This document shows, one piece after another, positions 1-64,000 of a stretch of DNA of 64,000 nt. The position numbers and the translations under genes were made by a program. The notes below the pieces were generated by a model, which made no database searches, was not told where the DNA came from, and saw only the letters and a program-made list of their open reading frames with translations. Source of the stretch: Antedon bifida (lineage: Eukaryota; Echinodermata; Crinoidea; Comatulida; Antedonidae); contig OY727103.1 in NCBI GenBank assembly GCA_963402885.1, positions 9,028,501 to 9,092,500 on the forward strand. The letters are read 5' to 3'. Position 1 is the first letter of the stretch; each line of letters opens with the position of its first letter.

Positions 1-306
1 AATGTACATGTGTTTGTCATTAAGCTTGTGTTGGCACACGATATAATTATAATAATGAAGAATTATTCATACTGAAACTATAAGGGGATGGTTACGTTAC
101 CGCAGAAAATGTTAATATAGATAGCCATCACCGCACATAATTTTTCAATTTAATACGTTTGTATGGAATATACAATTACGGTAACGGTAATATCGATATT
201 ACGCCTGCCTATTAATTTTAGGGATAATGTCAAATGCAATGTACATCCTATTTACATACTTTAATAATACTACTTATATTAATAATTAACATATTGATAA
301 GCATAC

Positions 307-452
307 CCTATGCGTTATGTAGTAGTCCAATTGACCAGCGTAGTCCCATATGCTAGTTATTTCATTTGGAATATTCTCTGAATCATCACTTCCTATTTTA
401 CTTCTTATAAAATCTTCGAATTTGTTCCAGAGGCTCCGGTTTTCATTGCTAT
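307..452 (-). CDS. Roc GTPase exon with G3 motif (WDYAGQ)
   Basis: Internal exon of 146 nt on the minus strand. It is preceded by a T-rich tract and acceptor TGCAATAG and followed by donor GTATGC. The first two bases (AT) complete a codon begun by the exon at 990-1058, then 48 codons follow, ending in phase 0. The translation contains SLWNKFEDFI and then WDYAGQLDYYITHR. DxAGQ is the switch II/G3 motif of Ras-like and Roc/ROCO GTPases, and the aromatic run after it is typical of Roc domains. The remaining Roc motifs and any COR or other C-terminal domain would lie left of the window. The Roc assignment is family knowledge; splice sites and phase are read from sequence. Confidence 0.8.
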
Positions 453-989
453 CTATTGCAGGAAAAACAAAAACACATGTAAACAAAAGAATTTGATCAC
501 TTTCCAGTTTTTCAGGAATGCTTGTTTTCTTTAAATGTTAATTAGATATACATTTTTTTTTGGGAGGGGGGGGGGAGGAGGAATCATATTTGGTTGTAGA
601 CACCTACATACATGTTTCGAGAAGCATTACCCATCAGTGTGAATCTATTTTACCCTCTTTATATTATGTCAAGTTTTTTTTAAATACTATCCTATGATTT
701 ACTATTGCCAGTACTTTTCATTTGTATTTTTTTTTAATGTCATGTTTTTTAATTTTAATGTCACGTTTTTTTAATGTCATGATTTTAAATTGATATTAAT
801 CATGTGATTTTTTTTTATCTTTTGGTGATCCTAAATAAAACTTTTAAAGTTCACCATTTTTATACTACCGTCTAGGTTTTATTCCTTAATATCCAATCAT
901 TAATCTACAGTTTCGTTTATCATAATTGATAAATGAAAGGTGAATACATTCAAATGTTAACAAGCTTCCATTATTTTTGCTGTACATAC
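453..989. other. Intron: T- and G-rich, no gene
   Basis: Sequence between two Roc exons. It has a homopurine G tract near 562-580 (GGGAGGGGGGGGGGAGG) and T-rich stretches around 660-840 with repeated AATGTCATG-like words. No reading frame continues here and no element ends were recognised. Confidence 0.5.
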
Positions 990-1058
990 CCTGTTTTAAC
1001 TCTTTGTCAACTTTTTTTGCTAATGCATTTTCACGCATTTTCTTGGTTAGCTCAGAAT
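990..1058 (-). CDS. Small Roc GTPase exon, charged linker
   Basis: A 69-nt exon found by phase logic. The acceptor is TTTGTACAG and the donor GTATGT. It carries two bases, 22 codons and one base. The peptide begins SELTKKMREN and is strongly basic and charged. Incoming phase matches the exon at 1308-1405 (ends in G; G+AT = Asp), and outgoing phase matches the exon at 307-452 (G+AT = Asp). It would sit between the G2 and G3 motifs, a region of variable length in Roc proteins. No independent domain signature is visible, so support rests on splice-site and phase agreement. Confidence 0.65.
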
Positions 1059-1307
1059 CTGTACAAATAAACCAATTGGTAAAAAATGAAGATCGTATAC
1101 AAAGATGTTGTTTAAAGTTTATCAGAAAGACGGAGTTAATGTTAACATGTATCATGCCTATTACTACGTGATGTCAGTCATTTAAGCATTCACACAACGC
1201 GGTGTCTATTTCTGACACAGAGTTTATCAATGTTAAAGAAGTATAACTAAGGATGATAAAGGAAGCAACACAAATATTTACAGTTCGGTTAATCACATTA
1301 TCTTTAC

Positions 1308-1405
1308 CGTTTTCCTCTTTAATCTTCTTCCATTTACTCTCTCCAGTTGCTTTAAACACGGTAGCTGTAACTATACCATCCGTCGATGGTTCTTCGGGGT
1401 TGAAT
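1308..1405 (-). CDS. Roc GTPase exon with switch I/G2 region
   Basis: A 98-nt exon with acceptor ACAATAG and donor G|GTAAAG. The peptide begins FNPEEPSTDGIVTATVFK. The short Pro-Ser-Thr-x-Gly-Ile motif is the usual G2/switch I setting, with the Thr expected to contact Mg2+. The first base joins AG from the exon at 1631-1796 to make Arg, giving an uninterrupted G1-to-G2 reading. A second possible donor lies 26 nt downstream (ACT|GTAAAT), but only the GTAAAG donor keeps frame with the next two exons. Confidence 0.75.
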
Positions 1406-1630
1406 CTATTGTAAACATGTACGTTGAAGTTGAAATACTTTTAATCCATTACATTCAACATGCAAGTTTGACGAGGTGAAATTATCAAACTAGTTGATAC
1501 AAATCAATTTTAAAAAGCTAAAGAGGGAACCATTAGTCAACATAATATACGTATAAATTTACGTTGAAATAATTGATTAATCATATTAGCTTATGTTAAC
1601 ACATATTTGTATAAATTGTATTTGTTTTAC

Positions 1631-1796
1631 CTCTCTCTAAGCATGGACTTTACGCAGCTTGTCTTACCAGCACCTTCCTTCCCAAGAAACATACATCTTG
1701 AATTCACAACTGCAATTTTACCATCTTTCAATTCATCTTTATATATCTTAATAGCCTCTTTACCCATGGCAAATATTTCTGGAGGAACTAGCAGTT
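1631..1796 (-). CDS. Roc GTPase exon with P-loop (GKEGAGKTS)
   Basis: A 166-nt exon with acceptor ATAATCAG and donor GTAAAA: two bases, 54 codons, two bases. The peptide has LLVPPEIFAMGKEAIKIYK, then RCMFLGKEGAGKTSCVKSM. GxxGxGKTS is a Walker A/G1 motif after a hydrophobic beta strand, as in Roc domains that follow ankyrin or LRR repeats. The Lys and Thr that bind phosphate and Mg2+ are present. Upstream in the transcript is a short repeat-like exon (3165-3249) and then ankyrin exons, giving an ankyrin-Roc order. This resembles the ankyrin-Roc half of DAPK1-type proteins, but no kinase exon was seen. Confidence 0.85.
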
Positions 1797-1949
1797 CTGA
1801 TTATAAATAATTAAAAATACGCATAACATACATGTATCATTTCGGTTTTCGCATTCATGGTTGTATGTAAAATGTAATGTATGAATAAAATTTGTTTTTA
1901 AAATTCAAATGTGTATTGCTAACATCGAGAACATTTCGCTTTATAGTTT

Positions 1950-3139
1950 AATCAACTTTAATTTAGTTTACTTGGTTAAAAATGGCATGTTTCACAAAAA
2001 GTTACGAGCGCACACGCGTTTAAAAATTTGAAATGCAAAAAATCTATTTCTAATCATATTTCTACGCGTTTCATGTCATTTTAGGCATGTTTAAAATTCC
2101 CACGTGCGCCCAAATCGCGTGATTTATGTTTTTCCAGCCTTTTCTAGTAATTTTACCAACCTAAAAAAAAATTCGACTTAAAATCACGTCATACGAGCAC
2201 GTCGAATTGGACAATTTGCGCGCGTTTTTGATGAAAAAGTTCAAAAATTTGTCAAAATTATGCCTTTTTTAAATAGTCATAGATTCTGAACTAATTACAT
2301 ATTCTGGAAGTTGATAAGTTGTAGATATCGAATAATGAATCAATATGGCGAACAGGACATTGTGACGTCGTCGTATGGCCACTCGAATATAAAAATAATA
2401 TAGAATTGTTGTCTCTTTCGTCATAGCTCATCACATTTAATAGAGCGCATCTCCACATATCCGTATTCCATTTCCCCCCATATTTTTATATAATGTAGGT
2501 CAATCAATTATCTTTCGCATCTTTTACCATTTTAAAAATTGTGATGACGTCAGCATGTGCAAAAGCGGGAATAACTCTGGTCATTTATTTTCAACATTCC
2601 AATAAATTGCAATATGTTATAGCTCCTCAGAATGAAAAGTGATACTCATGATCAAAAGTTTTTCTGGAAGCAGTTGAATTGTAGATACGAATTCATGTAC
2701 AAATTATGCGCATCGGATAGTGTGACGTCATCATATGGCCAGTTGAATTATAAAAGTTGTATTTTCATATTTTGCGTCATAGTTCATGACATTTAAAAGT
2801 GCGCGCTTCCATATTCTACGTATCCAAATTTCTTCAACACGTTGATATGCTTTTTTGCTCAGATAATTTCCTTCCAAAGTTGCTATCTACGTGTTTCATT
2901 TTGATGACGCAATCATGTTAAACATTTCATCTATACTACACTGTATATAACATAGTGTATTTTGTAAATAATGCTATAATACCGTAATGATTTAGGTACA
3001 ATTCAGCACTGTAAACATATAACATAATTCATGTAATAGGATAGCATAATATTTGTCGACGTTTATATTGTTTAACGTATGTGGATGTTGCGTGTCCGCG
3101 AATAACCCGAACTCGTCAAAGTGACGAGTTCTAATCTAG
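1950..3139 (+). mobile_element. Non-autonomous Helitron-like element (3' end clear)
   Basis: The 3' end is a perfect short hairpin (AACTCGTCAAAGTGACGAGTT, 3109-3129) followed a few bases later by CTAG at 3136-3139 and a host T, the classical Helitron terminus. The internal sequence resembles the Helitron at 19940-22220 (shared words such as TACGAGCACGT, TGTGACGTC and ATGGCCA). The 5' end (A|TC) was not located, so the start is approximate. It lies in the intron between the exons at 3165 and 1631 and has no coding potential. Confidence 0.6.
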
Positions 3140-3164
3140 TTTTAATATAATATTTTTAACTTAC

Positions 3165-3249
3165 TGTCAAAATACTCTAAAATCATCATTTGTTTTGTTT
3201 GTTCTATCTGCGTATTTTCTTCTAAAAGAGATACTGCTGAATTTCCTTC
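3165..3249 (-). CDS. Last repeat exon before the Roc domain
   Basis: An 85-nt exon (28 codons plus one base) with acceptor GTTTATAG and donor A|GTAAGT. The peptide starts EGNSAVSLLEEN, a degenerate ankyrin-type opening (compare DGNTPLHEYM in the ankyrin exons), and ends in ILEYFD. It enters in phase 0 like every ankyrin exon here and leaves in phase 1, matching the P-loop exon. It therefore bridges the symmetric ankyrin exons to the Roc domain. Confidence 0.7.
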
Positions 3250-3660
3250 CTATAAACATAAAAGTAAATTAAATATGTAGGTCATTCGCGTACGAAAACA
3301 ATTTCAGCCCACTTTATTAATCATACACGTCAAATGTGGTATTTGCGCGATTTTGGTTATGGAGTGATTCCCATGATGATGTAGCCATCTGGGAAGCTAT
3401 TTTTAGTATAGCCATATAGTATGTGCGTTCGAATGTTTTCAAATTGTTTGATAATGATCGAATTGGTAAGTTTACTTACCTTTGTTTCTAAATAAGATGG
3501 AATTATAAACATTTGAGGCCAGTGTATTATGAAAGGATTATTAAACGTAAAAAACATCAGTACCATATTATTGGAATCTATTCAAAAATTAGTATTGTGT
3601 TAAGGAGATGTTGAGTGTTATGCAAGATGAAATAATATGAGATAGTTAGGTTGTAATTTA

Positions 3661-3880
3661 CCTCCGCTTAGGAGGTATATGTAATCGATCACGTGTGTTT
3701 GTTTGTTTGTTTGTTAACAGGACTACTCAAAAAGTAACAAGATCTTTACCAAAATAAATGTACAGATAGATATGTGGTCAAGGACCATTCCATTATATTG
3801 GAACCATTTGGGACATTGGTCGTAATTTTGGACCACTTTTTAATATACTTTTCAGATTTTAATATAAATAAAGTAACAAG
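3661..3880. repeat. Dispersed repeat with (GTTT)n tract
   Basis: Begins with a small inverted repeat (CCTCCGCTTAGGAGG), then GTTTGTTTGTTTGTTTGTTA and ACTACTCAAAAAGTAACAAG. This layout is familiar as a degenerate interspersed repeat in invertebrate genomes. No termini or coding sequence are visible. The rest of 3250-4200 looks like ordinary intron, with some similarity near 3530-3600 to 6510-6580. Confidence 0.4.
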
Positions 3881-4943
3881 TAAACTGAAATTGTACAAAC
3901 TTCATTTTTGTACAAGACGCAAGAGTTTTTTTTTGTGATTTGTAATTTTAAAACATAATTTGATTTAAGGTACACCTGTTGATGCGAGTAGTTTAAAAAA
4001 CCAATTTCTTTTCAAATTCACTTGTTTGATTTTCGCGTTGCTGTTCTATTGTTAGTCAACTGAAGCTATTGTTAATTGAAAGGCTTGTTACATAACCATT
4101 ACACCAAACGCGCATACACATGCTTTTAGTGAAATTAGCCTAAATCACAAACAGCATTAAGACACACACAAATATAAAAATATTTTTTTTTTTCCCGGAG
4201 AAATCTTGTGTAGGAGAATTTTACAGTAGGCGAAAGTATGCACTTTCGGAGTGGCTTTCTAGTTATAAGTAGTATTCGTACTGGAATAGAAACGTTTGAC
4301 AATTCCGCGGCGTGTTTGCTGGTCATAATTCATTCGTATCCTTATTGAATATTTTGATGCCATTGTAGTAAGTTACATCACACCAAAACATTACATTTTT
4401 AAATGGGGTAAAATAGATAAATAAACATAACTTCGCCGTAAATTTAATATAGAATGACAATCCTTCCAATTTGTAGCTCCGCGGGTGACATAATTACATC
4501 AATCACGTGACCAAACTAATTTTAGGCCTACGCCTTTTTTGACTTAAAAAAAGTAAAAAAGATATGATAAGCCCGATAATAATTAACTATCATTACCATA
4601 CACTGTATACTATTTAATTACTAAATTAAATTTAAACATAGTAAAAAATCCATTCCATACAAAATAACTGCTTCCTCAATCTGGTAATAACTCAGACAAT
4701 AATAAACTACGTCTCTTCAAAGGGAACTAATTCACGCAATAAAGTTATAGTATTTATAATTAATGTTAACAAAATGATTTTGTTTTTAACTGTATTTGCA
4801 ATTAAGTTTAAACTAACATTTAATGAAATGCATTTTTGTACTAGTATTGTGTACATGCATGGCGCATGGGCGACGTAGTCAATTTGCTAGAATTTGGATT
4901 ATATGTTTTTGAAGAAACAAAACAACTATCATTCAAATGACTA

Positions 4944-4971
4944 ATTATTCATGCTGTGTGGTGTTTCAGTC
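4944..4971 (-). pseudogene. Degenerate ankyrin exon remnant
   Basis: Only the acceptor half of an ankyrin exon survives: TTTATAG|GACTGAAACACCAC matches the usual ATAG|GACGGAAACACCCC. A substitution makes the second codon TGA. No donor half is recognisable. The same degenerate remnant recurs at 13772-13796 in the duplicated copy, so it decayed before the segmental duplication. Confidence 0.6.
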
Positions 4972-5487
4972 CTATAAAGAAAATATGATCATGGAGTTTA
5001 TACATACAGGTCATTGTAGCAAATAGTTATAGTTAGATTATGATAAACAATACACAAATAAAATAAAAGGTTTTGATGGTGCATATGTTGTGGACGAAGA
5101 CTGAATTATATCAATTGTCTGTGCATTCCTTTATTTTGAAATGTTAATGAAAGGTAAAGAAAAATACAAGAAAAGAAAAAAGAAATCATAATTGTGTAGT
5201 TTATGTGAACATTGTTTTTTGTCATTATTCTAAATTCAACAAATTTATAATGACATGTCCACATAAAACTATTTAAAAAATTAATAATTTCATTGCTCAA
5301 TATACCAATCTCACAATAATTGTAGGATCTTGTTAATTACTACTAAATAATTATTGCAGTAAGTAATTCTAAATAGCTCAATCAATTTTAAAATGATATG
5401 AAATCAAGTTGATAAGATGATATGTTGCGGTGCAGATCATACGTACGTTAGTTGAAATCATATAAATTATTTCTAGACCTATATTAC

Positions 5488-5592
5488 CTTATTAAGTGCT
5501 GTTATCGATGCACCTTGTTTCCGGAGATAGTCTACTACTTCTAATGTAGGTTTAATTGAACGCATGTATTCATGCAGCGGGGTGTTTCCGTC
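5488..5592 (-). CDS. Ankyrin-repeat exon (DGNTPLHEYM type)
   Basis: A 105-nt exon of 35 codons, phase 0 at both ends, with acceptor CTATAG and donor GTAATA. The peptide starts DGNTPLHEYMRS, continues VVDYLRKQGAS and ends LNK. The TPLH turn and the V-x-x-L..GA helices are the ankyrin signature, one complete repeat per exon. It is a protein-interaction module of the minus-strand ankyrin-Roc gene. Frame is intact. Confidence 0.85.
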
Positions 5593-5780
5593 CTATAGAG
5601 AAAAAAAATATTATACAAACAGTGTACTGCAGCAAATAAGTATAATTAGACGTTAGGTGTATTCACAAAGAAGTTGAAATAAAATGTTTTGCTTGTAAAT
5701 ATGATGTGAACGTAGACCGAATTATATCAATATTATCTGCGCATTCCCTTATTTTGCAATGATCTTTAGCCCATTATTAC

Positions 5781-5885
5781 CTTATTTAGTGCTGTTACGG
5801 ATGCACCTTGCTTCGTGAAATAGTCTACTACTTCTAAGTTAGGTTCATTTGCACGCATGTATTCATGCAGCGGGGTGTTTCCGTC
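5781..5885 (-). CDS. Ankyrin-repeat exon (DGNTPLHEYM type)
   Basis: A 105-nt phase-0 exon with acceptor TTGATAG and donor GTAATA. It encodes DGNTPLHEYMRANEP and then VVDYFTKQGASV, ending LNK. It is open throughout and closely related to 5488-5592 and 6368-6472. Introns between these three are short and mutually similar (CATACGTACGTTA and ACATGTCCACATAAAAC blocks), so the exons arose by tandem duplication of exon plus intron. Confidence 0.85.
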
Positions 5886-6367
5886 CTATCAAGAAATTAT
5901 AATCATGAAGCTTATACAAACAGTGTATTGCAGCAAATGATTATAGTTAGATGATGATAAACATTACACAAAGAAATTGAAATAAAACGTTTTTCTTGTG
6001 CATATCCTGTGAACGTACACCGATTTTTATCAATTGTCTCTTATATTGTAGTTTTACAGAATCATAAAAGAAATCATAATCGTGTAGTTTATGCATACAG
6101 GTTAACGTGAACATTGCTTTCTGTCATGATTCTAAATTCAGCTCTTTTATAATGACATGTCCACATAAAACATAGTCAATATACCAATCTCACAATAACT
6201 GTAGGATCTTGTTTAATTACTACTAAATAATTATTGCAGCAAGTAATTCTAAATAGCTCAATCAATTGTAATTTGATATGAAATAAAGTGGATAAAATAT
6301 ATTTGCGGTGCAGATCATACGTACGTTATAGGTTTAATCATATAACTTATTTCTAGACTTATATCAC

Positions 6368-6472
6368 CTTATTTTGTGCTGTTATTGAAGCACCTTGTTT
6401 CCTGAGATAGTTTACTACTTCTAAGGAAGGTTTATTTGAACTCATGTATTCATGCAGCGGGGTGTTTCCGTC
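6368..6472 (-). CDS. Ankyrin-repeat exon (DGNTPLHEYM type)
   Basis: A 105-nt phase-0 exon with acceptor CTATAG and donor GTGATA. It encodes DGNTPLHEYMSSNKP and VVNYLRKQGAS, ending AQNK. The frame is open and the ankyrin helices are intact. The donor GTGATA is a slightly weaker variant of the GTAATA seen in its neighbours. Confidence 0.83.
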
Positions 6473-6769
6473 CTATAGAGAACAAAAAAATATTATGACG
6501 AAGTTTATTATTAAACGTAAAAAATAACAGTAGCACATACCATGAATATATTGGAATCTATTCGAAAATTAGTATTGTGACATGTCCACATAAAACATAG
6601 TCAATATACCAATCTCACAATAACATTTTATAATGACATGTCCACATAAAACATAGTTAAATTGATAATTCATTCAATAAATTATCGCTATCCCTATTAC
6701 CTTATGCTATGTGATATGAAGATGTAATATTACATAATAATGAAGACGTACGTAAGGCAGCACTTAGTG

Positions 6770-7084
6770 GAACACTGTGGCGCAGTGGATAGAGCATTGG
6801 ACTTGCAATCAAAAGGTTGCCGGTTCAAGCCTGCCCAGGTCACTGCGGTGTTAAGTCCTTGAGCAAGATTCTTTATCCACATTGTTCCTCCCCACCCAGG
6901 TGATAGAAATGGGTACCGGTATGTTAAAAGTACTGGGAAGGTAAATCAGACTCGTTTGTGTGGGAGGAGTGGCGTACCCCCGCAAACATACACACTTAGT
7001 AGAGCCTGGCCCAAACGCTAAGGAAATGGAGATGGGCACCGAGGCCGTTAGCATTAGCTTAGGTTTCGACTTTACTACTTTACT
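6770..7084 (+). mobile_element. tRNA-derived SINE, copy 1
   Basis: The head reads TGGCGCAGTGG (a perfect pol III A box), then an anticodon-arm-like CTTGCAA (apparent anticodon TGC), then GGTTCAAGCC (B box). The tRNA-unrelated body ends near GTTTCGACTTTACTACTTTA. It is flanked by imperfect repeats of TACGTAAGGCAC. Paralogous introns at about 8618 and 16995 carry the same flanks without the SINE. The body translates into a spurious short frame, so no protein is called. Confidence 0.85.
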
Positions 7085-7254
7085 TACGTAGGGCACCTTT
7101 CTCTCAGGTTCATTATAAATCATACGTACTTATTTTATACAATAAAACAATAAATTAAACAAACGATGCGGATAATTAAAAAAATATATATTTTCATTTC
7201 TTATTTAGAGATTTAATCTCGGTACCACGAACGTTAGTGGTGTCCAACTGTATT

Positions 7255-7350
7255 TGCTTGCTGTAACCACTCTTGTGCAGGTATAGAGTTATGAACAACA
7301 CTAGTGATCTTGGGTGTGTTTGAGTCCCACCCGATAATTACACAATGTTA
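7255..7350 (+). repeat. Degenerate tRNA-Thr-like SINE relic
   Basis: GGTATAGAGTTATGAACAAC, then CTAGTGATCTTGGG, then TTTGAGTCCCACCCGA align with the tRNA-Thr-like sequence at 30374-30446 (GGTATGAACGCC, CTAGTGATCTGG, GGTTCGAGTCCCACCCGAG). Further relics lie near 9080-9150, 15800-15870 and 17190-17260, one per duplicated sub-module. They therefore predate the module duplications and are decayed. Confidence 0.55.
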
Positions 7351-7387
7351 GATCAAGGGAATGTATGCCCACTCTTATGTACTTTAC

Positions 7388-7498
7388 CTTATTCTGTAAT
7401 GTTGGAGATACACCAATTTTAATGAGATTAGTCACTATTCCTAACGTAGGTTTAACATATCTACCACTTAGATGTATATGTAGAGCATTGCTTCCATC
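7388..7498 (-). CDS. Ankyrin-repeat exon (NALHIHLSGRY type)
   Basis: A 111-nt, 37-codon phase-0 exon with acceptor TTTTAG and donor GTAAAG. It encodes DGSNALHIHLSGRY, then a P-T-L-G-I-V helix, and ends TLQNK. The ALH turn and the following helices fit an ankyrin repeat with two extra residues. Four intact copies exist (7388, 9194, 15909, 17301) plus one truncated copy at 18097. Confidence 0.78.
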
Positions 7499-7743
7499 CT
7501 AAAAAAAATAAAAAATGTTATATTTTTAATTAATAGATATTTTTAAATCAAATTAATCGAAAGTCGCTAAAATGTATTATTTATACCAAGAGAAGTTGCA
7601 TCATGTTAATAATAATCAACATAATATAGTACAATACCTTCTTACATTTGAAGGTAAAAAACGAAGAAAAAATAATAATTATCATTAAGCATACTATTAC
7701 CAGTATGCCATACTATTGCAATTTAAAATTGTTTTCAAATTAC

Positions 7744-7848
7744 CTCTTTTGGTAATGTTGGTGATTCTCCATTGGTTATCAGACAGTACAATATCTCTAA
7801 TTTAACATCATCACGCTCCAGGTAAATATTTATCGGTGTGTATCCATT
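7744..7848 (-). CDS. Ankyrin-repeat exon (NGYTPINIYLERDD type)
   Basis: A 105-nt phase-0 exon with acceptor TTCACAG and donor GTAATT. It encodes NGYTPINIYLERDDVK, then LEILYCLITNGESP, ending PKE. TPIN replaces the usual TPLH, but spacing and helices are ankyrin-like. It always lies about 250-350 nt from the IHLSGRY-type exon, so the two were duplicated as a pair. Confidence 0.78.
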
Positions 7849-9193
7849 CTGTGAATAAATCATCCAAAAAACATCAAATATAATGATTCTTATTCTTATT
7901 GTTAGACACAACTGATAACATGATTCGTTGTTGTTGTTTTGTGGCTGATGCAACATGAATAATATTATAAGACATATTGTGTTCACAAACACTTCAGATA
8001 CAGGAATACTCATACTTTTTACTTATACAATTATAAGGAATGGCAGAACGTATGTTTGTTTAATATTTGTTGCTCATTCATCAATACTGTATTACAAATA
8101 CATATAATAAAATGACAGGATGAGAGCAAGATGATAACTCTATAAGCTCTAGAGCTTGTTTTCATAAGGACTCCCGACATAAAAAAACAACATACACCAA
8201 CAATCTTAATTAACTAGCAAATCCTAATTAAATCATAAGTTGCAAAGCAGAAGATGTGTTTAAGTGTATATTTGAATTGATTATGGTTTCCAATGTCCTT
8301 TAAACTGTTATGTGACACATATTTCGTAAGGAACCAACTTTCTCACGTGTGTTGATCATTTAAAAAAGATGGACGCTTACAAGAGGTGGTGGTTCTGTGG
8401 TGGTCACTAAATTAATTAAAGGGGTAGTGGTCGCTTAAGAGAGGTGATGGTCCTTTAAAAAGATGATATCTAACAAGAAGTAAAGTCAATATATCTTAAT
8501 TGATCAGTGTTATTTCCATCTTATTTATTTTTTTTTATCTAGTATTAAATTATCTCTATCCCTATTACCTCATGCTATGTGATATGAAGATATATTATTA
8601 CATAATATTGAAGACGTACGTAAGGCACTTTTCTCTCAAGTTCATTATAAATCACACGTACTTATTTTATACAGTAACAAATTAAATTAAACAAACGATG
8701 CGGATAATTTAAAAAATATATATTTTCATTTCCTATTTAGAGATTTAATCTCGGTACCACGAACGTTAGAGGTGTCCAACTGTATTTGCTTGCTGTAACC
8801 ACTCTTGTGCAGGTATAGAGTTATGAACAACACCACACTGTTTTGCTATGTCGAAACCGCCTTTATAAAGATATATTATTGTATAAAAATGAAGACGTAC
8901 GTAAACCACTTTTTTCTCAAGTTCATTACAAATCACTAGTATTTATTTTATACAATAAAAATAAAACGATGCCGATAATTAAAAAAATATATTTTTTTAT
9001 TTCCCATTTAGAGATTTAATATCGGTACCACGAATGTTAGAGGTGTCCAACTGTATTTGCTTGTTGTAACCACTCCGATGCAGGTATAGAGTTATGAACA
9101 CAACACTCGTGATCTGAGGTGTATTTGAGTCCCACCCGATAATTACACAATGTTAGATCACGGGAATATAATTCCCACTCTTATGTACTTTAC

Positions 9194-9304
9194 CTTATTC
9201 TGTAATGTTGGAGATACACCAAGATTAATGAGATTAGTCACTATTTCTAACGTAGGTTTAACATATCTACCACTTAGATGTATATGTAGAGCATTGCTTC
9301 CTTC
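9194..9304 (-). CDS. Ankyrin-repeat exon (NALHIHLSGRY type)
   Basis: A 111-nt phase-0 exon with acceptor TTTTAG and donor GTAAAG. It encodes EGSNALHIHLSGRY and a C-terminal half like 7388-7498. It is open and belongs to the second sub-module of copy 1. Confidence 0.78.
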
Positions 9305-9547
9305 CTAAAAAAATAAAAAATGTTATGTTTATAATAAATAAATATTTTTAAATCAAATTAATCGAAAGTCGCTAAATGTATTATTTATACCAAGAGAAGT
9401 TGCATCATGTTAATAATAATTAACATATGGGTATAGTATACCTTCTTACATTTGAAGGTAAAAAACGAAGCAAAAATAATAATTATCATTAAGCATACTA
9501 TTACCAGTATGCTATACTATTGCAGTTTACATTTTTTGTCAAATTAC

Positions 9548-9652
9548 CTCTTTTGGTAATGTGGGTGATACACCATTGGTTATCAGACAGAACAATATCT
9601 CTAATTTAACATCATCACGCTCCAGATAAATAGTTATCGGTGTGTATCCATT
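9548..9652 (-). CDS. Ankyrin-repeat exon (NGYTPINIYLERDD type)
   Basis: A 105-nt phase-0 exon with acceptor TTCACAG and donor GTAATT. It encodes NGYTPITIYLERDDVK and LEILFCLITNGVSP, ending PKE. It is open and paired with 9194-9304. Confidence 0.78.
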
Positions 9653-10040
9653 CTGTGAAGAAATCATACACATCAAATATAAAGATTCTTATAAATGATA
9701 CTGTTAGACACAACTGATAACATGATTGGTTGTTGTTGTTTTGTGGCTGATGCAACATGAATATTATAAGACATTATTGTGTTTACAAAACACTTCAGAT
9801 ACAGGAATACTCATACTTTTTACTTATACAATTATAAGGAATGGCAGAACGTTTGCTTGTTTTATATTTGTTGCTCATTCACCAATACTGTATTACAAAT
9901 ACATATAATAAAATGGCAGGATGAGAGCAAGATGATAACTCTATAATCTCTAGAGCTTGTTTCAATAAGTACTCCCGATATAAAAAAAAACAATATACAT
10001 CAACAGTCTTAATTAACAAGCAAATCCTAATTAAATCAAT

Positions 10041-10168
10041 CAATCAATCAATCAATCAAAAAGACATTTATTTTCCTCCATAGCAATACAATACAAAATA
10101 ATAAACAGAAATGGTAAGGTATATTAAAAATGAAATAGATGATTGTAGGATATACAAAAGAAAAGTGC
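10041..10168 (-). mobile_element. 5'-truncated retroelement tail with (ATCA)n
   Basis: Inserted into a sequence that is continuous in the paralogous intron at 8221-8260 (AATTAAATCATAAGTTGCAA). In minus orientation it ends in AATAAATGTCTTTTTGATTG and repeated TGAT units, like the microsatellite tails of some non-LTR elements. About 128 nt, no coding sequence. Confidence 0.6.
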
Positions 10169-10544
10169 AATGCAGAAGATGTATTTAAGTGTATATTTGA
10201 ATTGATTATGGTTTCCAATGTCCTTTAAACTATTATGTGACACATAATAAATATCGTAAGAAACCACCTTTATTACGTGTGGTGATTCTTTAAAAGAGAT
10301 GGACGCTTGCAAGTGGTGGTCACTAAATTAAATAAAGGGGTAGTGGTCGCTTAAGAGAGGTGATGGTCCTTTAAAAAGATGATATCTAACAAGAAGTAAA
10401 GTCAATATATTTTAATTGATCTGTGTTATTTCCATCATATTTATTTTTTTTATCTAATATATAAAATATTTACAAAAGCCAGAAAAAGTCTGATGAAATG
10501 ATTGTTTTACAAAGACGTATTAAAGTATAAAAATGGATATTGAA

Positions 10545-10745
10545 TTATATCTGGTAATTTTTCTAACTAATACCTTAAGAAACACAATTCAGAACAAAAT
10601 CTTCTTGTATTAAAAATGACTGTAAATACACCAGGATATTTAAGAACCACATGCTTTAAGTACCTTGGATTGTATACTATCAGGAGTTGGTGCCTTGGAA
10701 TGTTTTAACTTTCGGAATAATTCAAAGACGTCTTGTTCATTAGTT
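10545..10745 (-). pseudogene. Non-LTR reverse transcriptase fragment
   Basis: Minus-strand translation gives DVFELFRKLKHSKAPTPDSI, then VLKAC and, after a stop and frameshift, GVFTVIFN. This matches the start of CR1/Jockey-type RT domains (L-x-x-L-K-x-x-K-A-x-G-P-D, then VLK.CA). Only the N-terminal part of RT remains, and it is interrupted. It lies in a region without ankyrin exons (10.4-13.0 kb). Confidence 0.6.
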
Positions 10746-11124
10746 TTACCTAATGAACAGGAAATATTTGATTATGAAGTTGACCTATTAGAATAGGTCA
10801 AATTCACTATCAAAATCCTACGAGCTAACTAATAGCTAACTTACCGTAATTTTTTTTTTTAAATCAATATTGTCAAATCTATTAAGAAGTTTAATTCATT
10901 TACATAACCTATTGATGGTTATCAAATTTATAGTTTTTGTTCTTCATATTCGATCCTTTATAACCAATCATTATCCGCATTCCTGTCCAAACCTTTTTCA
11001 TGTCATTACTGACAAAATTATTTTCAATTTTTTTTTTGTATTAGCTTATAACAAGCTTCAGCTCTCTTTCTGAACACGTTTCAGTTCTTCTCGATTCCCT
11101 TTTGAAAAATACCATGTGCTTATA

Positions 11125-11126
<2 letters not shown>

Positions 11127-11170
<44 letters not shown>
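11127..11170. repeat. (TAA)n microsatellite
   Basis: About fourteen consecutive ATA/TAA units. The surrounding 10750-12220 holds no recognisable gene. Near 11385-11410, TTGCAAAATCAAAGGTTGCC resembles the anticodon region of the SINE at 6770 and may be an old copy. Confidence 0.8.
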
Positions 11171-11173
<3 letters not shown>

Positions 11174-12224
11174 AACAATACTGTAATAATAATAATGTAT
11201 ATATTGAAATAGACCCAATAAATAATGAAATGAAATACTGTTATATAATGTAACAACTGAAAACATGAATACCCATACTCCATTATTAGGCTTGGTGAAA
11301 TGCTGTAAGAAACTCTGAAAGATAACTTGATAGTTTGATCATTTATAAGGAAATGGGAACCGGTAACGTTGAATTAAATTTGCGGACCAGATTGCAAAAT
11401 CAAAGGTTGCCGAATATAAGCCACTCTTGAACAACTACAACACCAGACTTGAAATAAAGCTGGCTTATTACAACGAATTCATAAGCTCGCGAGGCATTGC
11501 ATCTTACATTGGCTAAGCTGATTAAAATGGTTCCAGAAAATCGGAAAATGATCCAAAAGATGATCATCAATGGTGATAAGAGATGTATTAGAAAGGGAGA
11601 TGGTGAGGATGATGATACAACTACAAAATGAAAAGTGGAAAAGCTAGATTGTTACAGACATTTAAAACAGAAAACATATCATCATATATCAAAAAACATC
11701 AGATCAACTTGCTGAGACAACCACATTACAGCCAGACCAAAAAACTACTGTTTAATAGATGATAACAAATGTGTAATTGACATATGGTACCAAATTTAAT
11801 TAGAACAGCAGGTTCACATTAAAGTCAGACTTTGAATAGACCATTTTAATGAAATTATTCACTTCCATAAGGAAAAAAACACGAAAGAAATTAATGATTT
11901 CACTTATTCATTGTCTTTTTTTGCTCTACATTACAGTTTTCTCAGGTAAATAATTTATTTTCGATCCAAATTTTAGTCAAAGTGAATAACTATTACGTGA
12001 CATTAAAATGGCATATTCAACAACAAAGGTAAACTAATTATTTATTATTAGCCAGAGGGACAATACTTCAACTACTTTATGCATGTTTTAATGGATATCC
12101 ATTGGTCAAATAGATAACAAAGTCGTATAAATAAACCTAATATTTGTGTCAGTGTCTTAGATGGTGAGAATAACATTTTAAATTGTCTTTTGTTCGGATT
12201 TTATTAATTTTTATTTATTACCAT

Positions 12225-12490
12225 ATTTAATGAGGGTGGCCTATCCAGTTCTAGTGAAGGAAGAGCCATTTGTTTGTTATGAGTACACCGGGGTAACCTC
12301 ATACTTGTATAGAAAGATGCACTACTTTCTTTGTGCACATGAGCTAGATGTGTACACTGGACCTACGGTTTATAGTCCTTATCCGAGAAGACTCGTTCTA
12401 CCACCAGGAACATGGAGCCCTTTCCGACGTTATGGCTACGGTTCCACTGTCTTAACCGATCGGCCACTCATTCACTATATTGGGGTGGGG
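12225..12490 (-). mobile_element. Probable tRNA-Ser/Leu-like SINE
   Basis: On the minus strand GTGGCCGATCGGTTAAGACA near 12440-12470 resembles the D-arm/A-box part of type II tRNAs (GTGGCCGAGTGGTTAAG in tRNA-Ser). A decayed B-box-like sequence follows, with a GC-rich body unlike the AT-rich surroundings. The long plus-strand frame is an accident of this composition. Termini and target duplications are not clear. Confidence 0.45.
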
Positions 12491-12589
12491 TTATAATAAA
12501 GGAAACATGTAACATTAATCAAATTGCTTATCTGAGAGGGAATTTATTCAAAGCAGGGCGTTGATTCAATAAATTAGGCCCTAGAGATA

Positions 12590-12616
12590 TGTATATGACA
12601 GTGGGGTTTTTCCATC
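12590..12616 (-). pseudogene. Ankyrin exon remnant (acceptor end only)
   Basis: Minus strand ATTATAG|GATGGAAAAACCCCAC resembles the acceptor and first codons of the ankyrin exons (ATAG|GACGGAAACACCCC). The rest is unrecognisable and no donor is present. Confidence 0.4.
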
Positions 12617-13771
12617 CTATAATGAATTCATAATCATGATGTTTATATACATACATGTTTTTACAGCAAATAATTGTAGTTAAGTATAATAATAAACAAA
12701 TTAAAATAAAACGTGTATAGGTGTATAATTATGCTGTGAACGTATTCTCAATATATAACAGCACTAAGCTAAAATGTGTCTATCTCCTCCCAAACTGTAA
12801 GTCCGATACTAGCGCCGTTCGAGATGGTGCACCTTTTAACTCTCCTCTATCCATTAGTTTATATTATAACTAACAATTTGTACGAAAAGTGTGTTTTTAG
12901 GCCCATTTCTTTGCAACTGCCGAATGCCAATTATCGGCCATTTTCCTTCGTCACAATTAGACAGAGGACAGGAGACGGTTTCAGAATGCTGTTAGAGAAG
13001 CCACAATCTGATCAGAGTTTGCTTTGACGACTACGAGGATGAGAATTTTACAGTAGGCGGAGGTATGCACTTTAGGAGTGACTTTCTAGTTATAAGTAGT
13101 ATTCGTACTGGAATAGAAACGTTTGAAAATTCTGCGGCGTGTTCTTCCTGTCATAATTCATTCGTATCATTATTAAATATTTTGATGCCATTGTTGTAAG
13201 TTACATCACACCAAAACATTACATTTTTAAATGGGGTAAAAACAGATAAATAAACATAATTTCGCCGTAAATTTAATATAGAATGACAATCTTTCCAATT
13301 TATAGCTCCGCGGGTGACGTATTTACATCAATCAAGTGACCAAACTAATTTTACGCCTTTTTTGACTTAAAAAAAGAAAAAAAAGATATGATAAGCCCGA
13401 TAATAATTAACTATCATTACCATACACTATATACTATTTAATTACTAAATTAAATTTAAAAATAGTAAAAAATCCATTCCATACAAAATAACTGCTTCCT
13501 CAATCTGGTAATAACTCAGGCAATAATAAACTACGTCTCTTCAAAGGGAACTAATTCCCCCAATAAATGTATAGTATTTATAATTAATGTTAACAAAATG
13601 ATTTTGTTTTTAACTGTATTTGCAATTAAGTTTAAAGTAACATTTAATGAAAGGCATTTTTGTACTAGTATTAGTGTACATGCATGGCGCATGGGCGACG
13701 AAGTCAATTTGCTAGAATTTGGATTATATGTTTTTGAAAAATCAAAACAACTATAATTCAAATGACTAATT

Positions 13772-13796
13772 ATTCATGTGGTGGGGTGTTTCAGTC
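13772..13796 (-). pseudogene. Degenerate ankyrin exon remnant
   Basis: Duplicate of the remnant at 4944-4971: TTTATAG|GACTGAAACACCCC with the same TGA at the second codon. No donor half. Confidence 0.6.
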
Positions 13797-14226
13797 CTAT
13801 AAAGAAATTATGATTTTGGAGTTTATACAAACAGGTTATTGTAGCAAATAGTTATAGTTAGATTATGATACATAATAAACAAATATATTGAAATAAAAGG
13901 TTTTGCTGGTGCATATGTTGTGGACGAAGACTGAAATATATCAATATTGTCTGTGCATTCCTTTATTTTGAAATGTTAATGAAAGGTAAAGAAAAATCCA
14001 AGAAAAGAAAAAGAAATCATAATTGTGTAGTTTATGTGAACATTGTTTTTTGTCATTATTCTAAATTCAACAAATGTATAATGACATGTCCACATAAAAC
14101 TATTTAAAAAATTAATAATTTCATTGCTCAATATGAAATCAAGTGGATAAGATGATATGTTGCGGTGCAGATCATACGTACGTTAGTTGAAATCATATAA
14201 ATTATTTCTAGACCTATTATTATTAC

Positions 14227-14331
14227 CTTATTAAGTGCTGTTATGGATGCACCTTGCTTCGTGAGATAGTTTACTACTTCTAATGTAGGTTCAATTGAAC
14301 ACATGTATTCATGCAGCGGGGTGTTTCCGTC
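14227..14331 (-). CDS. Ankyrin-repeat exon, apparently recombinant
   Basis: A 105-nt phase-0 exon with acceptor TTGATAG and donor GTAATA. It encodes DGNTPLHEYMCSIEP and VVNYLTKQGAS, ending LNK, and is open. Its donor-side flank matches that of exon 5488, while its acceptor-side flank (CTATCAAGAAATTATAATCA) matches exon 5781. The body is a mosaic of the two. This is what unequal crossing-over between adjacent exons would leave. Confidence 0.83.
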
Positions 14332-14813
14332 CTATCAAGAAATTATAATCATGAAGCTTTTACAAACAGTGTATTGCAGCAAATGATTATAGTTAGATGA
14401 TGATAAACATTACACAAAGAAATTGAAATAAAACGTTTTTCTTGTGCATATCCTGTGAACGTACACCGATTTTTATCAATTGTCTCTTATATTGTAGTTT
14501 TACAGAATCATAAAAGAAATCATAATCGTGTAGTTTATGCATACAGGTTAACGTGAACATTGCTTTTTGTCATGATTCTAAATTCAGCTCTTTTATAATG
14601 ACATGTCCACATAAAACATAGTAAATATACCAATCTCACAATAACTGTAGGATCTTGTTTAATTACTACTAAATAATTATTGCAGCAAGTAATTCTAAGT
14701 AACTTAATCAATTGTAATATGATATAAAATAAGTGGATAAGATATTGTTGCGGTGCAGATCATACGTACGTTATAGGTGTAATCATAATAACTTATCTGT
14801 AACCCTATATTAC

Positions 14814-14918
14814 CTTATTTAGTGCTGTTATTGAAGCACCTTGTTTCCTAAGATAGTTTACTACTTCTAAGGTAGGTTTATTTGAACGCAAGTATTCATG
14901 CAGCGGGGTGTTTCCGTC
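14814..14918 (-). pseudogene. Ankyrin exon with mutated splice acceptor
   Basis: The 105-nt frame is open (DGNTPLHEYLRSNKP type, ending LNK) and the donor GTAATA is intact. The acceptor reads TATAA|GAC instead of TATAG|GAC. The only AG is now shifted one base into the exon, so using it would break the frame. The exon is probably skipped or inactive, although a substitution of this kind could also be an assembly error. Confidence 0.65.
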
Positions 14919-15305
14919 TTATAAAGAAATTATACATACAGGTTATTGCAGAAAATCATTTTAGTTATGCAATGATAAATAATACACAAATAAATTAAAA
15001 TAAAGGTTTTGCTGGCAGGTGCTTATGCTCTGAACGTAGACCGAATTATATCAATTGTCTGTGGATTCCCTAATTTTGCAATTTTACTGACAAAAGAAAT
15101 CATAATCGTGTAGTTTATACATACAGATTAATGTGAACATTGCTTCCATTCATTATTCTAAATTCAACCATTCTATAATGACATGTCCACATAAAACATA
15201 GTTAAATTGATAATTCATTCAATAAATTATCTCTATCCCTATTACCTTATGTTATGTGATATGAAGATGTAATATTACATAATAATGAAGACGTACGTAA
15301 GGCAC

Positions 15306-15597
15306 TGTGGCGCAGTGGTTAGAGCATTGGACTTGCAATCAAGAGGTTGCCGGTTCAAGCCCGGCCGGTCACTGCGGTGTTGAGTCCTTGAGCAAGATTC
15401 TTTATCCACATTGTTTCTCCCCACCCAGGTGGTATGTTAAAAGTACTGGGAAGGTAAATCAGATTCGTTTGTGCGGGAGGAGTGGCGTACCCCCGCAAAC
15501 ATACACACTTAGTGAAGCCTGGCCCAAACGCTAAGGAAATGGAGATGGGCACCAAGGCCGTTAGCATTAGCTTAGGTTTCGACTTTACTACTTTACT
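15306..15597 (+). mobile_element. tRNA-derived SINE, copy 2
   Basis: Paralogue of 6770-7084, duplicated with its surroundings. A box TGGCGCAGTGG, apparent anticodon TGC, B-box region GGTTCAAGCCC. Flanking repeats TACGTAAGGCAC (15294-15305) and TACGTAGGACAC (15598-15609) are the target-site duplication. It lacks about 14 bp found in copy 1 between TSD and head, and a short segment near 15432. Confidence 0.85.
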
Positions 15598-15908
15598 TAC
15601 GTAGGACACTTTTCTCTCAAGTTCATTATAATTCATACGTACTTATTTTAATTTCGTATACAATACAAAATTAAATTAAACAAAGGATGCGGATAATTAA
15701 AAAAATATATATTTTCATTTCCTATTTAGAGATTTAATCTCGGTACCACAAACGTTAGTGGTGTCCAACTGTATTTGCTTGCTGTAACCACACTTGTGCA
15801 GGTATAGAGTTATGAACAACACTAGTGATCTTGGGTGTGTTTGAGTCCCACCCGATAATTACACAATGTTAGATCACGGGAATATATGCCCACACTTATG
15901 TACTTTAC

Positions 15909-16019
15909 CTTATTCTGTAATGTTGGAGATACACCAAGTTTAATAAGATTAGTCACTATTCCTAACGTAGGTTTAACATATCTACCACTCAGATGTATAT
16001 GTAGAGCATTGCTTCCTTC
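15909..16019 (-). CDS. Ankyrin-repeat exon (NALHIHLSGRY type)
   Basis: A 111-nt phase-0 exon with acceptor TTTTAG and donor GTAAAG. It encodes EGSNALHIHLSGRY and ends TLQNK. It is open and the counterpart of 7388-7498. Confidence 0.78.
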
Positions 16020-16261
16020 CTAAAAAAAAATAAAATGTTATATTTTTAATAAATAAATATTTTTAAATCAAATTAATCGAAAGTCGCTAAAATGTATTAT
16101 TTATACCAAGAGAAGTTGCATCATGTTAATAATAATTAACATACAGTACATTACCTTCCTACGTTTGAAGGTAAAAAACGAAGCAAAACATAATAATTAT
16201 CATTAAGCATACTATTACCAGTTTGTCATACTATTGCAATTTAACATTTTTGTCAAATTAC

Positions 16262-16366
16262 CTCTTTTGGTAATGTTGATGATTCACCATTGGTTATCAG
16301 ACAGTACAATATCTTTAATTTAACATCATCACGCTCCATATAAATATTTATCGGTGTGTATCCATT
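16262..16366 (-). CDS. Ankyrin-repeat exon (NGYTPINIYMERDD type)
   Basis: A 105-nt phase-0 exon with acceptor TTCACAG and donor GTAATT. It encodes NGYTPINIYMERDDVK and LKILYCLITNGESS, ending PKE. It is open and the counterpart of 7744-7848. Confidence 0.78.
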
Positions 16367-17300
16367 CTGTGAATAAATCATAAACAAAAAATATAAGGAT
16401 TTTTATTCTTATTGTTAGACACAACTGATAACATGATTGATTGTTGTTGTTTTGTGGCTGATGCAATATGAATATTATAAGACATATTGTGTTTACAAAA
16501 CACTTCAGATACAGGAATACTCATACTTTTTACTCATACAATTATAAGGAATGGCAGGTCGTTTGTTTGTTTTATATTTGTTGCTCATTCATCAATACTG
16601 TATTACAAATACATATAATAAAATGACAGGAGGAGGGCAAGATGATAACGCTATAAGCTCTAGAGCTTGTTGCCATAAGGACTCCCGACATAAAAAAAAA
16701 CAACATACACCAACAATCTTAATTAACAATCAAATCCTAATAAAATCATAAGTTGCAATGCAGAAGATGTGTTTAAGTGTATATTTGAATTGATTATGGT
16801 TTCCAATGTCCTTTAAGCTATTATGTGACACATATATCGTAAGCAACCACCTTCCTTACGTGTGATGATCCTTTAAAAGAGATGGACGCTTACAAGAGGT
16901 GGTGGTTCTTTAAAAGTGGTGGTAAATTATCTCTATCCCTATTACCTCATGCTATGTGATATGAAGATATATTATTACATAATATTGAAGACGTACGTAA
17001 GGCACTTTTCTCTCAAGTTCATTATAAATCACACTTACTTATTTTATACAATAACAAATTAAATTAAACAAAGGATGAGGATAATTACAAAAATATATAT
17101 TTTCATTTCCTATTTAGAGATTTAATCTCGGTACCACGAACGTTAGTGGTGTCCAACTGTATTTGATTGCTGTAACCACTCTTGTTCAGGTATAGAGTTA
17201 TGAACAACACCATACTCGTGATCTGAGGTGTGTTTGAGTCCATCCCATAATTACACAATGTTAGATCACGGGAATATATGCCCACTCTTATGTACATTAC

Positions 17301-17411
17301 CTTATTCTGTAATGTTGGAGATACACCAAGTTTAATGAGATTAGTCACTATTCCTAACGTAGGTTTAACATATCTACCACTTAGATGTATATGTAGAGCA
17401 TTGTTTCCTTC
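17301..17411 (-). CDS. Ankyrin-repeat exon (NALHIHLSGRY type)
   Basis: A 111-nt phase-0 exon with acceptor TTTTAG and donor GTAATG. It encodes EGNNALHIHLSGRY and LIKLGVSPTLQNK. It is open, in the second sub-module of copy 2. Confidence 0.78.
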
Positions 17412-17625
17412 CTAAAAAATAAAAAATGTTATATTTTTAATAAATAAATATTTTTAAAGTCGCTAAAATGTATTATTTATACCAACAGAAGTTGCATCAT
17501 GTTTATAATAATTAACATATAGTACAATACCTTCTTACGTTTGAAGGTAAAACATAATAATTATCATTAAGCATACTATTACCAGTATGATATACTATTG
17601 CAATTTAACATTTTTGTCAAATTAC

Positions 17626-17730
17626 CCCTTTTGGTAATGTTGGTGATTCACCATTGGTTATCAGACAGTACAATATCTCTAATTTGAGATCATCACGCTC
17701 CAGATAAATATTTATCGGTGTGTATCCATT
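17626..17730 (-). CDS. Ankyrin-repeat exon (NGYTPINIYLERDD type)
   Basis: A 105-nt phase-0 exon with acceptor TTCACAG and donor G|GTAATT. It encodes NGYTPINIYLERDDLK and LEILYCLITNGESP, ending PKG. It is open and paired with 17301-17411. Confidence 0.78.
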
Positions 17731-18096
17731 CTGTGAATAAATCATAAACATAAAATATAAAGATTCTTATTCTTATTGTTAGACACAACTGATAACATGA
17801 TTGATTGTTGTTGTTTTGTGGCTGATGCAACATGAATATTATAAGACATCATTGTGTTTACAAAACACTTCAGATACAGGAATACTCATACTTTTTACTC
17901 ATACGATTATAAGGAATGGCAGAACGTTTGTTTGTTTTATATTTGTTGCTCATTCATCAATACTGTATTACAAATACAAATAATAGAATTACAGGATGAG
18001 AGCAAGATTATAACTATATAAGCTCTAGAGCTTGTTTCCATAAGGACTCCCGACATAAAAAAACAACATACACCAACAATCTTAATTAACAAGCAA

Positions 18097-18187
18097 ATAC
18101 ACCAAGCTTAATGAGATAAGTCACTATTTCTAACGTAGGTTTAACATATCTACCACTTAGATGTATATGTAGAGCATTGCTTCCCTT
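18097..18187 (-). pseudogene. Truncated ankyrin exon (IHLSGRY type)
   Basis: The acceptor half matches exons 7388 and 15909 (NALHIHLSGRY). The donor and final codons are gone: at about 18096 the sequence switches to intron-like CTTAATTAACAAGCAAATAC. This is a deletion joint between exon and intron, so the exon cannot be spliced normally. Confidence 0.7.
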
Positions 18188-18410
18188 CTAAAAAAAATGT
18201 TATATTTTTAATAAATAAATATTTTTAAATCAAATTAATCGAAAGTCGCTAAAATGTATTATTTATACCAAGAGAATTAATAATAATTAACATACAGTAC
18301 AATACCTTCCTACGTTTAAAGGTAAAAAATGATTAAAAAATATATTTGCGGTGTAGATCATACGTACGCTATATATGTAATCATATACATTATCTCTAGA
18401 CCTATATAAC

Positions 18411-18515
18411 CTTATTTTGTGCTGTTACGGATGCACATTGCTTTGTGAGATAGTCTACTACTTCTAAGGTAGGTTTATTTGAATGCATTTATTTATGCAG
18501 CGTGGTGTTTCCGTC
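18411..18515 (-). pseudogene. Ankyrin exon with in-frame stop
   Basis: A 105-nt exon with intact acceptor (TTGATAG) and donor (GTTATA). The frame reads DGNTTLHK and then TAA at the ninth codon. Including it would end the protein early. It sits at the right end of the second ankyrin set, just before the fold-back element. Confidence 0.72.
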
Positions 18516-19092
18516 CTATCAAGAAATTATAATCATGAAGTTTATACATACAGTGTATTGAAGCAAATAATTATAGTTAGGTAATGATAAATAATACACA
18601 AAGAAATTGAAATGAAAGGTTTTGCTGGTGCATATGATGTGAACATAGACCGAATTATATCAATATTGTCTGTGCATTTCCTTATTTTGCAATGTTACTG
18701 ATAAAAGAAATCATAATCGTGTAGTTTATACATACAGGTTTATGTCAACATTGCTTTCTGTCATGATTCTAAATTCAACATTATAATACTATGTCTACAT
18801 AAAACATAGTTCAATTAATAATTTTATTGCAAAATATACCAATCTAACAATAACAGTAGGATCTTGTTTAATTACTACTAAATAATTATTGCAGCAAGTA
18901 ATTCTAAATAACTCAATCAATTGTAATACGATATCAAATAAAGTGAATAATAATATTATTAAATTTCTTTCATTCTTAAACTTCCTTCTAATATATATGC
19001 TGTATAACGTACCTCGCAGCACTATACATCCAAACCGAAGATATGCCCCTGTCGGTAACCAAGGTTCGGTAGTAAATTGAAACCTGGTGAGG
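18516..19092. other. Intron-like sequence up to the fold-back boundary
   Basis: 18516-18950 is similar to ankyrin intron blocks (CATAATCGTGTAGTTTATAC, GATCTTGTTTAATTACTAC). After about 18960 the similarity stops. GGTGAG at 19086-19091 may be the left target duplication of the fold-back element. No gene seen. Confidence 0.5.
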
Positions 19093-19578
19093 CACCCGAT
19101 TCTGTAGCTGTTAGTACACTCAGTGTGGAAGACTGTCGACAGTCTGCCAGAGACCTGTCTGACTGTATTAAGTACTTTTAATACACGATATCGCTGTCAT
19201 TAGGTTCCTATCTAGAGACAATTTGTAACGTTATAATAATGTATTCAATATAAAATCCACTCGGCAACCAGAATAGTAGCAGGTTTATCGTATTGCCATG
19301 CAAGAATGGATAGGCGTTTTCCTCTGCTTTTTGGCCTTCTAGTCAGTTATTGTTATTGATTATACGAATTACGTAATTAGTTTAGTAGCTCATCTACCTT
19401 TTTAGCAGGGCATACTCAATCGTAGAGGCTAGGCCTACTACACTCAAGTTAAGTATGAGTTGGCATGGTACGAGTCGACCAGGGTACAACCACTAGCCTT
19501 ACTAGAAGAACATAGGCTATAGGTCTGCGGGAATGGGAAATCTGGCCTAGAAGGCATAGGCCTACAGGAATCCAGTCA

Positions 19579-19640
19579 AGTCGCCCCATCGCAAAGTCGC
19601 CCCATACAAAGTCGCCCAATACAAAGTCGCCCCATCGCAT
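19579..19640. repeat. Short tandem repeat AAGTCGCCCCAT
   Basis: Four imperfect copies of AAGTCGCCC(C/A)AT. They create a repetitive open frame on the minus strand that is not considered coding. Confidence 0.75.
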
Positions 19641-19939
19641 TGGGTACGCCCAAAAAAAAGCCATCATATGAGCATTAAAAGGTCTCGTAGAGCCAGAGCG
19701 GTGTTAACCTAACCTGTAAGTAGTATTCTAGCCCATCCATGATGGGTACGCCCGGGTTGGAATTGGTACATGTTGACCCGTATCCGTATTCTTCTAGCTA
19801 GGGTGCTGGTAAACCCGTACCCATGCCATCCAACTTAGCTAACTCGTACCCAAATAATTGGTCAACTCGTACCCTGGGCTAACCCATACCTAAACCAACC
19901 CGTATGTAATATAAATATAAAATATAATAGTTAATTATA

Positions 19940-22220
19940 TCTCAACCGTAATAGTAATATTAGTAAATAACGATTATTTTATTTACCATTACTATTACTG
20001 TTACGGTTGAGATATAATTAGGTGATCATTTAGAATAAAATGATCACCTATTGTTATTGTATGAAATCTTTATTCTTCTCCTTCTTATTATTTATTTCTC
20101 TCTGTACAAATTTGTGTAACAATTATCTCAAAAAGTTAAATGTCAATGATCACAAATTTTTGACAATGTCTTTTAAATACTTTAACTTAGCCATAATAAG
20201 CTTTTCAGTGTGATCACTCAACCGTGACGTCATTAATACGCGATTTTGTGAAATCACTCTATCAATCATATCTCCAAAACTCTTTATTACATATCAATGA
20301 AATTCACTACATGTAAACTTCAGGTCAAGGGTAAAAATATTAGCAAATAAAAACTTGCGCGTTTCAAGGTCATGCGCGTAAAATTGCGCATTAAAAAATT
20401 AAAATGCTCCAAATTAAGTTTTGATCAATTTAGAGCATGAATTAGGCCATTTGCGTGTTTTAAAAAATTACTGCGCAAAAACACGTTTTTGCGCGTGCAT
20501 ACATAGAAAGCGTAAAAAAATACCATTTTTTGTACAAATTGCATTCTACTCATCTTCCTTAGTACATTCACCAAATTTGAGTCCATTCCGACTTAAAATA
20601 ACGCTATACGAGCACGTTAAAAATGACAAAATGCGCACAATAATTGTACAAAAGTGCTAAAAATGGTAAAAAGTATGGCCTTTTTAAAATGAATATAACT
20701 CTTCAGAATGGAAGATGACCCCCAATTTTTTTAACCTAATATGGAAGCCAATAAGTTGTAGATATAAATGTATATACACATTAGACGTACAAAATGGTAT
20801 GACGTCATCAAATGGCCACTTGAATTAAAAAATTAGTAATTTTTATCTTTTTGTGTGGGTTTTCACATTCAATAGAGCGCATCTCCGTTATTTGGACCCG
20901 ATTTTCGCACAAATTTTAGTATGTGCTTGCTCAATTAATTATCTTTCTCATGAGTTGTCAACATTTTCAATTTGATGCTGTCATCACGCGTAAAAACTTG
21001 AATAACCTAGGTCATGTAATTTCAGCTACAACATACATTTGAATATCTTACAGCTCTTCAGAATTAAAGGTGACTTTGAAGATTATAACTTATTATGAAA
21101 GCTGATGAAATGTAGATATGAATTCATATAAAAATTAAGCCTATCGGATGATGTGATGTTATCATATGGCCAGTTGAAGTTAAAAAGTAGTTTATAAATT
21201 TCTTTAGTCAAAGTTATACAAATTTCAAAGAGCGCGCATTGCGCTTCTACGTGTCAAATTCTCTTCCAATCCTTATATTTATTTGCTCAATTCATTATCT
21301 TTCGAAATTGTCATCTTCGAGTTTATTTTGATAATTCCATCATACCAAAAAATTAGAACATGATGTGGGTCCCGTAATTTCACCTATGCTACACTGTATA
21401 TAGATATACGGTATATACTGTACATATTGTATTATGACACATAATAGGTACAACTCAGCACTATAAGTGTATATGCATCATGTCATAGGATGGCGTACAT
21501 CAGCTTTTTACGATCGTATGTTAACACGTTCACTGCCACGGCGTATTTATACGTCAAAAATTGCGTGTCGCTACTTGCCAAGACGTAATACTACGTCAAA
21601 ATCGTAGCACTTTTGTATTGTATGTAGAATCGCTGGCAGTGGTGATTGGAACAGGAATTATCGCATGGCAGTTTATGAATGATGTACGTAAACGATAATC
21701 TAAAAATAAATGTCATATGTTTGTTTGTGTTTATTCCCTCATGCATTGAATATGGTTGATACGATGGCGCCCTCACACTCAATATAATCATCTCAAACAT
21801 GTCATAAATTGCGCTAATAGTAAATAAAAATAATAATGCACGTGGACAATGACGTATGAGCGTGGACAATGACGTATATGAACAGTTTGACCGATTTTAG
21901 CGCGGAAAATCCCCGACGTATATTTACGTTCCTGGCAAAGTCAATAAAATTGTTGGACCATTGCCAGTGACGTATTTATACGTCTCAACGGTTTTTCCCG
22001 CCATCGTATTTTGAATGACATCATGATAGTCTGTGACCAGATGTTACACTTTCAAACTGTAATTTAATATGTAAACGGGACTTGGCACTGGGACAGAAAT
22101 TACGGAAAATGCCTTGGCAGTCAATGTGTTAACGTACGTGCATGTTTAAAAAATGTTAATTTCATTAAAATGATAAAAATGATCACCTATAATTCGTCAA
22201 AGTGACGAATTAAATTCTAG
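19940..22220 (+). mobile_element. Helitron nested in the left arm
   Basis: Proposed 5' end is A|TCTCAACC at 19940 with a subterminal palindrome. The 3' end is a hairpin (AATTCGTCAAAGTGACGAATT, 22192-22212) followed by CTAG at 22217-22220 and a T. The flanks AAAATATAATAGTTAA (19919-19934) and TTAACTATTATATTTT (22221-22236) are reverse complements, so the element landed in the centre of a small AT-rich palindrome. The right arm lacks all of this. It has no coding capacity and is related to the element at 1950-3139. Confidence 0.6.
21525..22128. mobile_element. piggyBac-like MITE
   Basis: TTAA at both sides (21521-21524 and 22129-22132) with inverted termini CACGTTCACTGCCA and TGGCAGTCAATGTG (12 of 14 pair). 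TTAA targets with CACxTTxACTGCCA-like ends are characteristic of piggyBac elements. Internal ACGTATTTATACGTC repeats occur near both ends. The related Helitron near 3070-3085 shows the uninterrupted site (GTTTAACGTATGTGGATG). No transposase, 604 bp. Confidence 0.75.
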
Positions 22221-24895
22221 TTAACTATTATATTTTATTTGGAATACCAACCGAATGAATCTTTTTAATGAATATAAATATACTTTTAATAGCATTAAAC
22301 ATAGGTACGGGCCAGCCCATGATGAGTACGAGCCAGCCCATGAGGGTATGAGTGAGCCAAAATGTTGGGTACGAGTTGGCATGGGTACGGGTTGACCTGT
22401 ATCCTTCTAGCTAATCTTACTAGGCCTAGTAGAGTAGGTCTACGCTACCAAGTCCGGCTACAATAATGGTATTCTGTGGAGATAGCTTTATTGATAGCTT
22501 GGTTCAAATCTGGGTTGGGACGGCTTTTTGTCATTCTAAAACAGATTTCCTTATCATAATAAAATAATATATGAATTTAACTGTAATATTGTATACATAA
22601 TATTAGTAATTGCCATTGCATTTATTATTATTATTATATATTATACGGTTACCCCTTAATTATACTATAGTATAAAACTATAATTTCCTTGTTATATTTT
22701 ACAATATTTTCTTCACAATTCAACAATTTTGTCTTTCACAGCACAAATTATCATACTGAATCATCACACACCAAGTCTCGTAAATCTCTACTGTATTTCT
22801 CCAAACTACTCCAACTACTACATGGTATTTTCTTGAGGCTAAACTACAGTACACGGTATACTGGTACTACCATCATTCCTGGCCCGTCAACCTGGACCAC
22901 ATTACAGTATGGTCCAACACATAAGTACAGTCATACTACTGATTTAAAATAGTGAATTACACCCTGTGGTCAAGACTTTATTTGCTCTTATGCTTATTTC
23001 CTCCAAATACAGAGTACGTAGGGCTTTCAATTTGCTTTTATACATGTTAATTTAAAAATCGTTTATGCCTATTGTTGTATCAAATTTAGACTTTAAATAC
23101 TGGGATGATCACCCTAAATTTTCTTTTTCAATTAACAATTTTATATTTCACAGCTTTTTATTCATAACTGTTAAATTGCATCCCAATACATGGTACCTAT
23201 TGGTATTATATCTAAAAATACAAAGGTGGCCAACACAGATAGTTTGATATATACAGTACTCTCTTATAAATAGATGTATCTCTCCAAACTACTCCAACTA
23301 CCTAATTAGCATACTACTGTACACTTTGTAGACAAGAAATAAATTGTATCCACCTAGAGGACTTATGGTAGTACAGTCGATCGTCCTGTCACTGGCCCGG
23401 TCAACATAATCTACGCCTAGATTATTACAGTAATTAAAGTAATTATTACAGAGATTTTTTTTTTTTGCAGAAATGTTATGTGTAGAGAAAGCAGTACTCG
23501 TATTAAAAACTAAGCAGGTTGTACTCTTGAACGCAAACTGGCAGGATATTTTAAATATTTTTTATTGTTGAAATGATGGAATCCTAACTTCATTTTCCAC
23601 GAATTGGAGACAAAGACATATTACGATCCTTTTATTTAAATTTATTTGGATAGACCTCCATGTAAATTCATTAAAGGCTATATGATTGTTTTATATTTTA
23701 ATATGTGATAGTAGAAAATCATTGTCCATAATGAGGACTAAGAATCTAATATTTACTTGCATTCTCATCTTTTTAAAATTGTATTTATAATGCTGGTAAT
23801 GAGTTTACTATTGAAAAAGTCATGTTTCCACTTATCTCAAATTGTGGCACACCTCTAACCTTGTTAGAACTGACTGTGTTCTACATTATTCTGCTATATA
23901 ATAGTGCTTCCACCATACTTCAACCTGGTAATTGAATAAATTTCACCGGGGTAAAATTTAAACTAATTATCATCCTTTAACATAAAGTATCCTCCTGAAA
24001 CATGTATTTGTACTGTACTTCATCTAATATCCATTACTTAATACTAATTTGGGTGATTTATGTCTAACTTCAGGAATGATCTGAGGCTAGAAAAACGAAT
24101 TTCTGTACATATAATTTATATAAAAAATAAACCAATGTTTTCCTAATAACTTAACCCCTAGGTTGATAACTAACAAAGAAATTATTGAAATTGTGTTCTT
24201 ACAATATATGTGTACTGTATCTACATAGTTGAAAAGAAGAATGTTTTATAGTTATTATAGGTTATTTCCAAATATTAAAGGTCTGATATCTAACAGAAAC
24301 TAAATGTTACCAAACTATGTTTTTGAAAATCTTAATGATATAATAATTATAATAATATGAACATAATATTAAATTATATTGACTATTTTTGATAATCATC
24401 ATGTCCTTATAAATTCATTTATATTTATTTTGTGGTAATATAGTTCATATATTATGTATTAAATAAATTGGTAAGGCCCTATACTGTTTATATTTAAGGA
24501 AAGTTTATATACACTATTATTTTATGCCTACCAATATTAGTATTAATTGTTTATGTAACTATTTTGTCTAATTCCATTGGATTTTTGTATCGGCCAATGG
24601 CATTAATGTTTTTCTCAAAGCAAATTAGCCTAATAATGCCATATTTAGACACATAATTCATTGATTTCTGATATTCTGTACTTGTGTATGCATTACTAAA
24701 ATAGTAGTTATTTTATTACTTTTATAATGTATGTATAAACATTTATTCATTTTTTTTTTTACATTTTTTAATTTAAAAATTATTAAAATACCTATCTACC
24801 TTTCTGTTATTGTTACTATTATAATATTTTTTGAGGCAGATTGATTTCAATAAAAAAAATTTAAAACAATTAATTTGACTTATACTGTACTATGT

Positions 24896-25714
24896 TAGTT
24901 CAGAAGATGAAGTGTGTGTGGGCAGAATCTGGTGTGTTGGAGGTTGGTGATGTGAGGTGTATTTTTGTCACTTTAAGTCCTAAATTAGATGTTTTCTGAA
25001 GAAAAGAAGTAAGAGGATAGGCTTTCAAACAACTTCAAGAAGATTCACACATAAATAATTACTTCCAAATAAAATAGTATGTAACAGTGTATATTACAGT
25101 ACATTGAATAAACTCGAGCGGAAAAATAACACACATAAAAAAACATTCATTTTCTTGTCGAAAAGCGCCCTCTCTAGTTTTCTATTAATTTATTAATAAT
25201 TATTATTAATTAATGAGTAATATAAACATATTTTTAACATTTAATGCTTGAAGCTGATTCTACTCCTAACAAAGTTTCATACCTCCAAATTTCATCAACG
25301 TATTCAAAGCACTTCAATAAATATCACATTGAACATTAAAAATTAGGGTTATGATAGAATTTTGCTTAAAAACATATACAAAAAACATCGATAAAAAATA
25401 TTTTTCGTATTCAAAAACATTTGATACTTGGTAGAAATGTTCAATATAGGTTGCTCCATCCATATTGCAAAAAATAAATAAATATCGAGCCATATCACTG
25501 ATTTTTTAAATTTACGTTTTTACAAAATGTACACTTATGAAAGATCATACAACTCCAACGCATTTTTTAAACCTAATAACGATTTTGAAAAAACAACGAA
25601 AAAAAAACGTTCATGAATGAAATTTTGTTTCTGTGAATAGAGCAACCTATATTGAACATATTAAAAAAGTTTCAAATGTTTTTAAATTCGAAAAGTATTT
25701 TTTATCGATGTTTT
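24896..25714. repeat. Fold-back spacer with inner inverted repeat
   Basis: 25378-25462 and 25630-25712 are reverse complements of roughly 85% identity (shared TTCAATATAGGTTGCTC), so the palindrome nearly closes around 25463-25629. 24896-25377 has no partner and looks like an insertion into, or loss opposite, the left arm. A G/T-rich patch lies at 24906-24960. No coding sequence. Confidence 0.65.
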
Positions 25715-28700
25715 TTGCATAGTACAGTATAAGTCAAATTAATTGTTTTGAATTTTTTTTATTGAAATCAATCTGCCTCAAAAAATATTATAATAGTAAC
25801 AATAACAGAAAGGTAGATAGGTATTTTAATAATTTTTAAATTAAAAAATGTAAAAAAAAAATGAATAAATGTTTATACATACATTATAAAAGTAATAAAA
25901 ATAACTACTATTTTAGTAATGCATACACAAGTACAGAATATCAAAAATCAATGAATTATGTGTCTAAATATGGCATTATTAGGCTAATTTGCTTTGAGAA
26001 AAACATTAATGCCATTGGCCGATACAAAAATCCAATGGAATTAGACAAAATAGTTACATAAACAATTAATACTAATATTGGTAGGCATAAAATAATAGTG
26101 TATATAAACTTTCCTTAAATGTAAACAGTATAGGGCCTTACCAATTTATTTAATACATAATATATGAACTATATTACCACAAAATAAATATAAATGAATT
26201 TATAAGGACATGATGATTATCAAAAATAGTCAATATAATTTAATATTATGTTCATATTATTATAATTATTATATCATAAAGATTTTCAAAAACATAGTTT
26301 GGTAACATTTAGTTTCTGTTAGATATCAGACCTTTAATATTTGGAAATAACCTATAATAACTATAAAACATTCTTCTTTTCAACTATGTAGATACAGTAC
26401 ACCTATATTGTAAGAACACAATTTCAATAATTTCTTTGTTAGTTATCAACCTAGGGGTTAAGTTATTAGGAAAACATTGGTTTATTTTTTATATAAATTA
26501 TATGTACAGAAATTCGTTTTTCTAGCCTCAGATCATTCCTGAAGTTAGACATAAATCACCCAAATTAGTATTAAGTAATGGATATTAGATGAAGTACAGT
26601 ACAAATACATGTTTCAGGAGGATACTTTATGTTAAAGGATGATAATTAGTTTAAATTTTACCCCGGTGAAATTTATTCAATTACCAGGTTGAAGTATGGT
26701 GGAAGCACTATTATATAGCAGAATAATGTAGAACACAGTCAGTTCTAACAAGGTTAGAGGTGTGCCACAATTTGAGATAAGTGAAAACATGACTTTTTCA
26801 ATAGTAAACTCATTACCAGCATTATAAATACAATTTTAAAAAGATGAGAATGCAAGTAAATATTAGATTCTTAGTCCTCATTATGCACAATGATTTTCTA
26901 TCACATATTAAAATATAAAACAATAATATAGCCTTTAATGAATTTACATGGAGGTCTATCCAAATAAATTTAAATAAAAGGATCGTAATATGTCTTTGTC
27001 TCCAATTCGTGGAAAATGAAGTTAGGATTCCATCATTTCAACAATAAAAAATATTTAAAATATCCTGCCAGTTTGCGTTCAAGAGTACAACCTGCTTAGT
27101 TTTTAATACGAGTACTGCTTTCTCTACACATAACTTTTCTGCAAAAAAAAAAATCTCTGTAAATATGTATTTTAATTACTGTAATAATCTAGGCGTAGAT
27201 TATGTTGACCGGGCCAGTGAGAGGACGATCGACTGTACAGTACTACCATAAGTCCTCTAGGTGGATACAACTTATTTATTGTCTACAAAGTGTACAGTAG
27301 TATGCTAATAGTACTATTATTAGATTAGGTAGTTGGAGTAGTTTGGATATCTATTTATAAGAGAGTACTTTATATTTATAGATATAATACCAATAGGTAC
27401 CATGTATTGGGATGCAATTCAACAGTTATGAATAAAAAAAACTCTGTATGCTTTTTTCTAGCTGTGAAATATAAAATTGTTAATTGAAAAAGAAAATTTA
27501 GGGTGATCATCCCAGTATTTACAGTCTAAATTTGAACGTTATGCAACAATAGGCATAAACAATTTCTAAATTAACAGGTATAAAAGCAAATTGGAAGCCC
27601 TACGTACTCTGTACGTTGGAGGAGATAAGCATAAGAGCAAATAAAGCCTAACCGTATAATATATAATAATAATATATGCAATGGCAATTACTATGTATAC
27701 AATATTACAGTTAAATTCATATATTATTTTATTATGATAAGGAAATCGTGAAAGTACGTTGTTTGTTTTACTTTTGTATTTTTGGCGGCGATTGCCTTCC
27801 ATAAATCTGTTTTAGAATGAGGAAAAGCCGTCCCAATCCAGATTTGAACCCAGCTATCAATAAAGCTATAAACAGAATAGACTATTATTGTAGCCGGACT
27901 TTAGCGTAGACCTACTCGAGGCCTAGTACGATTAGCTAGAAGGGTACAGGTCAACCCGTACCCAAATTTTGGTTTACTCGTACCCAACACTTTGGCTCAC
28001 TCGTACCCATCATGGGCTGGCTCGTACTAATCATGGGCTGGCCCGTACCTATGTTTAATGGCGAATGCTATTAAAAGTATATTTATATTACATACGAATT
28101 GGTTTGGGTACGGGTTAGCCCAAGTGGGTACGAGTTGACCAATGATTTGGGTACGAGTTAGCCAAGTTGGGTTGGCATGGGTACGGGTTGACCAGCACCC
28201 TAGCTAGAATACAGATACGGGTCAACCCGTACAAATGCCAACCCGTACCCATCATGGATGGGCTAGAATACTACTTACAGGTTAGGTTAGCCTAGCTGGG
28301 CTAACCCACCTCACCTCTCACATTTCCTGAAAAATAGGCCGAAAACGCGACCGAAATTACTGGAGCCTAGGCCTACCTACTTAATTTAAAATTAACTCTA
28401 GGCCTAGGCTAGCTAGGCCTAAATAATAGTGATCCATAGTAGGCTAACACTTCTGGCTCTACGAGGCCTTTTTATGCTCATAGGATATGATAGGATAGCT
28501 TTTTTTGGGCATACCCAATGTAGGCCTATGCCTATCTAGGCCAGATTTCCCATTCTCGCAGGACTAGCCTATGCTCTAGGCGTACCCTGTCGATTCACCC
28601 CCTGGTCGACTCGTACATGCCAACTCGTACTTAACTCCCTAAACTCGTACCACCCAAATAATTGGTTGATTTGACGCTAGTAGGCCTAGCCTAGCTACGA

Positions 28701-28940
28701 TATTCATTATGCCCTGCTAAAAAGGTAGATGAGCTACTAAACTAATTACGTAATTCGTATAATCAATAACAATAATTGACTAGCCTAGGCCTAGAAGACC
28801 TAAAAGCGGCGGAAAACACCTATCCATGCATGGCAATACGATAAACCTGCTACTAATACTATTCTGGTTGCCGAGTGGATTTTATATTGAATACATTATT
28901 ATAACGTTACAAATTGCAATAGGGTTGGTGAAATTCAGTC

Positions 28941-29300
28941 CAAAATACGCAGAATTTTTTCCAAAATACGTCAAGTTGAGGGCGCTATACTAATCCAAAA
29001 TACGTGAGTCTTTCCAAAATACGTCGACTTGAGGGCGCTATTCATTTTCCAAAATACGCGAATTGTCCAAAATACGTCAACTTGAGGGCGCTATTCATTT
29101 TCCAAAATACGCGATTTGTCCAAAATACGTCAACTTGAGGTCACTATTAATTTTCTAAACTTGGAAAATTATATTATCCGCTATCAGTCCAAAATACACA
29201 GAATTTTTCCAAAATACATCAACTTGAGGGCGCTATACTAAATACAAAATACGCGAGTCTTTCCAAAATACGTCAACTTGAGGGCGCTAATCATTTTCCT
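28941..29300 (+). repeat. Left subterminal CCAAAATACG repeats
   Basis: About a dozen copies of TCCAAAATACG spaced 20-60 nt, alternating with AACTTGAGGGCGCTA. The arrangement resembles subterminal transposase-binding motifs. Degenerate copies continue to about 29500. Confidence 0.75.
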
Positions 29301-29680
29301 AAATACGCAATTTCTCCAAAATAATTTTTGGGGCACTTGTTCCAAAACACTTCAACTTGAGGCTACTATTAATTTTCTAAAAATAGGAAAATTATCCAAC
29401 TTAAAACAACTTTTGTAGCGCTACTAATTTCTACAATAAGAAAGTTATCCGACATACCCTCCAACTTGAAGGCACAGTTTTCCAAAATACGCAAATTTTC
29501 CAAAAAAATATTCGAACCTTCAAAACGCGAGGCTGTTTTAAAAAATACTATAAAGAATTGTATCTTCAACATTGAAAAGGTGAACCATTTCGGTAAGTTT
29601 TAAGTTCAGTTTGTATCATATTAGATAATAGTTCTTGTAGTAGTCTCATTGGCAATATATCAATATTTGTTGTATGTTAG

Positions 29681-29730
29681 GATCTTCTGCTTGATATGCA
29701 GATGTCCTAACCATTAGACCACTGGCGCTT
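29681..29730 (-). repeat. 5' half of a tRNA-like sequence
   Basis: Minus strand: GCGCCAGTGGTCTAATGG includes an A box (TGGTCTAATGG). TCTGC-ATATCAA-GCAGA is a perfect 5-bp anticodon stem with anticodon ATC (decodes Asp GAT). The T arm is absent. A separate B-box-like GGGTTTGAAC lies upstream of it near 29745-29755. Probably a SINE or tRNA relic. Confidence 0.5.
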
Positions 29731-30373
29731 CCATGGTATAGTTCAAACCCGATCTGATAGCGACTCTTTATATTCTCGGCGTGGTACGGCGGAAAAGCAC
29801 TAGTCCCTTAATTGTATGCACAGACAGAGATCAAATTGATACGCCCCATCTTATATATATATATATTTATTGTGAAAAATTAAGGTGCAGTTGTGACTCA
29901 AAACTAGTCACCTCTTTTTTTCCTTCTCGTATTCTTCATTTCATTTCAGGTACTTTCAAACAATAAAACACCCTAAAGTAAATGTAATCATATGTATGTA
30001 TATAATATAATATAAAAATATTTTTATTTTGCCGTTTTCGCGTAAAAAACAATTACTTACTACTTATATAACCAAATATTAATATTATTTTAAACATTTT
30101 AACAATAATGGTTTTTAATTATTATTACTTACTTTTCATAAAGATTGAAGATGATATTATAGGATCATAATAATGTTACATTTAGATCTCTCTCGCTTAG
30201 CCGAACCATTTTGAACTTTAACTAACTGTAACTATTGGTATTTTGCCGTTTTCGTGTAAGGGCAAAAACATCTAATTACTCAACTCCCTGACGCAAAAAC
30301 TACAATTACAATCCTGTTGGTGCAGTACCCGCTGCTTACTTGGGCTCGAATCTAGCCACTAGCCATCAGCGCA

Positions 30374-30446
30374 AGCTCGGTGGTCTAGAGGTATGAACGC
30401 CAGGCTAGTGATCTGGAGGTCGTGGGTTCGAGTCCCACCCGAGAAC
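30374..30446 (+). tRNA. tRNA-Thr(AGT)-like sequence, copy 1
   Basis: Perfect A box TGGTCTAGAGG and B box GGTTCGAGTCC. The anticodon arm CCAGG-CTAGTGA-TCTGG has a 5-bp stem (one G-T pair) and anticodon AGT. The T stem GTGGG/CCCAC is perfect. The acceptor stem pairs at only five of seven positions, so it is more likely a tRNA-derived SINE head or pseudogene than a working tRNA. Older relatives lie in the ankyrin introns. Confidence 0.55.
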
Positions 30447-30627
30447 TACTTGCGAATTTTTTCGCAAGTATTCTCAAATGTACTTAGTATAAAGTACAAA
30501 TTACGTCAGAGTAGGGCAAAAACATCTAATTACTCAACTCCCTGACGCAAAAACTACAATTACAATCCTGTTGGTGCAGTACCCGCTGCTTACTTGGGCT
30601 CGAATCTAGCCACTAGCCATCAGCGCA

Positions 30628-30700
30628 AGCTCGGTGGTCTAGAGGTATGAACGCCAGGCTAGTGATCTGGAGGTCGTGGGTTCGAGTCCCACCCGAGAAC
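30628..30700 (+). tRNA. tRNA-Thr(AGT)-like sequence, copy 2
   Basis: Same sequence 254 bp downstream within the tandem duplication. The same reservations apply: intact internal promoter boxes, anticodon AGT, two acceptor-stem mismatches at the 5' end. Confidence 0.55.
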
Positions 30701-30904
30701 TACTTGCGAATTTTTTCGCAAGTATTCTCAAATGTACTTAGTATAAAGTACAAATTACGTCAGAGTAGGGCAAAAACATCTAATTAATAACTAAAATGTA
30801 CTTGTTTGTTTTACTCTAAGAAACTTGTTTCCATTAAATTGTAATTTTACCTTACACTCTCAATATGACACATTTGGAAAGGCTCTCGTATTTTTGAAAA
30901 AAGT

Positions 30905-31150
30905 TTGCCGCCTTCAAGTTGACGTATTTTGGAAAATTACAAGCGGTTCCAAATTGACGTATTTTGGACAAATCGCGTATTTTGGAAAATGAATAGCGCC
31001 CTCAAGTTGACGTATTTTGGACAATTCGCGTATTTTGGAAATGAATAGCGCCCTCAAGTCGACGTATTTTGGAAAGACTCGCGTATTTTGGATTAGTATA
31101 GCGCCCTCAACTTGACGTATTTTGGAAAAAATTCTGCGTATTTTGGACTG
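30905..31150 (-). repeat. Right subterminal CCAAAATACG repeats
   Basis: CGTATTTTGGA repeats separated by AGCGCCCTCAAGTTGA, the inverted counterpart of 28941-29300. They produce a repetitive open frame on the minus strand that is not a gene. Confidence 0.75.
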
Positions 31151-31303
31151 ATGTTCACCAACCCGACTCACAAATTGTCTATAGATATGAACCTAATGAC
31201 AGCGATATCGTGTATTAAAAGTACTTAATACAGTCAGACAGGTCTCTGGCAGACTGTCGACAGTCTTCCACACTGAGTGTACTAACAGCTACAGAATCGG
31301 GTG

Positions 31304-31949
31304 GGTGAGAACCCGATTATCCCGGACTCGAGCGCTTCAAATGATAGCAGGCATAAGGAAACTGAAACTCATAAAGTGAATAGGTTTACTGTATTCTTAA
31401 GTTATGGAAGACAGCAAGTTTGTTTCCCTTTTCACACTGATAGAACAAGGAAATGAATGAACGTTTCGGGCGAGTGGTAAAATTCGACTTCTATTTTTAT
31501 ATGCTATAGATGTTCAATTAATTCATCATATAACAGAATAATATACAATGTTAAACTGTATAACATATATGTAATGTACACAAAAATGTTGTAAATTATT
31601 TATAGTGGCAATTTGAGGCCAATTTGCTGTTATTAGAATTGGCAATGTCATTTTCGAACGAATCTTCTGCTGGAGCAAGTGTGCTTTTTCAAGTTGTTGC
31701 ATGGGTTATAAAGAAGTCTAACTTTATGTTTTTTCGGAATGGAACATAATTAGTGGCGATTATGTTATCGGTGTCGTTCCGAGTCTTCCGGTCTGGGGTG
31801 TCAATATCATTTTGGAAATTATTTGGCCGGAGAGTGACAGTAGAATCGGGTGTAAAATGTGTGTAAAAAATTAATTATCACACATGCTGCCATCATGTGA
31901 GGTTGCGCAATATATAGCTTAAAACCATATATGTTATTCATGGTCTGTG
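31304..31949. other. Non-coding flank, no recognised feature
   Basis: Starts with the right GGTGAG (31304-31309) of the fold-back insertion. No ankyrin exon or element end was identified. It may include unrecognised upstream parts of the gypsy remnant that follows. Confidence 0.4.
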
Positions 31950-32640
31950 ATGCTTGGGGTTTAGCCCATTTAAGTTGCTTTATGGTGAAACGGTTTGACT
32001 CCCTCTCAAAATAGTCTAAGACTGTTTGGGTATTTAGAGGAGTCTGTATTAATACTTGATTATGTGTCTGAAATTTGTGATTAGTTAAATCGTGCACGTG
32101 AGATGATAAACAGAAATTAGGTAAATATTCAAGTTAAAATGAAGAGAATGTTCGATAGAAAAGAAGAGAATAGAGGTTTTAGTTCGGAGAATGACGTGTT
32201 GGTTATGTTGCTTCTTTCCAGTCAACTAATGTTTGCAAGAATTGCTGTTCCTTACAAACTAGGAGAAGTTGATTATGTGATAGATACTAGATACTCCAGT
32301 TTGTCGTAAGAAGAAGCGACTAAACACGTTGAAACTGTACACGAGAAAAATTAAGATAATTGTATACCGTCGAAGACTATTACGTGTGCTGTGGAAGATA
32401 ATTCAGGGATCCTGATACATATGTTAAGTTCAATCATTCAGATTTTCTTGAACAAACAACATTGAACACACATTTTGTCAATTGTTTACGTGATCAGAAG
32501 GTTGAAATTGTTAGTTTGATATTTGGAAATATGCAGTTTCGGATGTTCCAGGTCGAACAAATAATAGTAAAACACGAAATACAAACAGATGATAGTCATC
32601 AGTAAAACCAAATCCATATAGGGCAAATCCGTTTAAGATA
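31950..32640 (+). pseudogene. Gmr1-like Ty3/gypsy pol remnant (IN then RT)
   Basis: Plus-strand pieces in order: FSPFKLLYGETV (end of the integrase core, frame interrupted); MFDRKEENRGF ... DVLVMLLL ... VDYVIDT (C-terminal integrase module); then, after about 250 nt, VPGRTN / IVKHEIQTDD / VKPNPYRANPFK (linker at the start of RT). Several stops and frameshifts are visible. In most Ty3/gypsy elements RT precedes integrase. Integrase immediately before RT is the order of the Gmr1 group. The element is old, with no LTRs recognised. Confidence 0.65.
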
Positions 32641-32677
32641 AGGATTGTAAAATGAAATTGATTTTATCGTTGCTCAT

Positions 32678-34470
32678 CACACGAACCGGCGAATCATTCG
32701 TGTGAAGATTATTGATGACGTAATTTTCAGCCGCTAAACGATATTCGACGCATATTCGTCACTTCGTGTAAACAATAATCTTACGCAATGACTATAAAAT
32801 ACGCGGTATTCGCCGCGATTGCGTAGTGGTAATGAATAGGCAGTCCCACATAAACATCTTGGATAGGGCCCTATCGATAATAATATAAACGTAAACAAAT
32901 TATTCTGTTAAAATGCAAAAGAAGAATCACAAATAAGTTGAAAAATATAATTTATAGTAGCCTAAACTGATGTAAAAACATAATTTTTAATTAAAAGACG
33001 TAACCTTGGTTTATTTAATTAAATTTAATTATTAATTTATACATGATTTGATCTCTACATAAAGCAAGGCACTTTTAATTGTTAGAATAAACGTTTTTAA
33101 TTCAATTTTCCCTTAGTAGGGAAAAAATCCATTGCACAACTGGGATTTTCAGCATATTAGACCTACAATCATTTAGCAATAATGTCCAATATATTATTTA
33201 TTAAATAACATTATGTTATATCTACCTTTTCTAATCCATATTTGAGGGCTATTTTAAATTATTTACTAATTCAATGACATTCAGGTCTAGCGTAGGACCT
33301 TTCACAGTATAATTTACAGACCACCCTATACAGTATAATATTTAGTATAGCCAAAGATAATTAATTTTCCCTTAGTAGGGAAAAAATCCATTGCACAACT
33401 GGGATTTTCAGCATATTAGACCTACAATCATTTAGCAATAATGTCCAATATATTATTTATTAAATAACATTATGTTATATCTACCTTTTCTAATCCATAT
33501 TTGAGGGCTATTTTAAATTATTTACTAATTCAATGACATTCAGGTCTAGCGTAGGACCTTTCACAGTATAATTTACAGACCACCCTATACAGTATAATAT
33601 TTAGTATAGCCAAAGATATTTAATGACTGATTAAATGCCGTAATAATCGAATTTAAAAATCAAGAACAAAATATATAAATAGTCTAACGTACATCAAAAT
33701 GTATGAATTGTTTAAAAAAATGTGTATACAGAAATGAAAGTTATTATCCTTAGTAGCATTATCCATTATCGATAGAGGTGAAATTTTTTTTTTTTTTTTT
33801 TTTATAATAATAACATTATTTATTCTCTAAAAAGTTAAAAAATTCAAAAATACTTTAAATAGTTTAAGACTATAACATTTTAGTCGTACTCGTTACAGTA
33901 CCGTTTCGTGTGTGTTGTCAATGCCATAATGTAATGTAATTCAATGTACATGCTTGTGCTCGAGAGAACGTACGAAAGAACAAACATCGAAGCATGACAT
34001 TAAATTGCCTGAAATTTATTTATATAATTAGCTTACTATATAATTTAGCAATAACCACATAAATCAGTTTTTACTGGGTAAAATACTGTTCAATATTCCA
34101 TAAACTATGCTCACTCTTACATCGCGCGACTGAACATTAGCCATAAAGTAATGGAATGTTCCAGATACACAATAAACCAATAATACCACTTGCAATTAGT
34201 GACGAATCGTATATTCGCCGTTTATTGAGCCGCGTAAACAGTGTGCGCGATGCGCGTTTTCCTCCTACGAAGTGACGAATCGATATTCGACGGTCAGTGA
34301 GAGGAATAATTATAATAACATACAATATTCGCCAAATTATAATTAAAATAATTAATTAATGAAATAAGATACGCAGTTGATATTTGCATCAATTGTTCTT
34401 TAGAATAAATACTTTCAAAATATACACAAAACAAATTTCGCGCCTACATGACGATTCGCCGGTTCGTGTG
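32678..34470. mobile_element. TIR element of about 1.8 kb
   Basis: CACACGAACCGGCGAATC at 32678-32695 is the exact reverse complement of 34453-34470. Several GTGACGAAT/ATTCG(A/C)CG words lie inside both ends. No target duplication could be fixed and no transposase is present. The interior contains a 259-bp tandem duplication and a poly-T run (33787-33803). Confidence 0.65.
33104..33621 (+). repeat. Direct tandem duplication, 259-bp unit
   Basis: 33104-33362 and 33363-33621 appear identical apart from the last few bases (start AATTTTCCCTTAGTAGGG, end AGTATAGCCAAAGAT). Non-coding. The high identity indicates a recent duplication or an assembly duplication. Confidence 0.85.
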
Positions 34471-34965
34471 ACGGGTGACGAGTGACGGTATGATTAGAAA
34501 TGATATCATAGAGCCTAGTTGCAGTGCTTGGTATGATTAGATATTGTATTAGTATAACTTCCAACGCAAGATAAATCTTATCCTTTTTGCACTGATTACC
34601 GGAACGTTAATATCTACTACAGATTCGTATCTCATACCGAGGATAGAGAACTGTAATGATCGTGTGGCTAGTGCTTTGTTTGACAGTAAGTTTGACCTCC
34701 TGAAGTGTTACTGACTAATTACTTTAATATAACGTGTGAAAGAAGAGTCAGCAATCGATTATTATGATGTCATAATTGTTTCTACAAACACATGTCGTTC
34801 ATGACATGTCTTCATTTATTTTTTCATTCATTCAATAACTGCTTTTAGAATTCGCAATAAATAATTATAAATAAGTAATACTTAATATGAATGAGAGGTC
34901 ATAAATGGAATAGAGATGTTTGCTGAAACCGATAATGTTTTATTAATACTGGCATAATATACCAG

Positions 34966-35026
34966 CCACTATTTCTGTTGTAGGGTTGGCATATCGGAAA
35001 TACGTATGTAGTGGAGTGTCTCCAAG
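34966..35026 (-). pseudogene. Truncated type A ankyrin exon
   Basis: Acceptor CTAG and the first about 20 codons match the array's type A exons (LGDTPLHTYFRYANPTT). The donor-side half has been deleted and joined to intron sequence at about 34963. It cannot be spliced as a normal exon. Confidence 0.7.
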
Positions 35027-35468
35027 CTAGAAAGAAATCATAATCATATAGTTTATAAATATAAATTCCAGCTGTAATGCAATCATATTTTTCGGTCATG
35101 TCATATTGATAATGGTTGGACATTCTACATTGTTATGACAAAAGTGTACAAAACAATCAAAATCAGCTACATTCATTCGTACTTTATGTACAACACATCT
35201 GGCTTGTTACATATAGCATGCCATACTGACCAACGTCAACGCAACTAACAATCAGTACTTGAAAACCGGTACGCTTGCAAAACGTTTTTTTCGCGTACTT
35301 ATCTATCGTATTTGATTGAATAAAAAAAAAGAAATTTACGCCTTTATAAAATAGGACCCAAATACAATTATTCCAAGAGTTGAATATTATATTATTTAAA
35401 CTAGACAGATAACTTGAAGTGCTACTATAATTGTAATATAATCTGTGAATTAATATTTATTGACTTTA

Positions 35469-36639
35469 CTAGAGGGTGAGCTTGCTTCGCTCGCTCCCCT
35501 TCTAGGAAGTGTAGTAATGATAATGACTCTGGTAAAAAGAACATTCTGGCCTGGACGATTTCGGTCGGTTACCATCATTAAAATGCTTTTGATATTCGTT
35601 TAACCTGTTTCACAGTGTCTTAGATGATTAATAGCGTTTTACGTATAGTGTTTATTGTAGATATGAAAAGTGGTAAAAAAGAATAACAAATGCTTGGGAA
35701 ATTGTAGACTACAGTCCGATGAAATCTACTAAAAATAGTATAATTGTGTTTATAAATATAATACAATATTGTGTGTATAAATGTGGATGGGCGTTTATTC
35801 GATGGTATTTGGATGGGGGGTGGGGAGGAAAGGCGGTAATTATTTTAGTTTTAGTTTATTGGGAAGGTGTTCCGGGCGTTTATTCAAATAAATACCATCC
35901 TAATTGGTATAATTAATAAATTATTCCGCGACACAGTGAGCCATTTTTGCCTAAGAACGAAGACGTTTTAGACGGCTTGCAACACTGGCCAGAAGTATCA
36001 CAGTGCCCTAACGGGACACAGATAGTGCACAGTATACATAAAGTCCTGGCAGCTTATACTCAACAACTCGGCTATCGGAGTTTCATTCGATTTCAAACAA
36101 AAGCTGTTATCATCAGTTCTCTCGGTGTAATGTTATATAAATATTTCCCACAATTTACTCCTATGTTTTATGAATATATTTAATTTGATCTTTATGTAGG
36201 CCTACTACTATATACCTTCACACGCGCGGTCCGAAAATATAAAAAACAAAATGGCTATCGCCACCAAGCACCAACGGCCAACTTAGTTGAAACAGGGAGT
36301 TGTTTTAAAACTCCCTGGTAGAAACCATGACGACCTTGCATGGAATAGTAGCAAGGTGATTGACACACCTTACCGTGAACCCGGAAATTACTTCTACTTC
36401 TACCGCACATAGAGTTAAAATTTACCGATTGAAATTGAAATTTTGTTATAAAACCCTTTATAATATCCTCCTAAGATAGAAATATGGAACAATATCGTAA
36501 TAGTGGAAACTAATGTTATCAAATCTACGTTTCGCGGTACATCTGAGATAGATAAGGTAGGTATCCAAGGCAGAGATTTATACCGAAGTTTTTGCATTGT
36601 GCTCGCCTATGTCGGAATTAACCATAATTTATATATAGA
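35469..36639 (-). mobile_element. Helitron (non-autonomous) in the exon array
   Basis: The 5' end is TCTATATATAAATT (reading leftwards from 36639). The 3' end is a hairpin (35471-35503, CTTCGCTCGC loop region) ending CTAG at 35472-35469. It is flanked by A and T, and the same site is uninterrupted in the other array units (TTGACTTTA|TGCAATG at 37850), which fixes the boundaries. It contains GC-richer cargo at 35780-36370 without a recognisable gene, and no Rep/helicase. Confidence 0.85.
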
Positions 36640-36856
36640 TGCAATGTAATATTGTTTCTAAAAATACATGTCGGTTATGGCATGTCTTCATTTCTTGTTT
36701 CATACAATAACTGCTTCTAAAATTCGCATTAAATAATTCAAAATAATTAATATTAATTATAAATTACATGTTATAAATGAAATAGAGATGTTCGCTGGAA
36801 CAGATACTGTTTTCATAATAATGACATAAAGACCACGATGATTGTGTGTACATAAC

Positions 36857-36952
36857 TACATGTTGTGATGTTACTGATGCGCCATACTATGTGAGACAAG
36901 TCACTATTGCTGTTAGAATATCGCAAATAGTGGTAGTGTAGTGTCTCCATAC
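36857..36952 (-). pseudogene. Type B ankyrin exon, frameshifted
   Basis: First of six type B exons. The acceptor CTAG is intact and the donor here is GTTATG. The start reads YGDTTLH as in ankyrin, but an 8-bp deletion after the first third shifts the frame and removes the second helix. Length is not a multiple of three. Confidence 0.6.
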
Positions 36953-37391
36953 TAGAAAGAAGTCATATTCATATAATGTATTCATATTTGTTTGTTATGT
37001 TAAATTAAGACCCAATGAAATTAGTTCAAGAATAGTAACTATATTCTAACCAGCTTAAAAAAAATAGACAGATAAATTGAAGAACTACTATAATTGTAAT
37101 ACAATGTGTAAATGACAATCGATTATATGACGTCATAATTGGCGAGACACACTTAGTTATACTATGGAATAATTGTTTTTACAAACACATATCGATCATG
37201 GCATGTCTGCATATTATAATTTTTATTTAATTTATTTTTTATTTAATAACTGTTTTTAAATTTGCAATACCTACTTCTAAATAATTCATATAATTATAAA
37301 AGAGACGTCGAAAATGGAATAGAGATGTTTGCTTGAACCGATAATGTTTCATTAATACTGGCATAATAGACCTCCTAAAATTGTATGTTAC

Positions 37392-37496
37392 CTTATTTCG
37401 TGACGTTACTACTGCCCCGTGTTGTATGAGATAATCCACTATTTCTGTTGTAGGGTTGGCAAATAGTAAATACACATGTAGTGGAGTGCTTCCAAA
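37392..37496 (-). CDS. Type A ankyrin exon, array unit 1
   Basis: A 105-nt phase-0 exon with acceptor CTAG and donor GTAACA. It encodes FGSTPLHVYLLFANPTT, then EIVDYLIQHGAVV, ending RNK. It is a complete ankyrin repeat and the most diverged of the intact type A exons on the left side of the array. Confidence 0.83.
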
Positions 37497-38070
37497 CTAG
37501 AAAGAAATCATAACCATGTAGTAGCAAATATCAATTCCAGCTGTAATGCAATCGTATATTTTGGTCATGCCACATTGATAATGGTTGTCAATTCTACATT
37601 GTTATGACAAAATCTTCTGAATGTACAAAACAATAAAAATCAGCTAAATTCATTTGTAAATTATTTACCACACATAGCTTGTTACATAGCATACCGTACT
37701 GACCAACATCAACGCAATAAAATTATTTCAAGAGTTGATTATTATATTATATAAACCAACTTAAACAAACTAGACAGATAAATTAAAAAATAAATAAATT
37801 AATGTGCTACTATAATTGTAATACAATGTGTGAATTAATATTAATTGACTTTATGCAATGTAATATTGTTTCTAAAAATATATGTCGGTTATGGCATGTC
37901 TTCATTTCTTGCTTCATTCAATAACTGCTTCTAAAATTCGCAATAAATAATTCAAAATAATTAATATTAATTATAAATTACATATTATAAATGAAATAGA
38001 GATATTTGCTGGAACAGATACTGTTTTCATAATAATGACATAAAGACCACTATGATTGTGTGTACATTAC

Positions 38071-38167
38071 TACATGTTGTGGTGTTATTGATGCGCCATA
38101 CTATGTGAGACAAGTCACAATTGCTGTTAGAATATCGCAAATACCTATGTAGTTTAGTGTCTCCATA
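38071..38167 (-). pseudogene. Type B ankyrin exon, frameshifted
   Basis: 97 nt between acceptor CTAG and donor GTAATG. Starts YGDTKLHRYLRYSN, after which an 8-bp deletion relative to type A (CAACCCTACAACAGA region) shifts the frame. It has no stop within it, but inclusion would shift the downstream frame. Confidence 0.65.
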
Positions 38168-38602
38168 CTAGAAAGAAGTCATATTCATGTAATGTATTCA
38201 TATTTTTTATGTTAAATTAAGACCCAATGAAATTAGTTCAAGAATAATAAATATGTTCTAACCAGCTTAAAAAATAGACAGATAAATTGAAGAACTACTA
38301 TAATTGTAATACAAATGTGTGAATGACAATCGATTATATGACGTCATAATTGGCGAGAAACACTTAGTTATACTATGGAATAATTGTTTGTACAAACACA
38401 TATCGATCATGGCATGTCTGCATAATATAGTTTTTAATTAATTTATTTTGTATTTAATAACTGTTTTTGAATTTGCAATACCTACTGCTAAATAATTCAT
38501 ATAATTATAAAAGAGACGTCATGAATGGAATAGAGACGTTTGCTTGAACCGATAATGTTTTATTAATACTGGCATAATAGACCTCCTAAAATTGTATGTT
38601 AC

Positions 38603-38707
38603 CTCATTTTGTGACGTTGCTGATGCGCCGTGTTGTATGAGATAATCCACTATGTCTGTTGTAGGGTTGGCATATCGTAAATACACATGTAGTGGAGTGT
38701 ATCCAAG
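38603..38707 (-). CDS. Type A ankyrin exon, array unit 2
   Basis: A 105-nt phase-0 exon with acceptor CTAG and donor GTAACA. It encodes LGYTPLHVYLRYANPTT, DIVDYLIQHGASA, ending QNE. Identical to unit 3 by eye. Confidence 0.85.
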
Positions 38708-39298
38708 CTAGAAAGAAATCATAACCATGTAGTAGTAAATGTCAATTCGAGCTGTAGTGTAATCACATTTTGGTCATGCCACATTGATAATGGTTGTAAA
38801 TTGTACATTGTTATGACAAAATCTCCTGAGTGTAAAAAACAATAAAAACCAGCTAAACTCATTTGTACATTATTTACCACACATAGCTTGTTAAATAGCA
38901 TACCGTACTGACCAACGTCAACGCAACAGTCTACTTGTCTACGTCTTTATAAAATAGGACCCAAATAAAATAATTTCAAGAGTTGATAATTATATTATAT
39001 AAACCAACTTAAACAACCTAGACAGATAAATTAAAGTGCTACTAAAATTGTAATACAATTTATGAATTAGTATTAATTGACTTTATGCAATGTAATATTG
39101 TTTCTAAAAATACATGTCGGTTATGGCATTCATTTCTTGTTTCATTCAATAACTGCTTCTAAAATTCGCAATAAATAATTCAAAATAATTAATATTAATT
39201 ATAAATGACATATTATAAATGAAATAGAGATGTTTGCTGGAACAGATACTGTTTTCATAATAATGACATAAAGACCACTATGATTGTGTGTACATTAC

Positions 39299-39395
39299 TA
39301 CATGTTGTGGTGTTACTGATGCGCCATACTATGTGATACAAGTCACAATTGCTGTTAGAATATCGCAAATACCTATGTAGTGTAGTGTCTCCATA
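39299..39395 (-). pseudogene. Type B ankyrin exon, frameshifted
   Basis: 97 nt with the same 8-bp deletion as the other type B exons. Acceptor CTAG and donor GTAATG are both preserved. Confidence 0.65.
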
Positions 39396-39833
39396 CTAGA
39401 AAGAAGTCATATTCATGTAATGTATTCATATTTTTTTATGTTAAATTAAGACCCAATGAAATTAGTTCAAGAAAAATAAATATGTTCTAACCAGCTTAAA
39501 AAAAATAGACAGATAAATTGAAGAACTACTATAATTGTAATACAAATGTGTGAATGACAATCGATTATATGACGTCATAATTGGCGATAAACACTTAGTT
39601 ATACTATGGAATAATTGTTTGTACAAACACATATCGATCATGGCATGTCTGCATAATATAGTTTTTAATTAATTTATTTTGTATTTAATAACTGTTTTTG
39701 AATTTGCAATACCTACTGCTAAATAATTCATATAATTATAAAAGAGACGTCATGAATGGAATAGAGACGTTTGCTTGAACCGATAATGTTTTATTAATAC
39801 TGGCATAATAGACCTCCTAAAATTGTATGTTAC

Positions 39834-39938
39834 CTCATTTTGTGACGTTGCTGATGCGCCGTGTTGTATGAGATAATCCACTATGTCTGTTGTAGGGTTG
39901 GCATATCGTAAATACACATGTAGTGGAGTGTATCCAAG
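39834..39938 (-). CDS. Type A ankyrin exon, array unit 3
   Basis: A 105-nt phase-0 exon, LGYTPLHVYLRYANPTT type, ending QNE. It repeats unit 2 exactly 1,231 bp away, including most of the intron. Confidence 0.85.
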
Positions 39939-40529
39939 CTAGAAAGAAATCATAACCATGTAGTAGTAAATGTCAATTCGAGCTGTAGTGTAATCACATT
40001 TTGGTCATGCCACATTGATAATGGTTGTAAATTGTACATTGTTATGACAAAATCTCCTGAGTGTAAAAAACAATAAAAACCAGCTAAACTCATTTGTACA
40101 TTATTTACCACACATAGCTTGTTAAATAGCATACCGTACTGACCAACGTCAACGCAACAGTCTACTTGTCTACGCCTTTATAAAATAGGACCCAAATAAA
40201 ATAATTTCAAGAGTTGATAATTATATTATATAAACCAACTTAAACAACCTAGACAGATAAATTAAAGTGCTACTAAAATTGTAATACAATTTATGAATTA
40301 GTATTAATTGACTTTATGCAATGTAATATTGTTTCTAAAAATACATGTCGGTTATGGCATTCATTTCTTGTTTCATTCAATAACTGCTTCTAAAATTCGC
40401 AATAAATAATTCAAAATAATTAATATTAATTATAAATGACATATTATAAATGAAATAGAGATGTTTGCTGGAACAGATACTGTTTTCATAATAATGACAT
40501 AAAGACCACTATGATTGTGTATACATTAC

Positions 40530-40626
40530 TACATGTTGTGGTGTTACTGATGCGCCATACTATGTGATACAAGTCACAATTGCTGTTAGAATATCGCAAA
40601 TACCTATGTAGTGTAGTGTCTCCATA
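40530..40626 (-). pseudogene. Type B ankyrin exon, frameshifted
   Basis: 97 nt, same deletion and splice sites, 1,231 bp from the previous type B exon. Confidence 0.65.
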
Positions 40627-41064
40627 CTAGAAAGAAGTCATATTCATGTAATGTATTCATATTTTTTTATGTTAAATTAAGACCCAATGAAATTAGTTCA
40701 AGAAAAATAAATATGTTCTAACCAGCTTAAAAAAAATAGACAGATAAATTGAAGAACTACTATAATTGTAATACAAATGTGTGAATGACAATCGATTATA
40801 TGACGTCATAATTGGCGAGAAACACTTAGTTATACTATGGAATAATTGTTTGTACAAACACATATCGATCATGGCATGTCTGCATAATATAGTTTTTAAT
40901 TAATTTATTTTTTATTTAATAACTGTTTTTGAATTTGCAATACCTATTGCTAAATAATTCATATAATTATAAAAGAGACGTCATGAATGGAATAGAGACG
41001 TTTGCTTGAACCGATAATGTTTTATTAATACTGGCATAATAGACCTCCTAAAATTGTATGTTAC

Positions 41065-41169
41065 CTTATTTTGTGACGTTGCTGATGCGCCGTGTTGTAT
41101 GAGATAATCCACTATGTCTGTTGTAGGGTTGGCATATCGTAAATACACATGTAGTGGAGTGCTTCCAGA
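41065..41169 (-). CDS. Type A ankyrin exon, array unit 4
   Basis: A 105-nt phase-0 exon with acceptor TATAG and donor GTAACA. It starts SGSTPLHVYLRYANPTT and ends QNK. It differs from units 2-3 mainly at the first codons and the final codon. Confidence 0.85.
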
Positions 41170-41761
41170 CTATAAAGAAATCATAACCATGTAGTAGTAA
41201 ATGTCAATTCGAGCTGTAGTGTAATCATATTTTGGTCATGCCACATTGATAATGGTTGTAAATTGTACATTGTTATGACAAAATCTTCTGAGTGTAAAAA
41301 ACAATAAAAACCAGCTAAACTCATTTGTACATTATTTACCACACATAGCTTGTTAAATAGCATACCGTACTGACCAACGTCAACGCAACAGTCTACTTGT
41401 CTACGCCTTTATAAAATAGGACCCAAATAAAATAATTTCAAGAGTTGATAATTATATTATATAAACCAACTTAAACAACCTAGACAGATAAATTAAAGTG
41501 CTACTAAAATTGTAATACAATTTATGAATTAGTATTAATTGACTTTATGCAATGTAATATTGTTTCTAAAAATACACGATCGGTTATGGCATTCATTTCT
41601 TGTTTCATTCAATAACTGCTTCTAAAATTCGCAATAAATAATTCAAAATAATTAATATTAATTATAAATTACAAATTATAAATGAAATAGAGATGTTTGC
41701 TGGAACAGATACTGTTTTCATAATAATGACATAAAGACCACTATGATTGTGTGTACATTAC

Positions 41762-41858
41762 TACATGTTGTGATGTTACTGATGCGACATACTATGTGAG
41801 ACAAGTCACTATTGCTATTAGCATATCGCAAATACCTATGTAGTGTAGTGTCTCCATA
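41762..41858 (-). pseudogene. Type B ankyrin exon, frameshifted
   Basis: 97 nt, same 8-bp deletion, acceptor CTAG and donor GTAATG. Confidence 0.65.
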
Positions 41859-42293
41859 CTAGAAAGAAGTCATATTCATGTAATGTATTCATTTTTTTAT
41901 GTTAAATTAAGACCCAATGAAATTAGTTCAAGAATAGTAACTATATTCTAACCAGCTTAAAAAAATAGACAGATAAATTGAAGAACTACTATAATTGTAA
42001 TACAAATGTGTGAATGACAATCGATTATATGACGTCATAATTGGCGAGACGCACTTAGTTATACTATGGAATAATTGTTTGTACAAACACATATCGTTCA
42101 TGGCATGTCTGCATAATATAGTTTTTAATTAATTTATTTTTCATTTAAAACCTGTTTTTGAATGTGTAATACCTACTTCTAAATAATTCATATAATTATA
42201 AAAGAGACGTCATAAATGGAATAGAGATGTTTGCTTGAACCGATAATGTTTTATTAATACTGGCATAATAGATATACTATAATTGTATGTTAC

Positions 42294-42386
42294 CTTATTT
42301 TGTGACGTTACTGATGCGCCGTGTTGTATGTCTGTTATATGGTTGTTGGCACATCGTAAATACACATGTAGTGGAGTGTTTCCAAA
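42294..42386 (-). CDS. Type A ankyrin exon, unit 5, shortened in frame
   Basis: A 93-nt (31-codon) phase-0 exon with acceptor CTAG and donor GTAACA. It encodes FGNTPLHVYLRCANNHIT, then DIQHGASV, ending QNK. Relative to its neighbours a net 12 nt is missing, removing the VDYLI part of the second helix while keeping frame. The repeat would probably fold poorly, although the transcript stays in frame. Confidence 0.75.
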
Positions 42387-42978
42387 CTAGAAAGAAATCA
42401 TAACCATGTAGTAGTAAATATCAATTCCAGCTGTAATGCAATCATATATTTCGGTCATGCCACATTGATAATGGTTGTAAATTCTACATTGTTATGACAA
42501 AATCTTCTGAGTGTACACAACAATAAAAACCAGCTAAATTCATTTGTACATTATTTACCACACATAGCTTGTTACATACCGTACAGACCAACGTCAACGC
42601 AACAGTCTACTTGTCTACGCCTTTTTAAAAGAGGTCCCAAATAAAATTATTTCAAGAGTTGATTATTATATTATATAAACAAACTTAAACAAACTAGAGA
42701 GATAAATTAAAGTGCTACTATAATTGTAATACAATGTTTGAATTAATATTAATTGACTTTATGCAATGTAATATTGTTTCTAAAAATACATGTCGGTTAT
42801 GGCATGTCTTCATTTCTTGTTTCATTCAATAACTGCTTCTAAAATTCGCAATAAATAAATCAAAATATATAATATTAATTATAAATTACATGTTATAAAT
42901 GAAATAGAGATGTTTGCTGGAACAGATACTGTTTTCATAATAATGACATAAAGACCACTATGATTGTGTGTACATTAC

Positions 42979-43075
42979 TACATGTTGTGATGTTACTGAT
43001 GCGCCATACTATGTGAGACAAGTCACTATTGCTGTTAGAATATCGCAAACAACTATGTAGTGTAGTGTCTCCATA
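42979..43075 (-). pseudogene. Type B ankyrin exon, frameshifted
   Basis: 97 nt, same 8-bp deletion, acceptor CTAG and donor GTAATG. Rightmost type B exon. Confidence 0.65.
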
Positions 43076-43513
43076 CTAGGAAGAAGTCATATTCATGTAA
43101 TTTATTCTTTTTTTTTTGTTATGTTAAATTAAGACCCAATGAAATTAGTTCAAGAATTATAATTATATTCTAACCAGCTTTTAAAAAAATAGACAGATAA
43201 ATTGAAGAACTACTATAATTGTAATACAAATGTGTGAATGACAATCGATTATATGACGTCATAATTGGCGAGACGCACTTAGTTATACTATGGAATAATT
43301 GTTTGTACAAACACATATCGATCATGGCATGTCTGCATAATATAGTTTTTAATTAATTTATTTTTTATTTAATAACTGTTTTTGAATTTGCTATACCTAT
43401 TTCTAAATAATTCATATAATTATAAAAGAGACGCCATAAATGGAATAGAGATGTTTGCTGGAACCGATAATGTTTATTTATACTGGCATAATATACCTAC
43501 TATTGTATGTTAC

Positions 43514-43618
43514 CTTATTTTGTGATGTAATTGCTGCGCCATGCCGTATGAGACAAGCCACTATTTCTATTTTAGGATTGTCATTGAAAAAATACACATG
43601 TAGTGGATTGTTTCCATT
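43514..43618 (-). CDS. Type A ankyrin exon, array unit 6
   Basis: A 105-nt phase-0 exon with acceptor CTAG and donor GTAACA. It encodes NGNNPLHVYFFNDNPK, then EIVACLIRHGAAI, ending QNK. More diverged than the central units, with changes concentrated in the first helix and the loop. Confidence 0.83.
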
Positions 43619-44212
43619 CTAGAAAGAAATCAAAAACATGCAGTTTATAAATATCAATTCCAGCTGTAATGCAATCATATATTTCGGTCATGCCACATTG
43701 ATAATGTTGTAAATTCTACATTGTTATGACAAAATCTTCTGAGTGTACTAAACAATAAAAACCAGCTAAATTCATTTGTACATTATTTACCACACATAGC
43801 TTGTTACATAGCACACCGTACAGACCAACGTCAACGCAACAGTCTACTTGTCTACGCCTTTTTAAAATAGGACCCAAATAAAATTATTTCAAGAGTTGAT
43901 TATTGTATTACATAAACCAACTTAAACAAACTAGACAGATAAATTAAAGTGCTACTATAATTGTAATATAATGTGTGAATTAATATTAATTGACTTAATG
44001 CAATGTAATATTGTTTATAAAATACATGTCGGTTATTGCATGCCTTCGTTTATTGTTTCATTCAATAACTGCTTCTAAAATTCGCAATGAATAATTCTAA
44101 ATAATTAATTTTAATTATAAATGACAAATTATAAATGAAAGAGAGATGTTTGCTGGATCAGATAGGCCTACTGTTTTCATAATAACAATCAGTATGATTG
44201 TGTGTACATTAC

Positions 44213-44320
44213 CATAGTATCTAGTGACGTTACTGATGCGCCGTGTTGTATGACATAATCCACAATTTCTGTTGTAGGGTTGGCACATTGTAAATACGTA
44301 TGTAGTGGAGTGTATCCATA
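44213..44320 (-). CDS. Intact ankyrin exon in the type B position
   Basis: A 108-nt (36-codon) phase-0 exon with acceptor CTAG and donor GTAATG. It encodes YGYTPLHTYLQCANPTT, EIVDYVIQHGASV, ending LDTM. Its donor-side flank (TGATTGTGTGTACATTAC) is that of type B exons, but the body lacks the 8-bp deletion. It looks like the undamaged relative of type B, and the first full ankyrin repeat after the N-terminal exon. Confidence 0.82.
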
Positions 44321-44965
44321 CTAGAAAGAAATCATAATCATGTAGTTTATAATTATCAATTCCAGCTGTAATTCTAACATGTTTTTTATTCAAGGCACAT
44401 TGACAATTGTTGTAAATTCAACACTGTTATGATTATGACTAAAATCAGTTAAATTTACACTACGTTTAATAACATGCTAATCTCACAAATCATGAAAAAG
44501 TGAATACATAGTTGCTGTTGTCGATTGTCAAAGAAATGTGAGTCTAGTCACCGTTATAAATTATCTGTATAATTATTTCGAAAAAGTCTTACTAGATTGG
44601 ATTTAGATGAACTCAAATATGCTTTTGAAGCTTTTTTTTACATACAAAAATTGGCTCTTGACTTTAAACTGTCATTCTGAAGTCGGCCAACCCTCTACAG
44701 TAACTGTACACATCGATCTCATAATTTAAGACAAATATTAATAGTAAGTACTGATTAATATTGTCACTAAGTGTATTTGTTTAATTTGCAGCATTCGTCA
44801 CTGACGCATGTGTTATTGATCCAGGATATTATACAGTAATCATTATATTTGAATATAGGTATAATGATTACATTTTACAATTTACTTAATGTATGGTCTT
44901 CTTGGAACTAATTGAATGACTATACTGTCTTATTAGTAATATGGAAAGCCCATCCTTTGTTTTAC

Positions 44966-45053
44966 CTTATCTTTGTTTTTCAAAAGATCAGGATTTTTCT
45001 GACATATTTCTTTAATTTGTTGCAAGTCATTCATCTTAAAAGCATCTTGTAAT
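44966..45053 (-). CDS. N-terminal ankyrin-type exon
   Basis: An 88-nt exon with acceptor GTTACAG and donor GTAAAA: one base then 29 codons. The peptide starts LQDAFKMNDLQQIKEICQ and ends KNKDK, the usual capping first helix pair at the start of ankyrin domains. It leaves in phase 0, matching every downstream ankyrin exon. Its first base completes a Gly codon with GG from the micro-exon at 45184. Confidence 0.8.
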
Positions 45054-45183
45054 CTGTAACGGTCAAATATGAAATATAGAATGAGTTAGGCCTACATCAA
45101 TAATTAAAAAAAAAAACAATGATAGCATTTATGTTTTTCGTAGCCGTGTTCGTATAGTATTGTTCTTCAACTTTACAACTCAC

Positions 45184-45191
45184 CCCGACAT
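45184..45191 (-). CDS. Start micro-exon (ATG TCG GG|gtgagt)
   Basis: Minus strand CTTAAGATGTCGGG|GTGAGTTG gives Met-Ser-Gly with the Gly split by the intron. The phase agrees with the exon at 44966-45053 (GG+A), yielding MSGLQDAFK. The coding part is only 8 nt, so support is the donor consensus, the phase match and the sensible N-terminus. The 5' UTR extent and promoter are unknown. Confidence 0.6.
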
Positions 45192-45649
45192 CTTAAGTAC
45201 TATACTGAGTTTTCATAAAGCTTTTCTTTGCTGGTTTAGTTTAGATTTGTTTCTCTGAAGAAAATATCATTAATCGAATTTAAATATTATTATTACAATA
45301 CTAGTTTTTGATACAACAATAAAATGTATTTATACAGCAATACTATAGTGAACAATAGTATTTAATAGTCAGATGTCAAAAACATTAAGTACAATATATT
45401 GCTCAATAAGAGCACGTGACATTCTGTTAGATACAGGACAAGAACCCTACGTGTGCAAAAATATACTATCGTGTTAATATGATTTATGAACATTATTACA
45501 GAAAGTTTCTTCAGATGAAGACTTTTAATAATTAATTTTTTTCATTTTTCAAAAATAGAGATTGCCTTAATAATAATAGACAATTAATAATTAGGGTTTT
45601 TGCGGAATATTCCGTTAAAAAGCATGTAAATGTTGTTTCTATGATTGTG
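45192..45649. other. Putative promoter-side sequence, nothing specific seen
   Basis: AT-rich sequence upstream of the proposed start codon. It should contain the 5' UTR and promoter of the ankyrin gene if the start is right. No clear TATA box or other site could be chosen among the many AT-rich words. Confidence 0.3.
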
Positions 45650-46849
45650 CACTTTCCTAAACTATATTTAACAAAATACAAATATTTTTTTAAATAAAAT
45701 TAAACGTAAAGAGGATCGGGTGAGAGAGGGCGATATACACTGTGACCACAACATCGATAATCCGATAACAAACAGCAACAAGTATAACTTTATCTCCTCG
45801 TGCATATTCAATTTACTCGATAACGTCCTCTGTAGTTTCTGCCTTAACCTAATTGAAAAAAATAAAAATAATGAAGCCACTTAACTAAGTAAATCAACCC
45901 TAAAACGAGTTTTTACGGCCATCCTGTGGAAATCTAACGAGGAAATTGTCTGATCGCGTTAGAAAACACTTTCTAAGAGACAACAGTTTCTATTATCATT
46001 ATTATTATATAACACAATAATAGACACAATTCAGCAGTATAAGCAAATTATGTTTCAGGTCATAGCATGGCAACAATTTACTCTCATACTAACGTACGTG
46101 CTTGGTTGCGTTTGCAAGGATTTTCTTTTTATTAAATGTCAGGAAATTTATTTTTATCACAAATATTACCTGTAATTTGTGAAAGTGACAAAATCAAACA
46201 AGGACATAGTAGACGCTTTATTAAAAGTAAAAACACAAGCTAAAATAAATCGTATAATTTCCCTGAATAAATTAAACATGTAGTGGTTACCGAAAAATGT
46301 ACATTGGTTGAACCTTAATACATTTAAATAAAAACAGAAATAAGCCAAAGCCAAACAGAGAAAATACATACCAACAAGAACGTGCCTAAACAAAATTAAA
46401 AAAACAACAATTATCTTTGGAATGTCATTTATACCATGGAGGTATCCATGTTTATACTATAGCATAACAGTAGTGTAAAACCATGGAGGTATAAAAAAGA
46501 AGGAGATACAACTAGCTAATAGAGATTAAAATGCAGTGTGCTATGGTAAAACTAATCGGTAGCAGCTAAAATAACGTCAATATAATTCCACGACACTCCA
46601 ACAGTATAATGGCTACGTTTACAAACCCATACATAGTTTAGGCTTTCTTCTGCATAACCGTAGCTTTTTGTATAAACAACTAAAGTGTAGAACTATTGTG
46701 TTTGTGAACTCGGTGGTTTTCATTCAAAATAAAGAGGTTTCGCATGACTACCAAACAGACGGAAATGAATTCATATTTAGTTAAATATAGACTTTTAGTA
46801 AATGTCTATCATTGCATTAACAACTGTGTAGCATCATAAATTATATTTA

Positions 46850-47861
46850 CTAGATGGTACGCTCGCTTCGCTCGCGTACCATCTAGGTCGTGTCCACAGA
46901 TGGTTCTCGAATACACAGTAATTTCAGCGTAAAAAAACTGGCGATTTCAAATGTACGTACCACAGGGCTATAAATACATTGTCGTTTTCAGAAACGAATA
47001 AATAGACATGATGATTAATGTAGTCAACTAAAATTAGCACACTGGGAATTAGGCCTACTTCCGAAGGAGAAACTTGTCTTAAAAAGAGTCCAAAAAACTA
47101 AAACTGTCCCTGTTATAGTCGATTGAAATAGTAAAGTACATGTAACGATATACACCACTACGACGTTTATATTTTTTATAATTACTAATTAATACAATAA
47201 ACAGTAACCACATTCACAGTAAGAACATTTCGATTTCAAATGGCGACCAAAATGGTTATTACGTACAGTATTTACAATATTGTCAAAGTATTGCAATGCT
47301 ATATCTCAGTTTTAAGTTTATTCTCAAAGGGCCCATAAATTTACCTACTTGTGTTAAACCAGGTAATTTTACCTACAAACTAAGAGTCTGAGAGATTGGA
47401 ATGTTCCATTCATCGCAAATCAATACATTTCTATAAACGTATATTAAATCTATCAAAATAGTATTTTTTAAATAAAATCGGCCAGTCTTCAACATTATGA
47501 TACTGTACTCGAGCTGTTCAACCGGTTTTCAGCTATTAAAAACAATTATCGTAGGAGGAGATAGAAAAATGTGCGAAGCATCCTCGTATTATTGTGTGCA
47601 GGTATTTTTATAAGAGGACATCCATTAGACAGTGTATACTACGGTCGGAAAACATCCCTATTTGGGGCAAATCGTTCAACCTAAATTCGTTTTAATTGTC
47701 AATAACTAATTATCTAACTGAATTTAATTTGTAAACAGGGTTACATCTGGTGGTTAAAATTAGTACCAAGATTCTAACCAACTTTATATACCATCGAGTA
47801 AACATTCTAGAAATAACGCGCGATTTACCGAATTTTGCCCTTACGTAAATTTATATATAGA
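46850..47861 (-). mobile_element. Helitron (non-autonomous), 1,012 bp
   Basis: The 5' end is TCTATATATAAATTTACG (reading leftwards from 47861). The 3' end is a strong hairpin (46853-46883) ending CTAG at 46853-46850, flanked by A and T. The matching array unit at about 54385 has the uninterrupted site (ATATTTATAAAATTAGAG), confirming both ends. No Rep/helicase. It shares its 5' terminus with the Helitron at 35469-36639. Confidence 0.88.
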
Positions 47862-48785
47862 TAAAACTAGAGTTGAAATCATCATGTCCTAGCAATAAAA
47901 CTCTAGACTATGCAAATGCCATTCACTTCTTCATTCCATTAATTAATGTTTTTTGTGCGGTCTGTCTGAAACTATACAACACTATTAAGTTGACTAAAAG
48001 CATGAGTACATATTCAAATACATGCATGAAGGAGTGAATAGGCCTACCAACCAAACCAAAATATACATCTGTTCTAAAATAATTAAATTTCTAACATTGT
48101 ATCACCATGTCAAGTACTGGTGATGATGGAAAAATAAATGTTCAACGTAAAATTTACCATTATAACCTGATTTATAAAAAATAAAATACTTTGATAATTC
48201 GTCTTGTTTCATGGTTTAACCCCTTTTCAGTTGTTAGGGTATTTCTATAGAATAATTATTATTCATAAGCTTCTTGGCATTTCCTGTTTGGCAATGATAC
48301 CTCTACTGCTGATGCAAAACATGCATTGGCTAGGCTAGGCTTAACTTGGCTAAAACTAAGGTGATGATAATTGTTGCGCTTTTTGTTTTAGACTTCGCCT
48401 TAATACATTTGCAAAGAAAATAAATAGGCTTTTGGGGAACATTGCATACAATAGCATGTAAATGTAATATGATTTTGCACTTTTCTAAAACTGTATTTAA
48501 CAAATAAAACATAATAATTTTAACAATTAACAGATAAAAGTAAAGAGGAGTGGAGGAGAGAGGCTGATATGCACTTTGGCCACAACAACATCGCTATTTG
48601 CGATATGGTCCCGATAACTGTAAAACTGCACATTGATTGAAAATATTAACCATATTAATGAAATTGAAACGGTATTGTCACAATGATATAAATACACTAA
48701 TGGCCAAACAGAGAATATACATACCAATAAGAGGCGAGGAAATAAAAAAGAACAAAATCCAAAACAGTTTATGTGATTTATACTA

Positions 48786-49000
48786 AAAAGGTAAAGGTCC
48801 CGTATTCAATTCTGAACATAGGGTAATGAGCTAATTCGACATGCCCGGCATTATGTGGTAGGGTAGCCAATTCCTTATCCTCTCTAGTATTTTCAACCAA
48901 GTACTCATTTACAGCTGAGTAGACTGAGAGTGTTGGGGAATTGAACACAGGTCTCTGTGTTTGACAGTCAATTGTCCTAACCACTCGACTACCAAACTCC
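48786..49000 (-). mobile_element. tRNA-Asp-like SINE with target duplication
   Basis: Exact direct repeats ATTTATACTA at 48776-48785 and 49001-49010 are the target duplication. The minus-strand head has a perfect A box (TAGTCGAGTGG), CTGTCAA (anticodon GTC, Asp) and a B-box-like TGTTCAATTCC. The body includes GCTGTAAATGAGTACTTGG and ends in ACCTTTACCTTTT. Other array units lack it. The long minus-strand frame here is not coding. Confidence 0.88.
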
Positions 49001-49261
49001 ATTTATACTAGCATCGGGTAAAACTAATCGGTAGAAGCTAAAACAACTTACATATAACTTCACGACACTCAAACAGTATAATGGCTACGTTTACTAAACC
49101 CATACATATTTGAGGCTTTCTTGTGCATAAGCGTAGCGTTTTGTTTAAACAAATAAAGTGTAGGACTATTGTGATTGTGAACTCGGTCGTTATCATTTAA
49201 AATAAAGATAAATGATGAAAAAAAGAGAGGTCCAGGATTCTGGAAACTAAACAATAAGGTC

Positions 49262-52258
49262 TTGAATGATGAAATATATGCGTTAAATGTTATACACATA
49301 ATTGAAAAGACAAAAAAAAACGAATATAACTTGAAACCTGACAGTTTATGGGAATACTTAAAAGTTAAAATAAAAGAGTTCTCGTGTAAATATTGTTCAA
49401 GAAAGAAAATTAAAAAAAATTATACTAAAGAAAAGTTGATAAAAGAAGTTAGCGAACTTACAAAAAAACTTGATTCAACCTACAGCCAAGAAACTGACTG
49501 TCAATTAAAAAATAAAATAGAACAACTTGATGAAATATACACATCTGAGGCCCAAGGAGCCCAAATCCGTTCGAGAATAGAATGGTTTGAAAAGGGAGAA
49601 AAAAATACTAAGTTTTTTCTCGGCCTTGAAAAAAATAATGGAAAAAGAAAACAAATTACTACCCTATTAAAAACTAATGGAAAGTATACTACCGACACTA
49701 ATGAAATTTTAGGAGAACAGGTCAACTTTTACAAAAACTTATATTCCAAAAAAAATATTTCTGTTAATAATATAAATAGCTATCTTGATAAATCAAAATC
49801 CAAAACACTTTCATTAAATGACAGTATGCAATGTGAAGGTTTACTAACTATAGATGAATTAACAAGTGCTCTTCATAAAATGCACTTGAATAAAAGTCCG
49901 GGGTGTGATGGACTAAGTGTAACATTTTACAAGTTTTTTTGGAATCATATAAAAGAAATGTTATGTGCATCCTTAAATTATAGCTACAATAAAAGTAAAC
50001 TACCTAAAACACAAAAAAAGGGAATAATAAAATTATTATTTAAAAATGGAAAAAGAGAATTACTAACAAACTGGAGACCAATTACATTGTTAAATGTTGA
50101 TTATAAAATTATGGCCCATGCCCTATCGAGTAGAATATAAAAAATAATTGCCCCAATTATTGATTCCGACCAAAAAGGTTATATCAACGGACGATTTGGA
50201 GGAGAAAACATACGCTTAGTAGAAGACGTTCTTTTCCAGACCAATACATGTAACTTACCCGGAGCAATAGTTTTTCTAGACTTTGCAAAGGCCTTCGATT
50301 CATTAGATAGAAACTTTATTTTTAAATGCCTCCAAAAGTTTGGCTTTGGAATGTCATTTACAAAATGGATTACATTGTTATATACAGAAACAGAATGTAT
50401 TATAGAAAATAATGGTTGGCTATCTGAAAGTTTTCAGATGGAAAGTGGAGTAAGACAAGGATGTCCACTGTCTGCTCTTTTATTCACACTTGCTGTTGAA
50501 ATAATGGCTAATAACATAAGAGATAATCCTCTATGTAAAGGCATTATGTTACCATGTAATATAGATAATGTAAATGAAAGTACTGTTAAAATTTGTCAAT
50601 TAGCAGATGACACCGTCTTATTTACACAAGACGAGACTAGTTTAAAACACTTTTTGAAAGAAATAGAGGTTTTTTGTAATATATCTGGATTAAAATTAAA
50701 TAAAGAAAAAACTAAAGGAATGTGGATTGGTTCCAGCAAAAATAATGAAACAGCACCTTTTAATCTAACATGGACGAAGAATCCAGTTAAATTCTTAGGG
50801 ATATATGTCGGCTACAATAAAAAAGTGTGCGAAGAAAAGAACTGGAATTAAAAAATCACTAAACTTGATCAGATATTGCAATTATGGCAAAAAAGAAACC
50901 TCTCTTTTTTTGGAAAAATAATTATTATAAAAACATTTGCACTTTCCAAACTTGTATATAATGCTAGTGTCATAAATGTGCCTAAATATGTATTCCCAAA
51001 AGTAGAAAAGGTATTATATAGATTTTTGTGGGGTAAAAAAAGAGAAAAAATAAAAAGAAAAACCCTTATAAATTCAATACTAGAAGGTGGTCTAAATATG
51101 GTACATCTTAGCACAATGGTTAGTTCGTTAAAACTTAGTTGGGTTAAGAGATTGTTAAGCCATGACCCAGGTAAATGGAAATATTTACCAAAACATTATA
51201 TGTATCCATTTAATTATACTGTCAATATTAGTGAGCCCAATTTTGAAAGTCATGTAGAACTGAAATGTATGCCTGGATTTTATAAAGAAATGTTAAAAGT
51301 GTTAGTGTATTTTAACAATATAAGTAATACATACCCGCAAAATGTAAACGAAGTTGAAAAACAACATTTGTGGGAAAACACTTTTATAAAATGCAGTGGA
51401 AAACATTATATTTTAAAAGTTGGATACAAGCAGGGTATAAAACAATAAAAGATATAATAGTTAATCACAGATTAATGACTCCGACAGAATTGATACCTAC
51501 CCTTTCAGAGCAAAAAAATGGAATAATTGAATATTTTAAGATTGTAAATGCAATTCCCTCAAATTGGAAGAAAATATTTATAAACAATGAAAGAGAGAGA
51601 GACAAACAAGAAATACAAACAATATATTGTAAACAGTATAAAAATTCTTTTTATTATAAACACATTATAAACAATATATCTATTACTCCATTTTGTCAAT
51701 CGAAATGGGAACGGAATTTAGAAATGTGAACTTTAAGTGGAATAAAATATGGTTAAAAAAAGTCTATAGCATGAAACATGTAACAAAAGTAGCACAATTT
51801 AATTTTAAACTGCTACATCGGATTCTGGCATGTAAACAACGAATGAAGATATGGAAAATATCTCCTGAAGAAATGTGCGAACACTGCCAAAACGAAATTG
51901 AGACAGACAACACATGCTTCTGAAATGTAAAAGTATCCAAAAAGTATGGACAAAATTTAACAACATGATTATAAAATGCTATACACTTGAAGAAACCGTA
52001 CATGATTGGCTAGACATTGTTATTGGAACAAAAAGTGAAAATGTCAATGAATTATTATCATTGTTTACTTTTTGTATTTATAAAACAAATTTTATTAAAT
52101 CATTAGAAAAGCATTCAAAAATGAGATCAAAAGTCGTCTGGAACTTGTTCCGATTTGAGCTAAAAAATCTTATACAGAATCAATATGCTTGTAACATAAA
52201 CAAGGCAAAAAAGAAATGGGGTAACGTAAAAAGAAAATTATTAACTTGTATTTCTTAA
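49262..52258 (+). pseudogene. LINE ORF2 remnant: RT and C-terminal zinc knuckle
   Basis: Contains KSPGCDGL, LTNWRPITLLNVDYK, GAIVFLDFAKAFDSLD (RT motif A), SGVRQGCPLSALLFTLA (motif B), and QLADDTVLF (motif C, LADD where FADD is usual). The C-terminal region has CEHCQNE and a following LKCKSIQKVW, a zf-RVT-like knuckle. The L1/Tx1 clade is indicated by the linker and thumb sequences. In-frame stops at 50138-50140 and 50849-50851 and frameshifts near 51430, 51715 and 51915 make it non-functional. Confidence 0.88.
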
Positions 52259-52310
52259 AATTACATGTATTAATTTTTAATTGTTTCATTATTATTTTAA
52301 TTTTTTATTT

Positions 52311-52327
52311 ATATATATATATATATT
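52311..52327. repeat. (AT)n microsatellite in LINE 3' UTR
   Basis: A run of alternating AT just after the degenerate ORF2 end and before the LINE polyadenylation signal. Confidence 0.7.
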
Positions 52328-54944
52328 TAAAACTTTATTTTAATGACATTTTATACAATTTCTATATATAACTACAATGTGTAATATGAAGAATGAAATA
52401 AAAGTGGGTTGCCCCCACGAAAGAGAAAAAAAAAATAAAGAGGTTTCGCATGACTACCACAGAGGGAAATGAGTGAATATTTTAGTTAAATAATAATAGA
52501 CTTTGAGTAAATATCTATATTGCATTTACTACTGTGTAACAACCTACGTATTATTTATAAAAATAGAGTTAAAATCATCATGTTGACGAATTATATATCA
52601 TGTACTATCAATAAAGCTGTAGACAATGGAAATACGGCTAACTTCTGCATTCCACAAACAGTTTATTTTCTGTCCGGTTTCCGATTAGTACTGAAACTAT
52701 ACAACACTATAAATTTGACTATAAGTATGCGTATATATTCAAATACATGTATGAGGGGGTGAATATGCCTACCAGTCAAACTAACATATACATCTTAAAT
52801 TTTTAACATTTTATCACCATGTCAACTAATGTTGATGATGGGAAAACATTCTCAACGTAAAATAAACCCATATAACCTGATTTACAAGGAATAGAGTACT
52901 GATAATTTGTATTGTTTCAGTGTTAAATCCCTTTTCCAGTTGTTAGGGAATTTCTATAGAAGTCATTATTATTCATGAGCTTCTTGGCATCTCCTGTCTG
53001 GCATATAATACCTCTACTGCTGATGCAAAACGTACATTGGCTAGGCTATTAGGCTTAACTTGGCTAAAACCTAGATGGCAATAATTGTTGCGACTTTGTC
53101 TTAATATATTTGCAATGAAAACAATTAGGCTTTTGGGGAATATTGCATACAAAAGCATATGTAAACGTTGATATGATTGTGCACATTCCAAAACTGTATT
53201 TAACAAATAAAACATATTTTAACAAATAACAGATAAACGTAAAGAGGATCGGATGAGAGAGGCCGATATGCACAGTGAACACAACAACATCGCTATTCGC
53301 GATTATAAAAAAAGCAACAAGCATAACTTCAGCTCCTCTTGTATGATAAATTGACTCGATAACGCCCTCTATAGTTTATTTTTTAAGAATGATTGAAAAC
53401 AAAAATGCTGCCGCATAACGGCACGCGTACATAAGTTGGGGACTTCTTATGTGAAAGATAGCCGAACTACTTCCTCAATATAACTAAACCTAACCCTATA
53501 TTTTTTTATCTCTCTCTCACTATTTTTTATCTCTCTCGTAAAAAGAAGTGTACTCATAGGATTCGAACCCCATAATCTAAGCCACTCGACTATAAAGACG
53601 GCTCAGTAAAAAGCGTTTGCGTTAGCGAATTGTAGTTAGCTCAATTCTTACGTCACACCTTATGGATATGACTAATGGATATTCATGTTTATTTTGTGAC
53701 GTTTTATGATGGTTCCCCAGCTTATGTACGAAAATTGTATTTATATAAACTATAATTTGTGACAGTGACGAATTAGTTTTATTTTAGATGTGGTGTGTAC
53801 TAAAACTTGACATTACTCTATTAAAAGTCAAAACACAAGCTAAAATAAATGGAATATTCTCCCTGAATAAATTAAACATGTAGTGGTTCCCGAAAACTGT
53901 ACATTGATTGAAAATAAACTTATTAATTAAATTGAAATCAAAACATAAATAGACTACGGCATCGTCACACTAATACACTGTTGGCCAAACAGAGAAAATA
54001 CATACTAACAATTCCAAGAGGCGAGAAAATGGAAAAAAAAACAACATGGTTGCGCAAATTTTTACATTCAAATGTCATTTAAACTAGCGGAGAGTAAAAT
54101 TAATCAGTATAAAACAACTTACATATAAGTTCGAGACACTACAACAGTATAATGGCTACATTTAAACATATTTTAGGCTTTCTTCTGCACAACCGTAGCT
54201 TTTTGTTTAGACAAATAAAGTATAGGACTATTGTGTTTGTGAACTCGGTGGTTTTCATTCAAAATAAAGAGTTTCGCATTACTACCAAACAGACGGAAAT
54301 GAATGAATATTTAGTTGAATATAGACCTTGAGTAAATATCTATCATTGTATTGACTACTGTGTAGCATTATACATATAATATTTATAAAATTAGAGTTGA
54401 AATCATCATGTTGACGAATTATATATCATGTACTAGCAAGAAAGCTGTGCATAATGCGTTTCACTCCTTTATTCCACACATTTTCATTTTCTACCTGGTT
54501 TGTTCCGGGTTCAGATTTACTGAAACTCTACAGTATAAACAAAATATAAAGTTGACTATCAGCAAGAGTTCAAATAGGCACTACATGCATGAGGGAGTCA
54601 ATACCACAGTCAAACTAAATATAAGTCTTTTATAAACTCAAGCTTCTAAACATTAGTTAGGCTAGTAATCATAGCCATAGCTTATTGTGCATTTACCACA
54701 ATTCTAATAAAAAAACAAGTAAAACAATTTCATCATATTCAAACAATTAAATAAACGTGAGTGGTGTAAAATAAAAACTAACCGTCAACTAAACCGTTTA
54801 CAATGTCAATACAGTCAACTGTTGACGCTTGTTGAACGGTTTTGATCGATGCTATGCTGTTTGTAAAATTGCTGTGGTACAGCCTGCTGTAGACTAGGCC
54901 TAATAAATAGCATGTGCATGTTACGATGCGTTGTGCGAAAGTCT

Positions 54945-54978
54945 AACTCGTCACGGTCCGTGACGAGTTCAAATCTAG
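54945..54978 (+). mobile_element. Helitron 3' terminus
   Basis: AACTCGTCAC/GTGACGAGTT inverted repeat followed by CAAATCTAG and a T. This matches the 3' ends at 3139 and 22220. The 5' end was not found; the element probably begins somewhere after 54620, where similarity to other array units stops. The same element recurs at 58579. Confidence 0.6.
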
Positions 54979-56609
54979 TTGTAACTGTGAATTGTGAATA
55001 AACGTCTTTTGGCCTACGGATACGGTATTGTTAACGTGATTGGAAGAATAAAACTATTAGGTCAACAAAAATAAATAAATAGGTGCCGTTGCGCCTTTTG
55101 TAGACTTTGCAAAGAAAATAATTAGTCTTTTGGGAAACATTGCATAAAAAAGCAAGTAAACGTAATAATGATTGCGAACTTTTCTAAAACTGTATTTAAC
55201 AAACAACAAAATTGTTTAACAAATAACAGATAAACGTAAAGAGGATTGGATGAGAGAGGCCGATATACACTGTGACCACAACAACATCGCTATTTACGAT
55301 TTAAAAAACTTCATCTTCTCATGTATGTTCAATTGACTCGATAACGCCCTCTACAGTTTATTTTTTAGCATGATTGAAAACAAAAATGCTGCCGCATGAG
55401 GGCACGCGTACCCGGAAGCATTTTTTGTTCGTACATAAGTTGGGAACTTATGTGAAAGATAGCCGAACTACTTCCTAAATATAACTAAACCTAACTCTCT
55501 ATTTATCTATCTCTCTCATTATAACGTAAACAAAAATTGCCCATGTGATTCGAACCCCATAATCTAATCCACTTGACTATAAAGACGGCAGAAAGCGTTT
55601 GCGTTAGCGAAATGTAGTTAGCTCAATTCTTACGTCACACCTTATGGAAATGACTAATGAATATCTTGTTTCTTTTGTGACGTTTCATGATGGGTCTCCA
55701 ACTTTTGTACGAAAAGAAATATCGCTACTTGGAAGCCCCTTAACTAAGTAAACCAACCTGAAGTGTCAGGAAAATTATATTTTATGACAAAAAGTATCTA
55801 TAATTTGTGAAAGTGACGAATTAGTTTTATTTTAGACATGGTGTGTACGAAAACAGGACATTATATAATCTATTAAAAGTCAAAACGCAAGCTAAAATAA
55901 ATGGAATATTTTCCGTGAATAAATTAAACATGTAGTTGTTGCCGACAACTGTAAAACTGTACATTGATTAAAAATAAACTTATTAATGAAATTGAAATCA
56001 AAACATAAATAAGCCAGACTACGGCATCGTCAAACTCATGCACTGTTGGCCAAACAGAGAAAATACATACCAGAAAGAGCAGACCGACATAGTGAACTAT
56101 AGAGTCGCGTCTACGCGACTAAAAAACCACATGTTTGAACAAAATCCGAAACAACTTAACAATAACGAATTGCTGTATTACATTCAGAATGTCATTTACA
56201 CACTAGCATAGATTAAAACTAATCAGTATAAGCTAAAACAACTTACATATAACTTCACGACACTCCAACAGTATAATGGATACGTTACCCATACACATTT
56301 TAGGCTTTCTTCTTTATAACCGTAGCTTTTAATAAAGTGTATGACTATTGTGTTTGTGAACTTGGTGGTTTTCATTCAAAATGAAGTGGTTTCGCATGAC
56401 TTCCACACAAACGGAAATGAATGGATCTTTAGTTGAATATATACTTTGAGTAAATATATATCACTGTACCAACCAAACTAAAATATACATCTTTTCTTAA
56501 AGGTGTGAGGTGTTATATTTCTAACATTGTATCACCATGTCAACTAATGTTGATGATGAAAAAATGCTCAACGCAAAATTTACCAATATAAACTGATTTA
56601 AAATAAAGG

Positions 56610-57085
56610 TACTTTGATCATTTGTCTTGTTTCAGTGTTAGGGAATTTCTATGTAAGTCATTATGTTATTCACTTTTCTAAAACTGTATTTAACAAATAA
56701 TAATCAATAACATATAAACGTAAAGAGAATTGGAGGAGAGAGGCCGACATACAATGTGACCAAAACAACATCGCTATTGACGATAATAAAAAAAAGCAAC
56801 AAACATGACGTCATCTCTTCATACATATTCAATTTACTCGATAAAGCTACTTTGATCATTTGTCTTGTTTCAGTGTTAGGGAATTTCTATGTAAGTCATT
56901 ATATTATTCACTTTTCTAAAACTGTATTTAACAAAATAATAATCAATAACATATAAACGTAAAGAGAATTGGAGGAGAGAGGCCGACATACAATGTGACC
57001 AAAACAACATCACTATTGACGATAATAAAAAAGCAACAAACATGACGTCATCTCTTCATACATATTCAATTTACTCGATAAAGCC
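56610..57085 (+). repeat. Tandem duplication, 238-bp unit
   Basis: 56610-56847 and 56848-57085 are nearly identical (start TACTTTGATCATTTGTCTTG, end ACTCGATAAAG). Each includes a CRE-like palindrome TGACGTCA. Local to this array unit. Confidence 0.8.
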
Positions 57086-58549
57086 CTCTATAGTTTCTTT
57101 TTTTAGCATGATTGAAAACAAACTGCCGAATGAGGGCACGCGTACCCGGAAGCCAATCCTAAAGTGTCAGGAAAATTATATGTATCACAAAAAGTATCTA
57201 TAATTTGTGAAAGTGACGAATTAATTTCATTTTAGATGGTGTGCACGAAAAACAAAAAAGAACACTTGACATTATAGAATCAAAAATTAAAAGCCAAAAC
57301 ACAAGCTAAATCAACTGGAATATATTCATTCCCTGAATGAATTAAACATTGGTCCCGATAACTGTAAAACTTTACATTGTTTGAACATATTAAATTTATT
57401 AATGAAATTGAAATCAAAACATAAAATAAGCTTGACTACGGCATTTTTTTTCAAAAATATAAATACACTGTTGGCGAAACAGAAAATACATACCAAAAAC
57501 AGGCGAGAAATATATAAAAAAAGTTAAAACAAGTAAAAACAACAATAACGTATGCTGCATTACATTCAGAATGCTAGAACACATGCTAGAATACTAGCAT
57601 AAATGTAGGGTAAAACTAACCATTAGGAACACTAGAAGCTAAACAACTTACATTATATAATTCCACGACACTCCAACAGCATAATGGCTACATATACTAA
57701 ACCCACATACATATTTAGGCTTTTATCTGTATAACCGTTGCTTTTTGTTTAAACAAATAAAGTGTAGGACTATTGTGATTGTGATATCGGTCGTTATCAT
57801 TCAAAATAAAGAGGTTTCGCATGACTAACAAACAGACGGAAATGAATGAATATTTAGTTGAATATAGACTTTTAGTAAATATCTATCATTGCATTGACTA
57901 CTATCATACATATATTTATAAAATTAGAGTTTAAATCATCATGTTGACGAATTATATATCATGCACTACCAAGAAAGCTCTAGACTATAATGCATAATGC
58001 GTTTCACTCCTTTATTCCACACATTTTCATTTTCTACCTAGTTTGTGCCGAGTTCCGATTTACTGAAACTATACAGTATAAACAAAATATAAAGTTGACT
58101 ATCAGCAAGTGTTCAAATAGGCACTACATGCATGAGGGAGTCAATACCAGTCAAACTAAATATAAGTCTTTTATAAACTCAAGCTTGTAAACATTAGTTA
58201 AGCTAGTAATCATAGCCATGCTTATTATATATAATAATACTTTCAGGAATCGCATCGACACAATGTAGTTGATATGGGGTTTAAAAAGGCACATCGCCTA
58301 AACTTTCCCATTATAACTAAACTAAACTATGCATTTACCAAAATTCTAATAAACAAGTAAAACAATTTCATCATATTCAAACAATTAAATAAACGTGAGT
58401 GGTGTAAAATGAAACTAACCGTCAACTAAACTAAACTGTTGACGCTTGTTGAATGGTTTTGATAGATGCTAAGCTGTTTGTACAATGGTTGTGATGCAGC
58501 CTGCTGTAGACTAAGCCTAATAAATAGCATGTGCGTTGCGTGATAGCCT

Positions 58550-58579
58550 AACTCGTAACCGTGACGAGTTCAAATCTAG
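58550..58579 (+). mobile_element. Helitron 3' terminus, second related copy
   Basis: AACTCGTAACCGTGACGAGTT then CAAATCTAG and a T. It is parallel to 54945-54978, and the preceding about 350 bp match between the two, so this was probably copied with the array unit. Confidence 0.55.
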
Positions 58580-58624
58580 TTGAAATTGCAATTGTGAACT
58601 GTGAATTGTGAATAAACGTCTTTT

Positions 58625-61600
58625 AACTTTAACTTTAACTTTATTTCGTCCACATGGGAAAATATTTTGAGTGCTTTTCACAAAATTGTACAAAAATATA
58701 TAAAAACGTTTCATATAAAAAATAATTAATTACAATAGTTAATAAAAAATAAAAAGCTGCAATACATCAAAAATTTCAAAAATTATGCAAAATCATTTAA
58801 CAGTCTAATAGAATACGGAACAAAAGAATTAAAATATCGCATAACCCTGCTATTGCACGATCTCAGCACATTTAGTCTTTTTGATCTCATTTTAACATAA
58901 TGTTTATTTAAAGGGTGGTTTGAGTCGTCGCATATTTTCATAGCCTTATTTCTTATGATTTTGTTGCAAAGGTCATCCAAATTATGTCTAGATCCTGTGA
59001 TCCTACCTACTTTATTTAATATTCGTTGTAATCTGGTTTTTTCTTCTGTTCTACATCCACAGAACCAGGCAACACAACAGAAAGTGAGCACACTCTCAAC
59101 AATCGAAGAGTAAAATAAATTTAATACAGTTCTATCTACCCCATAATTTCTCAGTTTTCTGAGAAAGAACAGTCGTGTATTTCCTTTTTTTATAGTATTT
59201 TTACAATGTTTCTCCCAGCTAAATTTGTTATCAACAGTCACACCTAGGTATTTGTAGCTTTCAACAGATTCAATTTCCTGATTATTAATTTTTAGGGGAG
59301 CCAGAGCAGTACATTTTTTTCGAAAATCAATTATTACTTCTTTGGTTTTCTTTTCGTTTAGTAAGAGGCAATTTGCCTTACACCAATTCGAAAAAGCAAC
59401 GATTTCATCATGATATTCAGTTTCACTAGCTCTGTTTTTTAATAGGCCAACGATGGCGGTATCATCCGCGTATTTTAAATAATGTATGCTACTAGAAGTT
59501 GACTTACAGTCATTGGTATATAAAATAAATAGGAGGGGGCTTAACACACAACCTTGGGGTGATCCTATATTTGTGTTGATCACACTCGACTTATAGTTAC
59601 CAAGAGATACCTTCTGTGTTCGATTGCATAAGAAACTTTCAATCCATTTGATTATGGATGGGTTCACCTCTAGCTTAATCAACTTATCTATTAAGATGGC
59701 AGGATTAAGGGTATTAAATGCTGAGGAGAAGTCAGCAAAGGTAACTCTCGCATAACAACTTAAGTTATTTGTATGCTGGTTTAGCAGTTGGGTAAGAGTT
59801 AGTATCGCATCATCGACAGATCTGCATGATTGGTATGCAAACTGATATGGATCAATTAAATGGGATAAGGGAGTAATAATTGAGTTACACATAAATTTTT
59901 CAAAACATTTCATCACTATCGAGGTTAAGGCTATTGGGCGGTAGTCATTCAAAATCTTAGGGTTTGGAATTTTGGGTACTGGAATAATAGATGCATCTTT
60001 CCAGACCGATGGTACAATATGATTATCTAACGACAGTTGAAACAGTTTGGTAAAAGGAATAGACAGTTCATGGGCACATGTCCTCAGAATACAGCCACTA
60101 ATGTTATCAGGACCACTTGCTTTATTTCGTTTCACTTTTTTGAACAACTTTTCAATTTTCCAAGGCTGAATCTTAACTTGTTCGCTAGTAATAATATTAT
60201 TTGAAGTCAGATTGGTACAATTGGTATGACTGGCATTCTCAAATCGCGCAAAGTGCTTGTTTAGGTCATTTACAAATTTATCACCGTCATTGTATAGCAG
60301 AAGGTCCGTCTTCTTTTTTGCATTAACACCAGACATAATATTCATACAATTCCAGGCCGCCTTGGCATCTCCAGATTCCATGGAATTTTCAAGCTTTCCT
60401 TTAAATAAATATTTTGCTCTTTTTATCTCATTCTTTATTTCTGCTTTTATAGATTTAATGCGAGCTGTATCACCACTTTTAAAGGCATTTGATCGTTCGC
60501 GAATGAGTGCTTTGACTTTATGCGTAAACCAAGGCTTCTGATTTGGATAAAAGGTGACACGTTTAGTTTCAACACATAATTCCTCGCAAAATGAGATATA
60601 ATCATTCACAACTTGTACTGCTGAATTAAGATCATTTGCTGTATCAATAAGTGTTGACCAATCAGTAGACTGGAAACATTCCTGTAGCTTTTCTATTGCC
60701 TCACTATTTCGAACTTTAATTATTTTCCTGGTAGGCTTTTCCGCTCTAATTTTTTGTCTATATGTTGGTAATAGGGTAATGACGTTATGATCAGAACTTG
60801 CAATAGGAGCGTTGATCATACATCTATAGGCTTTGTTTAAATTACAGAAGCACTGGTCCAGGATATTCCCGTCTCGAGTAGGTTTATCAACGTACTTTTT
60901 GAAAGTAGGCAACGCTTTCTTTATTTCTTTGCCGCTGTGGTTTATATCTCCAAGTACGAATTTAGGGGAATCAGGGGATGCCTCTGATATATTACTCACA
61001 GTATCTCCGACAATACGAGCGGCTTCATCCGCATTTGCGTCGGGTGGAACATAGATCAGGATCACATGGATTTGATTAAACTCCCTAGGAAGGTAGTACG
61101 GTCTGAGCGATATGCATAAAAGCTCGATATTTCTCTCACAGATTGATTTTTTTATGGTAATATTTGTGCACCAATTTCTGTTTATATATAGGCCTAGACC
61201 TCCTCCGCATTTCTTGCCACATAGCTCTGGAATCCGGTCATTTCTAAATAATAGGAAACCATTTAAATCTACAGCACTGTCAGGGGTTTCCGTCTTTAGC
61301 CAGGTCTCGGTAAGACCAATTATACATGAGTTTCTAAAATATGTATCATATTTGACTAGGCTCTGGAATTCTTCGATTTTATTCAGTACTGACCTCGTAT
61401 TTGTAAAAGTAATCTGCGGTAATGCTAGAGTGTTTCTTCGCTTTTGTAATCTGTGTCGTATTCCTCCTCGATGGCCTTTGCGTTTACGGGTAGGATCATT
61501 TCGCTTAGGCACCCAGTCCGGCAGACCAAGAACAATATCTTCCGAGCTTGGCGCGCTTTCAATGGATTTCTTCCCGAGCGTGAACAGTAGACAGCGAGAA

Positions 61601-61830
61601 TAGACAACGGTTGTAGGCTTAGCTTCAACCAATTTGATAGTCGACGAAACAATCAAATAACACATAAATATCACCAAACTGTAGTTCCACAACATGTTCA
61701 CAACACAAGTACGCCACAAATTTGAAACGATTATATGTAAAACTTGTTAAAATATAAGGATTAAAAACTATTTCACAGAGCAGTGAAAAAGACACTCTTG
61801 ACGCAAGCAGTGCAGCGCCACCTATCTCTA
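58625..61830 (-). mobile_element. CR1/Rex1-type LINE with intact ORF
   Basis: Interrupts an array unit between AATAAACGTCTTTT (compare 55010) and GGCC(A/T)AC..GTATTGTTAACG. The 3' end (left) is a short repeat tail, AAAGTTAAAGTTAAAGTTAA in minus orientation, as in CR1/L2/Rex1-like elements, which usually lack clear target duplications. The 5' leader before the ATG is about 110 nt. Roughly 3.2 kb, one ORF. Confidence 0.85.
58783..61719 (-). CDS. LINE endonuclease/reverse transcriptase, 978 aa
   Basis: Single uninterrupted frame. AP-endonuclease motifs: LTETWL (136-141), YVPP (223-226), GDIN (257-260) and SSDHN (308-312). Reverse transcriptase: KASGPDNI (533-540), DYRPIALT (592-599), FADFSSAFN motif A (661-669), GSPQGCVLSPLL motif B (719-730) and YADD (750-753), followed by a thumb region with YKYLGVTVD. 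All catalytic acidic residues expected for both enzymes are present, so it could be active or recently active. Oddly, residues 10-28 are hydrophobic and followed by VEAKP, like a signal peptide; the true start may be further in. The Jockey/CR1/Rex1 group is likely, exact clade uncertain. Confidence 0.9.
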   Translation of the reverse strand: MWRTCVVNMLWNYSLVIFMCYLIVSSTIKLVEAKPTTVVYSRCLLFTLGKKSIESAPSSEDIVLGLPDWVPKRNDPTRKRKGHRGGIRHRLQKRRNTLALPQITFTNTRSVLNKIEEFQSLVKYDTYFRNSCIIGLTETWLKTETPDSAVDLNGFLLFRNDRIPELCGKKCGGGLGLYINRNWCTNITIKKSICERNIELLCISLRPYYLPREFNQIHVILIYVPPDANADEAARIVGDTVSNISEASPDSPKFVLGDINHSGKEIKKALPTFKKYVDKPTRDGNILDQCFCNLNKAYRCMINAPIASSDHNVITLLPTYRQKIRAEKPTRKIIKVRNSEAIEKLQECFQSTDWSTLIDTANDLNSAVQVVNDYISFCEELCVETKRVTFYPNQKPWFTHKVKALIRERSNAFKSGDTARIKSIKAEIKNEIKRAKYLFKGKLENSMESGDAKAAWNCMNIMSGVNAKKKTDLLLYNDGDKFVNDLNKHFARFENASHTNCTNLTSNNIITSEQVKIQPWKIEKLFKKVKRNKASGPDNISGCILRTCAHELSIPFTKLFQLSLDNHIVPSVWKDASIIPVPKIPNPKILNDYRPIALTSIVMKCFEKFMCNSIITPLSHLIDPYQFAYQSCRSVDDAILTLTQLLNQHTNNLSCYARVTFADFSSAFNTLNPAILIDKLIKLEVNPSIIKWIESFLCNRTQKVSLGNYKSSVINTNIGSPQGCVLSPLLFILYTNDCKSTSSSIHYLKYADDTAIVGLLKNRASETEYHDEIVAFSNWCKANCLLLNEKKTKEVIIDFRKKCTALAPLKINNQEIESVESYKYLGVTVDNKFSWEKHCKNTIKKGNTRLFFLRKLRNYGVDRTVLNLFYSSIVESVLTFCCVAWFCGCRTEEKTRLQRILNKVGRITGSRHNLDDLCNKIIRNKAMKICDDSNHPLNKHYVKMRSKRLNVLRSCNSRVMRYFNSFVPYSIRLLNDFA

Positions 61831-64000
61831 ATAGGCCACAGTATTGCTAACGAGATTGGAATAATAAATTATTAAGTCAAAACAAAAATAGGTGCCGTTG
61901 CGCCTTTTGTAGACTTTGCAAAGAAAATAATTAGGCTTTTGGGGAACATTGCATACAAAAGAACTTTTCTAAAACTGTTTGACAACATTTTTTGACAAAT
62001 AACAGATAAACGTAAAAAGAGGATTGGAGGATAGAGGCCGATATACACTCATAATGGGTCCCCAGCTTATATAGCTACCTGGAAGCCACTTAACTAAGTA
62101 AACCAACCCTGAAGTGTCAGGAAAATGATATTTTATCACAAGGAACAAGGAAACTTTACATTATAGACTCTCTATTAAATAAACTCAGGGGAGGAAAATG
62201 TAGTATCCTCCCTTTTCACCAAGATAAGATAGATGGAATGAAAAAAGAGGAATGCAATAGATTGAAAGTTAGTTATTTAGAATGATAGCATGAAATGGTA
62301 TATTTAATGAAAACCGTAAGGTTAGAGTCCATACACTGTGCAAGTCCAAGATGTGATTTTGGCTCTGTGTGTATGTGAGACGCTTCTCTACTCGAACACA
62401 AATAAGACCACAAATAAGATAGTTTAACAAGAAAATTTTAATCATGTATTTTACCGCCATTTTTTTTTCCTACATTTTAATTAACATCGTATCTAAAATT
62501 TTAAATGAGAAAAATATGGTTAATACTGAATTCTGGCATCTTATTATGTAAATATACCTGTATTTTAACTACTTTAAACACTTACTTTTAATTATCACAA
62601 ATGTATTTATATGTATAATATATTCATCAATGAGAATTTAAATAAACGTGAGAAGAACTCACACAAGACAAAAAAAAAATAGACTCTCTATTAAAAGTCA
62701 AAACAAAAGCTAAATTAAATGGAATATAATTATTCCGTAAATGAATTAAGTATTGGTCTCGATAACTGTAGAACTTCACATTGATTGAAAATAAATAAGC
62801 TTGACTACGGCTAATAACAAATAGTGAACAAAATCCAAAACAACAAATGTAATTTATACAAGCATACATGTAGGGTAAAACTAACCAGTAGAAACTGTAG
62901 AAGCAACTTACATATAATTTACTGTGTAACAACAAACGTATTATTTATAACACTAGAGTTGAAATCATCATGTTGACGAATTATATATCATGTACTAGCA
63001 ATAAAGCTCTAGACTATGCAAATGCCGTTCACTTCTGCATTCCACAAAACGTTTATTTTCTGTCCGGTCTCCGATTAGTACTGAAACTAGACAACACTAT
63101 AAATTTGACTATTAGCATGCGTACATATTCAAATACATGTATGAGGTGGTGAATACTAACATATACATCTTTTCTTAAAAGGTGTGAGCCAATAATTACA
63201 TTTCTAACATTTTTTCACCATGTCAACTAATGTTGATTATGAATAATTAATGCTCAACGTAAAATTTACCAATATAAACTGATTTACAATAAATAGAATA
63301 CAGTTAATTTGATTATTTGTCTTGTTTTAAAGGAAGTCATTATTATTCACTTTTCTAAAACTGTATTGTAGAGACTAGAGGCCGACACACAATGTGACCA
63401 AAAGAACATCGTTATTCGCGATTATAAAAAAAACATCAAGCATCACATCATCTCCGCATGTATGTTCAATTGACTCGATAACGTCCTCTATAGTTAATTT
63501 TTTAGCATGATTTAAAACAAAAATGCTGTCGAATGAGGGCACGCGTACCCGGAAGCCACTAAACTAAGTAAACCAATCCTAAAGTGTCAGGAAAAATTAT
63601 ATGATATCACAAAAAGTATCTATAATTTGTGAAAGTGACGAATTGGTTTTACTTTAAATTAGTTGTCTACAACAAACAAATAAGGACACTATTAAAGGTA
63701 AACACAAAAGCTAAAATAACTGTAATATCTTCCCTGAATGAATTAAACAATGGTCCCGATAACTGTAAAACTGCACATTGATTGAAAATATTAACCTTAT
63801 TAATGAAATGGAAACGGCATTGTCACAATAATATAAATACACGAATGGCCAAACAGAGAAAATACATACCAACAATTCAATTCCATTCAAAATTCTTTAA
63901 TCAACCCACACGGGGCAATTCAAACCAGAGGCGAGCAAATGAAAAAAAAAACAACAAAAAAACATGGATAAACAAAATCCAAAACGGTTTATGACATTTA
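61831..64000. other. Array units after the LINE, no gene seen
   Basis: Continuation of the 1.8-kb repeat array: a partial unit to about 62930, then a new unit from 62970. 62160-62700 has unmatched AT-rich sequence that may be a private insertion. A poly-A stretch lies near 63940-63960. No coding region or RNA gene could be supported. Confidence 0.5.

What the first reader, a model, noticed from the sequence alone, without database searches (positions are those of the whole stretch)
34730..44450. Tandem cassette array that multiplies single ankyrin-repeat exons
Six to seven direct units of about 1,231 bp each carry a 105-nt phase-0 exon encoding exactly one ankyrin repeat. Any number of units can be added, lost or skipped without breaking frame. 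Central units are nearly identical and outer units diverge, the mark of ongoing unequal exchange. Coupled to a Roc GTPase and an N-terminal cap exon, this could be a copy-number-variable or alternatively spliced recognition protein. The immune or recognition role is inference only.
Basis: partly seen in the sequence, partly recalled or inferred. Interest (0 to 1): 0.78.

Follow-up and report, generated by a model that had tools for sequence, protein, structure and literature searches.

The report
Exon-array ankyrin ROCO receptor-like gene
An animal gene from a large family carries a tandem array of exons that each encode one ankyrin repeat, linked to a GTPase switch and a probable cell-death adaptor domain; exon number differs between sister genes and the predicted binding surface changes unusually fast, as expected of a recognition receptor.

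Summary
The array is real and on the minus strand. It holds seven open ankyrin exons (five of 105 nt, one 93, one 108; all phase 0, AG/GT). The gene model continues through 15 further ankyrin exons, some broken, to Roc, COR and a weak C-terminal DED match, partly outside the window. Fourteen close paralogs lie on 1.2 Mb of the same contig, with 0 to 7 array exons assigned to each by position (lower bounds). The P-loop exon has 150 matches genome-wide (capped list; about half at 55% identity or more). In 26 array exons nonsynonymous change at concave (binding-face) positions is 2.2 times synonymous (bootstrap 1.8-3.2), core 0.30; B-type exons of the same genes give 0.39 and 0.37. Best reading: an intracellular recognition-receptor family diversified by exon-array turnover, comparable to exon-shuffled LRR-ROCO genes of brown algae. 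Splicing, copy-number polymorphism, ligand and immune role were not testable. New variant of a known kind.

The parts
44966..45053 (-). N-terminal ankyrin cap exon (LQDAFKMNDLQQIKEICQKNPDLLKNKDK), 88 nt, phase 0 at its 3' end; caps also found in four paralog places
44213..44320 (-). A-type ankyrin exon 1 (108 nt); groups with the first exons of three of four other arrays
43514..43618 (-). A-type ankyrin exon 2 (105 nt)
42979..43075 (-). frame-broken ankyrin exon (8-bp deletion, 97 nt to gtaatg; 102 nt open to gtacac)
42294..42386 (-). A-type ankyrin exon 3 (93 nt, in-frame loss in helix 2)
41762..41858 (-). frame-broken ankyrin exon
41065..41169 (-). A-type ankyrin exon 4 (105 nt)
40530..40626 (-). 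frame-broken ankyrin exon
39834..39938 (-). A-type ankyrin exon 5 (105 nt), identical to exon 6
39299..39395 (-). frame-broken ankyrin exon
38603..38707 (-). A-type ankyrin exon 6 (105 nt)
38071..38167 (-). frame-broken ankyrin exon
37392..37496 (-). A-type ankyrin exon 7 (105 nt)
36839..36969 (-). sixth copy of the frame-broken exon type with altered sequence (blastn match to exon plus flank)
34966..35026 (-). truncated A-type exon relic (LGDTPLHTYFRYANPTTEIV)
13359..18702 (-). second ankyrin block: exons at 18515 (B, in-frame stop), 18187 (C, broken end), 17730 (D), 17411 (C), 16366 (D), 16019 (C), 14918 (B, acceptor lost), 14331 (B)
4535..9998 (-). third ankyrin block; pieces 92-97% identical to the second at offsets of 8.4-8.8 kb: exons at 9652 (D), 9304 (C), 7848 (D), 7498 (C), 6472, 5885, 5592 (B)
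1630..1800 (-). open frame holding the Roc exon with P-loop GKEGAGKT
289..537 (-). open frame holding a Roc exon with the WDYAGQ motif; the gene continues below window position 1 with the rest of Roc, COR and the DED-like last exon

Best explanation
The window holds most of one member of a large ANK-ROC-COR-DED gene family. Its N-terminal array of phase-0, single-ankyrin exons grows and shrinks by unequal exchange: the ends tend to stay position-specific, the centre is replaced by fresh copies, and units are also exchanged or duplicated between sister genes. Each exon adds one ankyrin repeat, so exon number and order set the length and face of an elongated binding surface. Change at the concave face of the A-type repeats is in excess of synonymous and intron change, which points to diversifying selection, while B-type repeats of the same genes are conserved. 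The protein most likely works as an intracellular recognition receptor: the variable A repeats bind a rapidly changing ligand, the other repeats act as a more constant stalk or adaptor, the ROC-COR GTPase switches or dimerises, and the DED-like tail passes the signal to death-effector or caspase-type partners. Shown: exons, frames, splice sites, paralog cluster, exon-number differences, substitution pattern, ROC-COR. Inferred: that all blocks form one transcript, the receptor role, the ligand, the signalling. The frame-broken second exon of each unit is most likely a decayed passenger carried along in the dimeric unit.
For: Exons and frames. ROC-COR: on exons joined by hand, COR-A 39.5 bits (cut-off 35.3), Roc 22-24 bits (cut-off 27), COR-B 20.5 (cut-off 27), solved Roco protein 3dpu E 1.4e-7. 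DED: 25.4, 29.2 and 28.7 bits in the 3 of 3 genes scanned (cut-off 35.9), followed by a stop in the window gene. Order: the sister gene at C16:8.3086-8.3379 Mb has cap, five A exons, Roc, COR and DED in 29 kb with no other ankyrin match in that tblastn; the genes with P-loops at 8.367 and 8.453 Mb follow the window's order, with only a partial DED for the first and the cap outside the held letters for the second. Cluster: 14 P-loop exons at 88-100% identity on C16:8.138-9.347 Mb; A exons per gene 1,5,3,6,4,0,4,2,3,0,2,7,5,3. Exchange: unit identities; in the tree, first exons of three genes group (1.0; a fourth joins at 0.97), the lowest-placed exons of two genes group (1.0), the window centre groups (0.98); a paralog 245 kb away has 99%-identical unit pieces. 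Substitutions: concave pN/pS 2.22 (bootstrap over sequences 1.8-3.18), core 0.30, position permutation P 0.003; window exons alone 3.09 and 0.47. An overlapping face set (recalled from DARPin design) has pN 0.374 against intron divergence 0.178 and exceeds it in 90% of 325 pairs. B-type control concave 0.39, core 0.37.
Against: No transcript, protein or population data. Some exons are broken: 93-nt exon 3; B exon at 18515 with a stop; B exon at 14918 without AG; C exon at 18187; one paralog A exon without AG and the first exon of the 9.24-Mb gene without the GT at the 108-nt site. Convex and basal positions are near neutral (1.11, 1.27), so relaxed constraint contributes. The 9 C-type exons give pN/pS 1.21 on few differences (pS 0.04) and the 6 D-type 0.72, so 'only A varies' rests on the B comparison. 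One of five first exons (8385315) does not group with the others. Pairwise counts are not independent and ignore gene conversion. Whole-genome Roc and COR-A profile searches do not list the window gene's single exons; only joined exons reach the COR-A cut-off. DED and Roc stay below Pfam cut-offs, and the PDB search with the DED exon found nothing. The phases of the last B exon and of the P-loop exon do not meet, so a linking exon is missing from the model; I did not search for it.
Confidence: 0.55

Rival explanations
1. Ordinary scaffold ankyrin gene whose intron-exon units duplicate by chance; the variation is relaxed constraint, and the family is large only because tandem duplication is frequent here.
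For: Single-repeat phase-0 exons can duplicate without harm; convex and basal sites near neutral; C-type exons at 1.21; several broken exons.
Against: Concave nonsynonymous change exceeds synonymous and intron change while core is at 0.30; B-type repeats in the same genes are constrained at the same positions.
Confidence: 0.25
2. The array is non-functional: a pseudogenised exon block that multiplies like intronic satellite DNA.
For: Beside the seven open exons the array holds five frame-broken ones, a sixth altered copy and a truncated relic.
Against: Open A exons keep frame and core residues over about 16% synonymous divergence, and 25 of 26 keep the AG, whereas the frame-broken exon shows no codon-position bias (0.043, 0.054, 0.041 in 10 copies) and diverges about as its flanks (0.046 against 0.039 and 0.080).
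Confidence: 0.1
3. The frame-broken second exon is a regulated exon: used at gtacac it gives an in-frame 102-nt exon, used at gtaatg it shifts the frame and lowers or truncates the product.
For: In 10 of 10 copies counted both GT sites and the AG are kept and the 102-nt frame is open; an 11th copy, at 8497042, also has no stop but was missed by the script's anchor and left out of the counts.
Against: No codon-position bias in its substitutions; its second half is shifted out of the ankyrin frame; kept sites may only reflect short time.
Confidence: 0.08
4. Assembly artefact: collapsed or inflated repeat.
For: Two central units are 99.2% identical, the kind of repeat that assemblers can miscount; no reads to check.
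Against: No Ns in the held stretches; units differ, ends are distinct, and similar arrays with own variants occur in sister genes.
Confidence: 0.02

Closest known systems
LRR-ROCO genes of brown algae (Teng et al. 2024, PMC11378527: abstract, section 10 and passages seen; Zambounis et al. 2012 known only through it, paper not held)
   Same: ROC-COR GTPase with an N-terminal array of exons that each encode one repeat in one phase; exon shuffling; positively selected sites on the concave side; proposed immune receptors.
   Different: There 72-bp phase-2 LRR exons, LRR-ROC-COR as the only architecture, 9-47 genes per species; here 105-nt phase-0 ankyrin exons, a DED-like tail and 150 P-loop exon matches (capped list, related and more distant). 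Alternative splicing is reported there, untested here.
Fungal NOD-like receptors with ANK/TPR/WD repeats (Dyrka et al. 2014, PMC4986451: passages seen)
   Same: Highly alike repeats, repeat-number polymorphism, positive selection mapped with one exception to the concave face of the ANK repeats studied.
   Different: Repeats are C-terminal and the switch is a NOD domain, not ROC-COR; no exon-per-repeat structure in the passages read.
Sea-anemone immune genes with Roc/COR domains (PMC5094078: passages seen)
   Same: Animal genes proposed as immune in which a Roc/COR GTPase is joined to repeats or death-type domains.
   Different: Those carry LRR and TIR_2, or kinase, Death and TIR domains; no ankyrin exon array in the passages read.
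DAPK-type ROCO proteins of animals (architecture recalled; reviews PMC6337361 and PMC6320773 seen only in a search listing)
   Same: Ankyrin repeats, ROC-COR and a C-terminal death-fold domain in that order.
   Different: DAPK1 has an N-terminal kinase and a Death domain; here a simple pattern scan saw no HRD-type kinase motif and the tail resembles DED.

Membership tests
ROCO (ROC-COR) proteins | Roc GTPase domain with P-loop | tested here: met
   GKEGAGKT and WDYAGQ motifs; Pfam Roc 22-24 bits, below its cut-off of 27, but solved Roco proteins 3dpu and 6hlu match at E 1.4e-7 and 1.3e-6 (exons joined by hand)
ROCO (ROC-COR) proteins | COR domain directly after Roc | tested here: met
   COR-A 39.5 bits over cut-off 35.3; COR-B 20.5 below 27 (exons joined by hand)
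DAPK family | N-terminal protein kinase domain | tested here: inconclusive
   no HRD..N motif on the minus strand of the 114 kb held around the gene; a pattern scan, not a profile search
DAPK family | C-terminal Death domain | tested here: inconclusive
   Pfam lists only DED for the last exon, at 25.4-29.2 bits in three genes, below cut-off 35.9
Exon-shuffled ROCO genes (brown-algal kind) | one repeat per exon, all in one phase, in tandem array | tested here: met
   (ankyrin instead of LRR)
Exon-shuffled ROCO genes (brown-algal kind) | diversifying selection on the concave face | tested here: met
   by pairwise counting, not by PAML
Exon-shuffled ROCO genes (brown-algal kind) | alternative splicing of array exons | not testable with these tools
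   no RNA data
Exon-shuffled ROCO genes (brown-algal kind) | LRR repeats | tested here: not met
   ankyrin repeats

The most novel reading that the evidence does not exclude
An animal lineage has, in parallel with brown algae, turned ROCO proteins into a recognition repertoire of perhaps a hundred or more genes in which single-repeat exon arrays are the unit of diversification: array length and content differ between genes and probably between individuals, and may be combined further by exon skipping, so each animal carries its own set of ankyrin binding faces wired to a GTPase and a death-effector tail.
Probability: 0.25. Interest if true: 0.87.

Novelty: new variant of a known kind. Interest (0 to 1): 0.62.

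Why it matters
Long-standing question: how animals without antibodies make many recognition specificities. This locus offers a concrete, testable case: modular ankyrin exons, array lengths that differ among 14 sister genes, and substitutions focused on the binding face, attached to a switch and a probable cell-death type tail. That the same GTPase core carries exon-shuffled repeats in brown algae and here would point to convergent use of ROCO proteins as receptors.

Tried and rejected
Considered and rejected: (a) the dimeric unit's second exon as a coding exon under constraint: open 102-nt frame in 10 of 10 copies counted, but no codon-position bias. (b) Tunicate origin through a GH6 (cellulose-synthase-linked; recalled) marker: no match, and the control rang nowhere, so uninformative; the species was not identified. 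(c) P-loop exon as AAA/dynein: replaced by ROC-COR once exons were joined. (d) PDB search for the DED exon: no match up to E 1. (e) My first binding-face set was recalled from DARPin design; it was replaced by the published concave set of PMC8415598 Table 1 (passages); both gave the same direction. (f) Literature: (the last returned none); judged by titles and abstract starts, none listed an animal ROCO gene with ankyrin exon arrays; the library lacks most subscription papers and all preprints. No structure prediction was run.

Rows dropped: A3 (93 nt) and the truncated relic were left out of the substitution counts; codons after 31 of five first-position exons were skipped; the B-type control used 15 of the 18 B matches (one with a stop and two partial left out; one of the 15 lacks AG and one lacks GT); 10 of 11 frame-broken copies other than the altered sixth window copy were counted. 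In one search the last window unit was cut past the array and gives 80-82%, and a short 696-bp unit of the 9.24-Mb gene gives 88-90%; neither is in the ranges quoted. For one search, 42 of the 150 matches were picked by hand (C16:8.13-9.38 Mb, at places that also match the unit DNA) and 3 added; one of the 45 lacks its AG.
Full report
Observation. The window lies at C16:9028501-9092500 of an unnamed 315.6-Mb genome, which I take to be an animal's from its size, introns and gene content. Direct repeats with about 1.2-kb spacing run from 37.0 to 43.5 kb. On the minus strand the array holds seven open ankyrin exons with AG before and GT after, and lengths divisible by three: five of 105 nt, one of 93 nt and one of 108 nt. 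A truncated copy lies at 35026-34966. The ankyrin assignment is firm (Pfam Ank E 2.5e-21 on three exons; Ank_2 E 4.7e-61 on a joined set).

Unit anatomy. The unit is a dimer. Between neighbouring open exons, except between the first two, lies a second ankyrin exon that has lost 8 bp. It keeps AG and GTAATG, at which it is 97 nt and breaks the frame; a further GT five bases on would give an open 102-nt exon. In 10 copies counted, substitutions fall about equally on the three codon positions and the exon diverges about like its flanks, so it is most simply a decayed passenger. No array place held at 8.279-8.468 Mb matched it best, so the deletion is probably younger than the family.

Turnover. 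The units starting at 41169 and 39938 are 99.2% identical, their neighbours 96.5-97.1%, the outer one at 43618 93.2-93.8%; full-length units of two sister genes are 92-95% identical to them. In a tree of 26 exons with flanks the first exons of three genes group together (support 1.0, a fourth joins at 0.97, the fifth, 8385315, lies elsewhere), the lowest-placed exons of two genes group together (1.0), and the window's central exons group together (0.98); in the sister gene at 9.24 Mb exons two and five are nearest relatives (0.99). A sister gene at 8.82 Mb has pieces 99% identical to the window unit. Ends are mostly older and position-specific, the centre is young: unequal exchange within the array, with some exchange or duplication between genes.

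The gene. A cap exon lies at 45053-44966. Downstream on the minus strand come two further ankyrin blocks (18.7-13.4 and 10.0-4.5 kb), which share pieces 92-97% identical at offsets of 8.4-8.8 kb and hold 15 exons of types B (105 nt), C (111 nt) and D (105 nt). Some are broken: a stop at 18515, a lost acceptor at 14918, a broken C exon at 18187. The P-loop exon is in 1800-1630; Roc continues in 537-289 and outside the window. Joined Roc and COR exons match COR-A above cut-off and solved Roco proteins; genome-wide profile searches for Roc and COR-A do not list this gene's exons singly. The last exon matches DED weakly in the three genes scanned and ends in a stop in this one. That all blocks belong to one transcript is inferred from order: a 29-kb sister gene at 8.3086-8.3379 Mb has cap, five A exons, Roc, COR and DED with no other ankyrin match in that tblastn, and two more held genes follow the window's order, one with a partial DED, one with its cap outside the held letters. 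A linking exon before the P-loop exon is missing from the model and was not searched for.

The family. Fourteen P-loop exons at 88-100% identity lie on C16:8.138-9.347 Mb, all on the minus strand. A-type exons assigned to them by position number 1, 5, 3, 6, 4, 0, 4, 2, 3, 0, 2, 7, 5 and 3 (45 places picked by hand, lower bounds, assignment by order only). Genome-wide, 150 of 213 P-loop candidates were scored and 150 matched at E up to 0.0024, none with a stop, on ten contigs; by my count of that list about half are at 55% identity or more, the rest at 35-49% and possibly of other ROCO subfamilies. For the DED exon 150 of 526 candidates were scored and listed, many at 31-41% identity. COR-A gave 122 matches of 150 scored (248 candidates), 8 over the cut-off. 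Other regularly spaced ankyrin matches appear, for example C16:8151417-8154638 (about 1,074-bp steps), C8:16381463-16382255 (264), C15:2277658-2278612 (477) and C16:5585162-5586122 (about 320). Exon-array growth therefore looks like a habit of the family, not of this gene alone.

Selection. For 26 A exons (window 6, sister genes 20) pooled pairwise counts give pS 0.161. With the published surface classes of the ankyrin repeat (PMC8415598 Table 1, passages seen) pN/pS is 2.22 on the concave face (resampling of sequences 1.8-3.18), 0.30 in the core, 1.11 convex and 1.27 basal; random sets of eight positions reach the concave value in 0.3% of draws. The six window exons alone give 3.09 concave and 0.47 core. 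With an overlapping face set recalled from DARPin design, pN is 0.374 against an intron divergence of 0.178, and exceeds it in 90% of 325 pairs. B-type exons of the same genes, with a similar pS (0.155), give 0.39 concave and 0.37 core. C-type gives 1.21 overall on few differences and D-type 0.72. So the A array shows change focused on the binding face and the B repeats do not. These counts are not independent and ignore gene conversion.

Reading. The best-supported function is an intracellular recognition receptor whose specificity lies in the A array. ROC-COR as switch and the DED-like tail as signalling end follow from what is known of these domains, not from tests here. The closest published parallel is the brown-algal LRR-ROCO family, where single-repeat exons shuffle, are alternatively spliced and carry positively selected concave sites (PMC11378527, abstract, section 10 and passages); the fungal ANK-type NLRs are a second one (PMC4986451, passages); sea anemones have other Roc/COR immune candidates (PMC5094078, passages). 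This gene works like those; it is a ROCO protein by tested features, DAPK membership is not established, and it differs from the algal kind in repeat type, phase and tail.

Limits. No RNA, no reads, no other individuals, no related species, species unknown. Letters of six of the sister arrays were not held, so their exons were judged by match positions.

Noticed in passing
G000:C15:13461807-13552176 and C15:17167712-17326494: The Roc-family search lists 29 places by my count with matches to the later part of Roc, most in single open frames of about 950-1030 codons, in two clusters: possibly an intronless GTPase family.
   Followed up: no
window 8583-9100, 30259-30786, 33098-33624, 56603-57084: Four head-to-tail dimers with periods of 239-271 bp, two of them 99-100% matching: a recurrent form of two-copy tandem duplication.
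   Followed up: no
window 58783-61746 (-), 49181-52258 (+, interrupted), and 12.0-15.7 kb below the window (L012:4289-8014, +): Frames that look like non-LTR retrotransposon reverse transcriptases (by eye, no profile search); the last lies beyond the DED exon of this gene. Described only.
   Followed up: no
window about 35470-35505 and 46850-46890: Short palindromes of the form ctag...cgcttcgctcg...ctag, possible miniature element ends.
   Followed up: no
G000:C16:8677167-8683999 against C16:9371153-9374192: Two sister arrays whose matching pieces score alike but have four and three A exons assigned, a possible recent exon-number difference judged by positions only.
   Followed up: partly
window 38071-43075: The frame-broken exons keep AG and two GT sites five bases apart that differ in frame; whether the spliceosome ever uses them is open.
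   Followed up: partly
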